Positions 1 to 64,000 of a DNA stretch of 64,000 nucleotides are shown here, piece after piece. The notes under the pieces are model-generated. The model saw nothing but the letters and a program-made list of their open reading frames with translations. It did not search any database and was not told the DNA's origin. The DNA is from Flavobacterium psychrophilum. Its GTDB lineage: Bacteria; Bacteroidota; Bacteroidia; Flavobacteriales; Flavobacteriaceae. The number at the start of each line of letters is the position of its first letter. Position 1 is the stretch's first letter. The position numbers were made by a program, and so were the translations under genes. The stretch covers positions 1-64,000 of the forward strand of contig CAMAWT010000014.1 in NCBI GenBank assembly GCA_945862065.1, in the 5' to 3' direction.

Positions 1-140
1 CCGGATTGAAATGGAAAGCCTTGTGAACATAAAAGCTGTTTTTTTCTTGGCTTGCAACAGCGACCATCGGAAGCTCGTTGCAAGCCTAGAAAAAAAGCTT
101 TTATGGAGCAAGCTTGCAATGAAAAGCCGGATGGGCTTCT
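1..140 (+). repeat. Long-hairpin intergenic repeat, copy 1
   Basis: This AT-rich element lies upstream of thrS. It reads GATTGAAATGGAAAGCC, then a hairpin arm CTTG..CATAAAAGC, an inner section with a T-rich run, the complementary arm GCTTTTATG..CAAG, and then TTGCAATGAAAAGC and GCTTCT. The copy at 44083-44227 has the same order and very similar arms. The framework (GTGGAAAGCC before the hairpin, TTGCAACGGAAAGC after it) resembles the shorter hairpin repeats elsewhere in the window. The window edge may cut its first bases. It is non-coding and its function is unknown. Confidence 0.6.
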
Positions 141-166
141 GGAAAAAAATAAATACCTTATATATA

Positions 167-197
167 TTGTATGTGTTTTGTTTATCGACTATATTTG
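167..197 (+). promoter_or_regulatory. Probable thrS promoter
   Basis: TTG at 167-169, a 20-base spacer and TATATTTG at 190-197 match the Bacteroidota -33/-7 consensus (TTG, TAnnTTTG). Transcription would start near 204, giving a very short leader before the thrS ATG at 219. Confidence 0.5.
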
Positions 198-218
198 CAA
201 ACTATAAATTTTTTTGAA

Positions 219-2165
219 ATGATTAAGATTACGCTACCTGATGGTTCGGTAAAGGAGTTTGCGAAAGGAAGCACTCCGATGGATGTTGCGAAAAGTATTA
301 GTGAAGGATTGGCTCGAAATGTTATTTCGGCGTCTTTTGATGGTGTGACTGTTGAGACATCGACGGCTTTGGACACTGATGGTGGCTTGGTTTTGTTTAC
401 TTGGAATGACAAAGAGGGTAAAAAAGCTTTTTGGCACTCGACTTCGCATGTTATGGCTCAAGTTTTGGAGGAAATGTACCCTGGGTTGAAATTAACATTA
501 GGGCCTGCTATTGAGAATGGTTTTTATTATGATGTTGATTTTGGTGCGTCAAAAATTTCGGAAACTGATTTCAAAAAGATTGAAGACAGAATGTTGGAAA
601 TTTCTAGAGAGAAGCATGAATTTAAATTGCGAGCTGTAACCAAAGCAGAGGCATTGGCATTATATAAAGGTAATGAATATAAAACAGAATTGATTGAAAA
701 TCTGGAAGATGGTACGATTACATTTTGTGATCATGCCACATTTACGGATTTGTGTAGAGGTGGTCATATACCGAACACGGGAATAATCAAGGCTGTAAAA
801 ATAATGAGTGTTGCTGGTGCTTACTGGCGTGGAGATGAGAAAAATAAGCAGTTGACGAGAGTTTATGGAACATCGTTTCCGAAACAGAAAGATTTGACTG
901 ATTATTTGGAATTACTAGAAGAAGCGAAAAGAAGAGATCATAGAAAGCTTGGTAAAGAGTTGGAATTGTTTGCTTTTTCTCAAAAGGTTGGACAAGGTTT
1001 ACCTTTGTGGTTGCCAAAGGGTGCTGCATTGAGAGACAGATTGGAGCAATTTTTGAAAAAAGCTCAGAAAAAGGCAGGTTATGAGCAAGTTGTAACGCCA
1101 CATATTGGTCAGAAAGAGTTGTATGTAACCTCTGGACATTATGCTAAATATGGCGCTGACAGTTTTCAGCCGATAAATACACCCGCTGAAGGGGAAGAGT
1201 TTTTGTTGAAACCGATGAATTGTCCGCATCACTGTGAGATTTATAATGTTCGTCAGTGGTCTTACAAAGATTTACCGAAGCGTTATGCAGAATTTGGAAC
1301 AGTATATAGATATGAGCAAAGTGGTGAATTACATGGTTTGACCCGTGTGAGAGGATTTACTCAAGATGATGCGCATATTTTTTGTACACCAGAACAGTTA
1401 GACGAAGAGTTTAAAAAAGTGATTGATTTGGTATTGTATGTTTTTGGATCGTTAGGGTTTGAAAATTTTACAGCTCAAATTTCGTTGAGAGATAAAGAAA
1501 ATAGAGAGAAATATATTGGTACTGATGAAAATTGGGAAAAAGCAGAAAATGCTATTATCAATGCGGCAAGAGATAAAGAATTGAATACTGTTATTGAATA
1601 TGGAGAGGCCGCATTTTATGGTCCGAAATTGGATTTTATGGTAAAAGATGCTTTAGGAAGAAGTTGGCAGCTTGGAACCATACAAGTGGATTATAATTTA
1701 CCAGAACGATTTGATCTTACATACAAAGGTGCAGACGATAAACAACACAGACCAGTAATGATTCACAGAGCGCCATTTGGATCGATGGAACGTTTTATTG
1801 CGATTTTATTGGAACATACGGCTGGAAATTTCCCGATTTGGTTGATGCCAGAACAAGCAATTATTTTATCATTAAGTGAAAAATATGAAAAATATGCAAA
1901 AAAAGTTTTAAATCTGCTAGAAAATCACGAAATTCGCGCCCTAATTGACAACCGCAACGAAACTATCGGTAAGAAAATTAGAGATGCCGAAGTTCAAAAA
2001 ATGCCGTTTATGTTGATTGTAGGCGAGGAAGAAGAGCGAAATGGAACGATTTCTGTTCGACGTCATGGTCAAGAAGGAAAAGGCAATATTTCTGTAACCA
2101 TTGAAGAATTTGCTTCAATAATACAAGATGAAATAAGCAAAACATTAAAAACATTTGAAGTTTAA
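219..2165 (+). CDS. thrS: Threonine--tRNA ligase
   Basis: Charges tRNA-Thr with threonine in the cytoplasm. The 648-residue protein has the usual order: N-terminal TGS domain (about 1-60), the second additional/editing domain with HSTSH (H73, H77) and a later CRGGH motif, the class II catalytic core with MNCPHH, and a C-terminal anticodon-binding domain. An upstream in-frame ATG at 171 exists, but its extra residues are unlike the family. The ATG at 219 starts directly with the conserved [10 protein letters not shown] and lies just after a good promoter, so it is preferred. It is followed closely by infC, rpmI and rplT, a common bacterial translation cluster. Full length. Confidence 0.97.
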
Positions 2166-2181
2166 CTAAAATAATAAAGCC

Positions 2182-2736
2182 ATAGCAATTAGAAACAACA
2201 GAGGTTACCAGCCTCGAGTAGAAAAAAAAGATGAACATAGAATAAATAATTTTATTCGTGTCCCTGAAGTGCGACTTGTTGGAGACAACATAGAACCAGG
2301 TATTTTCAAAACTGCAGATGCGATGCGTCTTGCGGATCAGTTAGAATTGGATTTAGTAGAAATTTCTCCCAATGCAGCGCCACCAGTATGTAAAATAATG
2401 GACTATAAAAAGTTTGTTTACATGCAGAAAAAAAGAGAAAAAGAGCTAAAAGCAAAATCTACTCAAATTGTTGTGAAAGAGATTCGTTTTGGACCTCAAA
2501 CGGATGAGCATGATTATGATTTTAAGAGAAAAAATGCTGAAAAATTCCTAAAGGATGGTGCAAAACTTAAAGCGTTTGTATTTTTTAAAGGTAGATCTAT
2601 CATTTATAAAGAGCAAGGACAAATATTGTTGTTGCGATTAGCGCAAGATCTTGAAGACTTTGGTAAAGTAGAAGCTTTACCAGTTTTGGAGGGCAAGCGT
2701 ATGATTATGTACATTGCTCCGAAGAAGAAAAAATAA
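2182..2736 (+). CDS. infC: Translation initiation factor IF-3 (non-canonical start)
   Basis: IF-3 binds the 30S subunit and proofreads the initiator tRNA/start codon. Conserved IF-3 N-terminal sequence ([19 protein letters not shown]) is encoded upstream of the first conventional start, a GTG at 2269. An in-frame stop at 2167-2169 bounds the frame. The only starts that keep this domain are ATA at 2182 or ATT at 2188, giving 184 or 182 residues. Rare start codons are well known for infC (AUU in Escherichia coli), where they let IF-3 repress its own translation. The rest of the protein ([18 protein letters not shown], then [10 protein letters not shown]) is typical. It lies 16 bases after thrS and upstream of rpmI-rplT. 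ATA versus ATT is unresolved. Confidence 0.9.
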
Positions 2737-2844
2737 TTTTGAAATATGCATTATGCTATAAGCATTAATCATAGCATAAGGCCTACAGCCTAAAGCAATA
2801 AAAAAGAAAGTAAGTAAGTTAAATTTAAATAAATTAGGGAAATT

Positions 2845-3042
2845 ATGCCTAAAATGAAAACCAAATCTAGTGCCAAAAAACGATTCAAAGTTACAGGTTC
2901 TGGAAAAATTAAGAGAAAACACGCTTTTAAAAGTCATATTTTGACTAAAAAATCTAAAAAGCGTAAATTAGCTTTAACACACTCTGCATTGGTTCACCCA
3001 ACAGATGAAAGAAGCATTAAACAACAATTAAGAATTATATAA
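2845..3042 (+). CDS. rpmI: 50S ribosomal protein L35
   Basis: This small basic protein of the large ribosomal subunit has 65 residues, the usual length. It starts [20 protein letters not shown], the conserved L35 N-terminus, and ends with a short basic tail. It lies between infC and rplT, the standard order. The 108 bases before it contain an imperfect inverted sequence (GCATTATGCTA ... TAGCATAAGGC, about 2747-2782). This may be a leader structure, but I cannot show a regulatory role. Confidence 0.97.
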
Positions 3043-3118
3043 TTAGTAATTTGTAATTAGTTCTTAGTAATTAGCTTTTATGCTATTCACTAATCACTAT
3101 TTACTAATAACTAGAAAA
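3041..3118. repeat. Low-complexity TTAGTAATTAG-type repeat
   Basis: Degenerate tandem units built on TAGTAATT and CACTAATCACTA lie between rpmI and rplT. Related sequence occurs at about 27724-27766. These are AT-rich dispersed repeats with no coding potential. The remaining bases up to rplT show no clear signal other than possible leader sequence for L20. Confidence 0.4.
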
Positions 3119-3215
3119 TTCTTTAGGTTAAAACAATTTTAATAACCTTGATGTATGGCTTGTAAGTTCTCTAGATTAAATTCGGGACGCCTACCTCAAA
3201 AAAAACAAGAAAATT

Positions 3216-3560
3216 ATGCCAAGATCAGTAAATTCAGTTGCTAAAAGAGCAAGAAGAAAAAAGATAATGAAGCAAGCCAAAGGTTTCTTTGGTCGTCGTA
3301 AAAACGTTTGGACTGTAGCTAAAAACGCAGTTGAAAAAGCGATGGTGTATGCTTATCGCGATAGAAAACAAAACAAGAGAAACTTCCGTGCATTATGGAT
3401 TCAACGTATTAACGCTGGAGCTAGAATGGAAGGAATGAGTTACTCTCAATTCATGGGATTAGTTAAGAAAAACGGAATCGAATTGAACCGTAAAGTATTA
3501 GCAGATTTAGCGATGAATCACCCAGATGCTTTCAAAGCTGTTGTGAATAAAGTGAAATAA
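3216..3560 (+). CDS. rplT: 50S ribosomal protein L20
   Basis: L20 binds 23S rRNA early in large-subunit assembly. The 114-residue protein has the conserved N-terminus ([20 protein letters not shown]), the segment [17 protein letters not shown] and a C-terminal helical domain. It is the last gene of the thrS-infC-rpmI-rplT cluster and is followed by a strong intrinsic terminator. In other bacteria L20 represses this operon by binding its mRNA. That mode of control is not demonstrated here. Confidence 0.97.
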
Positions 3561-3597
3561 AAACGTTTGTACAACCTGTTTAACTTACTTATAAATT

Positions 3598-3629
3598 AAA
3601 TCCCAATTGAAAAATTGGGATTTTTTTTG
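3598..3629 (+). terminator. Intrinsic terminator after rplT
   Basis: An 11-bp perfect stem (AAATCCCAATT / AATTGGGATTT) with a GAAA loop is followed by a run of T residues. It ends the thrS-rplT transcript. Confidence 0.85.
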
Positions 3630-3677
3630 TTTTAAAATTTCTTTTAAATATTCAAGATTCATAATTCAAAACACAAT

Positions 3678-3749
3678 CGACTTTATAACTTTAGCCTTTA
3701 TGACTTTTGACTTTAAGACTTTAAGACTTTATGACTTTCGACTTTAACT
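3678..3749. repeat. GACTTTAA tandem repeat
   Basis: Short irregular tandem units of the form GACTTTAA / GACTTTATGACTTT fill the DNA up to the 3' end of the minus-strand gene that ends at 3748. The sequence is non-coding and of no known function. Confidence 0.5.
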
Positions 3750-5010
3750 AAGTCTTTTGCTTTTTCTTTTTAGCAGCGGGAAACAGTACATTATTCAAAA
3801 TCAATCTAAAACCTGGTGAATTTGGGTGTAAATCTAATAATGTAGGCTCATCTCCTACTCTATGTTGAAAATCTTCGGGGTCGTGACCACCATAAAAGGT
3901 AAAAAAACCTTTTCCTTTTTGTCCGTGAATATAACGAGCTTCTTCATTTATTTGATTTTCGCCAAGGACTAAAACGTTGGATTTTATTAAATCTCTTTGA
4001 TACGAAGTTGTTTGTCCCATGAACCCTTTTACCAATTGTGTATGGTTTTGACAAAGCATACTGGGTATTACATCCCACTTTGCAGAAAACTCCATCAAAG
4101 TAAAATAATCTTTTTCCATGGGAATTTTTCGTTTTTCTGTCATGTCTATATCTGAAAATTCATAGTGATCAGGATTTCTGTCAAGAATAAAATTTTTGAA
4201 TGCGAAAGATTTATTATAATCCATTTTTGTTTGATAGTTTGCCTCGCTCCCATCTCCATCAAACATTGGTTCGCAAATATCGACACCTTCTGCTGCAAGC
4301 GAAATATCAAAACTGTCGGTTGCTGAACACATGGCAAACATAAATCCGCCTCCAATAACAAAATCTCGGATTTTTTTGGAAACCGCCAATTTTTCTTCTG
4401 AAACTTTATTAAAGCCAAGTGATATTGCCAATTTTTCAGCTTCTCTTTTTTGATCGATATACCAAGGAGCATTTCGATAAGCTCCATAAAATTTACCATA
4501 TTGCCCTGTAAAATCTTCGTGATGCAAGTGTAACCAATCATATAATATCAACTGATCTGATAGCACTTCTTCATCATAAATAGGTGTAAACGGAATTTCA
4601 GCATAAGTCAAAACCATTGTAACAGCGTCGTCCCAAGGTTGTTTTCCTTTTGGGGAATAAACAGCAATTTTGGGTGCTTTTTCTAAAACAACCGTTTCCA
4701 TATTTTGAGATGGACTGGCAATTTCGTTAAAGATTTGATTGGCATCATTATCAGAAAGTACCTCAAAACTAACGCCTCTAATTTGACATTCTTTTTGAAT
4801 TTCTGGTGCATCAGGTAGTAAAAAAGAACCTCCACGATAATTTAACAGCCAACTTGCTTTGTAGTTTTTATCCAAACACCAATAGGTAATTCCGTATGCT
4901 TTTAAATGATTTTTTTGAGAAACATCATCCATTGGAAGCAATATAAAATTTGCTTTTGCAACCAAAAACATCAGAAAAAATAGAATCGTAAGGTATTTTT
5001 TAAATGTCAT
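3748..5010 (-). CDS. Exported protein of unknown role (often labelled asparagine synthetase B)
   Basis: A 420-residue protein with an N-terminal signal peptide (hydrophobic residues about 5-20 ending near AKANF), so it is probably periplasmic or surface-exposed. From memory, close flavobacterial homologues are often called asparagine synthetase B. I see neither the N-terminal-nucleophile glutaminase start (Met-Cys) nor a PP-loop synthetase motif. The middle part (IAVYSPKGKQPWDDAVTMVL, then VIGGGFMFAMCSATDS) resembles class I glutamine amidotransferase or ThuA-like folds. That is a weak resemblance. The basic tail AAKKKKQKT is lysine-rich. It lies 45 bases downstream of dnaB on the same strand and may be co-transcribed with it. 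Confidence 0.85.
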   Translation of the reverse strand: MTFKKYLTILFFLMFLVAKANFILLPMDDVSQKNHLKAYGITYWCLDKNYKASWLLNYRGGSFLLPDAPEIQKECQIRGVSFEVLSDNDANQIFNEIASPSQNMETVVLEKAPKIAVYSPKGKQPWDDAVTMVLTYAEIPFTPIYDEEVLSDQLILYDWLHLHHEDFTGQYGKFYGAYRNAPWYIDQKREAEKLAISLGFNKVSEEKLAVSKKIRDFVIGGGFMFAMCSATDSFDISLAAEGVDICEPMFDGDGSEANYQTKMDYNKSFAFKNFILDRNPDHYEFSDIDMTEKRKIPMEKDYFTLMEFSAKWDVIPSMLCQNHTQLVKGFMGQTTSYQRDLIKSNVLVLGENQINEEARYIHGQKGKGFFTFYGGHDPEDFQHRVGDEPTLLDLHPNSPGFRLILNNVLFPAAKKKKQKT

Positions 5011-5055
5011 TGTGTCTATTTATTATAAAAGATGGTTACCTGTTTTCTAAAAATA

Positions 5056-6600
5056 CTAGTATGGAACATCACTATCGTCTGAATTTGAATTAAAATTACT
5101 TCCAAAAGCGTCATTGGCTGATGGCAAATTTTTAGTAAGAAACGCTGCTTCGTCGGAGTTCATTTTAGAAGGTAAATCGCCGTATCCGCTTGCGTAGTCC
5201 TCTAGATTATCAAATTTTCCTAAGTTTCCTATAAATTTTAATCGCACACTTTCTAGACTTCCGTTTCGGTGTTTAGCAATAATAAATTCACCTTGGTCTT
5301 TAGTTGGTCCTTGTTCATCATCATCCCACTCGTCAATTTTATAATATTCTGGACGGTAAATGAATGAAACAATATCAGCATCTTGCTCAATAGCTCCAGA
5401 TTCACGAAGATCTGAAAGCAAAGGTCTTTTGCTAGAACCACGTGTTTCTACTGCACGAGAAAGCTGTGAAAGTGCAATAACTGGCACTTCTAGTTCTTTG
5501 GCAAGTGCCTTTAGATTTCTAGAAATTGTTGAGATTTCTTGTTCACGATTTCCGCCACCTTTCCCATTTCCACCAGCCGTCATCAACTGAAGGTAATCGA
5601 CAATAATTAATTTTATACCGTGTTGAGAGGCCAGACGTCTTGCTTTGGCACGAAGGTCAAAAATAGATAATGAAGGCGAATCATCTATAAAAAGAGGCGC
5701 TTTTTCAAGATCTTTCACCTTAACACTCAATTGTTCCCACTCATGTTTTTCTAGTTTTCCTGTTCTTAATTTTTCTGATGAAAGACCTGTTTCTGATGAA
5801 ATGAGTCGGGTAATCAATTGAACAGACGACATTTCGAGCGAAAATAGCGCAACAGGATGTCCAAAATCAATGGCAACATTTCGAGCCATCGATAAAACGA
5901 AAGCCGTTTTACCCATACCAGGTCGAGCTGCAATGATAATTAAATCGGAGGGTTGCCATCCAGAAGTAACCTTGTCGAGTTTATCAAAACCCGTTGCAAT
6001 TCCGCTCAAACCTTCTTTATTTGCAATTTCTTCAATACGCTTTTTAGCTTGATTAACAAGGCTTTGCGCTGTTTCTGAGCTTCTTTTTATATTTCCTTGT
6101 GTAACTTCATATAGTTTTGATTCGGCTTTGTCAAGCAAATCAAAAACATCTGTTGTTTCGTCGTAAGAATCTTCAATAATTTCAGATGAAATACGAATTA
6201 AACTTCGTTGGATATATTTTTGAAGGATGATTCTTGAGTGAAACTCGATGTGAGCTGATGAAGAAATATTTTGTGTTAGTTGTATTAAATAGTAATCGCC
6301 ACCTGCTAAATCGAGTTTTGCATTTTTCTTTAATTGAGCTGAAACTGTTAACAAATCAACAGGTTGCGAATCTGTGAATAACTGAAAAATAGCTTCAAAA
6401 ATATGTTTGTGTGCATCTTTATAAAACGCATCCGATTGCAGAATATCTATGACCTCATCTACTCCCTTTTTATCAATCATCATTGCGCCAAGCACTGCCT
6501 CCTCAAGCTCTAAAGCTTGTGGGGGAAGCTTCCCTTTTTCTAAATTAATAATGGTAGCTTTTTGTGTAAATGTTGGTCTTGTACTGAGTTGATTTTCCAT
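5056..6600 (-). CDS. dnaB: Replicative DNA helicase
   Basis: Hexameric helicase that unwinds DNA ahead of the replication fork. The 514-residue protein has the DnaB N-terminal helical domain (about 25-130) and a RecA-like C-terminal domain with Walker A ARPGMGKT (225-232), the segment LIIVDYLQLM (Walker B) and the C-terminal RESGAIEQDADIV/YRPEYY region. The acidic, serine-rich tail is typical of Bacteroidota homologues. The start MENQLSTRP is the first ATG of the frame. No intein is present. Confidence 0.97.
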   Translation of the reverse strand: MENQLSTRPTFTQKATIINLEKGKLPPQALELEEAVLGAMMIDKKGVDEVIDILQSDAFYKDAHKHIFEAIFQLFTDSQPVDLLTVSAQLKKNAKLDLAGGDYYLIQLTQNISSSAHIEFHSRIILQKYIQRSLIRISSEIIEDSYDETTDVFDLLDKAESKLYEVTQGNIKRSSETAQSLVNQAKKRIEEIANKEGLSGIATGFDKLDKVTSGWQPSDLIIIAARPGMGKTAFVLSMARNVAIDFGHPVALFSLEMSSVQLITRLISSETGLSSEKLRTGKLEKHEWEQLSVKVKDLEKAPLFIDDSPSLSIFDLRAKARRLASQHGIKLIIVDYLQLMTAGGNGKGGGNREQEISTISRNLKALAKELEVPVIALSQLSRAVETRGSSKRPLLSDLRESGAIEQDADIVSFIYRPEYYKIDEWDDDEQGPTKDQGEFIIAKHRNGSLESVRLKFIGNLGKFDNLEDYASGYGDLPSKMNSDEAAFLTKNLPSANDAFGSNFNSNSDDSDVPY

Positions 6601-6689
6601 GTAAGCGAAAGTAGTTTTTTTTATTGTTTGTAGAAAGTTAAGTTATTATGCAGACATGTTAATAAGCGTATGTATTTTGTTAATAACAC

Positions 6690-6724
6690 AAAAAAAATCC
6701 GTCTTAAAAAAATTCAAGACGGAT
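6690..6724 (-). terminator. Intrinsic terminator after accA
   Basis: An inverted repeat (ATCCGTCTT ... AAGACGGAT) is followed on the minus strand by a run of T residues. It is correctly placed 20-odd bases after the accA stop. Confidence 0.8.
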
Positions 6725-6746
6725 GATTTTATAAGATAGTGTAGGA

Positions 6747-7700
6747 TTATTCTTTAAACTCACCCATTTTACTGTATTTATCCATTCTTTGTTTTATCAA
6801 TTCGGTTGTTGATAAATCTTTTAACTCATTATACGCTTTTGTAATGTATTGTTCAACCGTTTTAAAAGTAGTTGGACGATCATAATGAGCTCCGCCAAGT
6901 GGTTCAGGAATGATATCATCAACTAATTTTTGTTTTTTCATATCAGATGAAGTCAATTTCAAAGCTTCTGCTGCTTGTTCTTTATATTCCCAGCTTTTCC
7001 ATAAAATGGAAGAACAAGATTCTGGTGAAATTACCGAGTACCAAGTATTTTCCATCATTAAAACGCGGTCTCCAACGCCTATTCCTAATGCGCCACCTGA
7101 AGCACCTTCGCCTATAATAACGCAGATGACTGGGACTTTTAAACGAATCATTTCAAATATATTTCGAGCGATTGCTTCTCCTTGTCCGCGTTCTTCGGCT
7201 TCTAAACCTGGATAGGCTCCAGGAGTATCAATAAAAGTAACAACAGGAATATTGAATTTTTCGGCCATTTTCATCAGTCGGAGTGCTTTTCTGTATCCTT
7301 CTGGGTTTGCCATTCCGAAATTTCTATACTGACGCGTTTTTGTGTTGTATCCTTTTTGTTGGCCTACAATCATAAAAGACTGTCCGCCAATTTTTCCTAA
7401 ACCGCCAATCATGGCTTTGTCGTCTTTGAAATTTCTATCTCCAAAAAGTTCCAACCAAGAATCGCCGCAAAGTGCATTCACGTGATCCATTGTATATGGT
7501 CGATTGGGATGACGAGAAAGTTGAACTCGTTGCCAAGCGGTAAGGTTTTTATAGATTTTACGCTTGGTTTCGTCTAGTTTTTTTTCTATTTGCTTGCAAG
7601 TGTTGGTAACATCTACTTCTGATTCTAAACCAATTATTTCACATTTGTCTAATTGGTCTTCTAATTCTTTGATGGGAAGCTCAAAATCTAAATATTCCAT
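6747..7700 (-). CDS. accA: Acetyl-CoA carboxylase carboxyltransferase subunit alpha
   Basis: With AccD it transfers the carboxyl group from biotin to acetyl-CoA to make malonyl-CoA, the committed step of fatty acid synthesis. The 317-residue protein has the normal length. It carries [16 protein letters not shown] near residue 60, the crotonase-fold core [20 protein letters not shown] and the glycine-rich segment [20 protein letters not shown]. It is transcribed alone, with its own terminator downstream and a -7-like element upstream. Confidence 0.97.
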
Positions 7701-7734
7701 AGGATTTGTGCGTTATTATTTAATTAATGGATTA

Positions 7735-7742
7735 CAAAGATA
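7735..7742 (-). promoter_or_regulatory. Possible accA promoter (-7 element)
   Basis: On the minus strand this reads TATCTTTG, matching TAnnTTTG, about 35 bases upstream of accA. No clear -33 TTG is seen, so the call is tentative. Confidence 0.35.
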
Positions 7743-7827
7743 AAATATTAAATCTTTTGAAAAAGTAATTTTAGTAATTCTTTTGTATTTAAAATGGATT
7801 TTTCAATGTTAAGATATTCTCGTCCGT

Positions 7828-7950
7828 GTTAGGGATGGAAGTGAAAAGCCCACAGCCACTTGAAGCGCCAGCGGAAAGTGGCGAGGACTTGTAACGGACA
7901 GCCCGACGGCAAAAGCCCTGAGCGGCATCTAGATTTGGGCTTTTGCCGGA
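7828..7950 (+). repeat. Structured intergenic repeat, divergent copy
   Basis: It contains the framework GGAAGTGAAAAGCC, then a hairpin with arms GCCACTT / AAGTGGC, then CTTGTAACGGACAGCCCGA, the same order as the copies at 44083 and 60103. It is followed by a perfect 12-bp inverted repeat (CGGCAAAAGCCC at 7907-7918 and GGGCTTTTGCCG at 7937-7948). That repeat has no T run on either side, so it is not a classical terminator. The element sits against the 3' end of the EamA gene. Confidence 0.5.
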
Positions 7951-7965
7951 ACACCCAAATTGAAA

Positions 7966-8844
7966 TTAGGCTTTATTTCGGGATTTAATAAATGCGTTGA
8001 GCAAGACGGTACTTAAAATAATGAGGGCTCCGATGTAAAATTCGAAGCTCATTTTTTCTTTATCTTCAAAGATTAAAACGGCTAGAATGATGCCGTAAAT
8101 GGGTTCGAGATTGATGGTGAGCATGACGGTGTATGGGCTCAAAAATTTCATTACAGATGTTGAAACGATGAAGGCATATGCGGTGCAAATGGAGCTTAAA
8201 ATTAATAAATAGGTGAAATCTGAAGTAGAAAGTTTGAAAAAATCTGTATTGAAACTGGATGTAAAGGCGAGCAAGATGCTAAAGAAAAGTGTGCCACCAG
8301 AAAGTTCGAAAAACGAGATGATTACGGGATCGTTTTTTTGTACAAACTTGCTATTTATTACGGCAAAAAGAGCTGAAAGAAATGCTGAGATTAGGGCTAA
8401 TGCCATTCCGTAATAGTAATTTATCTCCACATTAAAAATGATGTACAGACCTATTACAACTATTAATCCGAAGAAAACTTCGTACCAAACGATTTTTTTT
8501 CCGAAAAAGATGGGTTCGATAAGTGAGGCAAAAAAAGCGCCTGTTGAAAGGCAAGCCAAGGTTATGGAAACATTGGATTCTTTTATAGCTTTGAAAAATG
8601 TGAACCAATGAAGTGCAATAATTAATCCGGCAAATAGAAACCTGAGAATGTCTTTTTTGGAAATGTTGAGATTTATTTTTTTGAATTTGATGTATCCGAA
8701 AATAAAAATGACAGCAAACAACATTCTGAACCACACCAATGGCAATGCATCTAAAGAAATTAGGGCACCTAAAATGGCGGTGAAGCCCCAAATAAAAACT
8801 ATGAGGTGAAGATGAAGATAGCTTTTGAGGTTATCGTTTTGCAT
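7966..8844 (-). CDS. EamA/DMT family transporter
   Basis: Inner-membrane drug/metabolite-type exporter of unknown substrate. The 292-residue protein has about ten hydrophobic segments in two repeated EamA halves (about 8-140 and 150-285), with the typical HLIVFIWGFTAILGA start. It overlaps the upstream permease gene by 14 bases, so it is probably the last gene of a tgt-permease-eamA operon. The substrate cannot be predicted from sequence. Confidence 0.92.
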   Translation of the reverse strand: MQNDNLKSYLHLHLIVFIWGFTAILGALISLDALPLVWFRMLFAVIFIFGYIKFKKINLNISKKDILRFLFAGLIIALHWFTFFKAIKESNVSITLACLSTGAFFASLIEPIFFGKKIVWYEVFFGLIVVIGLYIIFNVEINYYYGMALALISAFLSALFAVINSKFVQKNDPVIISFFELSGGTLFFSILLAFTSSFNTDFFKLSTSDFTYLLILSSICTAYAFIVSTSVMKFLSPYTVMLTINLEPIYGIILAVLIFEDKEKMSFEFYIGALIILSTVLLNAFIKSRNKA

Positions 8845-9916
8845 TTCGTAGTAAAAAAATGGCTAAAATTCCGAAAACAATATTTGGAATCCAGACGGCT
8901 ATGATGGGCGGAGCTGCTGCCTTTTCGCCTAAAATTCCGAAAATTTTATCTAAAAAAACATAAGCAAAAGCAAGCAATATACCAATTGCCAAATTCATAC
9001 CCATCCCTCCTCTTCGCTTCATGGATGAAACCGAAACGGCGATAATTGTTAAAATAAATGCCGAAACTGGAATACTGTATTTTCTGTAAAGTACTACTAA
9101 ATAGACATTGATATTGGAAGAACCTCTTTCTTTTTCTTTATTAATAAAATTATTTAAATCAAAATAAGAAAGGGTTTCGGCAATATAAACTAAAGGGGTT
9201 AAATCTTCTAGGTCAAAATTAAAAACAGTGTCTTTTTGGACTAAAGTAGTAAGTTCGTCGCTTAAAACTCCTACTTTTCTTTTTTGGAAATTAAATAACG
9301 TATAGGTACTATCCTTTTCATTCCATTTGATTCTATTTGCTGACACTTTGTATTTCAGTTTATTGTTTTCAAATTTTTCCATCGAAAAATCGAAAGCGGT
9401 TTGTGCATCACTGTTAAAACTACTTACATATATAAATTCGTCTTTACTAATTTGGCGAAGAGTATTTGAACTGCGTCGCATTTCGTTGTCACCATTTCCA
9501 GTCAAGTAGGTGTACCTGAAACTATTAAATCCTTCACTTGCCTTTGGTACTAGAATAAACCCCATAAGTAAAGCTAAAAGAGAGACCGTCGTTGCGCCAA
9601 TTATAAAGGGTCTCAAAAATCTTGTAAACGAAATTCCAGAACTCAAAATGGCAATGATTTCAGTATTATTAGCTAATTTGGAGGTAAACCATATTATAGA
9701 TAAAAATAAAAAAATGGGAAATAATAAATTGGCAAAATAAATAGTAAAATCAACGTAATAAAGAGCAATTGCTTTGAAAGGCACTTTGTTTTCAATCATT
9801 CTGTTTACCTTTTCAGAAACATCGATGATGATTCCGATAGGTACAAACATTAATAACATTACAGCAAATGTGGTAAAGTAACGTTTTAGTATGTATTTGT
9901 CAATTATACTTAGCAT
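8831..9916 (-). CDS. LptF/LptG family lipopolysaccharide export permease
   Basis: A YjgP/YjgQ-type permease of the LptB2FG complex, which extracts lipopolysaccharide from the inner membrane. The 361-residue protein has the family layout: N-terminal membrane helices (LDKYILKRYF-like start, then MLLMFVPIGIIID and LLFPIFLFLSIIWF), a periplasmic beta-rich domain (about 140-255) and C-terminal helices. It lies 10 bases downstream of tgt and overlaps the next gene. Whether it acts as LptF or LptG is not decided by the sequence alone. Confidence 0.92.
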   Translation of the reverse strand: MLSIIDKYILKRYFTTFAVMLLMFVPIGIIIDVSEKVNRMIENKVPFKAIALYYVDFTIYFANLLFPIFLFLSIIWFTSKLANNTEIIAILSSGISFTRFLRPFIIGATTVSLLALLMGFILVPKASEGFNSFRYTYLTGNGDNEMRRSSNTLRQISKDEFIYVSSFNSDAQTAFDFSMEKFENNKLKYKVSANRIKWNEKDSTYTLFNFQKRKVGVLSDELTTLVQKDTVFNFDLEDLTPLVYIAETLSYFDLNNFINKEKERGSSNINVYLVVLYRKYSIPVSAFILTIIAVSVSSMKRRGGMGMNLAIGILLAFAYVFLDKIFGILGEKAAAPPIIAVWIPNIVFGILAIFLLRNAKR

Positions 9917-9926
9917 ATCTATTAGT

Positions 9927-11057
9927 TTATAATCGTTGGCTCATGTTTTTGACCATCATTTCTTTCCAAGTTCTAAAATCTCCTTGAATAATATGTTTTC
10001 TTGCTTCTCTAACCAACCACATGTAAAAACCAAGATTATGAATGGTTGCAATTTGCTTGCCTAGATATTCGTTTGCAGCAAAAAGATGACGAAGATATGC
10101 TTTTGAATATTCTCTATCTACAAAAGTGATACCCATTTCATCTACAGGAGAAAAATCATCTTCCCACTTTTTGTTTTTAATATTTATTGTGCCGTTTGCC
10201 GTAAATAACATACCGTTTCTTGCATTTCTAGTTGGCATTACGCAATCAAACATATCTACTCCCAAAGCAATATTTTCTAATATATTGATTGGAGTTCCCA
10301 CGCCCATTAAATACCTAGGTTTATCTTCGGGAAGTATAGAACAAACGACGTCTGTCATGGCATACATCTCTTCGGCAGGTTCGCCCACAGAAAGTCCTCC
10401 AATGGCATTTCCTTGTTGGTTGGAATTGGCAATATATTCAGCTGATTGCATGCGCAAATCTGTATACGTACTTCCTTGAACTATTGGGAAAAAAGTTTGT
10501 TCATAACCATATTTTACGGGTACTTTCTCCAAATGATTGATGCAACGATCAAGCCAACGATGGGTCATTTTCATGGAACGTTTTGCATAATGATAATCAC
10601 ATGGATAAGGCGTACATTCATCAAAAGCCATAATAATATCAGCACCTATTGTACGCTGAATTTCCATCACATTTTCGGGTGTAAAAAAGTGATACGACCC
10701 ATCAATATGTGATTTAAACTTAACGCCTTCTTCTTTTATTTTTCTGTTTGCAGATAATGAATACACTTGATATCCACCAGAATCGGTCAAAATATTGCGG
10801 TCCCAATTCATAAATTTATGTAAACCGCCCGCTTTTTCTAGTATTTCAACTTGAGGTCGAAGATAAAGGTGGTAAGTATTTCCTAAAATAATATCTGGGT
10901 TTATTTCTTCTTTTAACTCCCTTTGGTGCACTCCTTTAACTGAAGCAACCGTTCCGACAGGCATAAAAATCGGGGTTTCAATGACACCATGATCGGTGGT
11001 AATCTTACCTGCACGAGCCTTAGAATTAAGGTCTTTTTGTAATAATTCAAATTTCAT
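9927..11057 (-). CDS. tgt: tRNA-guanine transglycosylase (no zinc-site cysteines)
   Basis: Exchanges guanine 34 of tRNAs with GUN anticodons for preQ1 in queuosine synthesis. The 376-residue protein has the TIM-barrel motifs: DSGGYQVYSL, GGLSVGE, MGVGTPINILENIALG and the nucleophile-bearing MFDCVMPTRNARNG. In the E. coli enzyme a CxCxxC cluster plus a histidine binds zinc near the C-terminus. Here the aligned stretch reads PVDEMGITFVDREYSKAYL, so those cysteines are missing. I recall the same loss in other Bacteroidota, so the gene is probably intact. It is the first gene of a likely operon with the LptF/G permease and EamA transporter. Confidence 0.96.
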   Translation of the reverse strand: MKFELLQKDLNSKARAGKITTDHGVIETPIFMPVGTVASVKGVHQRELKEEINPDIILGNTYHLYLRPQVEILEKAGGLHKFMNWDRNILTDSGGYQVYSLSANRKIKEEGVKFKSHIDGSYHFFTPENVMEIQRTIGADIIMAFDECTPYPCDYHYAKRSMKMTHRWLDRCINHLEKVPVKYGYEQTFFPIVQGSTYTDLRMQSAEYIANSNQQGNAIGGLSVGEPAEEMYAMTDVVCSILPEDKPRYLMGVGTPINILENIALGVDMFDCVMPTRNARNGMLFTANGTINIKNKKWEDDFSPVDEMGITFVDREYSKAYLRHLFAANEYLGKQIATIHNLGFYMWLVREARKHIIQGDFRTWKEMMVKNMSQRL

Positions 11058-11076
11058 ATAATGCTTTTACAAGAAG

Positions 11077-11084
11077 CAAAGATA
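11077..11084 (-). promoter_or_regulatory. Possible tgt promoter (-7 element)
   Basis: TATCTTTG on the minus strand, 20 bases upstream of the tgt ATG, matches the TAnnTTTG consensus. The -33 element is not clear. Confidence 0.35.
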
Positions 11085-11209
11085 ATTTATTTTAGAGTGT
11101 ATAATTTGTAAATTTATATTTTATTTAACGCTGAAAAATTAACATCTCATTAACATTAAAATATACTTACGGTTAAATTTCAATTTGTTTCTTTGTAAAA
11201 AAGTTGTAG

Positions 11210-12835
11210 ATGTTTACATTTTTCAAAAAACTAACTAATTTACAAAGAATTACGTTTTTAATAATATTCATAATTTACATACACAATTTGTTTATTGATG
11301 TAATGGGAGTAGATGCAGCGCAATATGCAGCTATTGCTTTTGAAATGTCTCAAACTAATTCCTTTTTAGAAGTTAAAGAATTTGGATTGGATTATTTAGA
11401 TAAACCGCCTTTGTTATTTTGGCTTTCAAGTTGTAGCATCAAACTTTTTGGCCCATCAAATTTTGCTTACAAATTACCTTCTTTTTTATTTTTACTTGGT
11501 TCTTTGTTTGCTGTTTATAGAGTTAGCATCTTGTACTACAGTGAAAAAATTGCTATAAATGCTTTTCTTATATTAGCAACTACTCAAGCATTTTTTTTAA
11601 TTACTAATGATGTTCGTACAGACACTTTACTAACCTCTTGTACAATCATTTCTGTTTGGTTGTTTTCTGAATATTTTGAGAAAAGAAAAATTGTTCATTT
11701 AATAGTAGCTTCTGTTTTTTTGAGTTTAGGAATGTTAGCTAAAGGACCTATTGGAGCTATTGCTGTTTTATTTCCGATATTTATACATTTAATGTATCAA
11801 AATAAATGGCGAGATATTTTCAATTTTAAGTGGCTGTTAGTTTTAGTAATTGTTGCTTTGTTTCTTTTTCCGATGTCTTACGGTTTGTATAACCAATTTG
11901 ATTTACATCCAGAAAAAGAAAAAAGCGGCTTGTATTTTTATTATTGGTTGCAAAGTTTCGGAAGAATAACCGGAGAAAATGTTTGGAATAACGGCTTGCC
12001 TTGGCATTTCTTTTTAGGGTCTAGTGCTTGGGACTTTTTTCCTTGGATTGTTCCACTTTACGTTGCCGTTTTCTTTAAGATTAAATCCCTTTTTACATCC
12101 AAAGACAAGGTGCCTGAGTTATTTTCATTGGTCGGTTTTATTGCTATTTTTGCGATGATGTCTTTATCAAAATACAAACTTCCGCACTATGTTTTTGTAA
12201 CTTTTCCGTTCGCATCCATTTTGTTATCAGAATATATTTCCAATTTAGATTTTAAATATTGGAAACGTTGGAAAACAATGTTCTACGTTTTCGGAATTAT
12301 TGTATTGGTACTAATGTTGATTTATCAACAATTCTTCTTTACCCAAACCAATAGTTGGCTTTTGGTTTGCATTGTTCTGCAACTATTTATTTTATTTTAT
12401 TTTAGAAAATCTAAATCTCAAAGTATTTCTGAACTTGCTATTTTAGTTTTGGTATTAAATGTTTTTTTGAGTTTTGTTTTTTATCCAAAATTATTGTCAT
12501 TTCAAGGAGATTCAAGTGCTGCAAAATGGGCAGAAACGAACATCAAAAAGGAAGAAATATATGTGTTTGAAAAACCATCGCATTTGTATAATTTCTATTC
12601 CAAAAATCCATTTACAAAAGTATTACCAAAATCACAAATTAATACAAACAAAAACGACTATTGGCTTTATATTTGGGAGGAAGATTTACCCAAATTACAA
12701 TCATTACAAGGAAAAATAACCGCAAAAAAAGAGTTCGTAAATTATCCAATTACACAATTAAAATTGAATTTTTTACTTGAAAATAAAAGAGCAAACGAAC
12801 TTGAAAAAAGATATTTAATAAAAATTGAAAATTAA
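11210..12835 (+). CDS. GT39-family membrane glycosyltransferase (ArnT/PMT-like)
   Basis: A 541-residue integral membrane protein of the dolichyl-phosphate-mannose/ArnT superfamily, which transfers a sugar from a polyprenyl-phosphate carrier on the periplasmic side. Signs are the first loop with an acidic residue (MGVDAAQYAAIAFEM), the conserved YLDKPPLLFWLSS segment, about eleven hydrophobic helices and a small C-terminal soluble domain. A GT2 gene follows six bases later and probably makes the lipid-linked donor. The acceptor (lipid A, glycan or protein) cannot be told. Confidence 0.88.
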   Translation: MFTFFKKLTNLQRITFLIIFIIYIHNLFIDVMGVDAAQYAAIAFEMSQTNSFLEVKEFGLDYLDKPPLLFWLSSCSIKLFGPSNFAYKLPSFLFLLGSLFAVYRVSILYYSEKIAINAFLILATTQAFFLITNDVRTDTLLTSCTIISVWLFSEYFEKRKIVHLIVASVFLSLGMLAKGPIGAIAVLFPIFIHLMYQNKWRDIFNFKWLLVLVIVALFLFPMSYGLYNQFDLHPEKEKSGLYFYYWLQSFGRITGENVWNNGLPWHFFLGSSAWDFFPWIVPLYVAVFFKIKSLFTSKDKVPELFSLVGFIAIFAMMSLSKYKLPHYVFVTFPFASILLSEYISNLDFKYWKRWKTMFYVFGIIVLVLMLIYQQFFFTQTNSWLLVCIVLQLFILFYFRKSKSQSISELAILVLVLNVFLSFVFYPKLLSFQGDSSAAKWAETNIKKEEIYVFEKPSHLYNFYSKNPFTKVLPKSQINTNKNDYWLYIWEEDLPKLQSLQGKITAKKEFVNYPITQLKLNFLLENKRANELEKRYLIKIEN

Positions 12836-12841
12836 AAAAAA

Positions 12842-13561
12842 ATGAAAAAATTATCCATCATAGTACCAGCCTACAATGAAGCCCGAACGATAAATTTGAT
12901 ATTAGATAAAATAAAATCAGTTTCGCTTATAAATGGTATTGAAAAGGAAGTAATTATCATCAATGATTGTTCTACAGATGCAACCGAAGAAGCAATTTTA
13001 GGTTATATTAACAAAAATCCTGATATAAATATAAATTATTTCAAACATCCCATAAACAAAGGAAAAGGTGCTGCGCTTCATACCGGAATCCAAAAGGCAA
13101 CTGGGGATTATTTGATCATTCAGGATGCTGATTTAGAATACGATCCAAATGAATACAACTTGTTGATAAAACCCATATTAGATGGTTTTGCAGACATTGT
13201 TTATGGATCTCGATTTATGGGTGGAAACCCACATAGAATTCTCTTTTTTTGGCACACCATAGGAAATAAATTTCTAACCTTTTTATCGAATCTGTTTACA
13301 AATTTGAACTTATCCGATATGGAAACGTGTTATAAAATGTTCAACACTAAAATTATTCAAGGTATTCAATTGAACGAAAACAGGTTTGGATTTGAACCAG
13401 AAATAACAGCCAAAATAGCTCGTTTACCTAAAATTAGAATATATGAAGTTGGTATTTCATATTATGGTAGAACTTATGAAGAAGGTAAAAAAATTGGATG
13501 GAAAGATGGCGTCAGAGCATTATATTGCATCATGAAATATGGTTTTTTCAAAATGAAATAA
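12842..13561 (+). CDS. GT2 glycosyltransferase (polyprenyl-phosphate sugar synthase-like)
   Basis: A 239-residue cytosolic glycosyltransferase of the GT-A fold, DPM1-like: [13 protein letters not shown] at the start, IIINDCSTD, the DADLEYDP metal-binding motif and a C-terminal [13 protein letters not shown] region. No membrane helix is present, unlike the GT2 at 42852. Known relatives move a sugar from a nucleotide donor to polyprenyl phosphate. Its location six bases after the GT39 gene suggests that it supplies that enzyme. Confidence 0.9.
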
Positions 13562-13630
13562 GCCTTTTATTTGAAAAATGATAGGTGGAAAAACTGTTTA
13601 AAACATTTCACAACTTATCAAAAATAATAT

Positions 13631-13661
13631 TGTAGTAGCAAAAAATTAAAAGTATTTTTGT
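13631..13661 (+). promoter_or_regulatory. Probable transketolase operon promoter
   Basis: TTG at 13631-13633 and TATTTTTG at 13654-13661 with a 20-base spacer match the Bacteroidota consensus. The start codon of the N-terminal transketolase gene is 22 bases downstream. Confidence 0.5.
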
Positions 13662-13683
13662 ATCATAATTTTAACTACAAACA

Positions 13684-14529
13684 ATGTCAAATACACAACA
13701 ATTAAACGACTTTACGACCCAAGTTAGAAGAGATATTCTTCGTATGGTTCATGCCGTAAACTCTGGACATCCGGGGGGATCACTCGGATGTGCCGAATTT
13801 TTAGTAACGCTTTACCAAAATATCATGTCCCGCAAAGAGGGATTTGATATGGACGGAATAGGTGAAGATTTATTTTTCTTGTCAAACGGACACATATCTC
13901 CTGTTTTTTATAGTGTTTTAGCTCGTAGCGGCTACTTTCCAGTAGCGGAATTAGCGACTTTCAGAAAATTAAATTCACGTTTGCAAGGTCACCCAACCAC
14001 GCACGAAGGATTGCCAGGAATCCGCATGGCATCTGGTTCGCTAGGTCAAGGTTTGTCTGTTGCAATTGGTGCAGCTCAAGCCAAAAAATTGAACAATGAC
14101 AACCATCTTATTTATGCCCTTTTAGGCGATGGTGAGTTGCAAGAAGGACAAAACTGGGAAGCCATCATGTATGCTTCAGCTAAAAAAGTAGATAATCTTA
14201 TTGCAACCATTGACCTTAACGGAAAACAAATTGACGGTACTACAGACGAAGTGTTGAACATGGGCAGCATCAAAGCAAAATTTGAAGCTTTTGGATGGGA
14301 TGTTTTGGATATTGCCACAGGAAACGACATTAACGCCATAAAAAATGTTTTAACCGAAGCCAAAGGAAAATCAGGAAACGGAAAACCAGTTTGTATTTTA
14401 TTACATACCGAAATGGGTAATGGTGTCGATTTTATGATGCACACTCACGCTTGGCACGGAAAAGCACCAAACGATGAGCAACTAGCCAACGCATTGGCAC
14501 AAAACCCAGAAACATTAGGAGATTATTAA
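13684..14529 (+). CDS. Transketolase, N-terminal subunit
   Basis: First half of a split transketolase, a thiamine diphosphate enzyme that moves two-carbon units between sugar phosphates in the pentose phosphate pathway. The 281-residue protein carries the N-terminal TPP-binding half: VNSGHPGGSLG, FLSNGHISPVFYS, GSLGQGLSVAIGAA and GDGELQEGQNWEA. The C-terminal half is at 15164. Split transketolases are usual in many bacteria, but the two genes are normally adjacent. Here a 210-codon gene lies between them. Confidence 0.95.
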   Translation: MSNTQQLNDFTTQVRRDILRMVHAVNSGHPGGSLGCAEFLVTLYQNIMSRKEGFDMDGIGEDLFFLSNGHISPVFYSVLARSGYFPVAELATFRKLNSRLQGHPTTHEGLPGIRMASGSLGQGLSVAIGAAQAKKLNNDNHLIYALLGDGELQEGQNWEAIMYASAKKVDNLIATIDLNGKQIDGTTDEVLNMGSIKAKFEAFGWDVLDIATGNDINAIKNVLTEAKGKSGNGKPVCILLHTEMGNGVDFMMHTHAWHGKAPNDEQLANALAQNPETLGDY

Positions 14530-14534
14530 ATTGC

Positions 14535-15167
14535 ATGAAAAAAATAATACTATTTTTAATAATCATTTTTAGCAAAAACGCATTTTGTCAAGATTACCAT
14601 TTTGATAAATTTCTTCAATATTCAGAAATTGATAGAGCTGAAATAATAATCATGACTAATACAAAGGATAGTAGTTACTTTTTTCTACATTCAAATCGTG
14701 GAAATCATTTTGAGGGTCGAATTATAGATAGTAAAAATAAAATGTATCATTCTTTTCTATTAAAAAATTATAATAATTCAATTTTGTTTGAATACATTGA
14801 GTCAGATTCTATAGTAATGAAAACACCTTGTAAAGACATTGATAATTATTTTAAAATTGAAGAGAATCCTATTGATACAATAAGTTCAAATTTTAAAATA
14901 ATTAAGTATAAAAGTTTAAGTAAAAAGGCAATAATTCAAACTGCTGATTTTGATGCAAAAAAAGTTGATTATAATACTGAAAATATTTTAAATACTTTTT
15001 TTAGTCATTTTATTTATTGTCAAAAAATTACTGTTCCAAATTATTTACCAACTTCAATAGTATTAGATTATAGAAATGGTATTAAAGTAAAATCAGTGTT
15101 GAAAAAAGATGTAAACCTAAATACAGTTTTAACTGTAAAAGAAAAAAAATATAAAGAAAAAATATGA
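14535..15167 (+). CDS. Exported hypothetical protein inserted between the transketolase halves
   Basis: A 210-residue protein with a clear signal peptide (MKKIILFLIIIFSKNAFCQ). I recognise no family. It is lysine- and asparagine-rich, and its DNA is visibly more AT-rich than the flanking transketolase genes, which suggests a later arrival. It starts 6 bases after the N-terminal subunit stop and overlaps the C-terminal subunit start by 4 bases (ATGA), so it should be co-transcribed and translationally coupled. Nothing links it functionally to carbohydrate metabolism. Confidence 0.8.
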   Translation: MKKIILFLIIIFSKNAFCQDYHFDKFLQYSEIDRAEIIIMTNTKDSSYFFLHSNRGNHFEGRIIDSKNKMYHSFLLKNYNNSILFEYIESDSIVMKTPCKDIDNYFKIEENPIDTISSNFKIIKYKSLSKKAIIQTADFDAKKVDYNTENILNTFFSHFIYCQKITVPNYLPTSIVLDYRNGIKVKSVLKKDVNLNTVLTVKEKKYKEKI

Positions 15168-16117
15168 AAAAATATACCAACACAGGCAGCAAAGATACCC
15201 GTTCAGGTTTTGGAGCTGGAATGACCGAATTGGGTCAAAAAAATGAAAATGTAGTAGCACTTTGTGCCGACTTAATTGGATCGTTAAAATTTGATGATTT
15301 CAAAAAAAACCACCCAGAACGTTTCTTTCAAATCGGAATCGCAGAAGCCAACATGATTGGCATTGCGGCAGGTTTAACCATTGGAGGTAAAATTCCGTTT
15401 ACGGGTACTTTTGCCAACTTTTCAACAGGTAGAGTGTATGACCAAATCCGTCAATCGGTAGCTTACTCTGATAAAAACGTAAAAATATGTGCCTCTCACG
15501 CAGGTCTTACACTTGGTGAAGACGGTGCAACACATCAAATCCTTGAAGATATTGGATTAATGAAAATGTTGCCAGGTATGACCGTAATCAACACTTGCGA
15601 TTATAACCAAACCAAAGCAGCAACCATTGCACTAGCTGATCACCATGGTCCAGCTTACTTACGTTTTGGTCGCCCAGTTGTGCCCAACTTTATGCCTGTC
15701 GACGAGCCATTTGTAATTGGTAAAGCAATTATTTTGCAAGAAGGTACTGATGTAACTATTATTGCAACAGGTCACTTAGTTTGGGAAGCATTAGTTGCTG
15801 CCGAAGCTCTAGAAGCCAAAGGCATTTCAGCTGAAGTCATCAACATCCACACCATCAAACCATTGGACGAAGAAGCGATTTTAAAATCGGTTGCTAAAAC
15901 AGGTTGTGTAGTAACAGCCGAAGAGCACAACATCATTGGCGGATTGGGTGAAAGCGTTTCTAGAACCTTGGTTCAGAACCATTTAGTTCCTCAAGAGTTT
16001 GTGGCAGTAAACGATAGTTTTGGCGAAAGCGGCACCCCAGATCAATTGATGGAAAAATACAAACTGAACAACCAAGCCATTGTTGCTGCCGTTGAAAAAG
16101 TAGTGAAGAGAAAATAA
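15164..16117 (+). CDS. Transketolase, C-terminal subunit
   Basis: Second half of the split transketolase, carrying the pyrimidine-binding and C-terminal domains. The 317-residue protein shows GFGAGMTELGQ, the glutamate segment IGIAEANMIGIAAGL, SHAGLTLGEDGATHQ and YLRFGRPVVP. Its start codon overlaps the stop of the preceding exported hypothetical. An intrinsic terminator follows. Together with the gene at 13684 it gives one complete enzyme. Confidence 0.95.
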   Translation: MKKYTNTGSKDTRSGFGAGMTELGQKNENVVALCADLIGSLKFDDFKKNHPERFFQIGIAEANMIGIAAGLTIGGKIPFTGTFANFSTGRVYDQIRQSVAYSDKNVKICASHAGLTLGEDGATHQILEDIGLMKMLPGMTVINTCDYNQTKAATIALADHHGPAYLRFGRPVVPNFMPVDEPFVIGKAIILQEGTDVTIIATGHLVWEALVAAEALEAKGISAEVINIHTIKPLDEEAILKSVAKTGCVVTAEEHNIIGGLGESVSRTLVQNHLVPQEFVAVNDSFGESGTPDQLMEKYKLNNQAIVAAVEKVVKRK

Positions 16118-16140
16118 AAATCACATACGATCAAAAATCA

Positions 16141-16171
16141 AACCCCAAAAAGTAACTTTTTTGGGGTTTTT
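16141..16171 (+). terminator. Intrinsic terminator after the transketolase operon
   Basis: An 11-bp stem AACCCCAAAAA / TTTTTGGGGTT is followed by a T run, 24 bases after the stop codon. Confidence 0.85.
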
Positions 16172-16210
16172 CATTTTAAAGAATGTTTCTATTCAAAACT
16201 CGTAATTAAT

Positions 16211-16531
16211 TAGAAGCACACAACCGCATTCCAGTTGAAACCTCCTCCCGCTTTCGCCTTTATCTTGCTCCGTAAACTACGCAAGGATATCGGCTCAATC
16301 GGGGCTAGAATTGATGTTTTGTTTTTCAGATGACTTTTTATTGGAAGGCAATAGGAAATAGGCATTAGGCAATAGTTTTAATCACCGATAAATATGAAAA
16401 TTAGTTTTTCAGTTGTAGTTTTCAGGGTTCAGTCGCAGGGTTCAGTCTGATTTTTCAGTTTTCAGTCTAATTTTTCATTTTTCAGTCTGATTTTTCATTT
16501 TTTAGAATCTCAAATTTGTGTGAATTTGTGA
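16211..16531 (-). repeat. Left composite inverted repeat of the island
   Basis: The outer part (16211-16307) is a hairpin repeat in minus orientation (TAGCCCCGATTGAGCCGATATCC, stem CTTGC/GCAAG, GATAAAGGCGAAAGC, GCTTCT end). The inner part continues through GTTTTTCAGATGACTTTTT, GGAAGGCAATAGG and GGCATTAGGCAATAG, then several TTTTTCAGTTTTCAG units, to AATCTCAAATTTGTGTGAATTTGTGA. The same order appears inverted at 22240-22531. No gene lies here. Confidence 0.75.
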
Positions 16532-16585
16532 AATATGTGGTTAAACAAATTGACATTGAAATTACAATTGTGAATTACGCTTTCC

Positions 16586-16600
16586 AAACCTGTCAGGGTT
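16586..16600. repeat. AACCTGTCAGGGTT element, left
   Basis: A short imperfect palindrome like those in Bacteroidota REP-type repeats. A near copy (AACCCTGTCAGGGTT) lies at 22140-22154, on the other side of the island. Confidence 0.35.
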
Positions 16601-16697
16601 CTAATCTGACAAAGTTGACAACAGTTATTTAGAACTGAAAACTAAAAAACTACCCATAAATTTCACTACTTTTGAAATCTTTAAAACTAAATGCCAA

Positions 16698-16817
16698 ATG
16701 AAATACAAAAACATCCGTGAGGAAGAACTCAAAAACAAAGTAGGCGCCGGCTGGTTCAAAACTTTTGATACCACCGAAATACTTGGTAATATCGATTTTA
16801 AGGTGAAATTAACATAA
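16698..16817 (+). pseudogene. Truncated 5' duplicate of the restriction-modification gene
   Basis: This fragment encodes 39 residues. The first 34 match the start of the protein encoded at 18773 except for one change (AGW here, ADW there). Matching DNA runs 16696-16800, against 18771-18875. The frame then diverges and stops at 16815-16817. It ends between the predicted catalytic Asp33 and the Glu53/Lys55 of the nuclease motif, so it cannot be active. A -7-like TACTTTTG lies at 16667-16674, probably the original promoter of the restriction-modification gene. Confidence 0.85.
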
Positions 16818-16829
16818 GGAAAAAAATAG

Positions 16830-16837
16830 TATATTTG
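16830..16837 (+). promoter_or_regulatory. Possible ATPase-nuclease operon promoter (-7 element)
   Basis: TATATTTG, 23 bases before the ATPase ATG and just downstream of the duplicated fragment, matches TAnnTTTG. The -33 element is weak. If real, it makes this module independent of the promoter upstream of the fragment. Confidence 0.4.
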
Positions 16838-16860
16838 TAAACAAAAGATTTTTACACGAA

Positions 16861-18249
16861 ATGAAAATACAAATAAATAATTTAGGTGCAATTAAAGAAG
16901 GAACTATTGACTTATCTAAAAAGTTGAATGTTTTTTGTGGTCCTAACGGAACAGGTAAAACCTATTTGGCATATGCGGTTTATGGTTTATTAAAAACCCA
17001 AATTCATGTAGGTTCAAATAAAGAATTAGTGAAAAACTTAATTGATAAAAAAAAGTATCTTTACCCTATAGATTTTACTGCTCTAAATCAATACAGAAAT
17101 CTTTTAATCACTAATTTTAAAGAAGATTTAGATAGTTTATTTGGAATAGGTGAAGATTTAGCCAAACAATATTTTGCGGATACAATCATTAATTATAATG
17201 AAACAGAACAAGAGTTTGAGGAAAAATTAACGGAATGTAGTTTTGAAACCTTTTTAGACATAAAAAAAATTAATCTAAAAATTTCAAAAGAAATAAATTC
17301 AAAAGAAATAGCATTAGAAATAACAGATTATACAATTTCTAATGATGACATTGAGATGTTAGAAATATTTTTACACTCAACTATTTTATTGTTATTATCT
17401 AAATATCCAATTAGTTCTACTTTTATATTGCCTGTTGAGCGAAATTCAATTTTTACTTTCAGTAAAGAATTGTCTATCAAGAAACAAGAGGCAGTTGATC
17501 ATTTTCATGCCATGACAGGCAAAAATCAAATTGACCGTTTTGATTTGTTGTTTAAAAAAACTACCCGTTACCCGCTTGCAATAAAAGATGGGTTAATGAT
17601 AGCCGAAGATTTAGCAGAAACCAAAAAAAATAAAAGTCCTTTTTATGATTTAGGAATCGAAATAGAAACTGAATTATTGCATGGAAAGGTTATCATATCA
17701 AGTGAAGGTGAGATTCAATTTGAACCAGAAAAAGCAAAGAAAAGATTTTTGCCTATTCACATGACAGCATCAATTATTAAATCTTTAGCCAGCTTGGTAA
17801 TTTATTTAAAACACATTGCCAAAAAGAATGATTTAATTATCATTGATGAACCCGAAATAAACCTTCATCCCGACAATCAAATTATTCTAACACGTTTGTT
17901 TGCCCGATTAATAAATAAAGGTTTTAGATTATTGATTAGCACTCATAGCGATTATGTTGTGCGAGAAATTAATAATTTAATCATGCTTTCGTCTAAAAAA
18001 GATGAAGTTATAAAACTTAAAAATACTTTTGGATATAATGATGATGAATACATAAACCAGGAAGATATTGACGTTCATTTTTTTGATTATCCAAAAAAGA
18101 AAACAGGAAACAAACATGTTTTGATAGAAAAATTAGAAATTCTGTCTAGTGGTTTTGAAATCCCTTCAGTTAATAAAACCATTGAAGAACAAAATGAAAT
18201 TGCAGAAGAGTTGTTTTACGCATTAGAATACGCAGGCAATGACGAGTAA
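16861..18249 (+). CDS. AAA/ABC-type ATPase (SMC/OLD-like), candidate defence protein
   Basis: A 462-residue ATPase of the overcoming-lysogenization-defect/AAA_15-like group. It has an N-terminal Walker A GPNGTGKT (27-34), a divergent middle region, an ABC signature-like segment MTASIIKSLASL (301-312), Walker B LIIIDEPE (325-332) followed by INLHP, and the STHSDYVV switch histidine (about 360-367). There is no C-terminal TOPRIM nuclease domain, so it is not a canonical OLD or GajA. Its last 11 bases overlap a PD-(D/E)XK-like gene, suggesting an ATPase-effector pair comparable in layout to Septu or PARIS. The pair is AT-rich and lies between copies of the restriction-modification gene start. 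Function is inferred, not recognised. Confidence 0.85.
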   Translation: MKIQINNLGAIKEGTIDLSKKLNVFCGPNGTGKTYLAYAVYGLLKTQIHVGSNKELVKNLIDKKKYLYPIDFTALNQYRNLLITNFKEDLDSLFGIGEDLAKQYFADTIINYNETEQEFEEKLTECSFETFLDIKKINLKISKEINSKEIALEITDYTISNDDIEMLEIFLHSTILLLLSKYPISSTFILPVERNSIFTFSKELSIKKQEAVDHFHAMTGKNQIDRFDLLFKKTTRYPLAIKDGLMIAEDLAETKKNKSPFYDLGIEIETELLHGKVIISSEGEIQFEPEKAKKRFLPIHMTASIIKSLASLVIYLKHIAKKNDLIIIDEPEINLHPDNQIILTRLFARLINKGFRLLISTHSDYVVREINNLIMLSSKKDEVIKLKNTFGYNDDEYINQEDIDVHFFDYPKKKTGNKHVLIEKLEILSSGFEIPSVNKTIEEQNEIAEELFYALEYAGNDE

Positions 18250-18760
18250 TTTAGAACGATTGTCAAATATTTTAGATGATTTTTTTAAAGAGGAAACAAT
18301 ATCTAAATTGCAAGAGCCAAAAGAAAATATGTTCATTGAATTTATTTCAGATAACCAAAAATTTTTGAGTTTTTCTTTTGATAAACAACCATTACCAAAA
18401 AATGATTTCCCAAAAGGTATTTTCCCATTTTTTAACAGAGGAACAGGAAAAGTAACATCATTTTGTGATTACATTATTTTTACAGAGAAAGCAGGAAACC
18501 TTTATATTTTATTAATTGAATTGAAAGCTGGAAAAGATAATGTTAACAAACAATTGGAAGCCGGTAGATGTTTTTCAGAATATATAATTTCAACACTAAA
18601 CAGAGTATATAATCTTAACATTTCACCTCAAATTCGCAAAATTTCAATCAGAAAAACTCATGTAACTCCAAAACCGCAACAAAGAAAAAAAGTTGAATAT
18701 TTAGATAATCTACACACTTTTCGTGATTCAAAATTTTGGTTAAAAAAATATTTAGATTAA
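18239..18760 (+). CDS. Small PD-(D/E)XK nuclease-like protein, partner of the ATPase
   Basis: A 173-residue protein with a plausible PD-(D/E)XK core: Asp77 in SFCDYIIF, then ELK at 94-96 in LYILLIELKAG, followed by KQLEAG (Gln105). This order (beta-strand Asp, about 16 residues, hydrophobic strand, E-x-K, then a helix with Gln) is that of restriction endonuclease-like folds. I do not recognise a named family. The gene overlaps the ATPase gene by 11 bases (ATGACGAGTAA), so the two are translationally coupled. It ends 12 bases before the restriction-modification gene. It could instead be a non-catalytic DNA-binding relative. Confidence 0.78.
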   Translation: MTSNLERLSNILDDFFKEETISKLQEPKENMFIEFISDNQKFLSFSFDKQPLPKNDFPKGIFPFFNRGTGKVTSFCDYIIFTEKAGNLYILLIELKAGKDNVNKQLEAGRCFSEYIISTLNRVYNLNISPQIRKISIRKTHVTPKPQQRKKVEYLDNLHTFRDSKFWLKKYLD

Positions 18761-18770
18761 TTTTTTTTAG

Positions 18771-18875
18771 AAATGAAATACAAAAACATCCGTGAGGAAG
18801 AACTCAAAAACAAAGTAGGCGCCGACTGGTTCAAAACTTTTGATACCACCGAAATACTTGGTAATATCGATTTTA
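18771..18875 (+). repeat. Second copy of the 105-bp direct repeat
   Basis: It matches 16696-16800 with one substitution. It forms the true 5' end of the restriction-modification gene. The two copies enclose the ATPase-nuclease pair. Confidence 0.9.
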
Positions 18876-21244
18876 CGGTGTTCCCGAAACAAGATAATTT
18901 GTTTGGGAGAGTTCCACTACTTTGGGCAGAAGCCAAAACGGGTAACTTTGATGTTCCCACTATGTTTGTGCAGCTCATTCTGACCATTGGCAAAGCACGA
19001 ACGTTTGACAAAACCCTCCCACCAGCTTTTTTGGGTGCGTTTGATTTTAAAAAAATTGCTTTTGTGCCGTATATCACTATTTCGGATATTTTTTATCTCA
19101 ATGATTTCAATTGGAATGTAACGCCCAGTAACCACGAAACCAAAGAGTTTCAACTCATTAAAGAGCGTATAGAGTCGGTATTGAAACAAAACACCTACGT
19201 GTATGATTATGAAAAGGACGAAAAGGAACTTCATAATTTTATCAAAAATAACGTTGCCAAATCCACCACAACTAGCAAATTAAAAATTGACAAAAACAAT
19301 TTTATACCCATTTATTTGCGATGGCTGGAAGTGGTAAAACCCAACATTGACGTAAACTGGGACGAGCTAAAAAAGGCGAACATCATGGACAGTGATTTTT
19401 ACCTTGCCGACTTGTTTGTGGACGACAAAGACACGCAAAATATAGATGATGACTTGTCTATCCGTGACAGTTTGTTTGTGGTGTTCCAAAACCAAGGGTA
19501 CAAAATTGCCAAAGAAAACATCAAGCAAATGTTTGATGCCACCATCAATTTAAAAAACAAAGACACCTATTTGCACTTTTGGAAACGTTACAAACGCCCA
19601 CCGCTCAAGGAATTTCAGGATTACATCATAGAGCGCAGAGATTTACTAGTGCCACAAGACATTAGGGAACGAAAAGGTGCTTTTTTTACGCCCCGTATTT
19701 GGGTAGAATTATCCCAAAAATACCTCACCGATTATTTGGGCGAAAACTGGCAAGACGAATATTATATTTGGGATTGTGCGGCAGGAACGGGCAACCTTTT
19801 GGCGGGACTGACCAACAAATACCACATTTATGCCAGCACGCTCGACCAAGCCGATGTAAACGTAATACACGAACGCATTGACCACGGTGCCAACCTACTG
19901 AAAAACAACGTATTTCAGTTTGATTTTTTGAATGATGAGTTTACCAAACTGCCCCAAAGCCTGCAAGACATTATTAATGATGAGGAAAAACGCAAGAAGT
20001 TGGTGGTGTATATTAATCCGCCGTATGCGGAGCATGGAAATAGATCAGTTCATGCTGGTAATGGCGAACATAAATCTAGTGTTGCCAATACAAGTAATGT
20101 TTATAATGAATTTAGTAAAACTGTTGGTACATCTGTGAGAGAGTTATATATACAATTTTTTTTACGTATTTATAAAAACATTCCAAATTCAATACTAGCT
20201 TCATTTAGCACTTTAAAATTTATAAGCTCTCCTAATTTTTCATTATTTAGAAATTATTTTAAAGTTGATTTTCAAAAAGGATTTATATGTAAAGCAAGTA
20301 CTTTCGATAATGTAAAAGGAAAATTTCCAATTGGATTTTTAATTTGGGAATTAGATAAATCTAAATTAATAGACTCAATAACTGTTGATGTTTTTGAAGA
20401 GGATTTAACTTATATTAGAGATAAACGTTTCTTTGTTGTTGAAAATGATAAATATCTAATTAATTGGTTTAGACCTTTTATTGACAGAAATACAAATCAA
20501 TTAGGTTCACTACATATACATAGCAACGATGTACAACAACAAAATGTAATATCTATTACATCTGAACCAACAAAAAGTGATTTAATTCAAAAAACATTTA
20601 CATATATAAATTCTACAAATTTATTAGCTGTTTCAATATATTATGCACTTCGTCATCATATAATTGCAACATGGATTAATAATAGAGATCAATTTCTTTT
20701 TCCAAATGACGGTTGGCTAACGGATTTAGAATTTCAAAATGATTGTTTAGCTTTTACCTTATTTAATAATAACATTCAAAGTCAATACGGCACCAACCAC
20801 TGGATTCCTTTCACAGAGTACGAAGTGAATGCACAAGCCAAGTTTGCTAGTAATTTTATGACGGATTTTATCAAGAGCCCCCCAACCCCCAAAGGGGGAG
20901 CAACTGCAAACGATTTGTTTAGTACTACCACAGCTGCGATAAGCCCCGCTGTAGCTCCCCCTTCGGGGGTTGGGGGGCTTTTATTTTCAACCGAAGCCAC
21001 CGCCGTTTTTGATGCAGGGCGTGAGTTGTGGAAATACTACCATGCTCAAAAAGACGTAAATGTCAACGCCAGTTTGTATGACATCCGTGAATACTTTCAA
21101 GGCAGAAACGACAAAGGCAGAATGAACAGTAAAAGCGATGATGCAACCTATATGACTTTAATTGGCGATTTGCGCAGTAAACTAGCTATTCTTGCCGATG
21201 CCATCAAGCCAAAAGTGTATGAATATGGGTTTTTGAAGGAGTAG
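18773..21244 (+). CDS. Single-chain restriction-modification protein (type IIG-like)
   Basis: An 823-residue protein that appears to join a nuclease and an N6-adenine DNA methyltransferase. A PD-(D/E)XK-like motif lies at the N-terminus (Asp33, then Glu53-Ala-Lys55 in LLWAEAKTG). The methyltransferase part has GAFFTP (about 302-307), motif I WDCAAGTGNLLAGL (333-346) and the catalytic NPPY (415-418). The rest would be target recognition. Residues about 701-737 (SPPTPKGGATAND to PSGVGGLLF) are encoded by a palindromic REP-like insertion, read in frame. Its own 5' 105 bp is duplicated upstream, and it now starts 12 bases after the nuclease-like gene, so it probably depends on read-through from the ATPase promoter. 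The specificity is unknown. Confidence 0.88.
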   Translation: MKYKNIREEELKNKVGADWFKTFDTTEILGNIDFTVFPKQDNLFGRVPLLWAEAKTGNFDVPTMFVQLILTIGKARTFDKTLPPAFLGAFDFKKIAFVPYITISDIFYLNDFNWNVTPSNHETKEFQLIKERIESVLKQNTYVYDYEKDEKELHNFIKNNVAKSTTTSKLKIDKNNFIPIYLRWLEVVKPNIDVNWDELKKANIMDSDFYLADLFVDDKDTQNIDDDLSIRDSLFVVFQNQGYKIAKENIKQMFDATINLKNKDTYLHFWKRYKRPPLKEFQDYIIERRDLLVPQDIRERKGAFFTPRIWVELSQKYLTDYLGENWQDEYYIWDCAAGTGNLLAGLTNKYHIYASTLDQADVNVIHERIDHGANLLKNNVFQFDFLNDEFTKLPQSLQDIINDEEKRKKLVVYINPPYAEHGNRSVHAGNGEHKSSVANTSNVYNEFSKTVGTSVRELYIQFFLRIYKNIPNSILASFSTLKFISSPNFSLFRNYFKVDFQKGFICKASTFDNVKGKFPIGFLIWELDKSKLIDSITVDVFEEDLTYIRDKRFFVVENDKYLINWFRPFIDRNTNQLGSLHIHSNDVQQQNVISITSEPTKSDLIQKTFTYINSTNLLAVSIYYALRHHIIATWINNRDQFLFPNDGWLTDLEFQNDCLAFTLFNNNIQSQYGTNHWIPFTEYEVNAQAKFASNFMTDFIKSPPTPKGGATANDLFSTTTAAISPAVAPPSGVGGLLFSTEATAVFDAGRELWKYYHAQKDVNVNASLYDIREYFQGRNDKGRMNSKSDDATYMTLIGDLRSKLAILADAIKPKVYEYGFLKE
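20873..20982. repeat. Palindromic REP-like element inside the restriction-modification gene
   Basis: Two inverted 29-base arms (20873-20901, beginning AAGAGCCCCCCAACCCCC, and 20954-20982, ending TTGGGGGGCTTTT) enclose about 52 bases. Each arm is itself palindromic (CCCCC ... GGGGG). Such GC-rich palindromes are common between genes in Bacteroidota genomes. Here one lies within a coding frame and keeps it open for about 37 codons. A degenerate relative lies at about 59961-59988. Confidence 0.85.
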
Positions 21245-21335
21245 ATTTTCGCCAACCCAAACCTGTGAGAGTTTAACAAAAAGTGTGATTAATAAAAAGG
21301 AATTGTAAAATGAAACTAAAAATTTCTAAATTTGT

Positions 21336-21977
21336 ATGGAATATAAAGAAATAAAAGATGAACTTAAAAATATCATTCAAGGAAAGAGCCAAGTTGGCAG
21401 CGGCAAACTTATCCAAACAATCGCCTTATACCTTAGAAGAAGCAAAGAAACAGGTGCTTTGGCTTCAAGAAAAAAGCACAGCAAAAAACAAGAAACAGAG
21501 GAACTCATAAAATTTATTAATACAAAACAGCTTTGGGTTTGTGATATTAATTTTGATGCGTTTATTTCTGAAGGAGCAGAACAAAAAGTTTTCGTAAAAG
21601 ACACGCAAAAAGTTTTAAAACTAAACGATAGCATCTATTATGAATTTTGGGAAGATTATTTTCATAATTTACTCTTAAACAATTACTTTTTTCCCGAAAC
21701 TGCTTATCATTTAATAGGCTTTTATAAATCTACCGAAAATATTTTATATGCCTTGGTAGAGCAAAAATACATAAAGGCAGATGAACCTACAGATTTGCAA
21801 GATGTAAAAAACTTTTTAGTAAATAATGGTTTTGATTGCTCCAAAAACAACGATTATTATCACCCAGAATTAGGCATCATTCTTGAAGATTTGCATGATG
21901 AAAATGTATTGACAGCGAAAGGTATCTTATATTTTATTGATACTGTTTTTTATATAAAACCCGAAATGTTTTGGTAA
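21336..21977 (+). CDS. Protein kinase-like protein (polyvalent-protein kinase type)
   Basis: A 213-residue protein. The segment GAEQKVFVKD..KVLKLND (80-97) resembles a kinase nucleotide-binding strand with Lys95. ILEDLHDENVL (182-192) resembles a kinase catalytic loop (DxHxxN), and YFID (about 199-202) could be the metal-binding Asp. This fits the small Ser/Thr kinase domain found in phage polyvalent proteins. The match is from motif memory only. It lies 91 bases after the restriction-modification gene on the same strand, within the inverted-repeat-bounded island, so a role in defence or its control is plausible. Activity is not certain. Confidence 0.75.
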   Translation: MEYKEIKDELKNIIQGKSQVGSGKLIQTIALYLRRSKETGALASRKKHSKKQETEELIKFINTKQLWVCDINFDAFISEGAEQKVFVKDTQKVLKLNDSIYYEFWEDYFHNLLLNNYFFPETAYHLIGFYKSTENILYALVEQKYIKADEPTDLQDVKNFLVNNGFDCSKNNDYYHPELGIILEDLHDENVLTAKGILYFIDTVFYIKPEMFW

Positions 21978-21983
21978 TAGAAA

Positions 21984-22170
21984 AAATTATAACCCAAACT
22001 TTTTATAATTATAAAAAAAATTAAAACAATTTTTGATTTTAAAATAATCAAAAACTTTAGCGAAACTACCATCAAAAAAGAAAAACCTATTTTTGTAGAC
22101 GTTTTACAAATCATCAATAAATATAATGTCGGGGGTGGAAACCCTGTCAGGGTTGGGAAACGTACTTAAA
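21984..22170 (+). other. Non-coding stretch with a possible gene remnant
   Basis: One plus-strand frame is open for about 57 codons, ending TAA at about 22168-22170. Its middle part reads protein-like (FSETTIKKEKPIFVDVLQ), but it has no ATG or GTG start and runs into the AACCCTGTCAGGGTT palindrome at 22140-22154. It is best seen as a decayed fragment, if it was ever coding. Confidence 0.25.
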
Positions 22171-22239
22171 TTTCAATAAAAATACCAAAAATCAATTGGT
22201 TCAAACTCAAATTTACTTCGTCTGTTCGCTTTGCTCGAG

Positions 22240-22531
22240 TCACAAATTCACACAAATTTGAGATTCTGAAAACTGAAAAATAAGACTAAACCCTGCGAAT
22301 GTAAACTGCGAATGAACCTTGAAAACTGCGAATGAAAAACTATTTGTCAATGACAAACTCGATTCGGTCTAATGCCTATTGCCTATTGCCTTCCAACAAA
22401 AAGTCATCTGAAAAACAAAACGTGAAGCATAGCCCTGATTGAGCCGATATCCTCCTGAAGTCCCGTAGGGCGAAGGAGATAAAGGCGAAAGCAGGACAAA
22501 ACGTCTTGAAAAACGAAGACTGGTGCTTCTA
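22240..22531 (+). repeat. Right composite inverted repeat of the island
   Basis: Inverted counterpart of 16211-16531. The inner part is TCACAAATTCACACAAATTT with CTGAAAACTGAAAAAT and three CTGCGAATG units. Then comes TGCCTATTGCCTATTGCCTT and AAAAAGTCATCTGAAAAAC, and finally the hairpin repeat at 22430-22531 (TAGCCCTGATTGAGCCGATATCC, stem CTCCT/AGGAG, GCTTCT end). It abuts the carB terminator. Confidence 0.75.
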
Positions 22532-22562
22532 AAAAAAAATCCCAAGCTTTCGATTGGGATTT
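22531..22562 (-). terminator. Intrinsic terminator after carB
   Basis: An inverted repeat AATCCCAA / TTGGGATT with an 8-base loop is followed by a T run on the minus strand. It begins where the hairpin repeat ends. Confidence 0.8.
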
Positions 22563-22567
22563 TGATG

Positions 22568-25423
22568 TTATTTGGTTAAATACATTTTTCGTCTTGCGTA
22601 CAAATCGTAAAATTGATCGTCTTTTAAATCGTCGATAAACAAGATGCTTTCGCCGGTTGATTTCATTTCGGGTCCAAGGGCTTTGTTTACGTTTTGGAAT
22701 TTGCTGAACGAGAAAACGGGTTGCTTGATGGCATAGCCTTTTAACTGCGGATTGAACTTGAAATCGGTTACCTTTTTTTCGCCCAACATTACTTTGGTTG
22801 CATAGTTCACATAAGGTTCGCCATAGGCTTTGGCTATAAATGGAACCGTTCTTGAGGCACGCGGATTGGCCTCGATGATGTAAACAACGTCGTCTTTGAT
22901 GGCAAATTGGATGTTGATGAGTCCAACCGTTTGCAATGCTTTGGCAATTTTGTGGGTGTGGTCTTTGATTTGTTGCATCACAAATTCGCCTAAATTGAAA
23001 GGTGGCAACGTAGCGTTTGAATCGCCCGAATGTACCCCACAAGGCTCAATGTGTTCCATGATTCCGATGATATACACGTTTCCGTCTGCATCGCAAATGG
23101 CATCGGCTTCGGCTTCAATGGCGCCGTCTAAATAATGGTCTAAAAGGAGTTTATTTCCAGGAATTGATTTCAATAAATCAATAACGTGCTCTTCAAGTTC
23201 TTGCTTGTTGATGACAATTTTCATTCCTTGTCCGCCCAATACATAAGAAGGTCGAACTAGTAACGGAAAGTCTAACGTATCGGCTAGGTTTGTAGCTTCT
23301 TCGGCACTTTCTGCAATTCCGAATTTAGGAAAAGGGATATTCAATTTGGTTAATAAATCGGAAAAACGACCTCTGTCTTCGGCTAAATCAAGTGCGTCAA
23401 ATGAGGTTCCGATGATTTTGATGCCGTATTTTGATAGTTTTTCTGCTAATTTAAGAGCGGTTTGACCACCCAACTGAACGATGACACCTTCTGGCTTTTC
23501 GTGCTGAATGATATCGTAAATATGTTCCCAAAAAACGGGCTCAAAATATAGTTTGTCAGCTGTATCAAAATCGGTAGAAACCGTTTCGGGGTTGCAGTTG
23601 ATCATGATGGTTTCGTAACCACACTCTTTAGCGGCAAGTACTCCATGTACACAAGAATAGTCAAACTCAATACCTTGCCCAATTCTATTTGGACCCGAAC
23701 CAAGAACAACAATTTTCTTTTTATCGGTAACAATACTTTCATTATGTACATATCTTTCGCCTGATGCAGTTTGAATTTCGGCTTCAAAAGTAGAGTAATA
23801 ATAAGGTGTCAATGCCTTAAACTCAGCAGCACAAGTGTCCACCAATTTATACACACGTTTGATATTTTGGTCTTCACGCAGTTTATAAATCTGACTTTCT
23901 AAGCAACCTACCATGTGTGCTATTTGTCTGTCGGCAAAGCCTTTTTGCTTGGCTTCGAGTAGCAATTCTTTGGGTAAACTATCTACTTTATATGTAGAAA
24001 TTTCTTTTTCTAGGGTATATAATTCTTCATATTGTTTCAAAAACCACATATCAATTTTTGTGATTTCATGAATACGACTCAATGGAATTCCCATAGCAAT
24101 GGCATCATAAATCACAAAAACACGATCCCAACTTGCGTAGGTTAGTTTTTCAATAATTTGCTCGTAGTTTTTATAACCTTTTCCGTCGGCACCTAGTCCG
24201 TTACGTTTTATTTCTAATGATTGGGTGGCTTTGTGAAGCGCTTCTTGAAACGAACGCCCAATTCCCATTACTTCACCAACCGATTTCATTTGAAGTCCTA
24301 AGGTTCTGTCAGCACCTTCAAATTTGTCAAAATTCCAACGTGGGATTTTCACAATTACATAATCTAAAGTCGGTTCGAATAATGCAGAAGTCGATTTGGT
24401 AATTTGATTTTGAAGTTCGTCCAAATGATATCCTAAAGCCAGTTTGGATGCTATTTTTGCAATTGGATAACCCGTTGCTTTGGATGCTAATGCCGATGAA
24501 CGCGACACACGAGGGTTGATTTCAATGGCAACTATATCTTCTTTTTCGTCGGGTGAAACGGCAAATTGTACGTTACAACCTCCCGCAAAATTCCCGATTG
24601 ATCGCATCATCAATATCGCCATGTCACGCATTTTTTGGAAAGTCGTGTCCGATAATGTCATAGCAGGTGCAACTGTAATAGAATCACCCGTGTGGATTCC
24701 CATTGGATCCATGTTTTCGATAGAGCAGATAATTACCACATTGTCGTTTTTGTCACGCAAAAGCTCCAATTCGTATTCTTTCCAGCCTAATAACGCCTTG
24801 TCAATCAACACTTCATGAATAGGCGACATTTCCAATCCGTAAGTAAGTTTTTCGTCAAATTCTTCTTTGGTATGTACAAAAGCGGCTCCCGTACCTCCTA
24901 AAGTAAATGATGGACGAATTACCAACGGAAAACCAAACTCTTGTGCAATTTCTTTACCTTTTAAGAAAGAAGTTGCGGTTTTGGCTGGTGCGGCAGGAAT
25001 CCCGATTTTTTCAAGTAATTGTTTAAATTGCTCTCTATCTTCAGTTACATTGATGGCATTTACATCAACACCTATTAATTTAACTCCGAAATCTTGCCAA
25101 ATTCCTTTTTCATCGGCTTCCAAACACAAGTTCAAGGCTGTTTGTCCGCCCATTGTTGGCAGTACAGCATCAATTTGCGGATGTTCTTTTAAAATTTGAA
25201 TGATTGATTTGGTTGTCAATGGCAAAAGATATACATGATCTGCCATGGATGGATCGGTCATGATGGTTGCCGGATTGGAGTTGATAAGAATCACCTCTAT
25301 TCCTTCTTCACGGATGGAACGAGCAGATTGTGAACCTGCATAATCAAATTCGCACGCTTGACCAATTACGATTGGACCCGAACCTATAATTAAAACCGAT
25401 TTTATTGAATTGTCTTTTGGCAT
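22568..25423 (-). CDS. carB: Carbamoyl-phosphate synthase large subunit
   Basis: Makes carbamoyl phosphate from bicarbonate, ATP and ammonia delivered by CarA, for pyrimidine and arginine synthesis. The 951-residue protein has two homologous ATP-grasp halves (VLIIGSGPIVIGQACEFDYA at the start, VVLGSGPNRIGQGIEFDYS at about residue 570) and the oligomerisation region between them. It ends shortly after the second ATP-grasp domain. The C-terminal MGS-like allosteric domain of the roughly 1070-residue E. coli enzyme is absent, so UMP/ornithine control of that kind is not expected. The 255 bases upstream hold no gene. They contain AT-rich DNA and the rpmH terminator. Confidence 0.97.
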   Translation of the reverse strand: MPKDNSIKSVLIIGSGPIVIGQACEFDYAGSQSARSIREEGIEVILINSNPATIMTDPSMADHVYLLPLTTKSIIQILKEHPQIDAVLPTMGGQTALNLCLEADEKGIWQDFGVKLIGVDVNAINVTEDREQFKQLLEKIGIPAAPAKTATSFLKGKEIAQEFGFPLVIRPSFTLGGTGAAFVHTKEEFDEKLTYGLEMSPIHEVLIDKALLGWKEYELELLRDKNDNVVIICSIENMDPMGIHTGDSITVAPAMTLSDTTFQKMRDMAILMMRSIGNFAGGCNVQFAVSPDEKEDIVAIEINPRVSRSSALASKATGYPIAKIASKLALGYHLDELQNQITKSTSALFEPTLDYVIVKIPRWNFDKFEGADRTLGLQMKSVGEVMGIGRSFQEALHKATQSLEIKRNGLGADGKGYKNYEQIIEKLTYASWDRVFVIYDAIAMGIPLSRIHEITKIDMWFLKQYEELYTLEKEISTYKVDSLPKELLLEAKQKGFADRQIAHMVGCLESQIYKLREDQNIKRVYKLVDTCAAEFKALTPYYYSTFEAEIQTASGERYVHNESIVTDKKKIVVLGSGPNRIGQGIEFDYSCVHGVLAAKECGYETIMINCNPETVSTDFDTADKLYFEPVFWEHIYDIIQHEKPEGVIVQLGGQTALKLAEKLSKYGIKIIGTSFDALDLAEDRGRFSDLLTKLNIPFPKFGIAESAEEATNLADTLDFPLLVRPSYVLGGQGMKIVINKQELEEHVIDLLKSIPGNKLLLDHYLDGAIEAEADAICDADGNVYIIGIMEHIEPCGVHSGDSNATLPPFNLGEFVMQQIKDHTHKIAKALQTVGLINIQFAIKDDVVYIIEANPRASRTVPFIAKAYGEPYVNYATKVMLGEKKVTDFKFNPQLKGYAIKQPVFSFSKFQNVNKALGPEMKSTGESILFIDDLKDDQFYDLYARRKMYLTK

Positions 25424-25623
25424 TGTGTTGTGTTATTCTAGTTATTGTATTTATTTAGAATGGCTTTTTAACCGCTATTTTATCTTTATTTACCTAAACC
25501 TTTACCCTTATTACAGTAAAAATCCTTTTTTTAATGCTAAATATTAAAGCATAAAATTAGTAACATTATAACGAACAGAGGGAAAAAGCTTCAAAAAATT
25601 ATTAAATTTTATAAACAAGTTTA

Positions 25624-25656
25624 AAAAAAAGCCGTTACTAAAAAATAGTAACGGCT
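25624..25656 (-). terminator. Intrinsic terminator after rpmH
   Basis: A perfect 11-bp stem AGCCGTTACTA / TAGTAACGGCT with a five-base loop is followed by a T run on the minus strand. Confidence 0.88.
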
Positions 25657-25678
25657 ATATTTTGATTATTGCTAATCA

Positions 25679-25840
25679 TTATTTTTTGTGTCTTGGTTCA
25701 GAAGAAACAGTCAATTTATGTCTTCCTTTCGCTCTTCTGCGCGCAAGTACTTTTCTTCCATTAGGTGAAGACATTCTGTCCATAAATCCGTGTTTATTTC
25801 TTCTTTTTCTTTTCGATGGTTGAAAGGTCCTTTTGCTCAT
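25679..25840 (-). CDS. rpmH: 50S ribosomal protein L34
   Basis: A 53-residue, very basic protein of the large ribosomal subunit. It starts [20 protein letters not shown] and contains [17 protein letters not shown], the full L34 signature. The C-terminal tail ([10 protein letters not shown]) is slightly longer than in E. coli, as usual in Bacteroidota. It stands alone with a strong promoter and terminator. dnaA and rnpA are not next to it, so this is not evidence for a nearby origin. Confidence 0.96.
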
Positions 25841-25914
25841 TGCGATGTATCTTTAAAATGATGATAATTTTTTTAACAGGTTTAATAGCACTCAGGTGTT
25901 TTTTAAACCGAGTG

Positions 25915-25944
25915 CAAATATACAAACCTTTTTTTTTCTGGCAA
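25915..25944 (-). promoter_or_regulatory. Probable rpmH promoter
   Basis: On the minus strand, TTG (25944-25942), a 19-base spacer and TATATTTG (25922-25915) fit the consensus exactly. The leader of about 70 bases begins near a small stem GCACTC / GAGTGC. Confidence 0.6.
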
Positions 25945-26005
25945 GTAGTTTTATAAAAAATATTTTGAAAAACTTTCTTACATTTGCAACTTAAATAAAT
26001 TAATT

Positions 26006-26521
26006 ATGTTTCACAAAAACATCAAGCTTGTTTTAGCGGGCTTAATCCTAGCAACAGCCGTATGGCAATTTACAGATGATAACATCGGAAATGGAATTTT
26101 TCTAATCATATTATCCATAATTCCTGTTTTTCTTTATTTCAAAAACGAATTTATTTTGTTGGCTTTTCTACAATTGCGTAAACAAAACTTCCCTGGAGCA
26201 CAAAAATGGCTCGATAAAATTACCAATCCAGAAGCCGCTTTGATAACCAAACAACAAGGTTATTATAACTATTTGCATGGTTTAATGTTGTCTCAAACCA
26301 ATTTGATGCAAGCCGAAAAATACTTCAAAAAAGCGATTCAGCTTGGACTAAGTATGGACATGGACCTTGCCGTTGCCAAACTCAACCTTGCAGGTATCGC
26401 CATGTCTAGAAGACGCAAACTAGAAGCAACCAACCTCATCACCGAAGTGAAAAGATTGGACAAACAAGGCATGCTAAAAGACCAAATAAAAATGATGAAA
26501 GAACAAATGAAGAAAATATAA
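26006..26521 (+). CDS. Membrane-anchored TPR-like protein
   Basis: A 171-residue protein of unknown function. Two hydrophobic segments (about 7-22 and 30-46) form a hairpin in the membrane. The rest looks helical, with tetratricopeptide-like pairs (GYYNYLHGLMLSQTNLMQAEKYFKKAIQLG, about residues 85-115) and a charged, lysine- and methionine-rich C-terminus. The first ATG follows a TACATTTG -7-like element (25979-25986), divergent from the rpmH promoter. A terminator follows. Confidence 0.85.
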   Translation: MFHKNIKLVLAGLILATAVWQFTDDNIGNGIFLIILSIIPVFLYFKNEFILLAFLQLRKQNFPGAQKWLDKITNPEAALITKQQGYYNYLHGLMLSQTNLMQAEKYFKKAIQLGLSMDMDLAVAKLNLAGIAMSRRRKLEATNLITEVKRLDKQGMLKDQIKMMKEQMKKI

Positions 26522-26549
26522 CTTCCTTTAACATCTTTTTACGATTACG

Positions 26550-26585
26550 AAAAAGCCAAACTTCTACAAATAAGTTTGGCTTTTT
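26550..26585 (+). terminator. Intrinsic terminator after the TPR-like gene
   Basis: A 14-bp stem AAAAAGCCAAACTT / AAGTTTGGCTTTTT ends in T residues. Confidence 0.85.
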
Positions 26586-26593
26586 CATTTATA

Positions 26594-26763
26594 AGAAGCA
26601 CCCAACTCCGTTTTTCAAGTCAACTTGTCCTGCTCTCGCCTTTATCTCCTTCGCCCTACGGGACTTCAGGAGGATATCGGCTCCATCAGGGCTAAGCTTC
26701 ACGTTTTGTTTTTCAGATGAAATTTTGTGTGAAGGCAATAGGCATTTGGCAATAGGCATATAG
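26594..26763 (-). repeat. Composite hairpin repeat, third extended copy
   Basis: The hairpin unit (26594-26694) has stem CTCCT/AGGAG. It is followed by GTTTTGTTTTTCAGATGA, GAAGGCAATAGGCATTTGG and CAATAGGC, as in the island-flanking repeats. It occupies the gap between two convergent genes. The rest of the gap up to 26908 shows no gene. Confidence 0.7.
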
Positions 26764-26908
26764 CTACATCCAAGGTATAAATGAAAGGTGGTTTTTCAGT
26801 TGAAGATGATAATTAGCGAATGAGTTAATTAGAAAATGAGTTTATGTATATTTAATTTAGGGAGAGACATTTTCACAATCTGGACAAACAGCCATTAAAT
26901 ATGCTAAT

Positions 26909-27313
26909 TTATTCAGTTTTCACAAACTTTCCAGTATAAACAGGATGCTTATCAAACTCTTCTCCTAATTTAAAAAAGTATTCGTTCTTCTCTTGTTTTG
27001 TTATTCTAAAATAGATTTTTGATCCTTTAAGAATCTCTTTCTCCATTTTATTTGGATGCAATGGTTCTGTGTAACCTTTAACAAGAAACGTTTTTTCGTC
27101 AATCCATTTAATTTCAAGGGTTTCATAAGTATCTGCTATTTTCATGATAAACTTTTCATTTTCCAAAGTAAAATCAAAATCTTTTAAACCACGATTTTTA
27201 TATTCTTTATCTAATTCTACCAAATAATGTCCATTTTGAAGCACTTTCGGATTTTCAATAACAATAAAAGATGTTAGAATTATAAAAGCGAATAGTCCAA
27301 GTAATTTTTTCAT
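26909..27313 (-). CDS. Exported hypothetical protein
   Basis: A 134-residue protein with a signal peptide (MKKLLGLFAFIILTSFIV). The mature part is rich in charged residues and beta-prone (KFIMKIADTYETLEIKWIDEKTFLVKGYTEP). I do not recognise a family. It stands alone between two hairpin repeats. Confidence 0.75.
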   Translation of the reverse strand: MKKLLGLFAFIILTSFIVIENPKVLQNGHYLVELDKEYKNRGLKDFDFTLENEKFIMKIADTYETLEIKWIDEKTFLVKGYTEPLHPNKMEKEILKGSKIYFRITKQEKNEYFFKLGEEFDKHPVYTGKFVKTE

Positions 27314-27600
27314 AGGTCTTGTTTTAAGGTTATGTTGTGATTATGTTGTATAACGTAAAAATGTAAAAAACCTTATAATCTTACAAACAAAAACAAGTAA
27401 AAATGGGTTGTTTTTCTACTCCTAAAAATCGGATCAAAACAAGAGGGATTCCGCAAAGTCGGGAGACATTTGCGGAGCATTTCAAAGGGAATTCTTCGTT
27501 ATATGAGAATTACTTTACAAGGAAACTCTTTGCGAAGCTGGGGCAAAGTTTTGACTTGGCGACTAAACAAACCAACTTATGAAAAAGTACTTGTCATATT

Positions 27601-27700
27601 TAGCCCTGATAGAGCCGATATCCTTGCGTAGTCCCGAAGGGCGAGCAAGATAAAGGCGAAAGCAGGACACAATGTCTTGAAAAAACGGGGTTTTCTGCTA
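27601..27700 (+). repeat. Hairpin repeat, CTTGC/GCAAG stem
   Basis: TAGCCCTGATAGAGCCGATATCC, stem CTTGC ... GCAAG with inner TCCCGAAGGG, then GATAAAGGCGAAAGCAGGA. It lies between the hypothetical at 26909 and the 3' end of ilvA. The rest of this gap holds a 59-codon frame at 27403-27582 that is not convincing, and TTACTAATCAC repeats at about 27724-27766. Confidence 0.7.
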
Positions 27701-27768
27701 CAAATTAATTGTAAAATGTAAGTTGCTATTTACTAATCACTTTTTACTAATCACTTTTCACTAAAAAA

Positions 27769-29013
27769 CTACCCAATTATCTGCGCAAACAAATCGGCAT
27801 TGTCGTTAAGGTATTGGTATTGAAAGCCTTTTTGTTGCATTTTTTGTTTGATGGGTTCGAGGTCTTGCGGGTGTTTGAGCTCTAGCCCTACTACCACGGG
27901 ACCTACTTCGCGGCTGTTTTTTTTGGCAAATTGAAAGTAGGTGATGTCGTCTTCGTCGCCCAAAATGTGGTTGACAAATTCTTTTAATGCGCCTGGTCTT
28001 TGCGGAAATTGAATCATGAAATAGTGCATTAATCCTTCGTAAAGAAGGGAACGCTCTTTGATTTCGGCGGTGCGCTCTATGTCGTTGTTGCTGCCGCTAA
28101 CGATGCAGACTACGTTTTTGCCTTTTATTTGGTCTTTGTAAAAATCGAGCGCGGCTATGGTGAGTGCGCCTGCGGGCTCTACTACCATGGCTTCTTCGTT
28201 ATACAAACGGAGGATGGTGGTGCAGACTTTGCCTTCGGGCACCAAAACGATGTCTGTGAGGGTGTCTTTGCAGATGGCAAATGTGTTTTCGCCCACTTGC
28301 TTGACTGCGGCGCCGTCCACAAACTTGTCGATGGTTGCTAGTGGCGTGGTTGCGTTGTTTTGGATGGCGGTTTTCATGGAGGGTGCGCCAAGTGGCTCTA
28401 CACCAATGATTTTGGTATTGGGACTGTGCTCTTTAAAAACGGTTGACAAACCTGCTGCCAAGCCTCCGCCACCAATGGGTACAAAAATATAATCGATGGG
28501 TGCTGTTGCGGCTTCCAGAATTTCGAGACCAATGGTGCCTTGCCCCGCTATGACTTTGAAATCGTTGAACGGATGGATGAAAACCTTGTTGTTGAGGGTA
28601 CAATCTGCAACGGCGCTGGCATACGCATCGTCAAAGGCATCGCCCGTGAGGACGATTTCTACAAACGATTTCCCGAAGAGTTGTACTTGTTTTACTTTTT
28701 GTTTTGGGGTGGTTTTGGGCATGTATATTTTGCCATGAATTTGGAGAATTTTACAAGACAAAGCTACGCCTTGCGCGTGGTTTCCGGCACTAGCGCAAAC
28801 GACTCCCCTACTCTTTTCTTCGGCAGAAAGAGAGCTCATTTTGTTGTAAGCACCTCTTATTTTATAGGAACGAACGACTTGTAAATCTTCCCTTTTTAAT
28901 AAAATGGTGGCCGAAAATTCTTCAGAAAAATTGGTGTTTTCAACCAAAGGAGTCTCGATAATGACTCCTTTGAGTTGCTTTTTGGCTTGTACTATTTCGT
29001 TTAATAAATTCAT
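27769..29013 (-). CDS. ilvA: Threonine ammonia-lyase (threonine dehydratase)
   Basis: A pyridoxal-phosphate enzyme that converts threonine to 2-oxobutanoate, the first step of isoleucine synthesis. The 414-residue form starts at MNLLNEIVQAKKQL. An upstream in-frame ATG at 29121 would add 36 basic, unrelated residues and is rejected. Visible are the PLP lysine segment LQVVRSYKIRGAYNKM, the phosphate-binding GGGGLAAG and a single C-terminal regulatory ACT-like domain (FMIQFPQRPGALKEFVNHIL). It is the last gene of the ilv operon, about 97 bases after ilvC. Confidence 0.95.
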   Translation of the reverse strand: MNLLNEIVQAKKQLKGVIIETPLVENTNFSEEFSATILLKREDLQVVRSYKIRGAYNKMSSLSAEEKSRGVVCASAGNHAQGVALSCKILQIHGKIYMPKTTPKQKVKQVQLFGKSFVEIVLTGDAFDDAYASAVADCTLNNKVFIHPFNDFKVIAGQGTIGLEILEAATAPIDYIFVPIGGGGLAAGLSTVFKEHSPNTKIIGVEPLGAPSMKTAIQNNATTPLATIDKFVDGAAVKQVGENTFAICKDTLTDIVLVPEGKVCTTILRLYNEEAMVVEPAGALTIAALDFYKDQIKGKNVVCIVSGSNNDIERTAEIKERSLLYEGLMHYFMIQFPQRPGALKEFVNHILGDEDDITYFQFAKKNSREVGPVVVGLELKHPQDLEPIKQKMQQKGFQYQYLNDNADLFAQIIG

Positions 29014-29110
29014 TTTTGTTTTTTTTAAACCATTAAAGAAATTAAGAAAATTAAGTTGCGAGTAAAATCTCTTGCTTCTTGTCTCTTTCTTCTTGCCTCT
29101 TTCGTTTCGT

Positions 29111-30586
29111 TTACTCAACAATTTTTTTCATGGCAGTCATCGCTTCACGCAATTGTGCTCCGCAAATTTCGATAGAATGGTTTCTGATGGCAGCGTTTAC
29201 TTTTACTAATTCGAAATTATCGACTGTATGTTGTTTTTCGTTGAAGTTGTTACCAATAATATCGGTTGAAACTTTGCTCATAAAATCGGCTAGAAGTGGT
29301 TTGCAAGCGTGGTCAAACAAGTAACAACCGTATTCTGCCGTGTCTGAAATAACACGATTCATCTCGAATAATTTTTTGCGGGCAATGGTATTTGCAATAA
29401 GCGGTGCTTCGTGCAGCGATTCATAATAAGCAGATTCGTTTTTGATACCTGCTGATGTCATGGTTTCATAAGCCAATTCTACACCCGATTTTACAAAAGC
29501 TACCATCAATGTTGCATTGTCAAAATACTCTTGCTCTGAAATTTCGACAGTACTTGCAGGTGTTTTTTCAAAATCGGTTTTACCAGTTTCTTCACGCCAT
29601 GAGAGTAAATTTTTATCGCCTTGCGCCCAATCTTGCATCATGGTATGCGAAAATTCACCTGATAAAATATCGTCCATGTGTTTTTTGAACAAAGGCGTCA
29701 TGATGGTTTTTAGTTCGTCTGCTAGTTTGAAAGCTTCAATTTTTGCAGGATTTGAAAGTCGATCCATCATGTTGGTAATTCCTCCTATTTTTAGGGCTTC
29801 GGTAATTACTTCCCATCCGTATTGCACAAGTTTTGAAGCATATCCTGGGTCGATTCCTTTTTCTACCATTTTGTTAAAACTCAAAATAGAACCTGTTTGA
29901 AGCAATCCGCAAAGAATGGTTTGCTCGCCCATTAAATCAGATTTCACCTCAGCTACAAATGATGACAAAAGTACGCCAGCTCTGTGTCCGCCGGTTCCTA
30001 CACAATACGCTTTGGCAATTTCTAGTCCGTCACCATTTGGGTCATTGTCTGCATGCACCGCAATTAAAGTAGGCACACCAAAATTTCTTAAATATTCGGC
30101 ACGAACTTCAGATGCTGGTGATTTTGGAGCAATCATAACTACCGTAATATCTTTACGAATTTGAATTCCTTCTTCAACAATATTGAATCCGTGCGAATAA
30201 GACAAACAAGCGCCTTGTTTCATGAGCGGAAGTAACGCATTTACAACAGACGTGTGTTGTTTGTCTGGAGCTAAATTGGAAACCAAATCGGCAGTTGGAA
30301 CGATTTCTTCAAAAGTACCTACTTCAAATCCGTTTTCGGTGGCGTTAACAAACGATGCTCTTTTGTTTTCTATAGCTTCTTTTCTAAGCGCATAAGCAAC
30401 TTGAAGTCCGCTGTCGCGTAAATTTTGGCCTTGAGCCAAACCTTGTGCGCCACAACCGATAATTACTATTTTTTTACCTACTAATTTCTGAACTCCATTT
30501 GCAAATTCAGAGCTTTCCATGAAATCACATTTTCCTAATTCTTGAACTTTTAATCGATGAGGAAGTGCGTTGAAATAATTTGACAT
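29111..30586 (-). CDS. ilvC: Ketol-acid reductoisomerase (class II, long form)
   Basis: NADPH-dependent isomerisation and reduction of acetohydroxy acids in valine and isoleucine synthesis. At 491 residues it is the long class II type, with an N-terminal Rossmann domain ([20 protein letters not shown] near residue 37) and a duplicated C-terminal knotted domain. [20 protein letters not shown] and the metal-binding acidic residues of [11 protein letters not shown] are present. It lies within the ilv operon after ilvN. Confidence 0.97.
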
Positions 30587-30661
30587 TGTTTTATTTTTTT
30601 TGCTTTAAGCGATAAGCTTTAAGCTGTTTGTATTTATTTTTATATTTAAAATTTGAATGAA

Positions 30662-31252
30662 TTACATTTCGAAAATCATACTTTTATGATTCAGGTATTC
30701 GTTGTTTATTGGTAATTTCGTTGGATCGTTTTTCTCCATCTCAAGCACCTGATTGTGAACACCCTCACTCGATTTAATGATGGCAATTCTGGAACTTCTT
30801 ACAAATTCGATCAAACCATATTTATGCAATTCGTTGAGTAAATTATTGATTTCTTCCTCTTGTCCGGTGGTTTCAAAAACGGTGTAGTCTTTTCTAATTA
30901 CAACAGCACTTGCTCCATATTGTCTTAGCAAACGTTCTACCTTAACGTCTTTTATTATGGTTGCTGTTGGAACTTTGTAAAGTGCCATTAATTGCCAAAC
31001 TATTTCGTCATTGGTGTTGTAAAATACTTTAAAAACATCGATTATTTTTTCGAGTTGACGAACCAAATTTTTTACAACAGTTTCAGATTCTTTGACAACC
31101 AAAGTAAATCGGAAAATATTAGGAATTTCACTTGGCGAAGTATTTAAACTTTCTAGATTTATTTTTCTTCTAGAAAACATGATGGCGATTTTGTTGATTA
31201 ACCCTACCTGATTTTCAGTATATATGGTCAGTGTATATTCTTGTTGGTTCAT
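30662..31252 (-). CDS. ilvN: Acetolactate synthase small subunit
   Basis: Regulatory subunit giving the large subunit full activity and valine feedback control. The 196-residue protein has an N-terminal ACT domain (YTLTIYTENQVGLINKIAIMF, about 6-80) and a C-terminal ACT-like domain (YGLIEFVRSSRIAI region). It starts 10 bases after ilvB. Confidence 0.95.
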   Translation of the reverse strand: MNQQEYTLTIYTENQVGLINKIAIMFSRRKINLESLNTSPSEIPNIFRFTLVVKESETVVKNLVRQLEKIIDVFKVFYNTNDEIVWQLMALYKVPTATIIKDVKVERLLRQYGASAVVIRKDYTVFETTGQEEEINNLLNELHKYGLIEFVRSSRIAIIKSSEGVHNQVLEMEKNDPTKLPINNEYLNHKSMIFEM

Positions 31253-31262
31253 ACTTTTTGGA

Positions 31263-33011
31263 TTAGATTTCTTCTTTGGTTAATACAATTTCGGCAACTC
31301 CTTTTCCTTGCGGCACCATCGGAAACACGTTGTCTTCATGAATAACAGCCACTTCTAACAAATAAGAAGAGGGATGACTCAACATTTGATGTAAAGCACC
31401 TTTTAATTGCTCTCTTTTGCTAATTTGCTGTCCGTCAATATTGTAACCGCTTGCCACTTGTACAAAATTTGGGCTTTGGATATCGGTAAACGAATAGCGC
31501 TTTTCGTGAAATAATTCTTGCCATTGACGCACCATACCTAGAAATGAGTTATTTAGAATCAGAATTTTGACATTTGGTTGAAATTGCATGATGGTTCCAA
31601 GCTCTTGAATGTTCATTTGTGCACCACCGTCGCCCATAATTGCAACTACTTGACGCTGAGGCGCTCCAAATTTTGCACCAATAGCAGCAGGAAGCGCATA
31701 GCCCATTGTACCTAGTCCGCCGCTGGTAATGTTGCTTCTAGACAGATTTTGTTTTGCATATCTACAAGCTACCATTTGGTGTTGCCCCACGTCTGTTACA
31801 ATAACGGCATCGCCATTGGTAAGTTTGTTTAAAACTTGAATTACTTCGCCCATGGTGAGTCCGCCCTCGGTTGGGTGCAATTCTTTATCAATTAAAACTT
31901 CTTTTTCTTTTTGAAATTTTAATTGAAATTGCTCCATCCAATTAGAATGATCATTTGTCTGAACTAATTCGGTTAAAAGAGGAAGCGTTTGTTTGCAATT
32001 TCCCCAAACGGGAACGGTAGTTTGTACGTTTTTATCAATTTCTGCTGGGTCAATATCGAGATGGATGATTTTTGCTTGTTTTGCATATTTGTCTAAACGC
32101 CCTGTAACTCTGTCGTCAAATCGCATTCCGACAGCAATCAAAACATCACATTCATTGGTTAAAAAATTGGGTCCGAAATTTCCGTGCATCCCTAACATTC
32201 CTACCCCAAGCGGATGATCTGTAGGAATTGCGCTCATTCCCATAATGGTCCAAGCCGAAGGAAAACCTCCTTTTTCTATAAAATCTTGAAACTCTTTTTC
32301 GGCATTTCCTAAAATAACACCTTGACCAAAAATAACGAAAGGTTTTTTGGCAGCATTGATAATTTCGGTTGCTTTTTGGATATATTCAGGTCTAATTTTG
32401 GGTTCGGGTCTGTAGCTTCTGATATGAATACAAGGTCTATATCCTTTATATTCAAACATTTGAAGTTGCGCATTTTTGGTAATATCAATCAATACTGGGC
32501 CTGGACGACCGCTTTTGGCGATATAAAAAGCTTTAGCCAAAACTTCGGGGATTTCCTGAGCATCTGTTATTTGATAATTCCATTTGGTAACAGGAGTTGT
32601 AATATTGATAATATCTGTTTCCTGAAAAGCATCGGTACCTAAAAGGTGTGCAAAAACTTGACCCGTAATACAAACCAAAGGAGTAGAATCAATTTGAGCA
32701 TCGGCCAAACCAGTTACTAAATTGGTTGCTCCAGGTCCTGAAGTTGCAAAAACGACACCTACTTTTCCGCTAACTCTTGCATATCCTTGAGCAGCGTGAA
32801 TGGCACCTTGCTCATGACGTACTAAAATATGATGTAGTTGTTTCATATAATCAAAAAGAGCATCATAAATAGGCATAATGGCACCTCCCGGATAGCCAAA
32901 AATAGTATCTACTTTTTCAGACAATAACGCATCAATAACCGCTAAACTACCTGATGTGTTTATTTTGATTGATTCTGCCTTTTCGTTTTGTACTTTTTCT
33001 TTGATTTCCAT
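31263..33011 (-). CDS. ilvB: Acetolactate synthase large subunit
   Basis: Thiamine diphosphate enzyme that condenses pyruvate with pyruvate or 2-oxobutanoate. The 582-residue protein has the catalytic glutamate region LVRHEQGAIHAAQGYAR, the FAD-binding middle domain and the TPP motif GDGGAQMNIQELGT..NNSFLGMVRQW. It lies between ilvD (13 bases upstream) and ilvN. Confidence 0.97.
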   Translation of the reverse strand: MEIKEKVQNEKAESIKINTSGSLAVIDALLSEKVDTIFGYPGGAIMPIYDALFDYMKQLHHILVRHEQGAIHAAQGYARVSGKVGVVFATSGPGATNLVTGLADAQIDSTPLVCITGQVFAHLLGTDAFQETDIINITTPVTKWNYQITDAQEIPEVLAKAFYIAKSGRPGPVLIDITKNAQLQMFEYKGYRPCIHIRSYRPEPKIRPEYIQKATEIINAAKKPFVIFGQGVILGNAEKEFQDFIEKGGFPSAWTIMGMSAIPTDHPLGVGMLGMHGNFGPNFLTNECDVLIAVGMRFDDRVTGRLDKYAKQAKIIHLDIDPAEIDKNVQTTVPVWGNCKQTLPLLTELVQTNDHSNWMEQFQLKFQKEKEVLIDKELHPTEGGLTMGEVIQVLNKLTNGDAVIVTDVGQHQMVACRYAKQNLSRSNITSGGLGTMGYALPAAIGAKFGAPQRQVVAIMGDGGAQMNIQELGTIMQFQPNVKILILNNSFLGMVRQWQELFHEKRYSFTDIQSPNFVQVASGYNIDGQQISKREQLKGALHQMLSHPSSYLLEVAVIHEDNVFPMVPQGKGVAEIVLTKEEI

Positions 33012-33023
33012 ATCTGTATCGTA

Positions 33024-34703
33024 TTAATTTTCGTCGGTTACACAACCTTCAGAAGCATCTTTTACTAATTTTGTGTATTTGTATAAAACACCCTTCGTTA
33101 CTTTTAATGGTGGAGATACAAAACCGCTTCTTCGTTTTTCTAACTCTTCGTCGGAAACTTGAAGATGGATTCGATTGTCAATTGCATCAATTTCGATGAT
33201 ATCACCGTCGTTTACCAAAGCAATTGTACCGCCATCATAAGCCTCTGGGGTGATATGACCCACTACAAAACCATGCGTACCACCGCTAAAGCGTCCGTCG
33301 GTTATGAGTGCTACACTTTTTCCAAGACCTGCACCAATAATGGCTGATGTTGGTTTCAACATTTCGGGCATACCCGGACCGCCTTTTGGACCTACATACC
33401 GAATAACAACGACATCACCAGCCTGAATTTTTTTATCTTCAATACCTTGGATAAGTTCTTTTTCGCCATCAAAAACTTTGGCTGGTCCAATAAATTTTTC
33501 GCCTTCCTTGCCTGTTATTTTCGCTACCGAACCTTTCAAGGCAAGATTGCCATATAGAATTTGAAGATGCCCTGTTTGCTTGATTGGATTTTCAATTTGT
33601 CGAATAATATTTTGATCTTCAAAATCAATTTCTTTGCTATTCTCTAAATTTTCTGCGAGCGTTTTACCTGTTACCGTAAGACAATTTCCGTGTAACATTC
33701 CTTTATATAAAAGGTATTTTAACACCATTGGGACTCCGCCTTTTTCGTGAAGGTTTTGCATCAAATAATTTCCGCCTGGTTTAAAATCGGCAATTAAAGG
33801 TGTTTTATCGCTTATGCGTTGAAAATCGTCTTGTGTGATTTTTACACCTACGCTTTTTGCCATTGCAATGACATGAAGTACTGCATTTGTACTACCTCCA
33901 AGAGCAATTAATGTTGTAATGGCATTCTCAAACGCTTCAAAAGTCATGATGTCTTTTGGACAAATATTTTTTTCCAACAACAACTTGATGTAACTCGCCG
34001 CAGCTTTACATTCTTCAATTTTTTCATGGCTCACCGCAGGATTGGAGCTAGAAAAAGGCAAGCTCATTCCGAGTGCTTCAATGGCAATTGCCATAGTATT
34101 TGCTGTGTACATTCCGCCACAAGCACCTGCACCTGGGCACGAATTTTTGATAATGCCTTTAAATTCCTCTTCCGATATTTTTCCAGCTATTTTTTCGCCA
34201 AGAGCTTCAAATGCCGATACAATATTCAAATCTTTTCCTTGATATTTTCCGGGAGCTATAGTGCCGCCGTAAACCATAATAGATGGTCTATTTAATCTTC
34301 CCATTGCAATGATTGATCCTGGCATGTTTTTGTCGCAACCAGGAACTGCAATAACAGCATCATAGTAATGACCATCAACCACACTTTCAATACTATCGGC
34401 AATGATTTCTCTACTCACTAATGAATAGCGCATTCCATCGGTTCCGTTTGTAATACCGTCGCTGATTCCGATGGTGTTAAAAATTAACCCTACCATATTT
34501 TCATTGTAAATCTCACTTTTAATGTAAGATGCCAAATGATTGAGATGCATATTGCAGGTATTTCCATCATATCCCATGGATGCAATTCCCACAAAAGGTT
34601 GTGCCAATTGCGTATCGTTCAAACCAATTCCATACAACATGGCTTGTGCAGCAGGTTGTGTTGGGTCTTGCGTAACCGTTTTACTGTATTTATTTAATTC
34701 CAT
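33024..34703 (-). CDS. ilvD: Dihydroxy-acid dehydratase
   Basis: Iron-sulphur enzyme making the 2-oxo acids of valine and isoleucine. The 559-residue protein has the cluster cysteine segments [19 protein letters not shown] and [13 protein letters not shown], and the C-terminal [19 protein letters not shown]. Its first base overlaps the last base of the ilvE gene, so the two are coupled. Confidence 0.97.
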
Positions 34704-35587
34704 TAGTTGGTTTGTTGTAATTCTCTTTCAAGAACTAAATTTTTGTAAGCAGTTTGTAATTTTTTTCCTAAAGAATCGTTGAATTGAATAGGAAAGTCTT
34801 TAGTTTCAAATGATTTTAAACCAATAATTTCCGCGGCCGTACCACAAAGAAAGGCAGCATCGGCGCTTACTAAATCTTCGGGCAAATAGGTACCTTCAGA
34901 AAGTTCTATATCTAATTTTCTACATAATTCAATAACTGTTGCACGAGTAATTCCAGGTAAAATATGACCTGTTTTTGGGGTAAATAGTTTTCCGTTTTTT
35001 TCAAAAAATAAATTCGACCCCGGACCTTCTGCAAGATTTCCCTCGGTATCAAGAAGAAGAGCTTCGTCGAAACCATTACTTTTAGCTTCAGTTGTTGCCA
35101 AAATTGAATTCACATAATGCCCACAAACTTTAGCTTCAATTTTGGTTGATTTTGGATGTGGTCTAGAAAAAGAAGATAGGGTAACATTTAGTAAATTATC
35201 GCCTAAATAAGCTCCCCATTCCCAAGCGCAAATCATGACATGAACTTCTTTGGGTTGCGTTAAGCTCATGTTGGGACTACAATAAATTAACGGACGGATA
35301 TAGGCATCCTCAAAATTGTTTACATACAATACTTCATACGTTTTGTCAATAAGTTCTTGAATGTCAAATTCGAAAGGAATATTGATTAATTCAGATGATT
35401 TTTTTAATCGTTCGTAGTGTTCTTTTGGTTTAAAAATCTTCACACCATTTGACGTTTTGTATGCTCTAACACCTTCAAAAACACCATATCCGTAGTGTAA
35501 TGTTTGACTGTATAAGTCGGTTGTTGCAGTTGCGGCTTTTACGAAATTTCCGTTTAAATAAATAATTGTTTGTTCGTTGAAATACAT
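34703..35587 (-). CDS. ilvE: Branched-chain amino acid aminotransferase
   Basis: Last step of isoleucine, valine and leucine synthesis, transferring the amino group from glutamate. This 294-residue class IV aminotransferase (PLP lysine in the KVCGHYVNS region, then EGPGSNLFF and [12 protein letters not shown]) is first in the operon, directly after the leader-peptide attenuator. Being first makes it the gene most directly exposed to attenuation. Confidence 0.96.
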
Positions 35588-35607
35588 GTTACTCTTAATT
35601 TGGTTTA

Positions 35608-35643
35608 TAAAAAAAACCTTTCTCGTTTTGAATGAGAAAGGTT
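35608..35643 (-). terminator. ilv operon attenuator terminator
   Basis: A 10-bp stem AACCTTTCTC / GAGAAAGGTT followed by a run of T on the minus strand lies between a tiny isoleucine-rich leader frame and ilvE. It sits upstream, not downstream, of the operon genes, so it is best read as a regulated terminator. Confidence 0.85.
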
Positions 35644-35671
35644 GTTATAGGTATAATATAATCCTGACTCG

Positions 35672-35728
35672 TCAATTCATACGAATAATGCTAATCACGA
35701 TGATATTTGAAATTGTTATGTTTTTCAT
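35672..35728 (-). CDS. ilv operon leader peptide
   Basis: An 18-residue frame, MKNITISNIIVISIIRMN, lies between the operon promoter and the attenuator terminator. Seven residues are isoleucine and one is valine. Leader peptides rich in the end-product amino acids are the hallmark of ribosome-mediated attenuation. The stop codon is about 29 bases before the terminator stem. The absence of leucine suggests that isoleucine, and less so valine, is sensed. An antiterminator pairing was not worked out. Confidence 0.8.
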   Translation of the reverse strand: MKNITISNIIVISIIRMN

Positions 35729-35776
35729 TTTTTTGATATTGATTTGATTGGAATCAAATACTAAATAATTATGGTA

Positions 35777-35806
35777 CAAATTTACAACTTACTTTTTCGT
35801 TTACAA
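35777..35806 (-). promoter_or_regulatory. ilv operon promoter
   Basis: On the minus strand, TTG (35806-35804), a 19-base spacer and TAAATTTG (35784-35777) match the consensus. A start near 35771 gives about 43 bases before the leader peptide ATG and a leader of about 180 bases before ilvE. Confidence 0.65.
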
Positions 35807-35898
35807 ATAATAAGATTTCTAAAATGATAAGTCAGAATGCTGTGGTGTAACATAAAATTGAAATTTCAAATTTCTAAAAAAATTAAGAGACTATTTAT

Positions 35899-36792
35899 CT
35901 AATATCCAGAAGTTGGGATTTCGATTTCATATCTTTTTTTGGCAGTATTTGATAATTTTTTATCGCGCATCCAAGGGTTGTGAAGCTTTAAAATCTTATA
36001 GTTAACTCCTTGTCCTTTAGCAAATAAAGCTAAATCAGTTATGGTAGAATCAACTACAATTGTTTTGGTTGGCAATAAAGGATATAGCTCATCTGAAGTC
36101 AATTGAAACCCAAATTTTGTGGGTGATTTCATGATTTCTTTTAATGCCAAAATTCTAAAAACGTATCTCGAAGTTTCATCGGTTAGTAGCAAATCATAAT
36201 AGTCAGATACTTTTTGCTCCTCTATTTTTTTATTTATTCCGTTCATTCCGCCATTATATGAAGCTGCTGCTAAAGTCCATGTTCCAAATTTTTGCTTTGC
36301 AGTAAGTAAGTATTTACAAGCTGCTTCGGTTGATTTTACCAAATGATATCTTTCATCCACAATGTCATTTACTTCCATGCCTTTTTCCTTAGCCGTTTCG
36401 GGCATAAATTGCCAAATACCTTTAGCGCCAGAAGGAGAAACGGCATTGGTTAGCGCACTTTCAATGACAGCTAAATATTTAAAATCATCTGGAATACCAT
36501 TTTGAGCCAAGATGGGTTCTATTATTGGAAAAACCCTGTTGGCCCTTTTAATAATTAATAAAGTTGATGAATGTAAATTGGCATTTATCAATAATTCGCG
36601 ATCAAATCGTTCTTTAACATCAGTAATTTGCAAAGGTGTTTTTTCTCCAGCAAAATCAATATCTACCGGAAAATATTGTGAAGTTCCTTCGTGCAATTGC
36701 CTTTCTTTGTTTTCTATGGAAGTTGCAAAAATGAACAAGCCACAAATTGCAATTAGTGGAATTGAAAAATAAAATAAATGTGTCTTTTTCAT
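35899..36792 (-). CDS. Lytic transglycosylase (SLT domain)
   Basis: Cleaves peptidoglycan glycan strands to 1,6-anhydro products. The 297-residue protein has an N-terminal membrane or signal segment (about 6-22). Its SLT domain has the catalytic glutamate in LAVIESALTNAVSPSGAKG, then IWQFMPETAKEKGM and ASYNGGMNGINK. The C-terminal part (about 235-297) could be a degenerate LysM-like module (KGQGVNYKILKLHNPW), as in MltD-type enzymes. It lies alone. Confidence 0.9.
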   Translation of the reverse strand: MKKTHLFYFSIPLIAICGLFIFATSIENKERQLHEGTSQYFPVDIDFAGEKTPLQITDVKERFDRELLINANLHSSTLLIIKRANRVFPIIEPILAQNGIPDDFKYLAVIESALTNAVSPSGAKGIWQFMPETAKEKGMEVNDIVDERYHLVKSTEAACKYLLTAKQKFGTWTLAAASYNGGMNGINKKIEEQKVSDYYDLLLTDETSRYVFRILALKEIMKSPTKFGFQLTSDELYPLLPTKTIVVDSTITDLALFAKGQGVNYKILKLHNPWMRDKKLSNTAKKRYEIEIPTSGY

Positions 36793-36821
36793 CGTCTCTT
36801 TTTTTTAGTAATTATCAAATA

Positions 36822-37490
36822 TCAAGCCTGTTTTTTTTCTAAAATAATGTCTGGCAAAAATTCATTGAACCATCTAAAGCGGTTCACAATCATCAAATGG
36901 GTTCCGTTTTTTACACAAATAAAATTCTTAATGTTTTTACTGGGGAAAACAGCATCTGCGTCACCATGTATATGAACGACGTTTTGATCAATTTGTTTTC
37001 TATTCCAACAAATAACTTGTTCAATAGCCCAATTTAAATAAATCTCATCGTTCATGTATATAAAACGTTGGTACAATTCCAATCGGTTTTTAATGGTGGT
37101 ACCAAATGCAAATTTTAATAAAATATTTACATTTTTTAATAAACCGGTAGGAATTAATTTATATATTTTGGTTGCTTTGGCAAATTTCATTCTTCTAGGA
37201 AGTTCGTATTTTGACTTTACACTTGAAATGATAATCAATTTTCGAACGTTTAAAAAAGCGGCCATTTCTTGAACTAAGATGCCTCCAAATGACACACCAA
37301 TTAACACAATTTCTTGATGATGAACTGATAACGATATTCGTTTGGCATAATTTTGTAAAGATTCGTTGGATTGTGGTAGAATCCATTCTAACAAATGAAT
37401 TTCGAAAATTTCTTTGGACAATTCTATTTTTTCAAAAATAGAAGAACTCGCCGCAAGACCTGGCATTAAATAAACATGGATTTTAGACAT
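36822..37490 (-). CDS. Alpha/beta hydrolase
   Basis: A 222-residue protein with a likely Ser-Asp-His triad: Ser in GVSFGG (about 66), Asp in HGDADAVFP and His in NGTHLMI. The N-terminal LMPGLAASSSIFEKI resembles an oxyanion-hole region. No signal peptide is present, so it is cytosolic. The substrate is unknown. It lies 29 bases upstream of the transglycosylase on the same strand. Confidence 0.85.
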   Translation of the reverse strand: MSKIHVYLMPGLAASSSIFEKIELSKEIFEIHLLEWILPQSNESLQNYAKRISLSVHHQEIVLIGVSFGGILVQEMAAFLNVRKLIIISSVKSKYELPRRMKFAKATKIYKLIPTGLLKNVNILLKFAFGTTIKNRLELYQRFIYMNDEIYLNWAIEQVICWNRKQIDQNVVHIHGDADAVFPSKNIKNFICVKNGTHLMIVNRFRWFNEFLPDIILEKKQA

Positions 37491-37600
37491 CTTTTAGGTT
37501 AATTTCGGCTGGTTATTCATTAATTTTTCCGAAATTTGTATAAAATTAATTCTTTTACTCGACATGAGATAAAAGTTGGCATTATTTTTTTGTACACTCC

Positions 37601-37885
37601 ATGGAAATTAAAGATAATACTTTTTCAAGACAATTTGAAACATTGGTTGAAGACAAACTTATTTCGGTAGAATATTCGTTTCAAGAAAAGAAGATTTTTT
37701 TGACACGAATTAATGTTCCTGATGGTTTTACTGATGAAAACTTCATCAATGATCTATTGAAAAACCTGATGGAAATTGCTTACGAACGAAAACTTAAAGT
37801 CGTTCCTATTTTACCTAAAATTGCTTTATTTTTTAGAAAGAATAAAATGTATCATGACTTGTTGCCGCCGGGAATAAAATTATAG
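37601..37885 (+). CDS. Small GNAT-family acetyltransferase (COG2388 type)
   Basis: A 94-residue protein with the short GNAT layout of the YjdJ group: FSRQFETLVEDKLISVEYSF, LTRINVPDGFTDENF and a final KVVPILPKIALFFRKN. The acceptor is unknown. It is divergent from the hydrolase gene. The 235 bases after it hold AT-rich DNA with dispersed fragments such as ACCATTAAGAAATTAAGG. Confidence 0.85.
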   Translation: MEIKDNTFSRQFETLVEDKLISVEYSFQEKKIFLTRINVPDGFTDENFINDLLKNLMEIAYERKLKVVPILPKIALFFRKNKMYHDLLPPGIKL

Positions 37886-38120
37886 AAGGATTTAAAACAC
37901 GAATTTAACAAATTTGCACAAATCTTAATGTCTCTTAATTTCTTACTATTTTAAAATTAAATCTATTTTTTGAACCATTAAGAAATTAAGGTTTATTTAG
38001 TTAGAAACTTATTTGAGATTCTATTTTAATAAATAAGGTATAGATTACGTTTTATCAACTTACAAAATTAATAAACTTCATATACATTATTAAACTTTAT
38101 AAACCCTTTTAATCCATACC

Positions 38121-39440
38121 TCAATCTAAAAATTGTATACGTACGCTTCCGTCTTCGTCAATATTGGTTAGGGTTACTTGGCGTAATGTGTTGCTTAACT
38201 CAGGATTCCAAGGGGTTTTTACTTTCACATAATTTTCGGTAAAACCGTGAATGTAGCCCTCTTTATTTTCGGTTTCAAAAAGTACTTTTCGGGTCGTACC
38301 CATTTGACTTTCGTAAAAAGCACGGCGTTTTTTTACAGACAAACCACGCAACATTTTACTTCGTTTGGCACGAACATTGGCAGGAACGACGCCGTCTAGC
38401 GAGATTGCTTCGGTGTTATCCCTTTCAGAATAAGTGAAAACGTGCAGATATGATATGTCGAGGTCGTTTAAAAAATGGTAGGTTTCCAGGAAATGCGCAT
38501 CGGTTTCGCCCGGAAAACCAACAATAACATCCACACCAATGCAGGCGTGCGGCATCACTTGGCGGATGTTTTGCACCCTGTCAACATAAACCTCACGCAG
38601 GTAACGACGCTTCATTTTTTTGAGAATTTCGTTGCTGCCACTTTGAAGCGGAATATGAAAATGGGGTACAAATGTGCGACTTTGCGCAACAAAATGAATG
38701 GTTTCGTTTTTCAATAAATTGGGTTCAATAGACGAAATTCGAAGGCGTTCTACCCCTTCCACTTGGTCGAGTGCTTGCACCAAATCCAGAAACGTATGTT
38801 CGTGTTTTTTATTTCCAAATTCGCCTTTGCCATAATCGCCTATGTTTACGCCAGTTAGCACAATTTCTTTGATGTTTTGCTTCGAAATTTCGTAAGCTTT
38901 TTTCAGCACGTTTTCTAGTGCATCACTTCGCGAAATTCCTCTGGCAAGCGGAATTGTGCAATAGGTACATTTGTAGTCGCAACCGTCTTGCACCTTCAAA
39001 AAAGCGCGCGTTCTGTCGCCTATAGAGTAGCTGCCCACATAAAAATCGGCTTCTTCAATCTCGCACGAATGCACCTCTCCCTTATCGTTTTTGGTCAAGT
39101 CGTTGATGTAATCGGTAATTTTAAATTTTTCAGTAGCGCCCAAAACCAAGTCCACACCGTCCACATTGGCAAGCTCCTCGGGCTTTAGCTGGGCATAGCA
39201 CCCCACGGCGGCAACAAAGGCATTTGGGTTATTTTTGAGCGCTTTTTTCACAATTTGCTTAAACTGTTTGTCGGCATTATCCGTCACAGAGCAGGTATTA
39301 ATCACATACATATCCGCCGAATCTTCAAAATCGACACGTTCAAAACCTTCGTTGATAAAATCGCGCGCTATGGTCGATGTTTCGGAGAAATTCAGCTTAC
39401 AGCCCAACGTATAAAAGGCTACTTTTTTATTTTTTTCCAT
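38121..39440 (-). CDS. mtaB: tRNA (t6A37) methylthiotransferase MtaB
   Basis: Radical SAM enzyme that adds a methylthio group to t6A37 of tRNAs reading ANN codons. The 439-residue protein has the UPF0004 N-terminal domain with cluster cysteines (GCKLNFSE, NTCSVTDNADKQ, GCYAQ), the radical SAM CxxxCxxC in DGCDYKCTYCTIP and a C-terminal TRAM-like part. The GCKLNFSE start and lack of MiaB-specific features favour MtaB. Confidence 0.93.
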   Translation of the reverse strand: MEKNKKVAFYTLGCKLNFSETSTIARDFINEGFERVDFEDSADMYVINTCSVTDNADKQFKQIVKKALKNNPNAFVAAVGCYAQLKPEELANVDGVDLVLGATEKFKITDYINDLTKNDKGEVHSCEIEEADFYVGSYSIGDRTRAFLKVQDGCDYKCTYCTIPLARGISRSDALENVLKKAYEISKQNIKEIVLTGVNIGDYGKGEFGNKKHEHTFLDLVQALDQVEGVERLRISSIEPNLLKNETIHFVAQSRTFVPHFHIPLQSGSNEILKKMKRRYLREVYVDRVQNIRQVMPHACIGVDVIVGFPGETDAHFLETYHFLNDLDISYLHVFTYSERDNTEAISLDGVVPANVRAKRSKMLRGLSVKKRRAFYESQMGTTRKVLFETENKEGYIHGFTENYVKVKTPWNPELSNTLRQVTLTNIDEDGSVRIQFLD

Positions 39441-39544
39441 AGTAAAACTCCATTAATGAAATCGTTGTCAAAAAATAGAGTGCGCAAAGATAAGGAAATA
39501 AATAATTTGAAAATTTGAAAATGTATCTATTTTAAAATTTGGAG

Positions 39545-39640
39545 CAAGACAATCACGTCCAACAGGAGTTTTGTCCTGCTTTCGCCTTTATCTCCTTCGC
39601 CCTACGGGACTTCAGGAGGATATCGGCTCTATCAGGGCTA
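39545..39640 (-). repeat. Hairpin repeat, CTCCT/AGGAG stem
   Basis: Minus orientation: TAGCCCTGATAGAGCCGATATCC, stem CTCCT ... AGGAG with inner TCCCGTAGGG, then GATAAAGGCGAAAGCAGGA. It lies downstream of the minus-strand gene that ends at 39704. Confidence 0.7.
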
Positions 39641-39703
39641 AAATCGACGAGTAGATTTTCAGAAGAAAAGTTGCAGAGTTTCTAAATTTGATCTATTTTT
39701 GAG

Positions 39704-40102
39704 TTAAAAATTAGATTTGTTTGGAGAAATATTCAATAAACTAGTAAATTTTCTTATTATTGAATCTAAAGAGAGTTTGAAAAAAAATCCAAGTAATACG
39801 AATCGTAAAAGTCCAATAAGCATAATCAATGGTATTAACATTCCAAAAGCTTTTGGAAAACCAATTCTAAAAACATTGAAAGATATGCCAACCAAACTAA
39901 ACACAAATAGTATAGCTATTAATATTTTGAAAGGTTTATTTATTTCTGCAATAACATTAACAGAATCATCTGAAAAACCACCTTTCAATACTGTAAACGC
40001 ACCAATACCTGCCTCAGAACCAATAATTTCAAAGTGGTTTCCATTGATTCTTCCAATGAATTCTTTATTTGTTAAATGTTGTTGAAAGAGTTTCTTTTTC
40101 AA
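39704..40102 (-). CDS. Hypothetical membrane protein, probably frameshifted at its 5' end
   Basis: This open frame gives 132 residues from a TTG at 40102, with hydrophobic segments at about 58-75 and 83-110. I do not recognise a family. Another minus-strand frame, from ATG 40187 to a stop at 40066-40068, encodes MKIFPTKNYKIELTENPEKY and onward, which reads like a natural N-terminus for the same protein. The two frames overlap across A-rich runs near 40090-40103. A one-base change there would join them into about 160 residues. Either the gene is a pseudogene or the sequence has an indel. Confidence 0.6.
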   Translation of the reverse strand: MKKKLFQQHLTNKEFIGRINGNHFEIIGSEAGIGAFTVLKGGFSDDSVNVIAEINKPFKILIAILFVFSLVGISFNVFRIGFPKAFGMLIPLIMLIGLLRFVLLGFFFKLSLDSIIRKFTSLLNISPNKSNF

Positions 40103-40433
40103 AAGTTTTTAACTTTAATAATTCAATATACTTTTCAGGATTTTCTGTTAATTCAATTTTATAATTCTTAGTCGGAAATATTTTCATAAATTTTATATTT
40201 TAAAATTTAACACATCATCAAACGATTAAAACTTACTTTTAGTGGAAACTATATTTCATAATGATTTTCCTATTTGGCAAATAGCTTAAAACACAACAAG
40301 TGTTTTGGTATATTTTATTCAAAAATAAGTAAATAAGTTTTATCTTTTTCTTTTTTTATCGCAAAGGCGCAAAGTTTTAACTTTGAATCTTTGCAACTCA
40401 ACAAAATATCTTCTGAAATCTATACTTCGATTT

Positions 40434-40530
40434 TAGCCCCGATTGAACCGATATCCTTGCGTAGTTTACGGAGCAAGATAAAGGTGAAAGCGGGACTAGA
40501 TATCTTTTGAAATGGATTGGTGTGCTTCTA
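40434..40530 (+). repeat. Hairpin repeat, CTTGC/GCAAG stem, ending in a stop codon
   Basis: TAGCCCCGATTGAACCGATATCC, stem CTTGC ... GCAAG, then GATAAAGGTGAAAGCGGGA and a GCTTCTA end. The last three bases (40528-40530) are the stop codon of the convergent GlmU-like gene. The 240 bases before it hold AT-rich DNA without a gene. Confidence 0.7.
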
Positions 40531-41706
40531 AAAATTCTGACGCCACTTTTTGGTCTCTTCAAAAACGTGTTCCAAAATTTTGGCGTCTTCTTCTGTGAAG
40601 TCCACATGGCGGCGCAACATGACTACTTTGGCTACTTCAAACGCTTTTTTTGTTAAATAGGTGGTGAAGCCGCTGGCGCCTCCCCAAGAAAAACTTGGTA
40701 CAAAATTTCTAGGAAATCCGCTGCCAAAAATGTTGGCGCTCACTCCTACCACGGTGCCTGTGTTGAACATGGTGTTGATGCCGCACTTGCTGTGATCGCC
40801 CATCATCAATCCGCAAAATTGAAGCCCGGTTTTGGCGAAATTTTCGGTTTCATAGCTCCACAATTTTACTTCTTCGTAGTTGTTTTTTAGGTTTGAGTTG
40901 TTGCTGTCGGCACCAATATTGCACCATTCGCCAAGAACTGAATTTCCAAGAAAACCATCGTGCCCTTTGTTGGAATATCCAAAAAGTACCGAGTTATTTA
41001 CTTCGCCCCCTATACGGCAGTGCGGCCCAACGGTGGTGGCGCCATATACTTTGGTTGCCAATTTTACTTGGGCTTCTTCGCACAAAGCAAAAGGTCCTCT
41101 AATGACTGAGCCTTCCATTATTTCGGCATTTTTTCCAATATAGATTGGACCCGTTGAAGCATTTAATGTTACAAATTCGAGTTTGGCACCTTCTTCAATA
41201 AAGATGTTTTCGGGAGCAATAACATTAACCGATTTTGGGATAGGTTGCGAGGTTCTATCGGCAGTGATAAGTTCAAAATCTTCTCGGATGGCTTGGTCGT
41301 TTTTTGAAAATATATCCCAAGTATGTGCTATTTTGATGCAGTTGCTATCAAAATCAATAATTTCGTAAGTATCAAAATCAATTTCTTCTTGGGTGTCATT
41401 GGTGAAAAAAGCGACTACTTCATCGCCTGCAAAAATGGCTTGATTGGATTTCAAGTTTTGTACCAATGAAACTAATTTACGATTGGGAACAAATGCTGCA
41501 TTAATCATGATGTTTTCTTCCATTTCAACCATCGGGAATTTTTCAGAAAGATATTCTTCTGTCAAAGTGGTTGTGGTGGTACCCAATTGGGTTTCCCATT
41601 TTTCTCTAATAGTCAAAATTCCAATTCTAATATCGGCAACTGGTCTGGTAAAAGTGAACGGTAAAAGTGCATTTCTTACGGTTCCGTCAAAAAGTATGTA
41701 GTTCAT
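40528..41706 (-). CDS. GlmU-like sugar nucleotidyltransferase
   Basis: A 392-residue protein of the alternative GlmU group found in Bacteroidota, thought to act as UDP-GlcNAc diphosphorylase/acetyltransferase. The N-terminal part (MNYILFDGTVRNALLPFTFTRPVADIRIG) is a divergent nucleotidyltransferase. The C-terminal part is a left-handed beta-helix of hexapeptide repeats (about 190-330: YIGKNAEIMEGSVI, GGEVNNSVLFGYSNKGHDGF). The exact reaction is inferred from family naming. Confidence 0.87.
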   Translation of the reverse strand: MNYILFDGTVRNALLPFTFTRPVADIRIGILTIREKWETQLGTTTTTLTEEYLSEKFPMVEMEENIMINAAFVPNRKLVSLVQNLKSNQAIFAGDEVVAFFTNDTQEEIDFDTYEIIDFDSNCIKIAHTWDIFSKNDQAIREDFELITADRTSQPIPKSVNVIAPENIFIEEGAKLEFVTLNASTGPIYIGKNAEIMEGSVIRGPFALCEEAQVKLATKVYGATTVGPHCRIGGEVNNSVLFGYSNKGHDGFLGNSVLGEWCNIGADSNNSNLKNNYEEVKLWSYETENFAKTGLQFCGLMMGDHSKCGINTMFNTGTVVGVSANIFGSGFPRNFVPSFSWGGASGFTTYLTKKAFEVAKVVMLRRHVDFTEEDAKILEHVFEETKKWRQNF

Positions 41707-41782
41707 TTTATAACAATTGAAAAGACAAATTGAAATTGTCTGTACATTTAGGTTTCAAAGTTACAAAAGTTTAAGACATAAA

Positions 41783-41808
41783 AAAACCTTCCGAAGAGGA
41801 AGGTTTTA
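41783..41808 (-). terminator. Intrinsic terminator after rpmE2
   Basis: A stem AAACCTTCC / GGAAGGTTT with a short loop and a following T run on the minus strand lies between rpmE2 and the GlmU-like gene. Confidence 0.8.
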
Positions 41809-41831
41809 ATGTATTTGAACACGTACTACGA

Positions 41832-42083
41832 TTATTTACCGTGTTTAGCGTATTTAGTTTTGAACTTGTCAATACGTCCTGCAGTATCGATAAGTTTTGA
41901 TTTACCTGTGTAAAATGGGTGAGATGTTCTAGAGATTTCCATTTTGAAAACTGGATATTCAACTCCTTCGTGAGTGATTGTTTCTTTAGTTTCTACTGTA
42001 GATTTTGTGATAAAAACGTCATCGTTTGACATGTCTTTGAATGCTACTAATCTGTAATTTTCTGGGTGAATTCCTTGTTTCAT
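41832..42083 (-). CDS. rpmE2: 50S ribosomal protein L31, type B
   Basis: An 83-residue large-subunit protein with [31 protein letters not shown] and a basic C-terminus. It has no cysteine, so it is the zinc-independent type B (C-minus) form. The 238 bases upstream hold its promoter and no gene. Confidence 0.96.
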
Positions 42084-42189
42084 TTTTGTAAATCTTTATT
42101 TGTTTGTGAAGTAACGTATCTTGATGCTTTTACTTAAAAAGGTATCGACTTGCTACAACTTTTATTACTATTATTTTAATTTCAGTTTG

Positions 42190-42218
42190 CAAAAGTACAC
42201 TATTATTTTAAATTTCAA
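42190..42218 (-). promoter_or_regulatory. Probable rpmE2 promoter
   Basis: On the minus strand, TTG (42218-42216), an 18-base spacer and TACTTTTG (42197-42190) fit the consensus. The leader is about 100 bases long. Confidence 0.55.
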
Positions 42219-42267
42219 ATAATAAGATGTAGTTTTTTTTCAATAATACTACAAAAAAAATATAGCG

Positions 42268-42295
42268 TTGATTATTTCTAGAATTGCTATATTTG
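42268..42295 (+). promoter_or_regulatory. Probable DUF4199-GT2 operon promoter
   Basis: TTG (42268-42270), a 17-base spacer and TATATTTG (42288-42295), 26 bases before the start codon. Confidence 0.5.
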
Positions 42296-42321
42296 TGGAT
42301 TAATTCTAATAAATTATAATC

Positions 42322-42849
42322 ATGAATGAGAACATTAAAAAAAATGGAATTACTTTCGGAGTTATCTCTGGTTTAATTTCGGTATTTATCACAACCATAA
42401 TGTATGCTATCAATATAGAATTGTTTACTAAATGGTGGATTGGTGTCCTAAGTATATTAATCAGCTTAATTCTTTCTATTGTATTAATGACTAAAACAAA
42501 AAGAGAAGTTGCAGATGATTTTACATTTAAAAATGCTTTTACTACGTATTTCATTTACACTGTAATTGGTATTTTTATTTCTGTGTTTTTTAACGTTCTT
42601 CTCTTCAATGTAATTGATACAGAGGCTAAAATAACTATTAAAGAAATGACAATGAAGTTTTCTGTTGAGATTATGGAAAAATTCAATACACCAAAAGATA
42701 AAATGAATGAGGCTATTCTTCAAATGGAAAATACTGACCAATTTGGAGTACTTGAACAAATCAAAGGAATGTTTTTTGCAATAGCATTTAGTAGCCTTTT
42801 TGGATTATTACTTGCCGCAATTTTCAAAACTAAAACTACTTATAAATAA
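42322..42849 (+). CDS. DUF4199 family membrane protein
   Basis: A 175-residue inner-membrane protein of a Bacteroidota family without assigned function. It has four hydrophobic segments (about 8-27, 37-56, 70-95 and 148-168) and a charged stretch between the third and fourth. It is followed two bases later by a GT2 gene, a pairing common in Flavobacteriaceae. Confidence 0.9.
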   Translation: MNENIKKNGITFGVISGLISVFITTIMYAINIELFTKWWIGVLSILISLILSIVLMTKTKREVADDFTFKNAFTTYFIYTVIGIFISVFFNVLLFNVIDTEAKITIKEMTMKFSVEIMEKFNTPKDKMNEAILQMENTDQFGVLEQIKGMFFAIAFSSLFGLLLAAIFKTKTTYK

Positions 42850-42851
42850 TA

Positions 42852-43805
42852 GTGAACTTATCCATAATAATACCCCTATTAAACGAACAAGAATCGTTAC
42901 CCGAATTGCATGCCTGGATTGTGCGTGTGATGCAAGCCAATCACTATTCGTATGAAATTCTGTTCATTGACGACGGAAGTACCGATGCTTCTTGGGAGGT
43001 TATTGAACAATTACAATCAGAAAATTCGAATGTAAAAGGTATTCGTTTTTTAAGAAATTACGGTAAATCACAAGCGCTGCATGCTGGTTTTGCCAGAGCA
43101 AATGGCGATGTTGTCATTACGATGGATGCCGATTTGCAAGATAGTCCTGATGAGATTCCAGGTTTATTGGAAATGATAACCAATCAAAATTATGATTTGG
43201 TTTCTGGTTGGAAGAAGAAAAGATACGATTCTGTGGTTGCCAAAAATATTCCATCTAAATTATTCAATTGGGCGGCTCGAAAAACATCTGGAGTGCATTT
43301 GAATGATTTTAATTGTGGATTGAAAGCTTATAAAAATATTGTTGTTAAAAATGTGGAAGTATCGGGCGAAATGCACCGTTACATTCCTGTTTTGGCAAAA
43401 AATGCTGGTTTCGGAAAAATTGGCGAAAAAGTAGTGATTCACCAAGCAAGAAAATATGGTGAGTCGAAATTTGGAATGAGCCGTTTCATTAACGGATTTT
43501 TGGATTTAATAACGATTTGGTTTTTATCACGTTATGGCAAACGTCCGATGCACTTTTTTGGAGCAGCTGGGGTGATAATGTTCATTATTGGATTTATTTC
43601 TACTTCTTTTATCATTATTTTTAAATTAACCAAATTGTTTGTTTTTAATGAAACCACAATATTGGTTGCTCAAAATCCGCTTTTTTATATTGCCTTAACC
43701 TCAATGATTATTGGGTCACAGTTGTTTTTGGCAGGTTTTTTGGGCGAAATAATTCTTAGAACAAAAAGTAACGAAGAACGATACAAAATTGCGAATGAGA
43801 TATAA
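42852..43805 (+). CDS. GT2 glycosyltransferase with C-terminal membrane helices (GtrB/DPM1-like)
   Basis: A 317-residue enzyme with an N-terminal GT-A domain (SIIIPLLNEQESLPEL, LFIDDGSTD, metal-binding MDADLQDSPDEI) and two C-terminal membrane helices (about 238-262 and 275-300). Relatives attach a sugar to polyprenyl phosphate on the inner face of the membrane. It starts with GTG two bases after the DUF4199 stop. The GTG is chosen because MNLSIIIPLLNE is the family N-terminus. Confidence 0.93.
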   Translation: MNLSIIIPLLNEQESLPELHAWIVRVMQANHYSYEILFIDDGSTDASWEVIEQLQSENSNVKGIRFLRNYGKSQALHAGFARANGDVVITMDADLQDSPDEIPGLLEMITNQNYDLVSGWKKKRYDSVVAKNIPSKLFNWAARKTSGVHLNDFNCGLKAYKNIVVKNVEVSGEMHRYIPVLAKNAGFGKIGEKVVIHQARKYGESKFGMSRFINGFLDLITIWFLSRYGKRPMHFFGAAGVIMFIIGFISTSFIIIFKLTKLFVFNETTILVAQNPLFYIALTSMIIGSQLFLAGFLGEIILRTKSNEERYKIANEI

Positions 43806-43823
43806 TCCTTTTAAAATATTTAT

Positions 43824-44033
43824 ATGCCAAAATTTGAAATTATTACCCAAAAAATTATTGAAATTAGAGGTCACAAAGTAGTGCTCGATTTTGAATTAGC
43901 CGAATTATATGAAACGGAAACAAGAACATTAAAACAAGCTGTAAGAAGAAACAGCAATTGGTTTCCTGAGGATTTTATGTTTGAGTTGACCAATGATGAA
44001 ATGTACCATTTGGTATCACAATTTGTGAATTAA
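43824..44033 (+). pseudogene. Truncated ORF6N-domain protein
   Basis: A 69-residue fragment holding the first part of an ORF6N DNA-binding domain ([29 protein letters not shown], then [14 protein letters not shown]). Full proteins continue past the SQFV position, through a tyrosine/phenylalanine-rich stretch, to well over 150 residues. Here a stop follows directly, and a hairpin repeat begins 50 bases on. ORF6N proteins are typical of phage and mobile DNA. This is probably a remnant. Confidence 0.6.
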
Positions 44034-44082
44034 AAAGTAGAAGAGGTCAACATTCAAAAAATTGTATTTTGGGCGGGATTTT

Positions 44083-44227
44083 TTAGCCCAGATTGAAGTG
44101 GAAAGCCTTGCGAACATAAAAGCTATTTTTTCTTGGTGAAAAAACAGCGACGCCAGGAGCTCGTTTTGTGCCAAAGAAAAAAAGCTTTTATGGAGCAAGC
44201 TTGCAACGGAAAGCTGGATTGGCTTCT
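44083..44227 (+). repeat. Long-hairpin intergenic repeat, copy 2
   Basis: TAGCCCAGATTGAAGTGGAAAGCC, arms CTTG..CATAAAAGC / GCTTTTATG..CAAG around a loop with T-rich and A-rich runs, then TTGCAACGGAAAGC and GCTTCT. It is closely similar to 1-140. It lies between the ORF6N fragment and the phosphoglucomutase gene. Confidence 0.65.
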
Positions 44228-44286
44228 GAAAATAAAAAAAAATCTGGTTTTGTGTTATTAAAAATTAGTTAGATAGAATAATAAAA

Positions 44287-46017
44287 ATGGAAATTAAACA
44301 AGTAATTTTAGACAAAATAAACGAATGGCTATTGCCGAATTTTGACCAACAAACGCAAGACGTGATAATGGAAATGATGCACTCCAATCCGAAGGAATTG
44401 GAAGATAGTTTCTACAAAAATTTGGAGTTTGGAACGGGCGGAATGCGCGGAATTATGGGCGTTGGAACCAACCGTATCAACAAATATACGTTGGGTAAAA
44501 ACACGCAAGGTTTGTCTAACTATTTAAAAAAAGTGTTTACAAATGAGGCAATTAGTGTGGCTATTGCTTATGATTGCCGTCATAATAGCGACACTTTGGC
44601 CAAGGTAGTAGCTGATGTGTTTTCTGCCAATGGGGTTCAAGTGTTTTTGTTTTCGGATATGCGAACTACGCCTGAATTGTCATTTGCTTTAAAGCACTTG
44701 AATTGCCATGCTGGAATTGTGTTGACAGCATCGCACAACCCGCCAGAATACAACGGATACAAAGTATATTGGCAAGATGGCGGGCAATTGGTTCCGCCGC
44801 AAGATGGCGAGATTATTCAGTTGATTGAAGCATTGAATTATGATGAAATTAAATTTGAAGCCAACGAAAATTTGATTCAATATATAGGAGAAGAAGTGGA
44901 TGCAGCTTTTCATCAATCAACTATTGAAAACGCGAGTTTTAAATCGACACCAGCTGTTGCAAAGGAAAACTTAAAAATTGTATTTACATCGCTTCACGGA
45001 ACTTCGATTAAATCGATTCCAACTGTTTTGGCGCAAGTTGGTTACACGCAAGTTAATATTGTAAAGGAACAAGCCGAACCGAATGGCAATTTTCCTACGG
45101 TGAAATCACCCAACCCAGAAGAGCCTGAAGCCTTGACGATGGCCATGGCATTAGCGGAAGCCACACAAGCAGATATTGTTATTGGTACAGACCCAGATTC
45201 TGACCGATTGGGTGTTGCTGTGCGAGATACTGAAGGTAAAATGACATTGTTAAATGGTAATCAGACGATGATTATTATGACGGCATTTTTATTGGAACAA
45301 TGGAAGCGTGCCGATAAAATTACTGGAACTGAATTTGTAGGCTCTACGATTGTTTCGACTCCGATGATGGTTGAATTGGCAACGGCTTATGGCATTGAAT
45401 GTAAGGTGGGATTGACTGGTTTTAAATGGATTGCCAAAATGATTAAAGATTTTCCGGATCAAAAATTTATTGGTGGTGGAGAAGAAAGTTATGGATATAT
45501 GGTTGGCGATGCCGTGCGAGATAAAGATGCGGTTGGTGCCTCACTTTTGGTGTGCGAAATTGCCGCATTGGCGAAAGCTTCTGGAAGTTCATTATATCAA
45601 GAATTATTGAATTTGTATGTAGATTTTGGATGTTACAAAGAGCATTTAATTTCACTTACCAAAAAAGGCATTGATGGATTGGCAGAAATCAATCAGATGA
45701 TGGTTGACTTGCGAGAAAATCCGGTGGATGAAATTGATGGTCAACGCGTGGTTTGCATTGATGACTATGAAAATTCGACTTCATGGAATCGAATTACCAA
45801 CGAAATTGAGCTTATTTCTATCCCGAAATCGAATGTGTTGATATACTATTTGGAAGATGGGTCTAAAATTTGCGCACGTCCAAGTGGCACTGAACCAAAA
45901 ATTAAATTCTATTTTAGTGTGCAAACCTCGTTGGATAATGTGGAAAATTTTAAAGAAGTTGAAGCAGCATTAGATCAAAAAATTAAAAACATAATAGCAG
46001 CAATGCGCCTACACTAA
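44287..46017 (+). CDS. Phosphoglucomutase/phosphomannomutase family protein
   Basis: Interconverts hexose 1- and 6-phosphates. The 576-residue protein is of the long PGM2-like type, with LEFGTGGMRGIMGVG near residue 50, the phosphoserine loop TASHNPPEYNGYKV, the metal loop GTDPDSDRLGVAV, the sugar-binding GGGEESYGYMVG and the phosphate-binding RPSGTEPKIKFY. Substrate (glucose, mannose or pentose) cannot be fixed. Its last base overlaps the ATG of the ABC gene. Confidence 0.94.
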   Translation: MEIKQVILDKINEWLLPNFDQQTQDVIMEMMHSNPKELEDSFYKNLEFGTGGMRGIMGVGTNRINKYTLGKNTQGLSNYLKKVFTNEAISVAIAYDCRHNSDTLAKVVADVFSANGVQVFLFSDMRTTPELSFALKHLNCHAGIVLTASHNPPEYNGYKVYWQDGGQLVPPQDGEIIQLIEALNYDEIKFEANENLIQYIGEEVDAAFHQSTIENASFKSTPAVAKENLKIVFTSLHGTSIKSIPTVLAQVGYTQVNIVKEQAEPNGNFPTVKSPNPEEPEALTMAMALAEATQADIVIGTDPDSDRLGVAVRDTEGKMTLLNGNQTMIIMTAFLLEQWKRADKITGTEFVGSTIVSTPMMVELATAYGIECKVGLTGFKWIAKMIKDFPDQKFIGGGEESYGYMVGDAVRDKDAVGASLLVCEIAALAKASGSSLYQELLNLYVDFGCYKEHLISLTKKGIDGLAEINQMMVDLRENPVDEIDGQRVVCIDDYENSTSWNRITNEIELISIPKSNVLIYYLEDGSKICARPSGTEPKIKFYFSVQTSLDNVENFKEVEAALDQKIKNIIAAMRLH

Positions 46018-47846
46018 TGGATCAAAATTTAAAGAAAATAATTCCTTTTATTCAGCCATACAAAAACAATGTGGTTTGGAATGTCATTTTAAATGTATTA
46101 TACGCATTATTTAGTACGCTTTCATTTGTGGCATTAATTCCCATGATGGACGTTCTTTTTGATGATGCGAAAGAAGTAAAAGTAAAGCCAATATTTACTG
46201 GAATAGGTAATATTAGCAGTTTTGGAAAAGAATATCTATATTTCTATATTTCTGATTTAAGAACAAATTATGGTGAACAATATTCTTTGCTTTTAGTAGT
46301 AGCCATCGTTATTACAACCTTTTTATTTAAGAATCTTTTTAATTATTTAGCTTCGAATCATTTAACGATTCTGAAAAATGGAGTGTTGAAAGATTTAAGA
46401 AATAAAATGTATGATAAAATTATCGAATTGCCTGTTTCTTATTATTCTGAAAAAAGAAAAGGCGACGTAATGGCGCGTATGTTAGGCGATGTAAATGAGG
46501 TTCAAAATTCCTTTTTTGCTATTTTGGAACTGATTGTAAAAGAGCCATTAACTATCGTTTTTACTATAAGCGTGATGCTATATATCAGTACAAAACTGAC
46601 TTTATTTGTATTTATTTTTATACCCATTTCAGGATTTGTAATTTCTAAAATTGGAAAATCGTTAAAAGCCAAATCAGAAAAATTACAATTTGAAGGTGGC
46701 TTTTTAATTTCAATTGTTGAAGAATCTTTAAGTGGTCTAAAAATTGTAAAAAGTTATAATGCCGAATCTAAATTTAAAGAAAAATTTAATGATTCAGTAA
46801 ATAGAATGAAGCAATTTTCTGATACTATCGGAATGAAAAACAACTTAGCTTCGCCGTTGAGTGAGTTTATGGGAATCATTATTATAGCTGTATTGTTATG
46901 GTATGGTGGCAGCTTGGTTTTGGTTGAAAAAGTTTTAAAAGGAGCCGATTTTATAGCATATATGGGACTGGCATACAATATATTGACTCCAGCAAAATCA
47001 ATTTCTAAAGCATCGTATAGTGTAAAAACAGGAATGGCGGCTGCACAACGTGTTTTTGAAGTATTGGAAGTTGAAAATGAAATCATGGATGCTGAAAATG
47101 CAATTGAAAAAACAACTTTTGATTCAAAAATTGACATTTCAAATATCAATTTTAGGTATGAAAATGAAAATGTTCTGAAAGATTTTTCTTTAGAGGTTAA
47201 AAAAGGACAAACCGTTGCATTAGTGGGACAATCTGGTAGCGGAAAAAGTACTATTGCTAATTTATTGACTCGTTTTTATGATGTAAATGAGGGTAAAATA
47301 ACGATTGACGAAACTGACATAAAAGATTTAAAATTGCATTCACTTCGAGAAATGATAGGGCTTGTAACCCAAGATTCTATCTTATTTAACGATACCATCA
47401 AAGCCAATATCGCATTAGGAAAAAATGATGCTACCGACGATGAAATCATTGAAGCATTAAAAATTGCCAACGCGTTTGAATTTGTAAAAGATTTACCAAA
47501 CGGCATTCATACCAACATTGGCGATAGCGGAAACAAACTGTCTGGCGGACAAAAGCAACGACTTTCTATTGCGCGTGCAGTTTTGAAAAATCCGCCCATT
47601 ATGATTTTGGATGAAGCAACTTCTGCATTAGATACAGAAAGCGAAAAATTTGTTCAAGTGGCTTTAGAAAACATGATGCAAAACAGAACTTCCATTGTGA
47701 TTGCTCACCGTTTATCAACGATTCAAAAAGCAGATAAAATTGTGGTGATGCAAAAAGGAAAAATTGTTGAACAAGGCACTCATGAAGAATTGCTGGCTAT
47801 TGACGGAATGTATTCTAAACTGGTTATGATGCAAAGTTTTGAATAA
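46017..47846 (+). CDS. ABC exporter, fused membrane and ATPase domains (MsbA-like)
   Basis: A 609-residue half-transporter that probably works as a homodimer. Six membrane helices occupy about residues 15-330. The ATPase has Walker A GQSGSGKST, Q-loop VTQDSI, signature LSGGQKQR, Walker B MILDEATSALD and switch AHRLSTI. MsbA-type exporters flip lipid A or other lipids. The substrate here is not proven. It is coupled to the upstream mutase (1-base overlap) and the downstream DUF2971 gene (2-base gap). Confidence 0.93.
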   Translation: MDQNLKKIIPFIQPYKNNVVWNVILNVLYALFSTLSFVALIPMMDVLFDDAKEVKVKPIFTGIGNISSFGKEYLYFYISDLRTNYGEQYSLLLVVAIVITTFLFKNLFNYLASNHLTILKNGVLKDLRNKMYDKIIELPVSYYSEKRKGDVMARMLGDVNEVQNSFFAILELIVKEPLTIVFTISVMLYISTKLTLFVFIFIPISGFVISKIGKSLKAKSEKLQFEGGFLISIVEESLSGLKIVKSYNAESKFKEKFNDSVNRMKQFSDTIGMKNNLASPLSEFMGIIIIAVLLWYGGSLVLVEKVLKGADFIAYMGLAYNILTPAKSISKASYSVKTGMAAAQRVFEVLEVENEIMDAENAIEKTTFDSKIDISNINFRYENENVLKDFSLEVKKGQTVALVGQSGSGKSTIANLLTRFYDVNEGKITIDETDIKDLKLHSLREMIGLVTQDSILFNDTIKANIALGKNDATDDEIIEALKIANAFEFVKDLPNGIHTNIGDSGNKLSGGQKQRLSIARAVLKNPPIMILDEATSALDTESEKFVQVALENMMQNRTSIVIAHRLSTIQKADKIVVMQKGKIVEQGTHEELLAIDGMYSKLVMMQSFE

Positions 47847-47848
47847 GT

Positions 47849-48550
47849 ATGTATTTATCTAATCCTAATATAAAACTGCCAGAAGATCCAGATACTATTG
47901 TTTGGAAGTATTTGGATTTGTCTAAATTTTTGGATTTACTGCTTTCGCAAAAATTATTTATGTCGCGTTCTGACAAATTTGAAGATCAATATGAAGGCAC
48001 TTTTAGCGAACCCACGTTTGAAGAAATAAAAAAATTATCCGAAAACAATCCTGAATTTTTAGATTATTATAAATCAAAAAGAGAAAAAGTAGTAGTAAGT
48101 AGTTGGCATATAAACGAATATGAATCGTTTGCCATGTGGCAAATATTCACTCAAAACAGCGAAGGTTTGGCTATTCAATCAACCGTTGAAAGACTACAAA
48201 ACGCATTAAAATTAGAAACAAATTTCAAACAATATATTGGCGAGGTAAACTATATAGATTATAAAAAAGAACACATTCCTTTTGACGATAGTTTTTTTCC
48301 ATTTTTGTTTAAACGAAAAAGCTTTCAATATGAACGAGAAGTTCGAATCATATCTGATTTATCTGAAAAAAATATTACGATTAATGACGGTTTGAAAATT
48401 GATATAGATATTAAACAACTTATTGAAAAAATCTACATCCATCCAAAATCTGAAAATTGGTATAAAAAATTAGTAATCGAATTAGTGTCTAAATTGGGTT
48501 TTGATTTTGAGATAGAAAAATCAGATTTGGAAAGTGATATTTTGATTTAA
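47849..48550 (+). CDS. DUF2971 family protein
   Basis: A 233-residue cytosolic protein with the family landmarks: WKYLDLSKFLDLLLSQKLFMSR, DKFEDQYEG, SSWHINEYESFAMWQIF and FQYEREVRII. The function is unknown. DUF2971 genes are scattered in accessory DNA and sometimes near defence genes. Here it is the last gene after an ABC exporter. Its stop codon abuts the stop of the convergent lipoprotein gene with no spacing and no visible terminator. Confidence 0.88.
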   Translation: MYLSNPNIKLPEDPDTIVWKYLDLSKFLDLLLSQKLFMSRSDKFEDQYEGTFSEPTFEEIKKLSENNPEFLDYYKSKREKVVVSSWHINEYESFAMWQIFTQNSEGLAIQSTVERLQNALKLETNFKQYIGEVNYIDYKKEHIPFDDSFFPFLFKRKSFQYEREVRIISDLSEKNITINDGLKIDIDIKQLIEKIYIHPKSENWYKKLVIELVSKLGFDFEIEKSDLESDILI

Positions 48551-49240
48551 TTATTTTTTAATAGGAAAATACTGAACAGATTTCCAACTAGCATCCAATA
48601 AATTCACAAAATGATATTGAACTTGATCTGATTTGTCCAATTGACCATTTTTATTAGAATCTTCAATAGTTTTGTAATACAATCTTGCATTTACATCAAT
48701 AATTTTCCAATCAATCAATTCCATAAAATCAGCTGAAATTTTGGTAAAATTTTTACCAGAAATAGTACTTAAATAAAGTGATTGAATATCATTTTCATCC
48801 ACTTTTTGATCTTTATTAGTATCCGAATCGGCAAGGGTATAAACCATCAACTTGGTTTTATATTTATCGGAAATTGATTTTAGATAAGTAGCGGTTTCAA
48901 TTAATACTGTTTTATCGGTCAAGGAAACTATGGAATCTGAATTTTTTTCCTGAAAATGAATGTTTTTCAAATAACCCGTAATCTGAAAATCATTGTTATT
49001 TGAAATAGTAAAACTTTGAGTAGCTTTTTTTGTTGGAACCACCTCACCTATTGGAAATAGCAACGTTGAAGTCTCTGCAAAATGTATTGGTAAATCAGCA
49101 ATTATAAGTGCTGATTCTAACTCATTTTTCGGTGCTGTTTTCGGAGTATTTTCATACCTAACTTTTGGTGTAACTACCTCTTCTTTTTTACAACTCGCAA
49201 GTAAAAGTATCAAAACACAAAGTTGGATTAATCTAAACAT
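48551..49240 (-). CDS. Lipoprotein with two EF-hand-like loops
   Basis: A 229-residue predicted lipoprotein (lipobox LLASC, Cys17). Two segments match 12-residue calcium-binding loops: Asp140 to Asp151 (DTNKDQKVDEND) and Asp194 to Asp205 (DSNKNGQLDKSD). They are spaced like a dockerin or EF-hand pair in an otherwise unrecognised protein. It lies 32 bases after a TonB-dependent receptor gene, so it may be a surface partner of that receptor. Confidence 0.82.
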   Translation of the reverse strand: MFRLIQLCVLILLLASCKKEEVVTPKVRYENTPKTAPKNELESALIIADLPIHFAETSTLLFPIGEVVPTKKATQSFTISNNNDFQITGYLKNIHFQEKNSDSIVSLTDKTVLIETATYLKSISDKYKTKLMVYTLADSDTNKDQKVDENDIQSLYLSTISGKNFTKISADFMELIDWKIIDVNARLYYKTIEDSNKNGQLDKSDQVQYHFVNLLDASWKSVQYFPIKK

Positions 49241-49272
49241 ATTAAAAGTATTTTAGTCAAATTTACAAAAAA

Positions 49273-51744
49273 TTACAACCTCATCGACAATTTTAAATTA
49301 AAAACTCGTTGTGTCAAATAATTTGGAACACCATACTGATTTTTAGTATATACATCTCGAACCCAAGTATTGGTTATTGCATTTTGATTATTGAACATAT
49401 TAAAAATTTCAAATCCCAATGACAGTTCTTTAAATTTTTTCAACCAATGTCCGTTTGGTTTTTCGTTGTTTTTTTCGGTAAAAACATACGAAAACCCGAC
49501 ATCTGCTCTTCGATAATCACGAAGTCTGCTTTGATATTTATATACATCGGCATACGAAGGTGAACCTCCAGGAAGCCCAGTATTATAAACTAAATTCAAA
49601 TAAATTTTTACACTCGGAATGTTCGGCATATAATCTTGAAAAAGGATTCCGAATTTCAATCGTTGATCTGTTGGTCGTGCAATGAAACCTTTTCCATCTT
49701 GTTTTTCTTCTGTTTTCATAAAACCAAAACTGAACCACGATTCGGTACCAGGAACAAACTCGCCATTCAATCTGCAATCAAAACCATAAGCGTAGGCAAC
49801 TGCATCGTTATTTGCTTTGTATCTAATTCTTACATTTTCAAGGGTATAGGTGTTTATATCGGTCATGTCTTTATAATACACTTCCGAAACTAGTTTAAAT
49901 GGTCGATTCCAAAGTTTAAAATTATAATCATTACTCAATACAAAATGAATTGATTTTTGTGCTTTTACATTGGGCTGAACTTTACCATCTTCATCTCGAA
50001 GTTCACGATAAAAAGGCGGTTGGTAATAATAACCTGTTGAAAATCTGAAAATCATGTCTTTATCCCAATTGGGTTTTAAACTCAGTTGCAATCTCGGACT
50101 GAAAACGGTTTGTGTATTCCCATTTGAAAAAGATTCACTAGTAACTTGCCAACTATGAGCTCGAACACCTGTGTTTATCCAAAATTGATTTTGACCTAAA
50201 GTAGTTTTAGCGCTCCATTGGGCATATCCAGAAAAACGATTGATGTTAATAAAATTTGTGGCACGCACATTGTTGAAAGGAACCAACGGACCCACATAAG
50301 GATTGTATGGTTGGTCGTTCACAGGTATATCAAGTGACGGGTCGTTTAAATAAAACCCAGCAGAATCAATTACCTCCCACTCAACTATTCGATCTCTGAT
50401 GCTTTCACGCGTGTATTTTATACCCCAATCTAGTTGGCTTTTTTTCTTGGTGATATGATTTCCTTTAACTTCAACATTGACTATCAAAGCGTCTAAATCA
50501 TTTCGAGCGTGGTTTAATTGTGAACCAACCGCTCTGTTAAATTTAATATCACCATAGGTTTCAGAACCAATATTAGTATCAACCTCGCCTAGATAATAAG
50601 CGCCTTCTATGTCGTAATGCTCCTGTTCTTGTGTGTGATATGCAGACAAAATGGTTTTAAATGTAGTATTTTCATTTGCTATAAAAGTTGATTTTATTGC
50701 CCCAAAATAAGTTCGGTATCTATCCTTTTCTTGACCTTCATAAAATATTTGAAGAGCAATTGGCTCGTCTATTGTTCCAAAATTTGTTTGACGCGTTAAT
50801 GGCTGATAATTATAATTATTTTGAGAAATATTTCCTAAAAAATTCCATTGCCATTTCGTTGATGCGTTGTAAATAATAGATGATTGAACATCTGCAAAGG
50901 AAGGTCTAAAATTGGTTTGAGTCTCTTGGCTGTTTACCAAAAGAGAATTATCTCTGTATCGAACGCCTGTTAAATGGCTCCATTTCTGATTTTTTGAAAC
51001 ATCTTCAGCAGCTATACTTCCTCCCAAAAAACTCGCTTGTGCAGCTACCCCAAATTTTGTAGGTTTTCTGTACGAAATATCTAAAACAGAAGAAATTTTA
51101 TCTCCATATTTTGACTGAAATCCTCCAGCAGAAAAATCTACTTTTTGAACCAAATCAGTATTTGTAAAGCTCAAGCCTTCTTGTTGACCTGATCGCACTA
51201 AAAAAGGCCTGTAAACCTCTATTTCATTAACATACACAAGATTCTCATCATAATTTCCACCTCGCACATTATAACCCGAACTCATTTCGTTATTATTATT
51301 GGTGCTTCCAAACGTTTTAAGGATGTTTTCAACGCCTGCATTTGCGCCAGGTATCATTCTAATAACTTCTGGATCAATACTTATAATGCCTTGAACTCTT
51401 CTTTTATTGGTTGTAATAACTACATCTTCCAATTGCTGAGAATTAGTAATCATTACCGGATTATACTCAAAATCTTCATTAGGTTTTAACAAAAAAGAAG
51501 CAGTAATTCTACCTAAAGAGACATGTGTGAATACTAAAGTAACTTTTTGATTTGCAGGAACTGTAATCATATAAAAACCACTGGCATCTGTTATGGTAGA
51601 TTTATTTTGATAACTTACTGTAACCCCTTCAATTGAAAGGTTTTTTTCATCCATCAACACGCCTTTTATCCTAGCCGATTGAGCAAAAGTTGAAAAAGAA
51701 GTACAACAGAAAATAAACAGGGCAATTTTTAATAGTGTTTTCAA
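49273..51744 (-). CDS. TonB-dependent receptor with carboxypeptidase-like N-terminal domain
   Basis: An 823-residue outer-membrane receptor with a signal peptide ending near FAQ. It has a CarboxypepD_reg-like beta-sandwich (about 25-105, VLMDEKNLSIEGVTVSYQN), a plug domain (GANAGVENILKTFGSTNNN, YNVRGGNYDENLVYVNEIEVYRP) and a C-terminal barrel ending in a phenylalanine-containing strand (FNLKLSMRL). The ligand is unknown. It lies 3 bases after the M23 peptidase gene and before the lipoprotein. Confidence 0.93.
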   Translation of the reverse strand: MKTLLKIALFIFCCTSFSTFAQSARIKGVLMDEKNLSIEGVTVSYQNKSTITDASGFYMITVPANQKVTLVFTHVSLGRITASFLLKPNEDFEYNPVMITNSQQLEDVVITTNKRRVQGIISIDPEVIRMIPGANAGVENILKTFGSTNNNNEMSSGYNVRGGNYDENLVYVNEIEVYRPFLVRSGQQEGLSFTNTDLVQKVDFSAGGFQSKYGDKISSVLDISYRKPTKFGVAAQASFLGGSIAAEDVSKNQKWSHLTGVRYRDNSLLVNSQETQTNFRPSFADVQSSIIYNASTKWQWNFLGNISQNNYNYQPLTRQTNFGTIDEPIALQIFYEGQEKDRYRTYFGAIKSTFIANENTTFKTILSAYHTQEQEHYDIEGAYYLGEVDTNIGSETYGDIKFNRAVGSQLNHARNDLDALIVNVEVKGNHITKKKSQLDWGIKYTRESIRDRIVEWEVIDSAGFYLNDPSLDIPVNDQPYNPYVGPLVPFNNVRATNFININRFSGYAQWSAKTTLGQNQFWINTGVRAHSWQVTSESFSNGNTQTVFSPRLQLSLKPNWDKDMIFRFSTGYYYQPPFYRELRDEDGKVQPNVKAQKSIHFVLSNDYNFKLWNRPFKLVSEVYYKDMTDINTYTLENVRIRYKANNDAVAYAYGFDCRLNGEFVPGTESWFSFGFMKTEEKQDGKGFIARPTDQRLKFGILFQDYMPNIPSVKIYLNLVYNTGLPGGSPSYADVYKYQSRLRDYRRADVGFSYVFTEKNNEKPNGHWLKKFKELSLGFEIFNMFNNQNAITNTWVRDVYTKNQYGVPNYLTQRVFNLKLSMRL

Positions 51745-51747
51745 ATG

Positions 51748-53439
51748 TTATTTTTTTAAACTTCGATAAAATTGAGTTTCAAATATAGTAGAATTTCCGA
51801 CATTATCAGTTACAATTAGTTTCAAATTATTTTTTTCATCTATCAAATCATTGTCATTAATTTCATAAGTCAATCTGTTTAACTTAGATTCATATTCGAA
51901 TAAAACCCATTTATCATTAATGAAACCATTGTATGATTTTATTCCAGAAAGTGCATCAAAACTATTTATTTGAATATATTTTTGATTTGTAAGCCGTTTT
52001 TCTTGAATACTTTTAGACATTTTTACAACAGGTGCAACTTCATCTTTTACTAATTTAAATTGTCCTAAATTCTTTGTCTTACACGAAAACGTAGTACCTG
52101 ATAATTTAGTATTTATATGATACAATTTAGATCCATTTACACTGGCGATAAACATTTTTTGCTTGTCAGCGACTGATGACACGGTATCTTCAAAAGAAAT
52201 AGTAAAGTTTGAATGTGCAGGAACAACATCTTCATGTAAAAAAAGGACGTTGGTTTTTACATCAAAATTTAAATAAAAATCATCATAAAAAGTGTTGGCT
52301 GGAAAAAACACTGAAACATTTTCTTTTTCATAAAATGAATCTGAATTTGATTTTACTTTATACTTGGTCTCTACTTTTTCGGGCTGAATTACTGCAGGTT
52401 TTGATGAATAAACTACCGGAATATTTAGTTGTATTTTATTTCCATAAAAATCAGAAACCTCAATTTTTTCATTCGTATAAAAATTTGGCAAAACATTTAT
52501 TTGACCTAAATTTTCATTTGAAAAAACATTGCTCCAATTATAACTTGAATTCATAAAAAGTTTTTGAACGCGTTGATACATTTTTTTATATTTTTTATAA
52601 TCTATCAAAGCATTTACATACCTGCCTTCTTCAAAAGACATCGAATCAAATTGATAGCCAAAAACAGATTTTCCATTACTAAAAAGTTCGGTTTTATACG
52701 TTCCGTTTATATTAAAGGAAACATCATCATAATCAAAAGCAGTTATTCCAAAACCAATAAGACCGTTTGCAAAAACTTTTTCTGATAAATACGTACCATC
52801 AGATTGTAATGATACATTCAGTACCAAGGGTCTTTTAGATTCATTTACAACTGAATTATCATCAATTGGATATACATATAAATTTTTAATTTGAGGTGGT
52901 TTGGAATCTTTTACATCCAGTCCAAAATGCAACGGATTAACAATATTTTCCGTTGTATTATCTCTTATTTCAAAATGCAAATGAGGTCCTTCTGATCCAC
53001 CCGTATTTCCAGATATAGCAATAATTTCACCTTGTTTAACTAGCAATTCGCCAGGTTTAAAAAAAGTTTCTATTTCGTACGATTTTTCAGCATATTGAAC
53101 TGAAATAATTGTTTCTTGAATTTTGCCAACTGCTTTTTGCAAGTGGCCATAAACCGTTGTGTAACCATTTGAATGGGTAATATAAATTGCCTTTCCGTAG
53201 CCCGAATTTGAGATCTTAATTCTGGAAATATATCCATCGGCTACAGCATAAACATTCAAACCTTCTTTTTGCTGTGTTTTAAAATCAAATCCAGCATGAA
53301 AATGATTTGGACGTAACTCACCAAAGTTCCCTGATAATTGCATTGGTATGTCTAATGGTGATCGAAAATCACTTTTGGGATATTTTTTTTGAGCAAATAA
53401 TGGAATGGATAATACGAATATGGCAAGTATATATTTCAT
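51748..53439 (-). CDS. M23 family metallopeptidase
   Basis: An exported zinc endopeptidase-like protein, probably acting on peptidoglycan cross-links. The start MKYILAIFVLSIPLFAQ at 53439 gives a clean signal peptide. An upstream in-frame ATG would add 22 hydrophobic residues and is rejected. The 563-residue protein has the LytM/M23 motifs NHFHAGFDF (HxxxD) and HLHFEIRD (HxH) within about residues 25-180. A long C-terminal beta-rich region follows. It is first in a likely operon with the TonB receptor and lipoprotein. Confidence 0.9.
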   Translation of the reverse strand: MKYILAIFVLSIPLFAQKKYPKSDFRSPLDIPMQLSGNFGELRPNHFHAGFDFKTQQKEGLNVYAVADGYISRIKISNSGYGKAIYITHSNGYTTVYGHLQKAVGKIQETIISVQYAEKSYEIETFFKPGELLVKQGEIIAISGNTGGSEGPHLHFEIRDNTTENIVNPLHFGLDVKDSKPPQIKNLYVYPIDDNSVVNESKRPLVLNVSLQSDGTYLSEKVFANGLIGFGITAFDYDDVSFNINGTYKTELFSNGKSVFGYQFDSMSFEEGRYVNALIDYKKYKKMYQRVQKLFMNSSYNWSNVFSNENLGQINVLPNFYTNEKIEVSDFYGNKIQLNIPVVYSSKPAVIQPEKVETKYKVKSNSDSFYEKENVSVFFPANTFYDDFYLNFDVKTNVLFLHEDVVPAHSNFTISFEDTVSSVADKQKMFIASVNGSKLYHINTKLSGTTFSCKTKNLGQFKLVKDEVAPVVKMSKSIQEKRLTNQKYIQINSFDALSGIKSYNGFINDKWVLFEYESKLNRLTYEINDNDLIDEKNNLKLIVTDNVGNSTIFETQFYRSLKK

Positions 53440-53572
53440 TTTGTTATAATTTTTCCAAAAATAAAAAAAGTAAATAAGAATTAAAAATAAAATAAATAAA
53501 AACATTCAACTACATGATTCATACTATTTTAGAATCATTTATAAAAAAAATTGTATTTTTTTCATTAAAATA

Positions 53573-53603
53573 TTGCTTTAATAGATTGAGAATTATAAAT
53601 TTG
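53573..53603 (+). promoter_or_regulatory. Probable coiled-coil-zapA promoter
   Basis: TTG (53573-53575), a 20-base spacer and TAAATTTG (53596-53603), 19 bases before the first start codon. Confidence 0.5.
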
Positions 53604-53622
53604 TAAAATTATGTAATGAATT

Positions 53623-53922
53623 ATGTCACGAATGAGTGAAATTGTAGAAATAATTGATACTCTTGAAATTAAAATTCAAAAACTATTTCAAAAAATAGAT
53701 AGTTTAGAAGAAAAAAATCAATTGTTACAGACAGAATTAAACAAATCTGCGGTTTCAAATCAAAATCAGAAAAAAGTTTTAGAAACACTTCAAGCTGATT
53801 TTGAATCATTAAAAATGGCCAATTCATTATTAGGCAGTGAAGATTTTAAAAGAGATACAAAACTGAAAATAAATTCAATAATTCGTGAGATTGATTATTG
53901 TGTAGCACAATTATCAGATTAA
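53623..53922 (+). CDS. Coiled-coil protein upstream of zapA
   Basis: A 99-residue protein, nearly all predicted coiled coil (heptad-like IQKLFQKIDSLEEKNQLLQTEL). No family is recognised. It lies 4 bases before zapA in the same direction, so a role in cell division, like ZapB, is a guess from context. Confidence 0.85.
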   Translation: MSRMSEIVEIIDTLEIKIQKLFQKIDSLEEKNQLLQTELNKSAVSNQNQKKVLETLQADFESLKMANSLLGSEDFKRDTKLKINSIIREIDYCVAQLSD

Positions 53923-53926
53923 AATT

Positions 53927-54220
53927 ATGGATGAAAAGCTAAAAATCAAAATTTCAATTGCTGATAGAATCTACCCATTAACTGTAGAATTCTCTCAAGA
54001 GGAAGGTTTAAGAAGCGCCTCAAAGAAAATTGATACGATGATGAAGCAATTTGAAGAAAATTATGCAGTAAGAGACAAACAAGATGTTTTGGCCATGTGC
54101 GCTTTACAATTTGCTTCTCAAGTAGAGCAAAAAAAAGTAGACAATGCCATCGATGGTTCAGCATCAATTGAAAGACTTTCAAAACTGAATGATTTAGTTG
54201 ATGAATATCTCAAAAAATAA
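53927..54220 (+). CDS. zapA: Cell division protein ZapA
   Basis: Binds FtsZ filaments and promotes Z-ring assembly. The 97-residue protein has an N-terminal beta region (KIKISIADRIYPLTVE) and a C-terminal coiled coil, with the family segment DVLAMCALQFASQVE. It is followed by a structured RNA and rny. Confidence 0.92.
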   Translation: MDEKLKIKISIADRIYPLTVEFSQEEGLRSASKKIDTMMKQFEENYAVRDKQDVLAMCALQFASQVEQKKVDNAIDGSASIERLSKLNDLVDEYLKK

Positions 54221-54265
54221 TAAAAACAGATTACAAACGTTCTTACAAACACAGACTAAAAATAC

Positions 54266-54428
54266 TGCCTACATTAGTACATTTTTGGTAAACTCAACAC
54301 TAACAAATTAAAATGAGTGAATCGTCGCTACTATAGCATGTCTTCCTTGAGAAGAAAGCTTGAACAGTGAGTTAGCTCAAAACTTGTCGATTCGAGTTTA
54401 TTCAATCGCCTGATGTAGGTTTTTTTAT
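54266..54428 (+). ncRNA. ssrS: 6S-like RNA
   Basis: A non-coding stretch between zapA and rny folds on itself. A 10-bp closing stem pairs 54269-54278 (CCTACATTAG) with 54410-54419 (CTGATGTAGG), with one G-U pair. An inner stem pairs GAATCG (54319-54324) with CGATTC (54388-54393). A T run follows at 54420-54426, as in a terminator. A long rod with an open centre next to zapA is the setting of 6S RNA in E. coli, where it binds RNA polymerase. The identification rests on structure and synteny only. Confidence 0.7.
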
Positions 54429-54447
54429 ATTTAATTTTTAAAAACAA

Positions 54448-56010
54448 ATGACAATAACATTTATAATTATCGGAATAGTAGTAGGTATAGCTGGAGGTTT
54501 TTCAATCGCTAAAGTAATGGAAAAATCGAATGCTTCAAACATAACAAAGGACGCAAAAAAAGAAGCGGCTTCGCTTTTAAAAGATGCCAACATTGAAGCA
54601 GAAAACACAAAACAATCCAAATTGCTTCAGGCAAAAGAAAAATTTTTAGAATTAAAATCCCAACACGAACAAGATATTTTATCAAAAGATAAAAAACTAG
54701 CAGAAGTTGAAAAAAGAATTAGAGATAAAGAATCTCAAGTTTCAAGTGAATTATCAAAAGCTAAAAAAATCAATGATGACTTTGAAGCTAAAACCTTAGA
54801 ATACACTTTAAAAGTAGAAAACTTAGAAAAGAAGCAAATTGAAATTGACAAACTTCACAAGAGTCAAGTGCAACAACTTGAAGTAATTTCTGGACTTTCT
54901 GCAGAAGATGCCAAAGCACAATTGGTAGAAAGTTTGAAAGCAGAAGCTAAGACTAAAGCAATGTCTTTTATTCAAGAAACTATTGAAGAAGCAAAACTAA
55001 CTGCTGGTCAAGAAGCAAAAAAAGTAATTATTTCAACCATTCAAAGAGTTGGAACAGAAGAAGCAGTAGAAAATTGCGTTTCTGTATTCAACATTGAATC
55101 TGATGATGTGAAAGGTCGAATTATTGGTCGTGAAGGTCGAAATATTCGTGCTCTTGAAGCAGCAACCGGAGTAGAAATTATAGTTGATGACACACCAGAA
55201 GCAATCATACTTTCTTGTTTTGATCCTGTAAGAAGAGAAATTGCAAGATTGTCATTACACAAATTGGTTACCGATGGTAGAATTCACCCAGCTCGTATCG
55301 AAGAAGTAGTTGCTAAAACTACCAAACAAATCGACGACGAAATCATTGAAGTTGGAAAACGTACTGTAATAGACTTAGGGATTCATGGACTTCATCCTGA
55401 ATTGATTAAAGTTGTGGGTCGAATGAAATACCGTTCGTCTTATGGTCAAAATTTATTACAACACTCTCGTGAAGTTGCCAAACTTTGTGGTATCATGGCA
55501 GCAGAATTAGGCTTAAATGTAAAACTTGCCAAACGTGCAGGTTTACTTCACGATATTGGTAAAGTTCCAGATGCTGAAAGCGATTTGCCTCACGCACTTT
55601 TAGGAATGCAATGGGCTGAAAAATATGGTGAAAAAGAAGAAGTATGTAATGCAATTGGTGCTCACCACGACGAAATTGAAATGAAATATTTAATTTCTCC
55701 AATTATTCAAGTGTGTGATGCTATTTCTGGTGCTAGACCAGGTGCAAGAAGACAAGTTTTGGACTCCTACATTCAACGTTTGAAGGATCTTGAAGAAATT
55801 GCTTTTGGATTTAACGGTGTTAAAAACGCCTATGCCATTCAAGCAGGTCGTGAACTTCGTGTGATTGTTGAAAGTGAAAAAGTAAGCGATGAAATGGCAT
55901 CAGGTCTTTCATTTGATATTTCACAAAAAATTCAAACAGAAATGACGTATCCAGGTCAAGTAAAAATTACGGTTATTAGAGAAACTAGAGCGGTAAACAT
56001 CGCAAAATAA
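54448..56010 (+). CDS. rny: Ribonuclease Y
   Basis: Membrane-bound endoribonuclease that starts mRNA decay. The 520-residue protein has an N-terminal membrane helix (about 2-20), a long coiled coil (about 30-175), a KH domain ([20 protein letters not shown]) and an HD domain ([10 protein letters not shown] with HHDEIE). Full length. It ends at a bidirectional terminator. Confidence 0.96.
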
Positions 56011-56031
56011 TACCAAACGTTATTGTAAATC

Positions 56032-56060
56032 AAAAAGACTTGCAATTGCAGGTCTTTTTA
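56032..56060. terminator. Bidirectional terminator between rny and xerD
   Basis: The stem AAAAAGACTTGCA / TGCAGGTCTTTTT is flanked by A and T runs and serves both convergent genes. The xerD stop codon (56058-56060) overlaps its edge. Confidence 0.75.
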
Positions 56061-56954
56061 TTTTCTAGGGTGAAATTGATTCACAATTTGAGTGAGATGT
56101 TTTCTATCTAAATGAACATAAATCTCTGTTGTGGTAATAGATTCATGACCCAACATCATCTGGATAGCTCTCAAATCGGCGCCATTTTCTAATAAATGAG
56201 TTGCAAAAGAATGACGCAAAGTATGCGGACTAATGACCTTATTTAGTTTAATTTCTATCGCTAAACTTTTAATGATGGTAAAAATCATGGCACGAGTCAA
56301 TTGCCGTCCGCGCCTGTTTAAAAACAACGTATCTTCAAATCCTTTTTGAATGGACACATGAACACGAACGCCATTTTTGTATATAGAAATGTATTTCATA
56401 GTTAATTCGCTGATGGGGACAAAACGTTGTTTATTTCCTTTACCCGTAATTTTGATAAATCCTTCATCAAAAAATAAATCAGATATTTTCAAGGTTACAA
56501 GTTCAGAAACACGCAATCCGCAGCCATACATTAATTCGAGCATTGCTCTATTTCGTTCTCCTTCAGGTTTAGATAAATCGATAACTCCAATCAAAGCATC
56601 AATTTCAGCAACAGAAAGTGTGTCGGGTAATTTTCTTCCCAAACGGGGTGCTTCAATCAATTCCATGGGAGAATTATCTCGAAAATCTTCAAAAATTAAA
56701 TAAGAAAAAAAACTTTTAAGACCCGAAATTATTCGAGCCTGCGAACGAGCATTAACCTCTTTTGAAACCCCATAAATAAATTGCTGAATTTGTGATTCAT
56801 TTATTTTAATGGGAGAAACTTCCATATCATTCTCATTCAAATAAGCACATAATCGCTCTAAATCAAATGAATAGTTGTCAATGGTGTTTTTTGACAAACC
56901 TCGTTCAATTTTTAAATAAGATTGATAACTTTTTATGTACGAATTCCAATTCAT
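56058..56954 (-). CDS. xerD: Site-specific tyrosine recombinase XerD
   Basis: Resolves chromosome dimers at dif with a partner recombinase. The 298-residue protein starts at MNWNSYIKSYQSYL. The longer frame from 57014 is rejected because it adds 20 unrelated residues. It has an N-terminal SAM-like domain and the catalytic set: Arg in MYGCGLRVSEL, HTLRHSFATHLL, GH in MMLGHESITTT, and Tyr in EIYVH. Length and lone location next to housekeeping genes indicate the chromosomal recombinase, not a phage integrase. Confidence 0.92.
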   Translation of the reverse strand: MNWNSYIKSYQSYLKIERGLSKNTIDNYSFDLERLCAYLNENDMEVSPIKINESQIQQFIYGVSKEVNARSQARIISGLKSFFSYLIFEDFRDNSPMELIEAPRLGRKLPDTLSVAEIDALIGVIDLSKPEGERNRAMLELMYGCGLRVSELVTLKISDLFFDEGFIKITGKGNKQRFVPISELTMKYISIYKNGVRVHVSIQKGFEDTLFLNRRGRQLTRAMIFTIIKSLAIEIKLNKVISPHTLRHSFATHLLENGADLRAIQMMLGHESITTTEIYVHLDRKHLTQIVNQFHPRK

Positions 56955-57065
56955 AGCTACAAAGTAACAGTATTTAATGCAGACAAAAAAATCATAAACT
57001 TTTCTAAAACCCAACTTTTAATGATTTGCTTTTTTTACATTTACATCACTCAATTATTTTTTTAT

Positions 57066-57479
57066 ATGAAAATCATCATCATCAATGGGCCTAATTTAAA
57101 CTTATTAGGAAAAAGAGAACCCGAAATTTATGGCAGTCAAACTTTTGAAGATTATTTTATTTTTCTAAAAGAAAAGTTTAAAACCATTGAATTTAACTAT
57201 TTTCAAAGCAATATTGAAGGAGAAATCATCACTAAAATTCAAGAATTTGGTTTTGATTATGATGGGATTATTCTCAATGCAGGCGCCTACACGCATACTT
57301 CCATTGGTATTGGCGATGCTGTAAAAGCTATTGCAACACCTGTAATAGAAGTGCATATATCCAATACCTTCGCTAGAGAAGAATTTAGACACCAATCTTT
57401 TATTTCGCCCAATGCCAAAGGGGTTATTTTAGGATTTGGACTAAAAAGTTACGATTTAGCCATACAATCCTTTTTATAA
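57066..57479 (+). CDS. aroQ: Type II 3-dehydroquinate dehydratase
   Basis: Third step of the shikimate pathway. The 137-residue protein has IIINGPNLNLLGKREPEIYG at the start, NAGAYTHTSIGIGDAV, and EVHISNTFAREEFRHQS with the catalytic histidine. The start at 57066 is chosen because the family begins there. Upstream in-frame residues are hydrophobic nonsense. It is divergent from xerD. Confidence 0.95.
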   Translation: MKIIIINGPNLNLLGKREPEIYGSQTFEDYFIFLKEKFKTIEFNYFQSNIEGEIITKIQEFGFDYDGIILNAGAYTHTSIGIGDAVKAIATPVIEVHISNTFAREEFRHQSFISPNAKGVILGFGLKSYDLAIQSFL

Positions 57480-57500
57480 TTTTTAATTAAAAAAACAAAA

Positions 57501-59960
57501 ATGAAACAACTTTTCTTATTTTTATTTATCGCATCATATAGCTTTGGACAAGTAAAAGGTACCGTAACAGACAAATCTGGCAAACCCATTCCGTTTGTGA
57601 ATATTTATGTTAAAGACACTTATTTAGGAACCACTTCAAACGAGTTGGGTAAATACGAACTAAATTTAAAATCCAATGGAAACTATATTTTATTGTTTCA
57701 ATACCTTGGTTATAAAACACATAAAGAATCGATTTCATTTGACGGAACGCCGAAAAATATAAATGTTTCATTGATTGAAGAAGACTTTCAGCTGAATGAA
57801 GTTACCATAAACAGCAAAAATAATCCTGCAGACATCATTATTAAAAGTGCTATTAAAAACAGAAAAAAAAACGCACTTAAATTGGACAAATTTTCGGCCG
57901 ATTTCTATTCGAGAGGTATTTTTAAAGTGAAAGATATTCCGAAAAAAATCTTAGGACAAGAAGTAGGTGACCTTGACGGAAATTTAGACTCTACCAGAAG
58001 TGGTATCATCTACCAATCGGAAACTTTTTCGAAAATAAAATTCAAAAAACCAGACCAACTAACCGAAGAAATTATTGCTTCAAAAATGGCAGGTGACGAC
58101 AATGGTTTTAGTTATAATACTGCGTTGGGTGCAAATTATGATTTCTATGAAAATTATGTCGATTTAGGCATCAATATGATTTCGCCCATTGCAGACAATG
58201 CTTTCAATTATTATAAATACAAATTAGAAAGTACTTTTTTTGATGAAAAAGAGCACCTTATCAACAAAATAAAAGTAACAACCAAAAGAGATAAAGAACC
58301 TGTTTTTGAAGGTTATCTCTATATTGTGGAAGATTCTTGGGAAATTTATGCAGTTGAATTGGACATTAAAGGTTACAGAATGCAAGAACCTTTTTTAGAA
58401 ACCATGAAGCTAACACAAAACTTTAGTTACAATTCTAAAACAAAACTTTGGGCAAAAAATATTCAAACACTCAATTTTAATGCAGGAATTTTTGGAATGA
58501 CTTTCAACGGAAAATTCACTCATGTTTTTAGCAACTATGATTTTGAAGTTAATTTGGATAAAAAAACGTTCAAAAATGAAGTCGTAAAATTTGCTGAAAA
58601 CGCAAATAAAAAAGAAATAGAATATTGGAACCAAAACAGACCGGTGCCATTAACAGAAGAGGAACTTACCAATTATATAAAAAAAGACAGCATTCAAACC
58701 ATCAGAAAATCGCAAAAATATTTAGATTCTATTGATGCAAAAGATAATAAATTCAAGTTTTTTAAAATTATAACAGGTTATACTTATAAAAATACATTCA
58801 AAAAATACAATTTCAATTACCAAGGACTATTAAATTTGGCTTCGCTAAATTTCAATACTGTTCAGGGTTGGAATTTAGATAGTGGTTTTTCATTCAACAA
58901 ACGAAACGAAGAAAAAGGAAAAATAACCTCCATTTCTAGTAAATTCAACTACGGTTTTGCCGATGATCGATTGCGAGTAACAGGCAGTTATTACCATAAA
59001 TTCAATAATATTAACGATGCCTATATTTACGTCAACGGAGGAAACACAGTTTCACAATTCAATGCAAATGAACCCATTAGCGATTTTTCAAATACTTTAA
59101 GTACGTTACTTTTTAAAAACAACTTCATAAAATTGTACCAAAAAGAGTTTGTCAACTTTTCACTTGGTAAAGAAGTTACAAACGGCATTTTCTTATCGGG
59201 GAAATTCTCATTTGAAAACAGAAGTTCGCTCAAAAACTCCACCGATTATGCTTTCATAAAGTCGGACAAATTGTACACCTCCAATAATCCTTTGGCACCG
59301 TTAGATTTCATTGCAATTCCGTTCGAAAACCACCGTTTGGCAAAACTTTCGGTAGGCGCACGTTTCAATTTTGGTCAGAAATATATTTCTAGACCCAATG
59401 CCAAACTAAACATGACCAACGACAACTACCCTACCCTAGCCTTTTTTTACGAAAAGGCAGTGGCAGGTACCACTAAAAATCTGAATCACGACTATTTTGG
59501 TGCAACCATCGATTTTAATAAAACCATTGGCAACAAAGGAAATTTTGCACTAAAAATAAAAGCAGGAAAATTCCTCAATGCCGAAAACATATCGTTCATT
59601 GACTACAAACATTTTAACGGTAATCAAACCAGCATCAACCTGTCTGGCAATTACTTAAACGCCTTTAACCTCCTTCCCTACTACACCCATTCTACCAACG
59701 ATGCCTATCTAGAAACCCATGTGGAGCATAATTTCAAGGGCTATATTATGAACAAAATTCCGTTGCTTAACAAACTCCAATGGAACTTAATTACAAGTTT
59801 TCACCAACTGAATGTACCCAATTTTAAACCTTACCAAGAGTTTACCATCGGATTTGACAATATCGGTTGGGGCAAATTTCGTTTCCTACGTTTGGACTAC
59901 GTCCGCAGCTACCAAAATGGGTGCCAAGGCGATGGTTTTATGTTTGGACTGAAGTTTTAA
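57501..59960 (+). CDS. DUF5686 and carboxypeptidase-like regulatory domain protein
   Basis: An 819-residue exported protein with a signal peptide (MKQLFLFLFIASYSFGQ). A CarboxypepD_reg-like domain (about 18-100, VKGTVTDKSGKPIPFVNIYV) is followed by the long DUF5686 region, predicted to form an outer-membrane barrel. The function is unknown. It is common in Flavobacteriia. It lies 21 bases after aroQ. Confidence 0.9.
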   Translation: MKQLFLFLFIASYSFGQVKGTVTDKSGKPIPFVNIYVKDTYLGTTSNELGKYELNLKSNGNYILLFQYLGYKTHKESISFDGTPKNINVSLIEEDFQLNEVTINSKNNPADIIIKSAIKNRKKNALKLDKFSADFYSRGIFKVKDIPKKILGQEVGDLDGNLDSTRSGIIYQSETFSKIKFKKPDQLTEEIIASKMAGDDNGFSYNTALGANYDFYENYVDLGINMISPIADNAFNYYKYKLESTFFDEKEHLINKIKVTTKRDKEPVFEGYLYIVEDSWEIYAVELDIKGYRMQEPFLETMKLTQNFSYNSKTKLWAKNIQTLNFNAGIFGMTFNGKFTHVFSNYDFEVNLDKKTFKNEVVKFAENANKKEIEYWNQNRPVPLTEEELTNYIKKDSIQTIRKSQKYLDSIDAKDNKFKFFKIITGYTYKNTFKKYNFNYQGLLNLASLNFNTVQGWNLDSGFSFNKRNEEKGKITSISSKFNYGFADDRLRVTGSYYHKFNNINDAYIYVNGGNTVSQFNANEPISDFSNTLSTLLFKNNFIKLYQKEFVNFSLGKEVTNGIFLSGKFSFENRSSLKNSTDYAFIKSDKLYTSNNPLAPLDFIAIPFENHRLAKLSVGARFNFGQKYISRPNAKLNMTNDNYPTLAFFYEKAVAGTTKNLNHDYFGATIDFNKTIGNKGNFALKIKAGKFLNAENISFIDYKHFNGNQTSINLSGNYLNAFNLLPYYTHSTNDAYLETHVEHNFKGYIMNKIPLLNKLQWNLITSFHQLNVPNFKPYQEFTIGFDNIGWGKFRFLRLDYVRSYQNGCQGDGFMFGLKF

Positions 59961-59988
59961 GCACCCCAAACCCCGAAGGTGGAGCTGT
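59961..59988. repeat. Degenerate GC-rich REP-like half-element
   Basis: AGCACCCCAAACCCCGAAGG followed by TGGAGCTG, directly after the DUF5686 stop codon, resembles one arm of the palindrome at 20873-20901 with several changes. Confidence 0.35.
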
Positions 59989-60102
59989 TGTATGTGGAAG
60001 GTTGATGAATAATAAAAAATTAGAAGAATAGACGAAAGTTGGGTTCAATTTAAGGCGGATTTTCTTTTGGATCGGATTTTTCTCACCCAAGCCTTTGTCC
60101 TT

Positions 60103-60211
60103 TAGCCCCGACAGAAGTGGAAATCCTTTTTGTTTTTTTTTTCTAAAACAAAAAGATTGAAACGGATGGCGGGAACAAACCTTTATTGAAAATGCCTGGT
60201 GTATTGCTCCT
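60103..60211 (+). repeat. Structured intergenic repeat, CTTTTTG stem
   Basis: TAGCCCCGACAGAAGTGGAAATCC, arms CTTTTTGTTTT / AAAACAAAAAG, then ATTGAAACGGATGGCGGGA and TGCTCCTG. It shows the same framework as the copies at 1 and 44083 with different arms. It lies at the 3' end of the TSUP gene. Confidence 0.65.
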
Positions 60212-60245
60212 GAAAATTTTTGTTCTAAATTTAATATTTCGTGGA

Positions 60246-61013
60246 TTATTTTAAAAATATATCATACCCAAAACGAAGTAAGGTGCCAATTACAACCACC
60301 AAAAAGAAATAACGTATAAATTGATTGCCTTTTTTGATGGCAAGTTTTGCGCCAAGCCAGCCGCCGAGTGCATTGCAAAAAGCCATGGGTAATGCAAAAC
60401 TCCACATGATTTTTCCTTTGCTGATAAACAAACAGATAGATCCAAAATTGGTGGCTAAATTGACCATTTTGGCATTTGCGGAAGCATTCAAAAAATCGAA
60501 TCCTAAAATAGCTACAAAGCCTAAAACTAAAAAACTTCCGGTTCCTGGACCAATAAATCCGTCATAAAAACCAATCAAAACACTTAAAAGTAGCGCGTAT
60601 ATAAACCACTTTTTATCAGAAATTTGACGGGCTTGTTTTTGTCCGAAATCTTTTTTTATGAAAGTATAAACCGCCAATCCAATCAAGACAAAAAATAAAA
60701 CAGGTTTCATAAAATCATTACTCACCTCGGTAAGCAACATCGAACCAAAAAAAGCGGAAACAAAAGCAACTAGTGCCATTGAAATCAACATTTTCCAATT
60801 CATTTTTACTTGTTTGAGGTATTGAAAAGCAGCGAAACTAGTGCCGCTAAACGCAGGGATTTTTAAAGACCCAATGATGGTAGAAACTGCCAAGTTGGGC
60901 ATCAATATCAGGGCGACTGGTGTTTGAATCAATCCGCCACCACCCACAATTGCATCTACAAATCCGGCAAAGAATGAGGCGATACAAAGTAAAATTAAAA
61001 TATAGGCTTCCAT
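60246..61013 (-). CDS. TSUP family transporter (TauE/SafE-like)
   Basis: A 255-residue inner-membrane protein with about eight helices and the two family repeats (FFAGFVDAIVGGGGLIQTPV near the start, and GFYDGFIGPGTGSFLVLGFV in the second half). Members move sulphite, sulphonates or other small anions. The substrate here is unknown. It lies 71 bases after murA on the same strand. Confidence 0.92.
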   Translation of the reverse strand: MEAYILILLCIASFFAGFVDAIVGGGGLIQTPVALILMPNLAVSTIIGSLKIPAFSGTSFAAFQYLKQVKMNWKMLISMALVAFVSAFFGSMLLTEVSNDFMKPVLFFVLIGLAVYTFIKKDFGQKQARQISDKKWFIYALLLSVLIGFYDGFIGPGTGSFLVLGFVAILGFDFLNASANAKMVNLATNFGSICLFISKGKIMWSFALPMAFCNALGGWLGAKLAIKKGNQFIRYFFLVVVIGTLLRFGYDIFLK

Positions 61014-61084
61014 TTTTTTATACTAAAAAATCCAAACTCCCTTGATTTGAAATTTGGATTTTATTTGATTCTAATTTAGTAAAT

Positions 61085-62395
61085 TTATACTCTAACAATA
61101 TTGGCTCCAAGCGCACGAAGTCTTTCGTCTATTCGCTCATAACCTCTATCAATTTGTTCGATATTTTGAATGGTACTGGTTCCTTTTGCAGAAAGCGCAG
61201 CAATTAATAATGAAATTCCGGCTCTAATATCTGGTGACGACATGGTGGTTGCTTTTAATTGGGATTCAAAATTATGTCCCATTACTACAGCTCTGTGTGG
61301 GTCGCACAACATGATTTTTGCACCCATATCTATCAATTTATCTACAAAAAACAAACGGCTTTCGAACATTTTTTGATGAATCAACACATCGCCTTTTGCT
61401 TGAGTTGCAACTACCAAAATAATACTTAACAAATCAGGGGTAAAACCTGGCCACGGCGCATCGGCAATGGTTAAAATAGACCCATCAATATCTGTTTTTA
61501 CTTCATATCCATTAGTATGAGCAGGAATATAAATATCATCTCCTTTTTGTTCTATGGTGATGCCTAATTTTCTAAATGTATTTGGAATTACACCAAGGTT
61601 ATCCCAACTTACATTTTTAATGGTAATTTCACTTTTGGTCATGGCAGCAAGTCCGATCCAACTTCCAATTTCTATCATATCTGGAAGAATTCTATGCTCA
61701 CAACCACCCAAATTTTCAACACCTTCAATTACAATCAAGTTAGATCCAATGCCTGAAACATTGGCACCCATGGCATTCATCATTTTACACAACTGTTGCA
61801 AATAGGGCTCGCAAGCGGCATTGTATATGGTAGTAGTCCCTTCTGCGAGAACGGCAGCCATCACAATATTGGCAGTACCTGTAACCGAAGCTTCGTCCAA
61901 AAGCATGTAAGCTCCTTTTAATCTACCTTCGTTTTCTACCCCATAAAAATGGTCTTCTCTATTGTATCTAAATTTTGCACCAAGGTTGATAAAACCTTCA
62001 AAATGCGTATCTAATCGTCTTCTTCCAATTTTGTCCCCACCTGGTTTTGGAATGTAACCTTTACCAAAACGAGCTAATAAAGGGCCCACAATCATGATGG
62101 AACCTCTCAATGAACCACCTTCTTTTTTAAATGCTTCGGTTTCAAGATAACCAACATTTACATCATCGGCTTGAAAGGTGTATGCACCTGCACCTATTTT
62201 TTGAATTTTAACTCCTAAATTTCCCAAAAGGGTAATTAATTTATTAACATCAATAATATCAGGAATGTTTGTAATTGTTACTTTTTCTGATGTTAACAAA
62301 ACAGCACACAAAATTTGTAATGCTTCATTTTTAGCGCCCTGTGGTGTCACATCACCTTTTAGTTGAATGCCGCCTTCAATTTTAAAAGTTCCCAT
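61085..62395 (-). CDS. murA: UDP-N-acetylglucosamine 1-carboxyvinyltransferase
   Basis: First committed step of peptidoglycan synthesis: transfer of enolpyruvate to UDP-GlcNAc. The 436-residue protein starts at MGTFKIEGGIQLKG. A TTG three codons upstream is less likely. Motifs include GAKNEALQI, the loop PKPGGDKIGRRRLD, ILPDMIEIG and RGYERIDERLRALGANI. The usual catalytic cysteine of the loop (GGCTIG in E. coli, Cys115) is aspartate here (Asp121, codon 62033-62035), which in other bacteria gives an active, fosfomycin-insensitive enzyme. It follows the DUF4290 gene. Confidence 0.96.
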   Translation of the reverse strand: MGTFKIEGGIQLKGDVTPQGAKNEALQILCAVLLTSEKVTITNIPDIIDVNKLITLLGNLGVKIQKIGAGAYTFQADDVNVGYLETEAFKKEGGSLRGSIMIVGPLLARFGKGYIPKPGGDKIGRRRLDTHFEGFINLGAKFRYNREDHFYGVENEGRLKGAYMLLDEASVTGTANIVMAAVLAEGTTTIYNAACEPYLQQLCKMMNAMGANVSGIGSNLIVIEGVENLGGCEHRILPDMIEIGSWIGLAAMTKSEITIKNVSWDNLGVIPNTFRKLGITIEQKGDDIYIPAHTNGYEVKTDIDGSILTIADAPWPGFTPDLLSIILVVATQAKGDVLIHQKMFESRLFFVDKLIDMGAKIMLCDPHRAVVMGHNFESQLKATTMSSPDIRAGISLLIAALSAKGTSTIQNIEQIDRGYERIDERLRALGANIVRV

Positions 62396-62439
62396 TGGTA
62401 TCAAATTTTTAGTCGTTTCAAAGAGTAAATTCCCTTTGT

Positions 62440-63168
62440 TTACTGTTGGTTATTATTTTTTTTCACAAATGGTTTTTTGCCATTGGTAGTATTTTTTTTA
62501 AACGATTGTATTTTCATGTTTTTTGGAGGAGACGCTACAACTTTATTAGTAACCTTATTGTTTATTTTTATGAGTTGCGTTGTATTTGTTAGCTCTTCTT
62601 CACCTTGAAGTAAATTTAGCTTTCCGTTTGATAATTCAAACAAATTCTGAAAAATAACGCTGTCTTCAACCATATCTTTATTCCAACTCAAATACATTTT
62701 TTTCATGTGATTGGCAATAACACGCACTAACGCCTCTTTCTTGTCGCCGTCTTCCCATTTATTGGCAACATCAATCATGTATTTGATATTGTTACCATAA
62801 AACCGATATTTTGGGAATTTTTGAGGATAATCTAAAATTTCAGGTTTCAAGTTGATAACATCTCTTGTAGGTATTGGATACGGTGAATCTGCAACTAATT
62901 TAAAATCAGACATGATGAAGAGTTGATCCCATAATTTATGCTGAAAATCTGGAACATCTCTCAAGTGTGGGTTCAAACTTCCCATGACTCTGATGATATA
63001 TTTGGCAGCTTTATTGCGCTCTAAATCATCCGTAATTGCGGTTGCTTGGTCAATTAGTTTTTGTAAATGTCTGCCATATTCTGGAATAATTAAATGCGAA
63101 CGTTCTGCATTATATTCCAAATTACCAACTACATCATTTGCATTTTCTTTTATATACTTTGTCTCCAT
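62440..63168 (-). CDS. DUF4290 family protein
   Basis: A 242-residue Bacteroidota protein without assigned function (VVGNLEYNAERSHLIIPEYGRHLQ at the start, KYRFYGNNIKYMIDVANKW in the middle, lysine- and asparagine-rich tail). It is cytosolic by sequence. It lies 2 bases after the DUF493 gene and 44 bases before murA, an order typical of the family. Co-transcription with murA is likely. Confidence 0.92.
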   Translation of the reverse strand: METKYIKENANDVVGNLEYNAERSHLIIPEYGRHLQKLIDQATAITDDLERNKAAKYIIRVMGSLNPHLRDVPDFQHKLWDQLFIMSDFKLVADSPYPIPTRDVINLKPEILDYPQKFPKYRFYGNNIKYMIDVANKWEDGDKKEALVRVIANHMKKMYLSWNKDMVEDSVIFQNLFELSNGKLNLLQGEEELTNTTQLIKINNKVTNKVVASPPKNMKIQSFKKNTTNGKKPFVKKNNNQQ

Positions 63169-63170
63169 GT

Positions 63171-63455
63171 TTAAAATGAAATTATTCCTTCTACTGTTGA
63201 AACTTCGAGGTATTTTTCAACCACATGATCTGGATTTTGCATGAAAACATTCACAGAAACACTGGTATATTTTCCTGTTTTTGAAGGAGTTGTTTTTATC
63301 ACGGCACCCAAATTATCAAAAGCTTTTTCTACTTCAACAATTTTGTGTGCATCAGTAGGAACAATAAATTTGTACAAGTATTCGGATGGCCAAACCGAAG
63401 TTGAAGCCAATTCTTCTTTTAATCTAATATAAAATTCCTCTGTTTTTTTATCCAT
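63171..63455 (-). CDS. DUF493 family protein (YbeD-like)
   Basis: A 94-residue protein with an ACT-like fold expected from its family: WPSEYLYKFIVPTDAHKI, then GKYTSVSVNVFMQNPDHVV. The function is unknown. It is first of the DUF493-DUF4290-murA group. A TATATTTG -7-like element is at 63476-63483 on the minus strand. Confidence 0.9.
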   Translation of the reverse strand: MDKKTEEFYIRLKEELASTSVWPSEYLYKFIVPTDAHKIVEVEKAFDNLGAVIKTTPSKTGKYTSVSVNVFMQNPDHVVEKYLEVSTVEGIISF

Positions 63456-63667
63456 TCTATCAAAAATATGAAACGCAAATATACGTTTTTGATATTAAAT
63501 ATAATAGGTTCGATTTTAGAATTTTTGTAAGAAAATTGTAAACCAATTAATTTTTAAAAAAAAATGATGAAACTCTTTCCTTTAATTGCTGTTTAAAGTT
63601 CAAAAAAAGTACATTCTGTATCAAAAATGTCATTTCTTTGAATAAATTTGCAACTTATTAAAACACA

Positions 63668-64000
63668 TTGAAAAAAGAAATTGTCGTAATTATTGGCGGA
63701 CCAGGCACAGGAAAAACAACTATTATTGATGGTTTAAAGTCAATGGGGTATTGTTGTTATCCCGAAATTTCAAGAGAAGTAACATTGGAGGCAAAAAAAC
63801 AAGGTATTGAACAATTATTCCTTGAAAATCCGTTGCTTTTTAGCGAATTATTACTTGAAGGCAGAAAAAAACAATTTGAAAGTGCCCAAAACGAACAGCA
63901 CGAAATTGTTTTTTTAGATCGTGGTATTCCTGATGTACTTGCTTATATGCACTATATTGGCGATAGTTACCCTGCCTTTTTTGATTTAGCTTGCAAAGAG
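63668..64000 (+). CDS. AAA-type ATP-binding protein, partial
   Basis: This frame starts at TTG 63668 and is open to the window end (111 codons, 3' end missing). The N-terminus has a P-loop GGPGTGKTT within KEIVVIIGGPG, then YPEISREV and FLDRGIPDVLAYMHY. This resembles the AAA_28/Ttd14-like kinase or NTPase group. TAAATTTG at 63643-63650 may be its -7 element. TTG is used because the P-loop begins immediately after it and no ATG fits. Confidence 0.8.
   Translation, partial: MKKEIVVIIGGPGTGKTTIIDGLKSMGYCCYPEISREVTLEAKKQGIEQLFLENPLLFSELLLEGRKKQFESAQNEQHEIVFLDRGIPDVLAYMHYIGDSYPAFFDLACKE

Follow-up and report, generated by a model that had tools for sequence, protein, structure and literature searches.

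A PD-T4-4-type gene pair at the start codon of a type IIG-like restriction-modification gene in Flavobacterium psychrophilum, with possible serial gain of defense cassettes

In total, the observations outlined below support a scenario that we regard as likely, in which a PD-T4-4-type pair landed at the start codon of a type IIG-like restriction-modification (RM) gene already in place, acts by an abortive mechanism, and is one of several cassettes gained serially at that position. The window (i.e., the whole 64,000-nucleotide stretch of F. psychrophilum DNA analyzed here) holds one such cassette, and two further Flavobacterium loci hold arrays of them. The parts of this scenario differ in strength, and we grade each where its evidence is discussed.

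Both genes of the pair lie on the plus strand. The first (16861..18249; open reading frame [ORF], Pfam, PADLOC, and alignment) encodes a PD-T4-4_A-like OLD/ABC-type ATPase of 462 amino acids, and the second (18239..18760; ORF, PADLOC, and alignment) encodes a PD-T4-4_B-like, nuclease-like protein of 173 amino acids; according to the ORF list, the two overlap by 11 bases, 18239-18249. The ATPase carries a Walker A motif (GPNGTGKT, residues 27-34, at 16939-16962) and a Walker B motif (LIIIDEPE, residues 325-332, at 17833-17856). In an alignment of 34 relatives, drawn from the 120 matches listed (2,876 passed), G27 to T34 are kept in all 34 and Walker B is invariant or nearly so, with D329, E330, and E332 likewise kept in 34 of 34. 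Pfam matches the ATPase to AAA_15 and AAA_21 and returns no TOPRIM match. In the small protein, D77 (18467-18469, plus strand) and E94-L-K96 (18518-18526, plus strand), together with Q105, are kept in 29 of 29 aligned relatives (of 69 matches, the most distant being 30% identical). The preliminary description, which had spoken of an OLD-like ATPase without TOPRIM overlapping by 11 bases a 173-residue partner with a D77...E94-L-K96 core, was thus accurate in its motifs and coordinates.

What kind of system is this? With PADLOC assignments made as the best-matching model by E value, without PADLOC's own cutoffs, the ATPase best matches PD-T4-4_A (8.1e-92, residues 1-455 to 1-458 of 460), and the small protein best matches PD-T4-4_B (2.3e-13, residues 39-137 to 47-145 of 190); the same two models are also best in four further intact pairs that were scanned. 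The PADLOC candidate PDC-M47 provides the second-best models for both genes (1.9e-68 for the ATPase and 1.2e-7 for the small protein), scoring below PD-T4-4 in each case, and our literature search found no paper under that name. The survey of co-occurrence proposed in the preliminary description finds the two genes together, ATPase gene then small gene, in 5 of 5 Bacteroidota loci inspected; in the F. branchiophilum locus (6559-7079), the small nuclease gene is broken and the ATPase frame is intact. Judging from these sequence matches, we consider it highly probable that both genes make up a PD-T4-4-type antiphage pair. The pair is a further member of an already described defense type and, as a defense system, is ordinary. 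The earlier view that this is an undescribed ATPase-plus-nuclease defense system draws on the small protein, which has no Pfam, NCBIfam, or PDB sequence match. Against that view stand the full-length match of the ATPase to PD-T4-4_A, PD-T4-4_B as the best model for the small protein, and the same result in each of the further intact pairs. The preliminary description had itself set a match of both proteins to an already named system against novelty, and the PADLOC search returned such a match. We regard an undescribed system as very improbable.

PD-T4-4 is a type published in 2022 (Vassallo 2022, PMC9519451), described as two genes, a PF13175-type ATPase and a PD-(D/E)XK protein, and reported in E. 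coli within an ICE-like element (PMC9519451; PMC10952713). The window pair shares the ATPase and a putative PD-(D/E)XK-like partner, and both PADLOC models match its genes, but it belongs to a Bacteroidota branch showing ~30% identity to those relatives that were recovered from enterobacterial plasmids, and it sits at an RM gene rather than in an ICE-like element. It differs from Septu in having no HNH partner PtuB; from PARIS in having no AriB among its seven PADLOC matches, the AriA model reaching only 2.4e-25 on the ATPase; and from Gabija in that the ATPase shows no TOPRIM match and neither Pfam nor PADLOC identifies a helicase in the small protein. That the partner is not PtuB, AriB, or GajB, as first suggested, is borne out by models that point elsewhere.

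Some indication of how the pair might act comes from WonAB, a system described by its authors as similar to PD-T4-4. WonAB is reported to depend on the WonA ATP site and on residue K71 in WonB; it acts once phage DNA replication has started, largely blocks capsid assembly, and arrests the cell (PMC12137116). WonAB and the window pair have in common an ABC/OLD-type ATPase without TOPRIM and a partner that is PD-(D/E)xK in WonAB and putatively so in the window, a likeness by description and not by sequence. By this analogy, a dimeric ABC/OLD-type ATPase would sense an infection cue and would then license its PD-(D/E)XK effector partner, the outcome being abortive infection and not the removal of phage DNA on entry. 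Thus, we infer that the pair would be an ATPase sensor controlling a nuclease effector in abortive infection.

The setting of the pair is less ordinary. A direct repeat of 110 bp (16696-16805 and 18771-18880, plus strand), with two mismatches, at positions 55 and 106, encloses the module; over the adjoining 100 bases on either side, identity drops to 29/100 and 23/100. The right copy forms the beginning of an intact type IIG-like RM gene (18773..21244, plus strand, 823 amino acids), the anchor of the array, for which 19 other genomes and one viral contig supplied homologues; this copy begins 2 bp 5' of the RM ATG. The left copy, 98% identical to the right, begins 2 bp 5' of the ATG heading a 39-codon ORF (16698-16817) and keeps no more than the first codons of the RM gene, a truncated copy that we refer to as the stub. 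The RM gene shows D..EAK and NPPY motifs by eye, as expected of a one-protein RM enzyme, and its name finds no support in Pfam, NCBIfam, or PDB matches; read in this way, it agrees with the preliminary description, which had placed the module at an RM gene. We are close to certain that this is a true insertion with a stub at the start of the RM gene. Downstream of the RM gene lies a Kinase-PolyVal gene (21336..21977, plus strand; Pfam PF18762, E value 8e-61) whose membership in the cluster is uncertain.

TAnnTTTG is a Bacteroidota-type promoter motif. On the plus strand, 16117-18790 contains four such sites, at 16667, 16830, 17238, and 18024, the last two within the ATPase gene. The first, TACTTTTG (16667..16674), lies 31 bp 5' of the stub ATG and is perhaps the original promoter of the RM gene. 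The second, TATATTTG (16830..16837), lies 31 bp 5' of the ATPase ATG, and by eye a promoter-like site occupies the equivalent place in the cassettes of the two other loci described below. No plus-strand TAnnTTTG occurs within 700 bp upstream of the RM gene, and therefore the RM gene is probably transcribed from the promoter-like site of the cassette.

The same site in other Flavobacterium genomes carries more than one cassette. In the F. branchiophilum locus (L003), the order is stub, pair, stub, GajA-GajB, and RM gene; in a locus of a Flavobacterium metagenome-assembled genome (MAG; L001), it is stub, UPF0175 gene, stub, pair, stub, NsnA-NsnB-NsnC, and RM gene. The Gabija genes match at 1.4e-176 (GajA) and 2.2e-193 (GajB), and the Nsn genes match at 4.3e-108 (NsnA), 3.3e-95 (NsnB), and 2.7e-75 (NsnC). 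The three loci hold six stubs (one in the window, two in L003, and three in L001), every one starting at the RM ATG and extending for approximately 43 to 110 bp, with ends judged by eye. Likeness to the RM start rises toward the RM gene (34, 37, and 38 of 40 and 30 and 35 of 40). The scan was a 40-bp ungapped one, which heavily decayed stubs would escape; five shuffles per locus gave at most 27/40, and the best nonstub match was 26/40. Two other accounts of the stubs were set aside. A functional leader peptide is unlikely, given that both window differences alter a residue (by eye) and that stops break the match at an L001 stub, and an assembly artifact is unlikely, given that the arrangement is seen in three separate assemblies and that the L001 and L003 stubs have diverged.

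How common are stubs at this RM gene? Searched for by the first 40 residues of its protein, the RM gene turned up in 13 of 299 Flavobacterium genomes; in 3 of 397 genomes from the family, one of them already counted; in 3 of 79 additional genomes; in 3 of the 4 source genomes, two already counted; and in 7 of 296 relatives of the L001 genome, G001, all already counted. This gives 21 RM loci (19 genomes, the window, and one viral contig). Stubs occur at 3 of the 21; the other 18 belong to different species and different places in the genome. At 16 of the 21 loci, the available upstream sequence extends for at least 4.6 kb, with stubs at the same 3, and at the remaining five the contig starts 0.2 to 1.4 kb upstream. 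All three stub loci carry the same pair; two of them were first found via the pair, and both were recovered by the RM search too. In G002, G787, and L004, the pair is located away from this RM gene and lacks an RM stub. In L004, a 54-bp direct repeat (93%; 2179-2232 and 3766-3819) brackets a 198-amino-acid gene directly downstream of another PD-T4-4-like pair.

Based on these arrays, we favor, at a level of belief just short of even, a repeated, recombination-driven gain of cassettes, a reading made from sequence comparison. Several unrelated systems use the same boundary at the RM ATG, the cassette is younger than the RM alleles in the comparison with L003, the window stub shares 98% identity with its own RM gene and 76% with the L003 stub, the stubs nearer the RM gene are more RM-like (seven values only), and the neighbors of the RM gene differ between the three genomes: the window RM gene lies between a tkt-like gene and carB, both of which are on contigs other than that of the RM gene in G001 and G003. 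In this model, the incoming DNA would carry defense genes already joined to an RM start and would recombine with an allele of that RM gene already resident in the genome. One of the junctions would fall within the first 43-110 bp of the RM gene and the other would be made through RM homology, with the resident RM start remaining as a stub and the RM gene kept whole. Each later gain would enter directly ahead of the RM gene, downstream of the last cassette, and the RM gene would then be read from the cassette promoter. Can a boundary be exact to the ATG in the absence of a special enzyme? None would be needed, because the incoming defense genes would be joined to the RM start, and the homology of the two RM alleles would begin at the ATG. 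We speculate that the stubs are short perhaps through selection against longer pieces encoding the nuclease motif. Because only 3 of the 21 RM loci have stubs and the comparison with L001 does not show a young ATPase, this mechanism is one that we infer.

The 3' side of the RM gene offers a parallel. In the L001 genome (L036, reversed coordinates 9057-11231), the RM 3' end appears again at 9820 (37/40) and 11192 (33/40), values that bring the total, stubs included, to only seven; these copies follow single downstream genes, as if gain occurs at the RM stop codon too. We also considered a nested "doll" model, in which one event leaves both 5' and 3' RM remnants; it fits L001 (5', 38 and 37 of 40; 3', 37 and 33 of 40), and no 3' remnant is seen at the window or L003. 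More tentatively still, one RM gene in Flavobacterium may be a self-preserving landing pad, with systems gained serially at its ATG and single genes on its 3' side by RecA-type exchange and no integrase, the promoter of the newest cassette driving the RM gene.

Could a single event suffice? The pair may have been inserted once, in an ancestor, at the RM gene and then inherited or transferred as a block, with the window stub homogenized by gene conversion between the direct repeats. As judged by eye, the left boundary of the pair falls at one position of the RM gene (about nucleotides 106-110) in both the window and L003, and perhaps also, in decayed form, in L001, and a Kinase-PolyVal gene, 73% identical, also lies downstream of the RM gene in the L001 genome; both points fit such an ancestor. 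So does the comparison of the window with L001, in which third-position identity is 61.9% for the ATPase and 59.8% for RM codons 1-400 (segment, 80.8% DNA identity; carB, 84%), and which gives no young ATPase. The comparison with L003 goes the other way: third-position identity is 78.8% for the ATPase and 59.0% for RM codons 1-400, with 91.9% DNA identity over the cassette segment and 82% in carB, and the younger cassette is left unexplained by one ancestral insertion. Had the split of stub and RM gene predated the split of the cassettes, the probability of two or fewer differences in 110 would be ~0.006 at 8% divergence (hand calculation). Nor does a single insertion explain the Gabija, Nsn, and UPF0175 cassettes, with other stub lengths, at the same ATG. 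We consider this explanation doubtful, though worth serious attention. Recombination may cut inside cassettes too, because the small protein is 94% and the ATPase 78% identical to those of L001.

An unseen recombinase or transposase that recognizes the RM start, inserts site-specifically there, and duplicates 43-110 bp would account for the fact that 6 of 6 stubs start at the ATG, and RM units are reported to show long target duplications of variable length (PMC3874152). Speaking against such an enzyme, inspection of the ORF lists by eye turned up no recombinase-like ORF in the cassettes, the stub lengths vary, and no terminal repeats besides the RM stub are seen; we think it improbable. The reported case consists of variable direct repeats of about 100 bp around an inserted unit, linked to RM genes (Nobusato 2000, as described in PMC3874152 and PMC3031569). 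An insert between ~100-bp direct repeats, one copy of which completes the target, is common to both. There, however, the RM unit is the insert; here the RM start is duplicated, and PD-T4-4-like, Gabija, and Nsn genes are inserted, more than once.

Spread by plasmids or phages was also considered, and searches of plasmid and phage records found no vehicle. The small protein had no match in 72,556 plasmid records; the ATPase matched 34 plasmid and 3 phage records, all at <60% identity, and an ATPase-profile scan of viral contigs confirmed 0 of 109 candidates. A search of viral contigs with the RM protein gave one match, without a stub. On this IMG/VR contig (L050, 8001-11783), a 52% identical RM relative lies among phage-like genes (names by eye) and adjoins an integrase-like gene on the opposite strand (by eye); the contig is a possible carrier of the RM gene.

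Serial gain at the RM start gives a concrete idea of how defense islands could expand in places that show no mobile element. If its loss is costly, an RM gene may serve as both anchor and homology arm, collecting PD-T4-4, Gabija, and Nsn in order, with a stub marking each. If this is true, the array would be an ordered, datable record of defense acquisitions, and the stubs are a signature that can be searched for at other RM genes. We found no comparable stub-marked stacking at an RM gene in a limited literature search, with most subscription papers outside its reach; as far as these searches show, such stacking, with the RM gene as target and not as insert, is new.

Several other features of the region deserve mention. 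Inverted repeats at 16284-16368 and 22369-22453, with their neighbors, were considered as island ends and rejected, similar sequence recurring near 26.6, 27.6, 39.6, and 40.5 kb. They belong to a dispersed noncoding repeat present in both orientations (16246-16531, ~22240-22496, 26588-26805, 27601-27684, 39568-39666, and 40399-40531), which is not a border of the defense cluster. At 13684-16117, a 210-amino-acid gene with no Pfam match lies between two apparent halves (by eye) of a split transketolase, overlapping the second half by 4 bases. Finally, within the RM gene of the window (20873-20982), two 35-nucleotide arms, 89% complementary, encode an in-frame proline/glycine-rich stretch; similar palindrome-coded stretches occur by eye in the L001 and L003 RM proteins, at the same or other places, and look as if a palindromic element inserts in frame.
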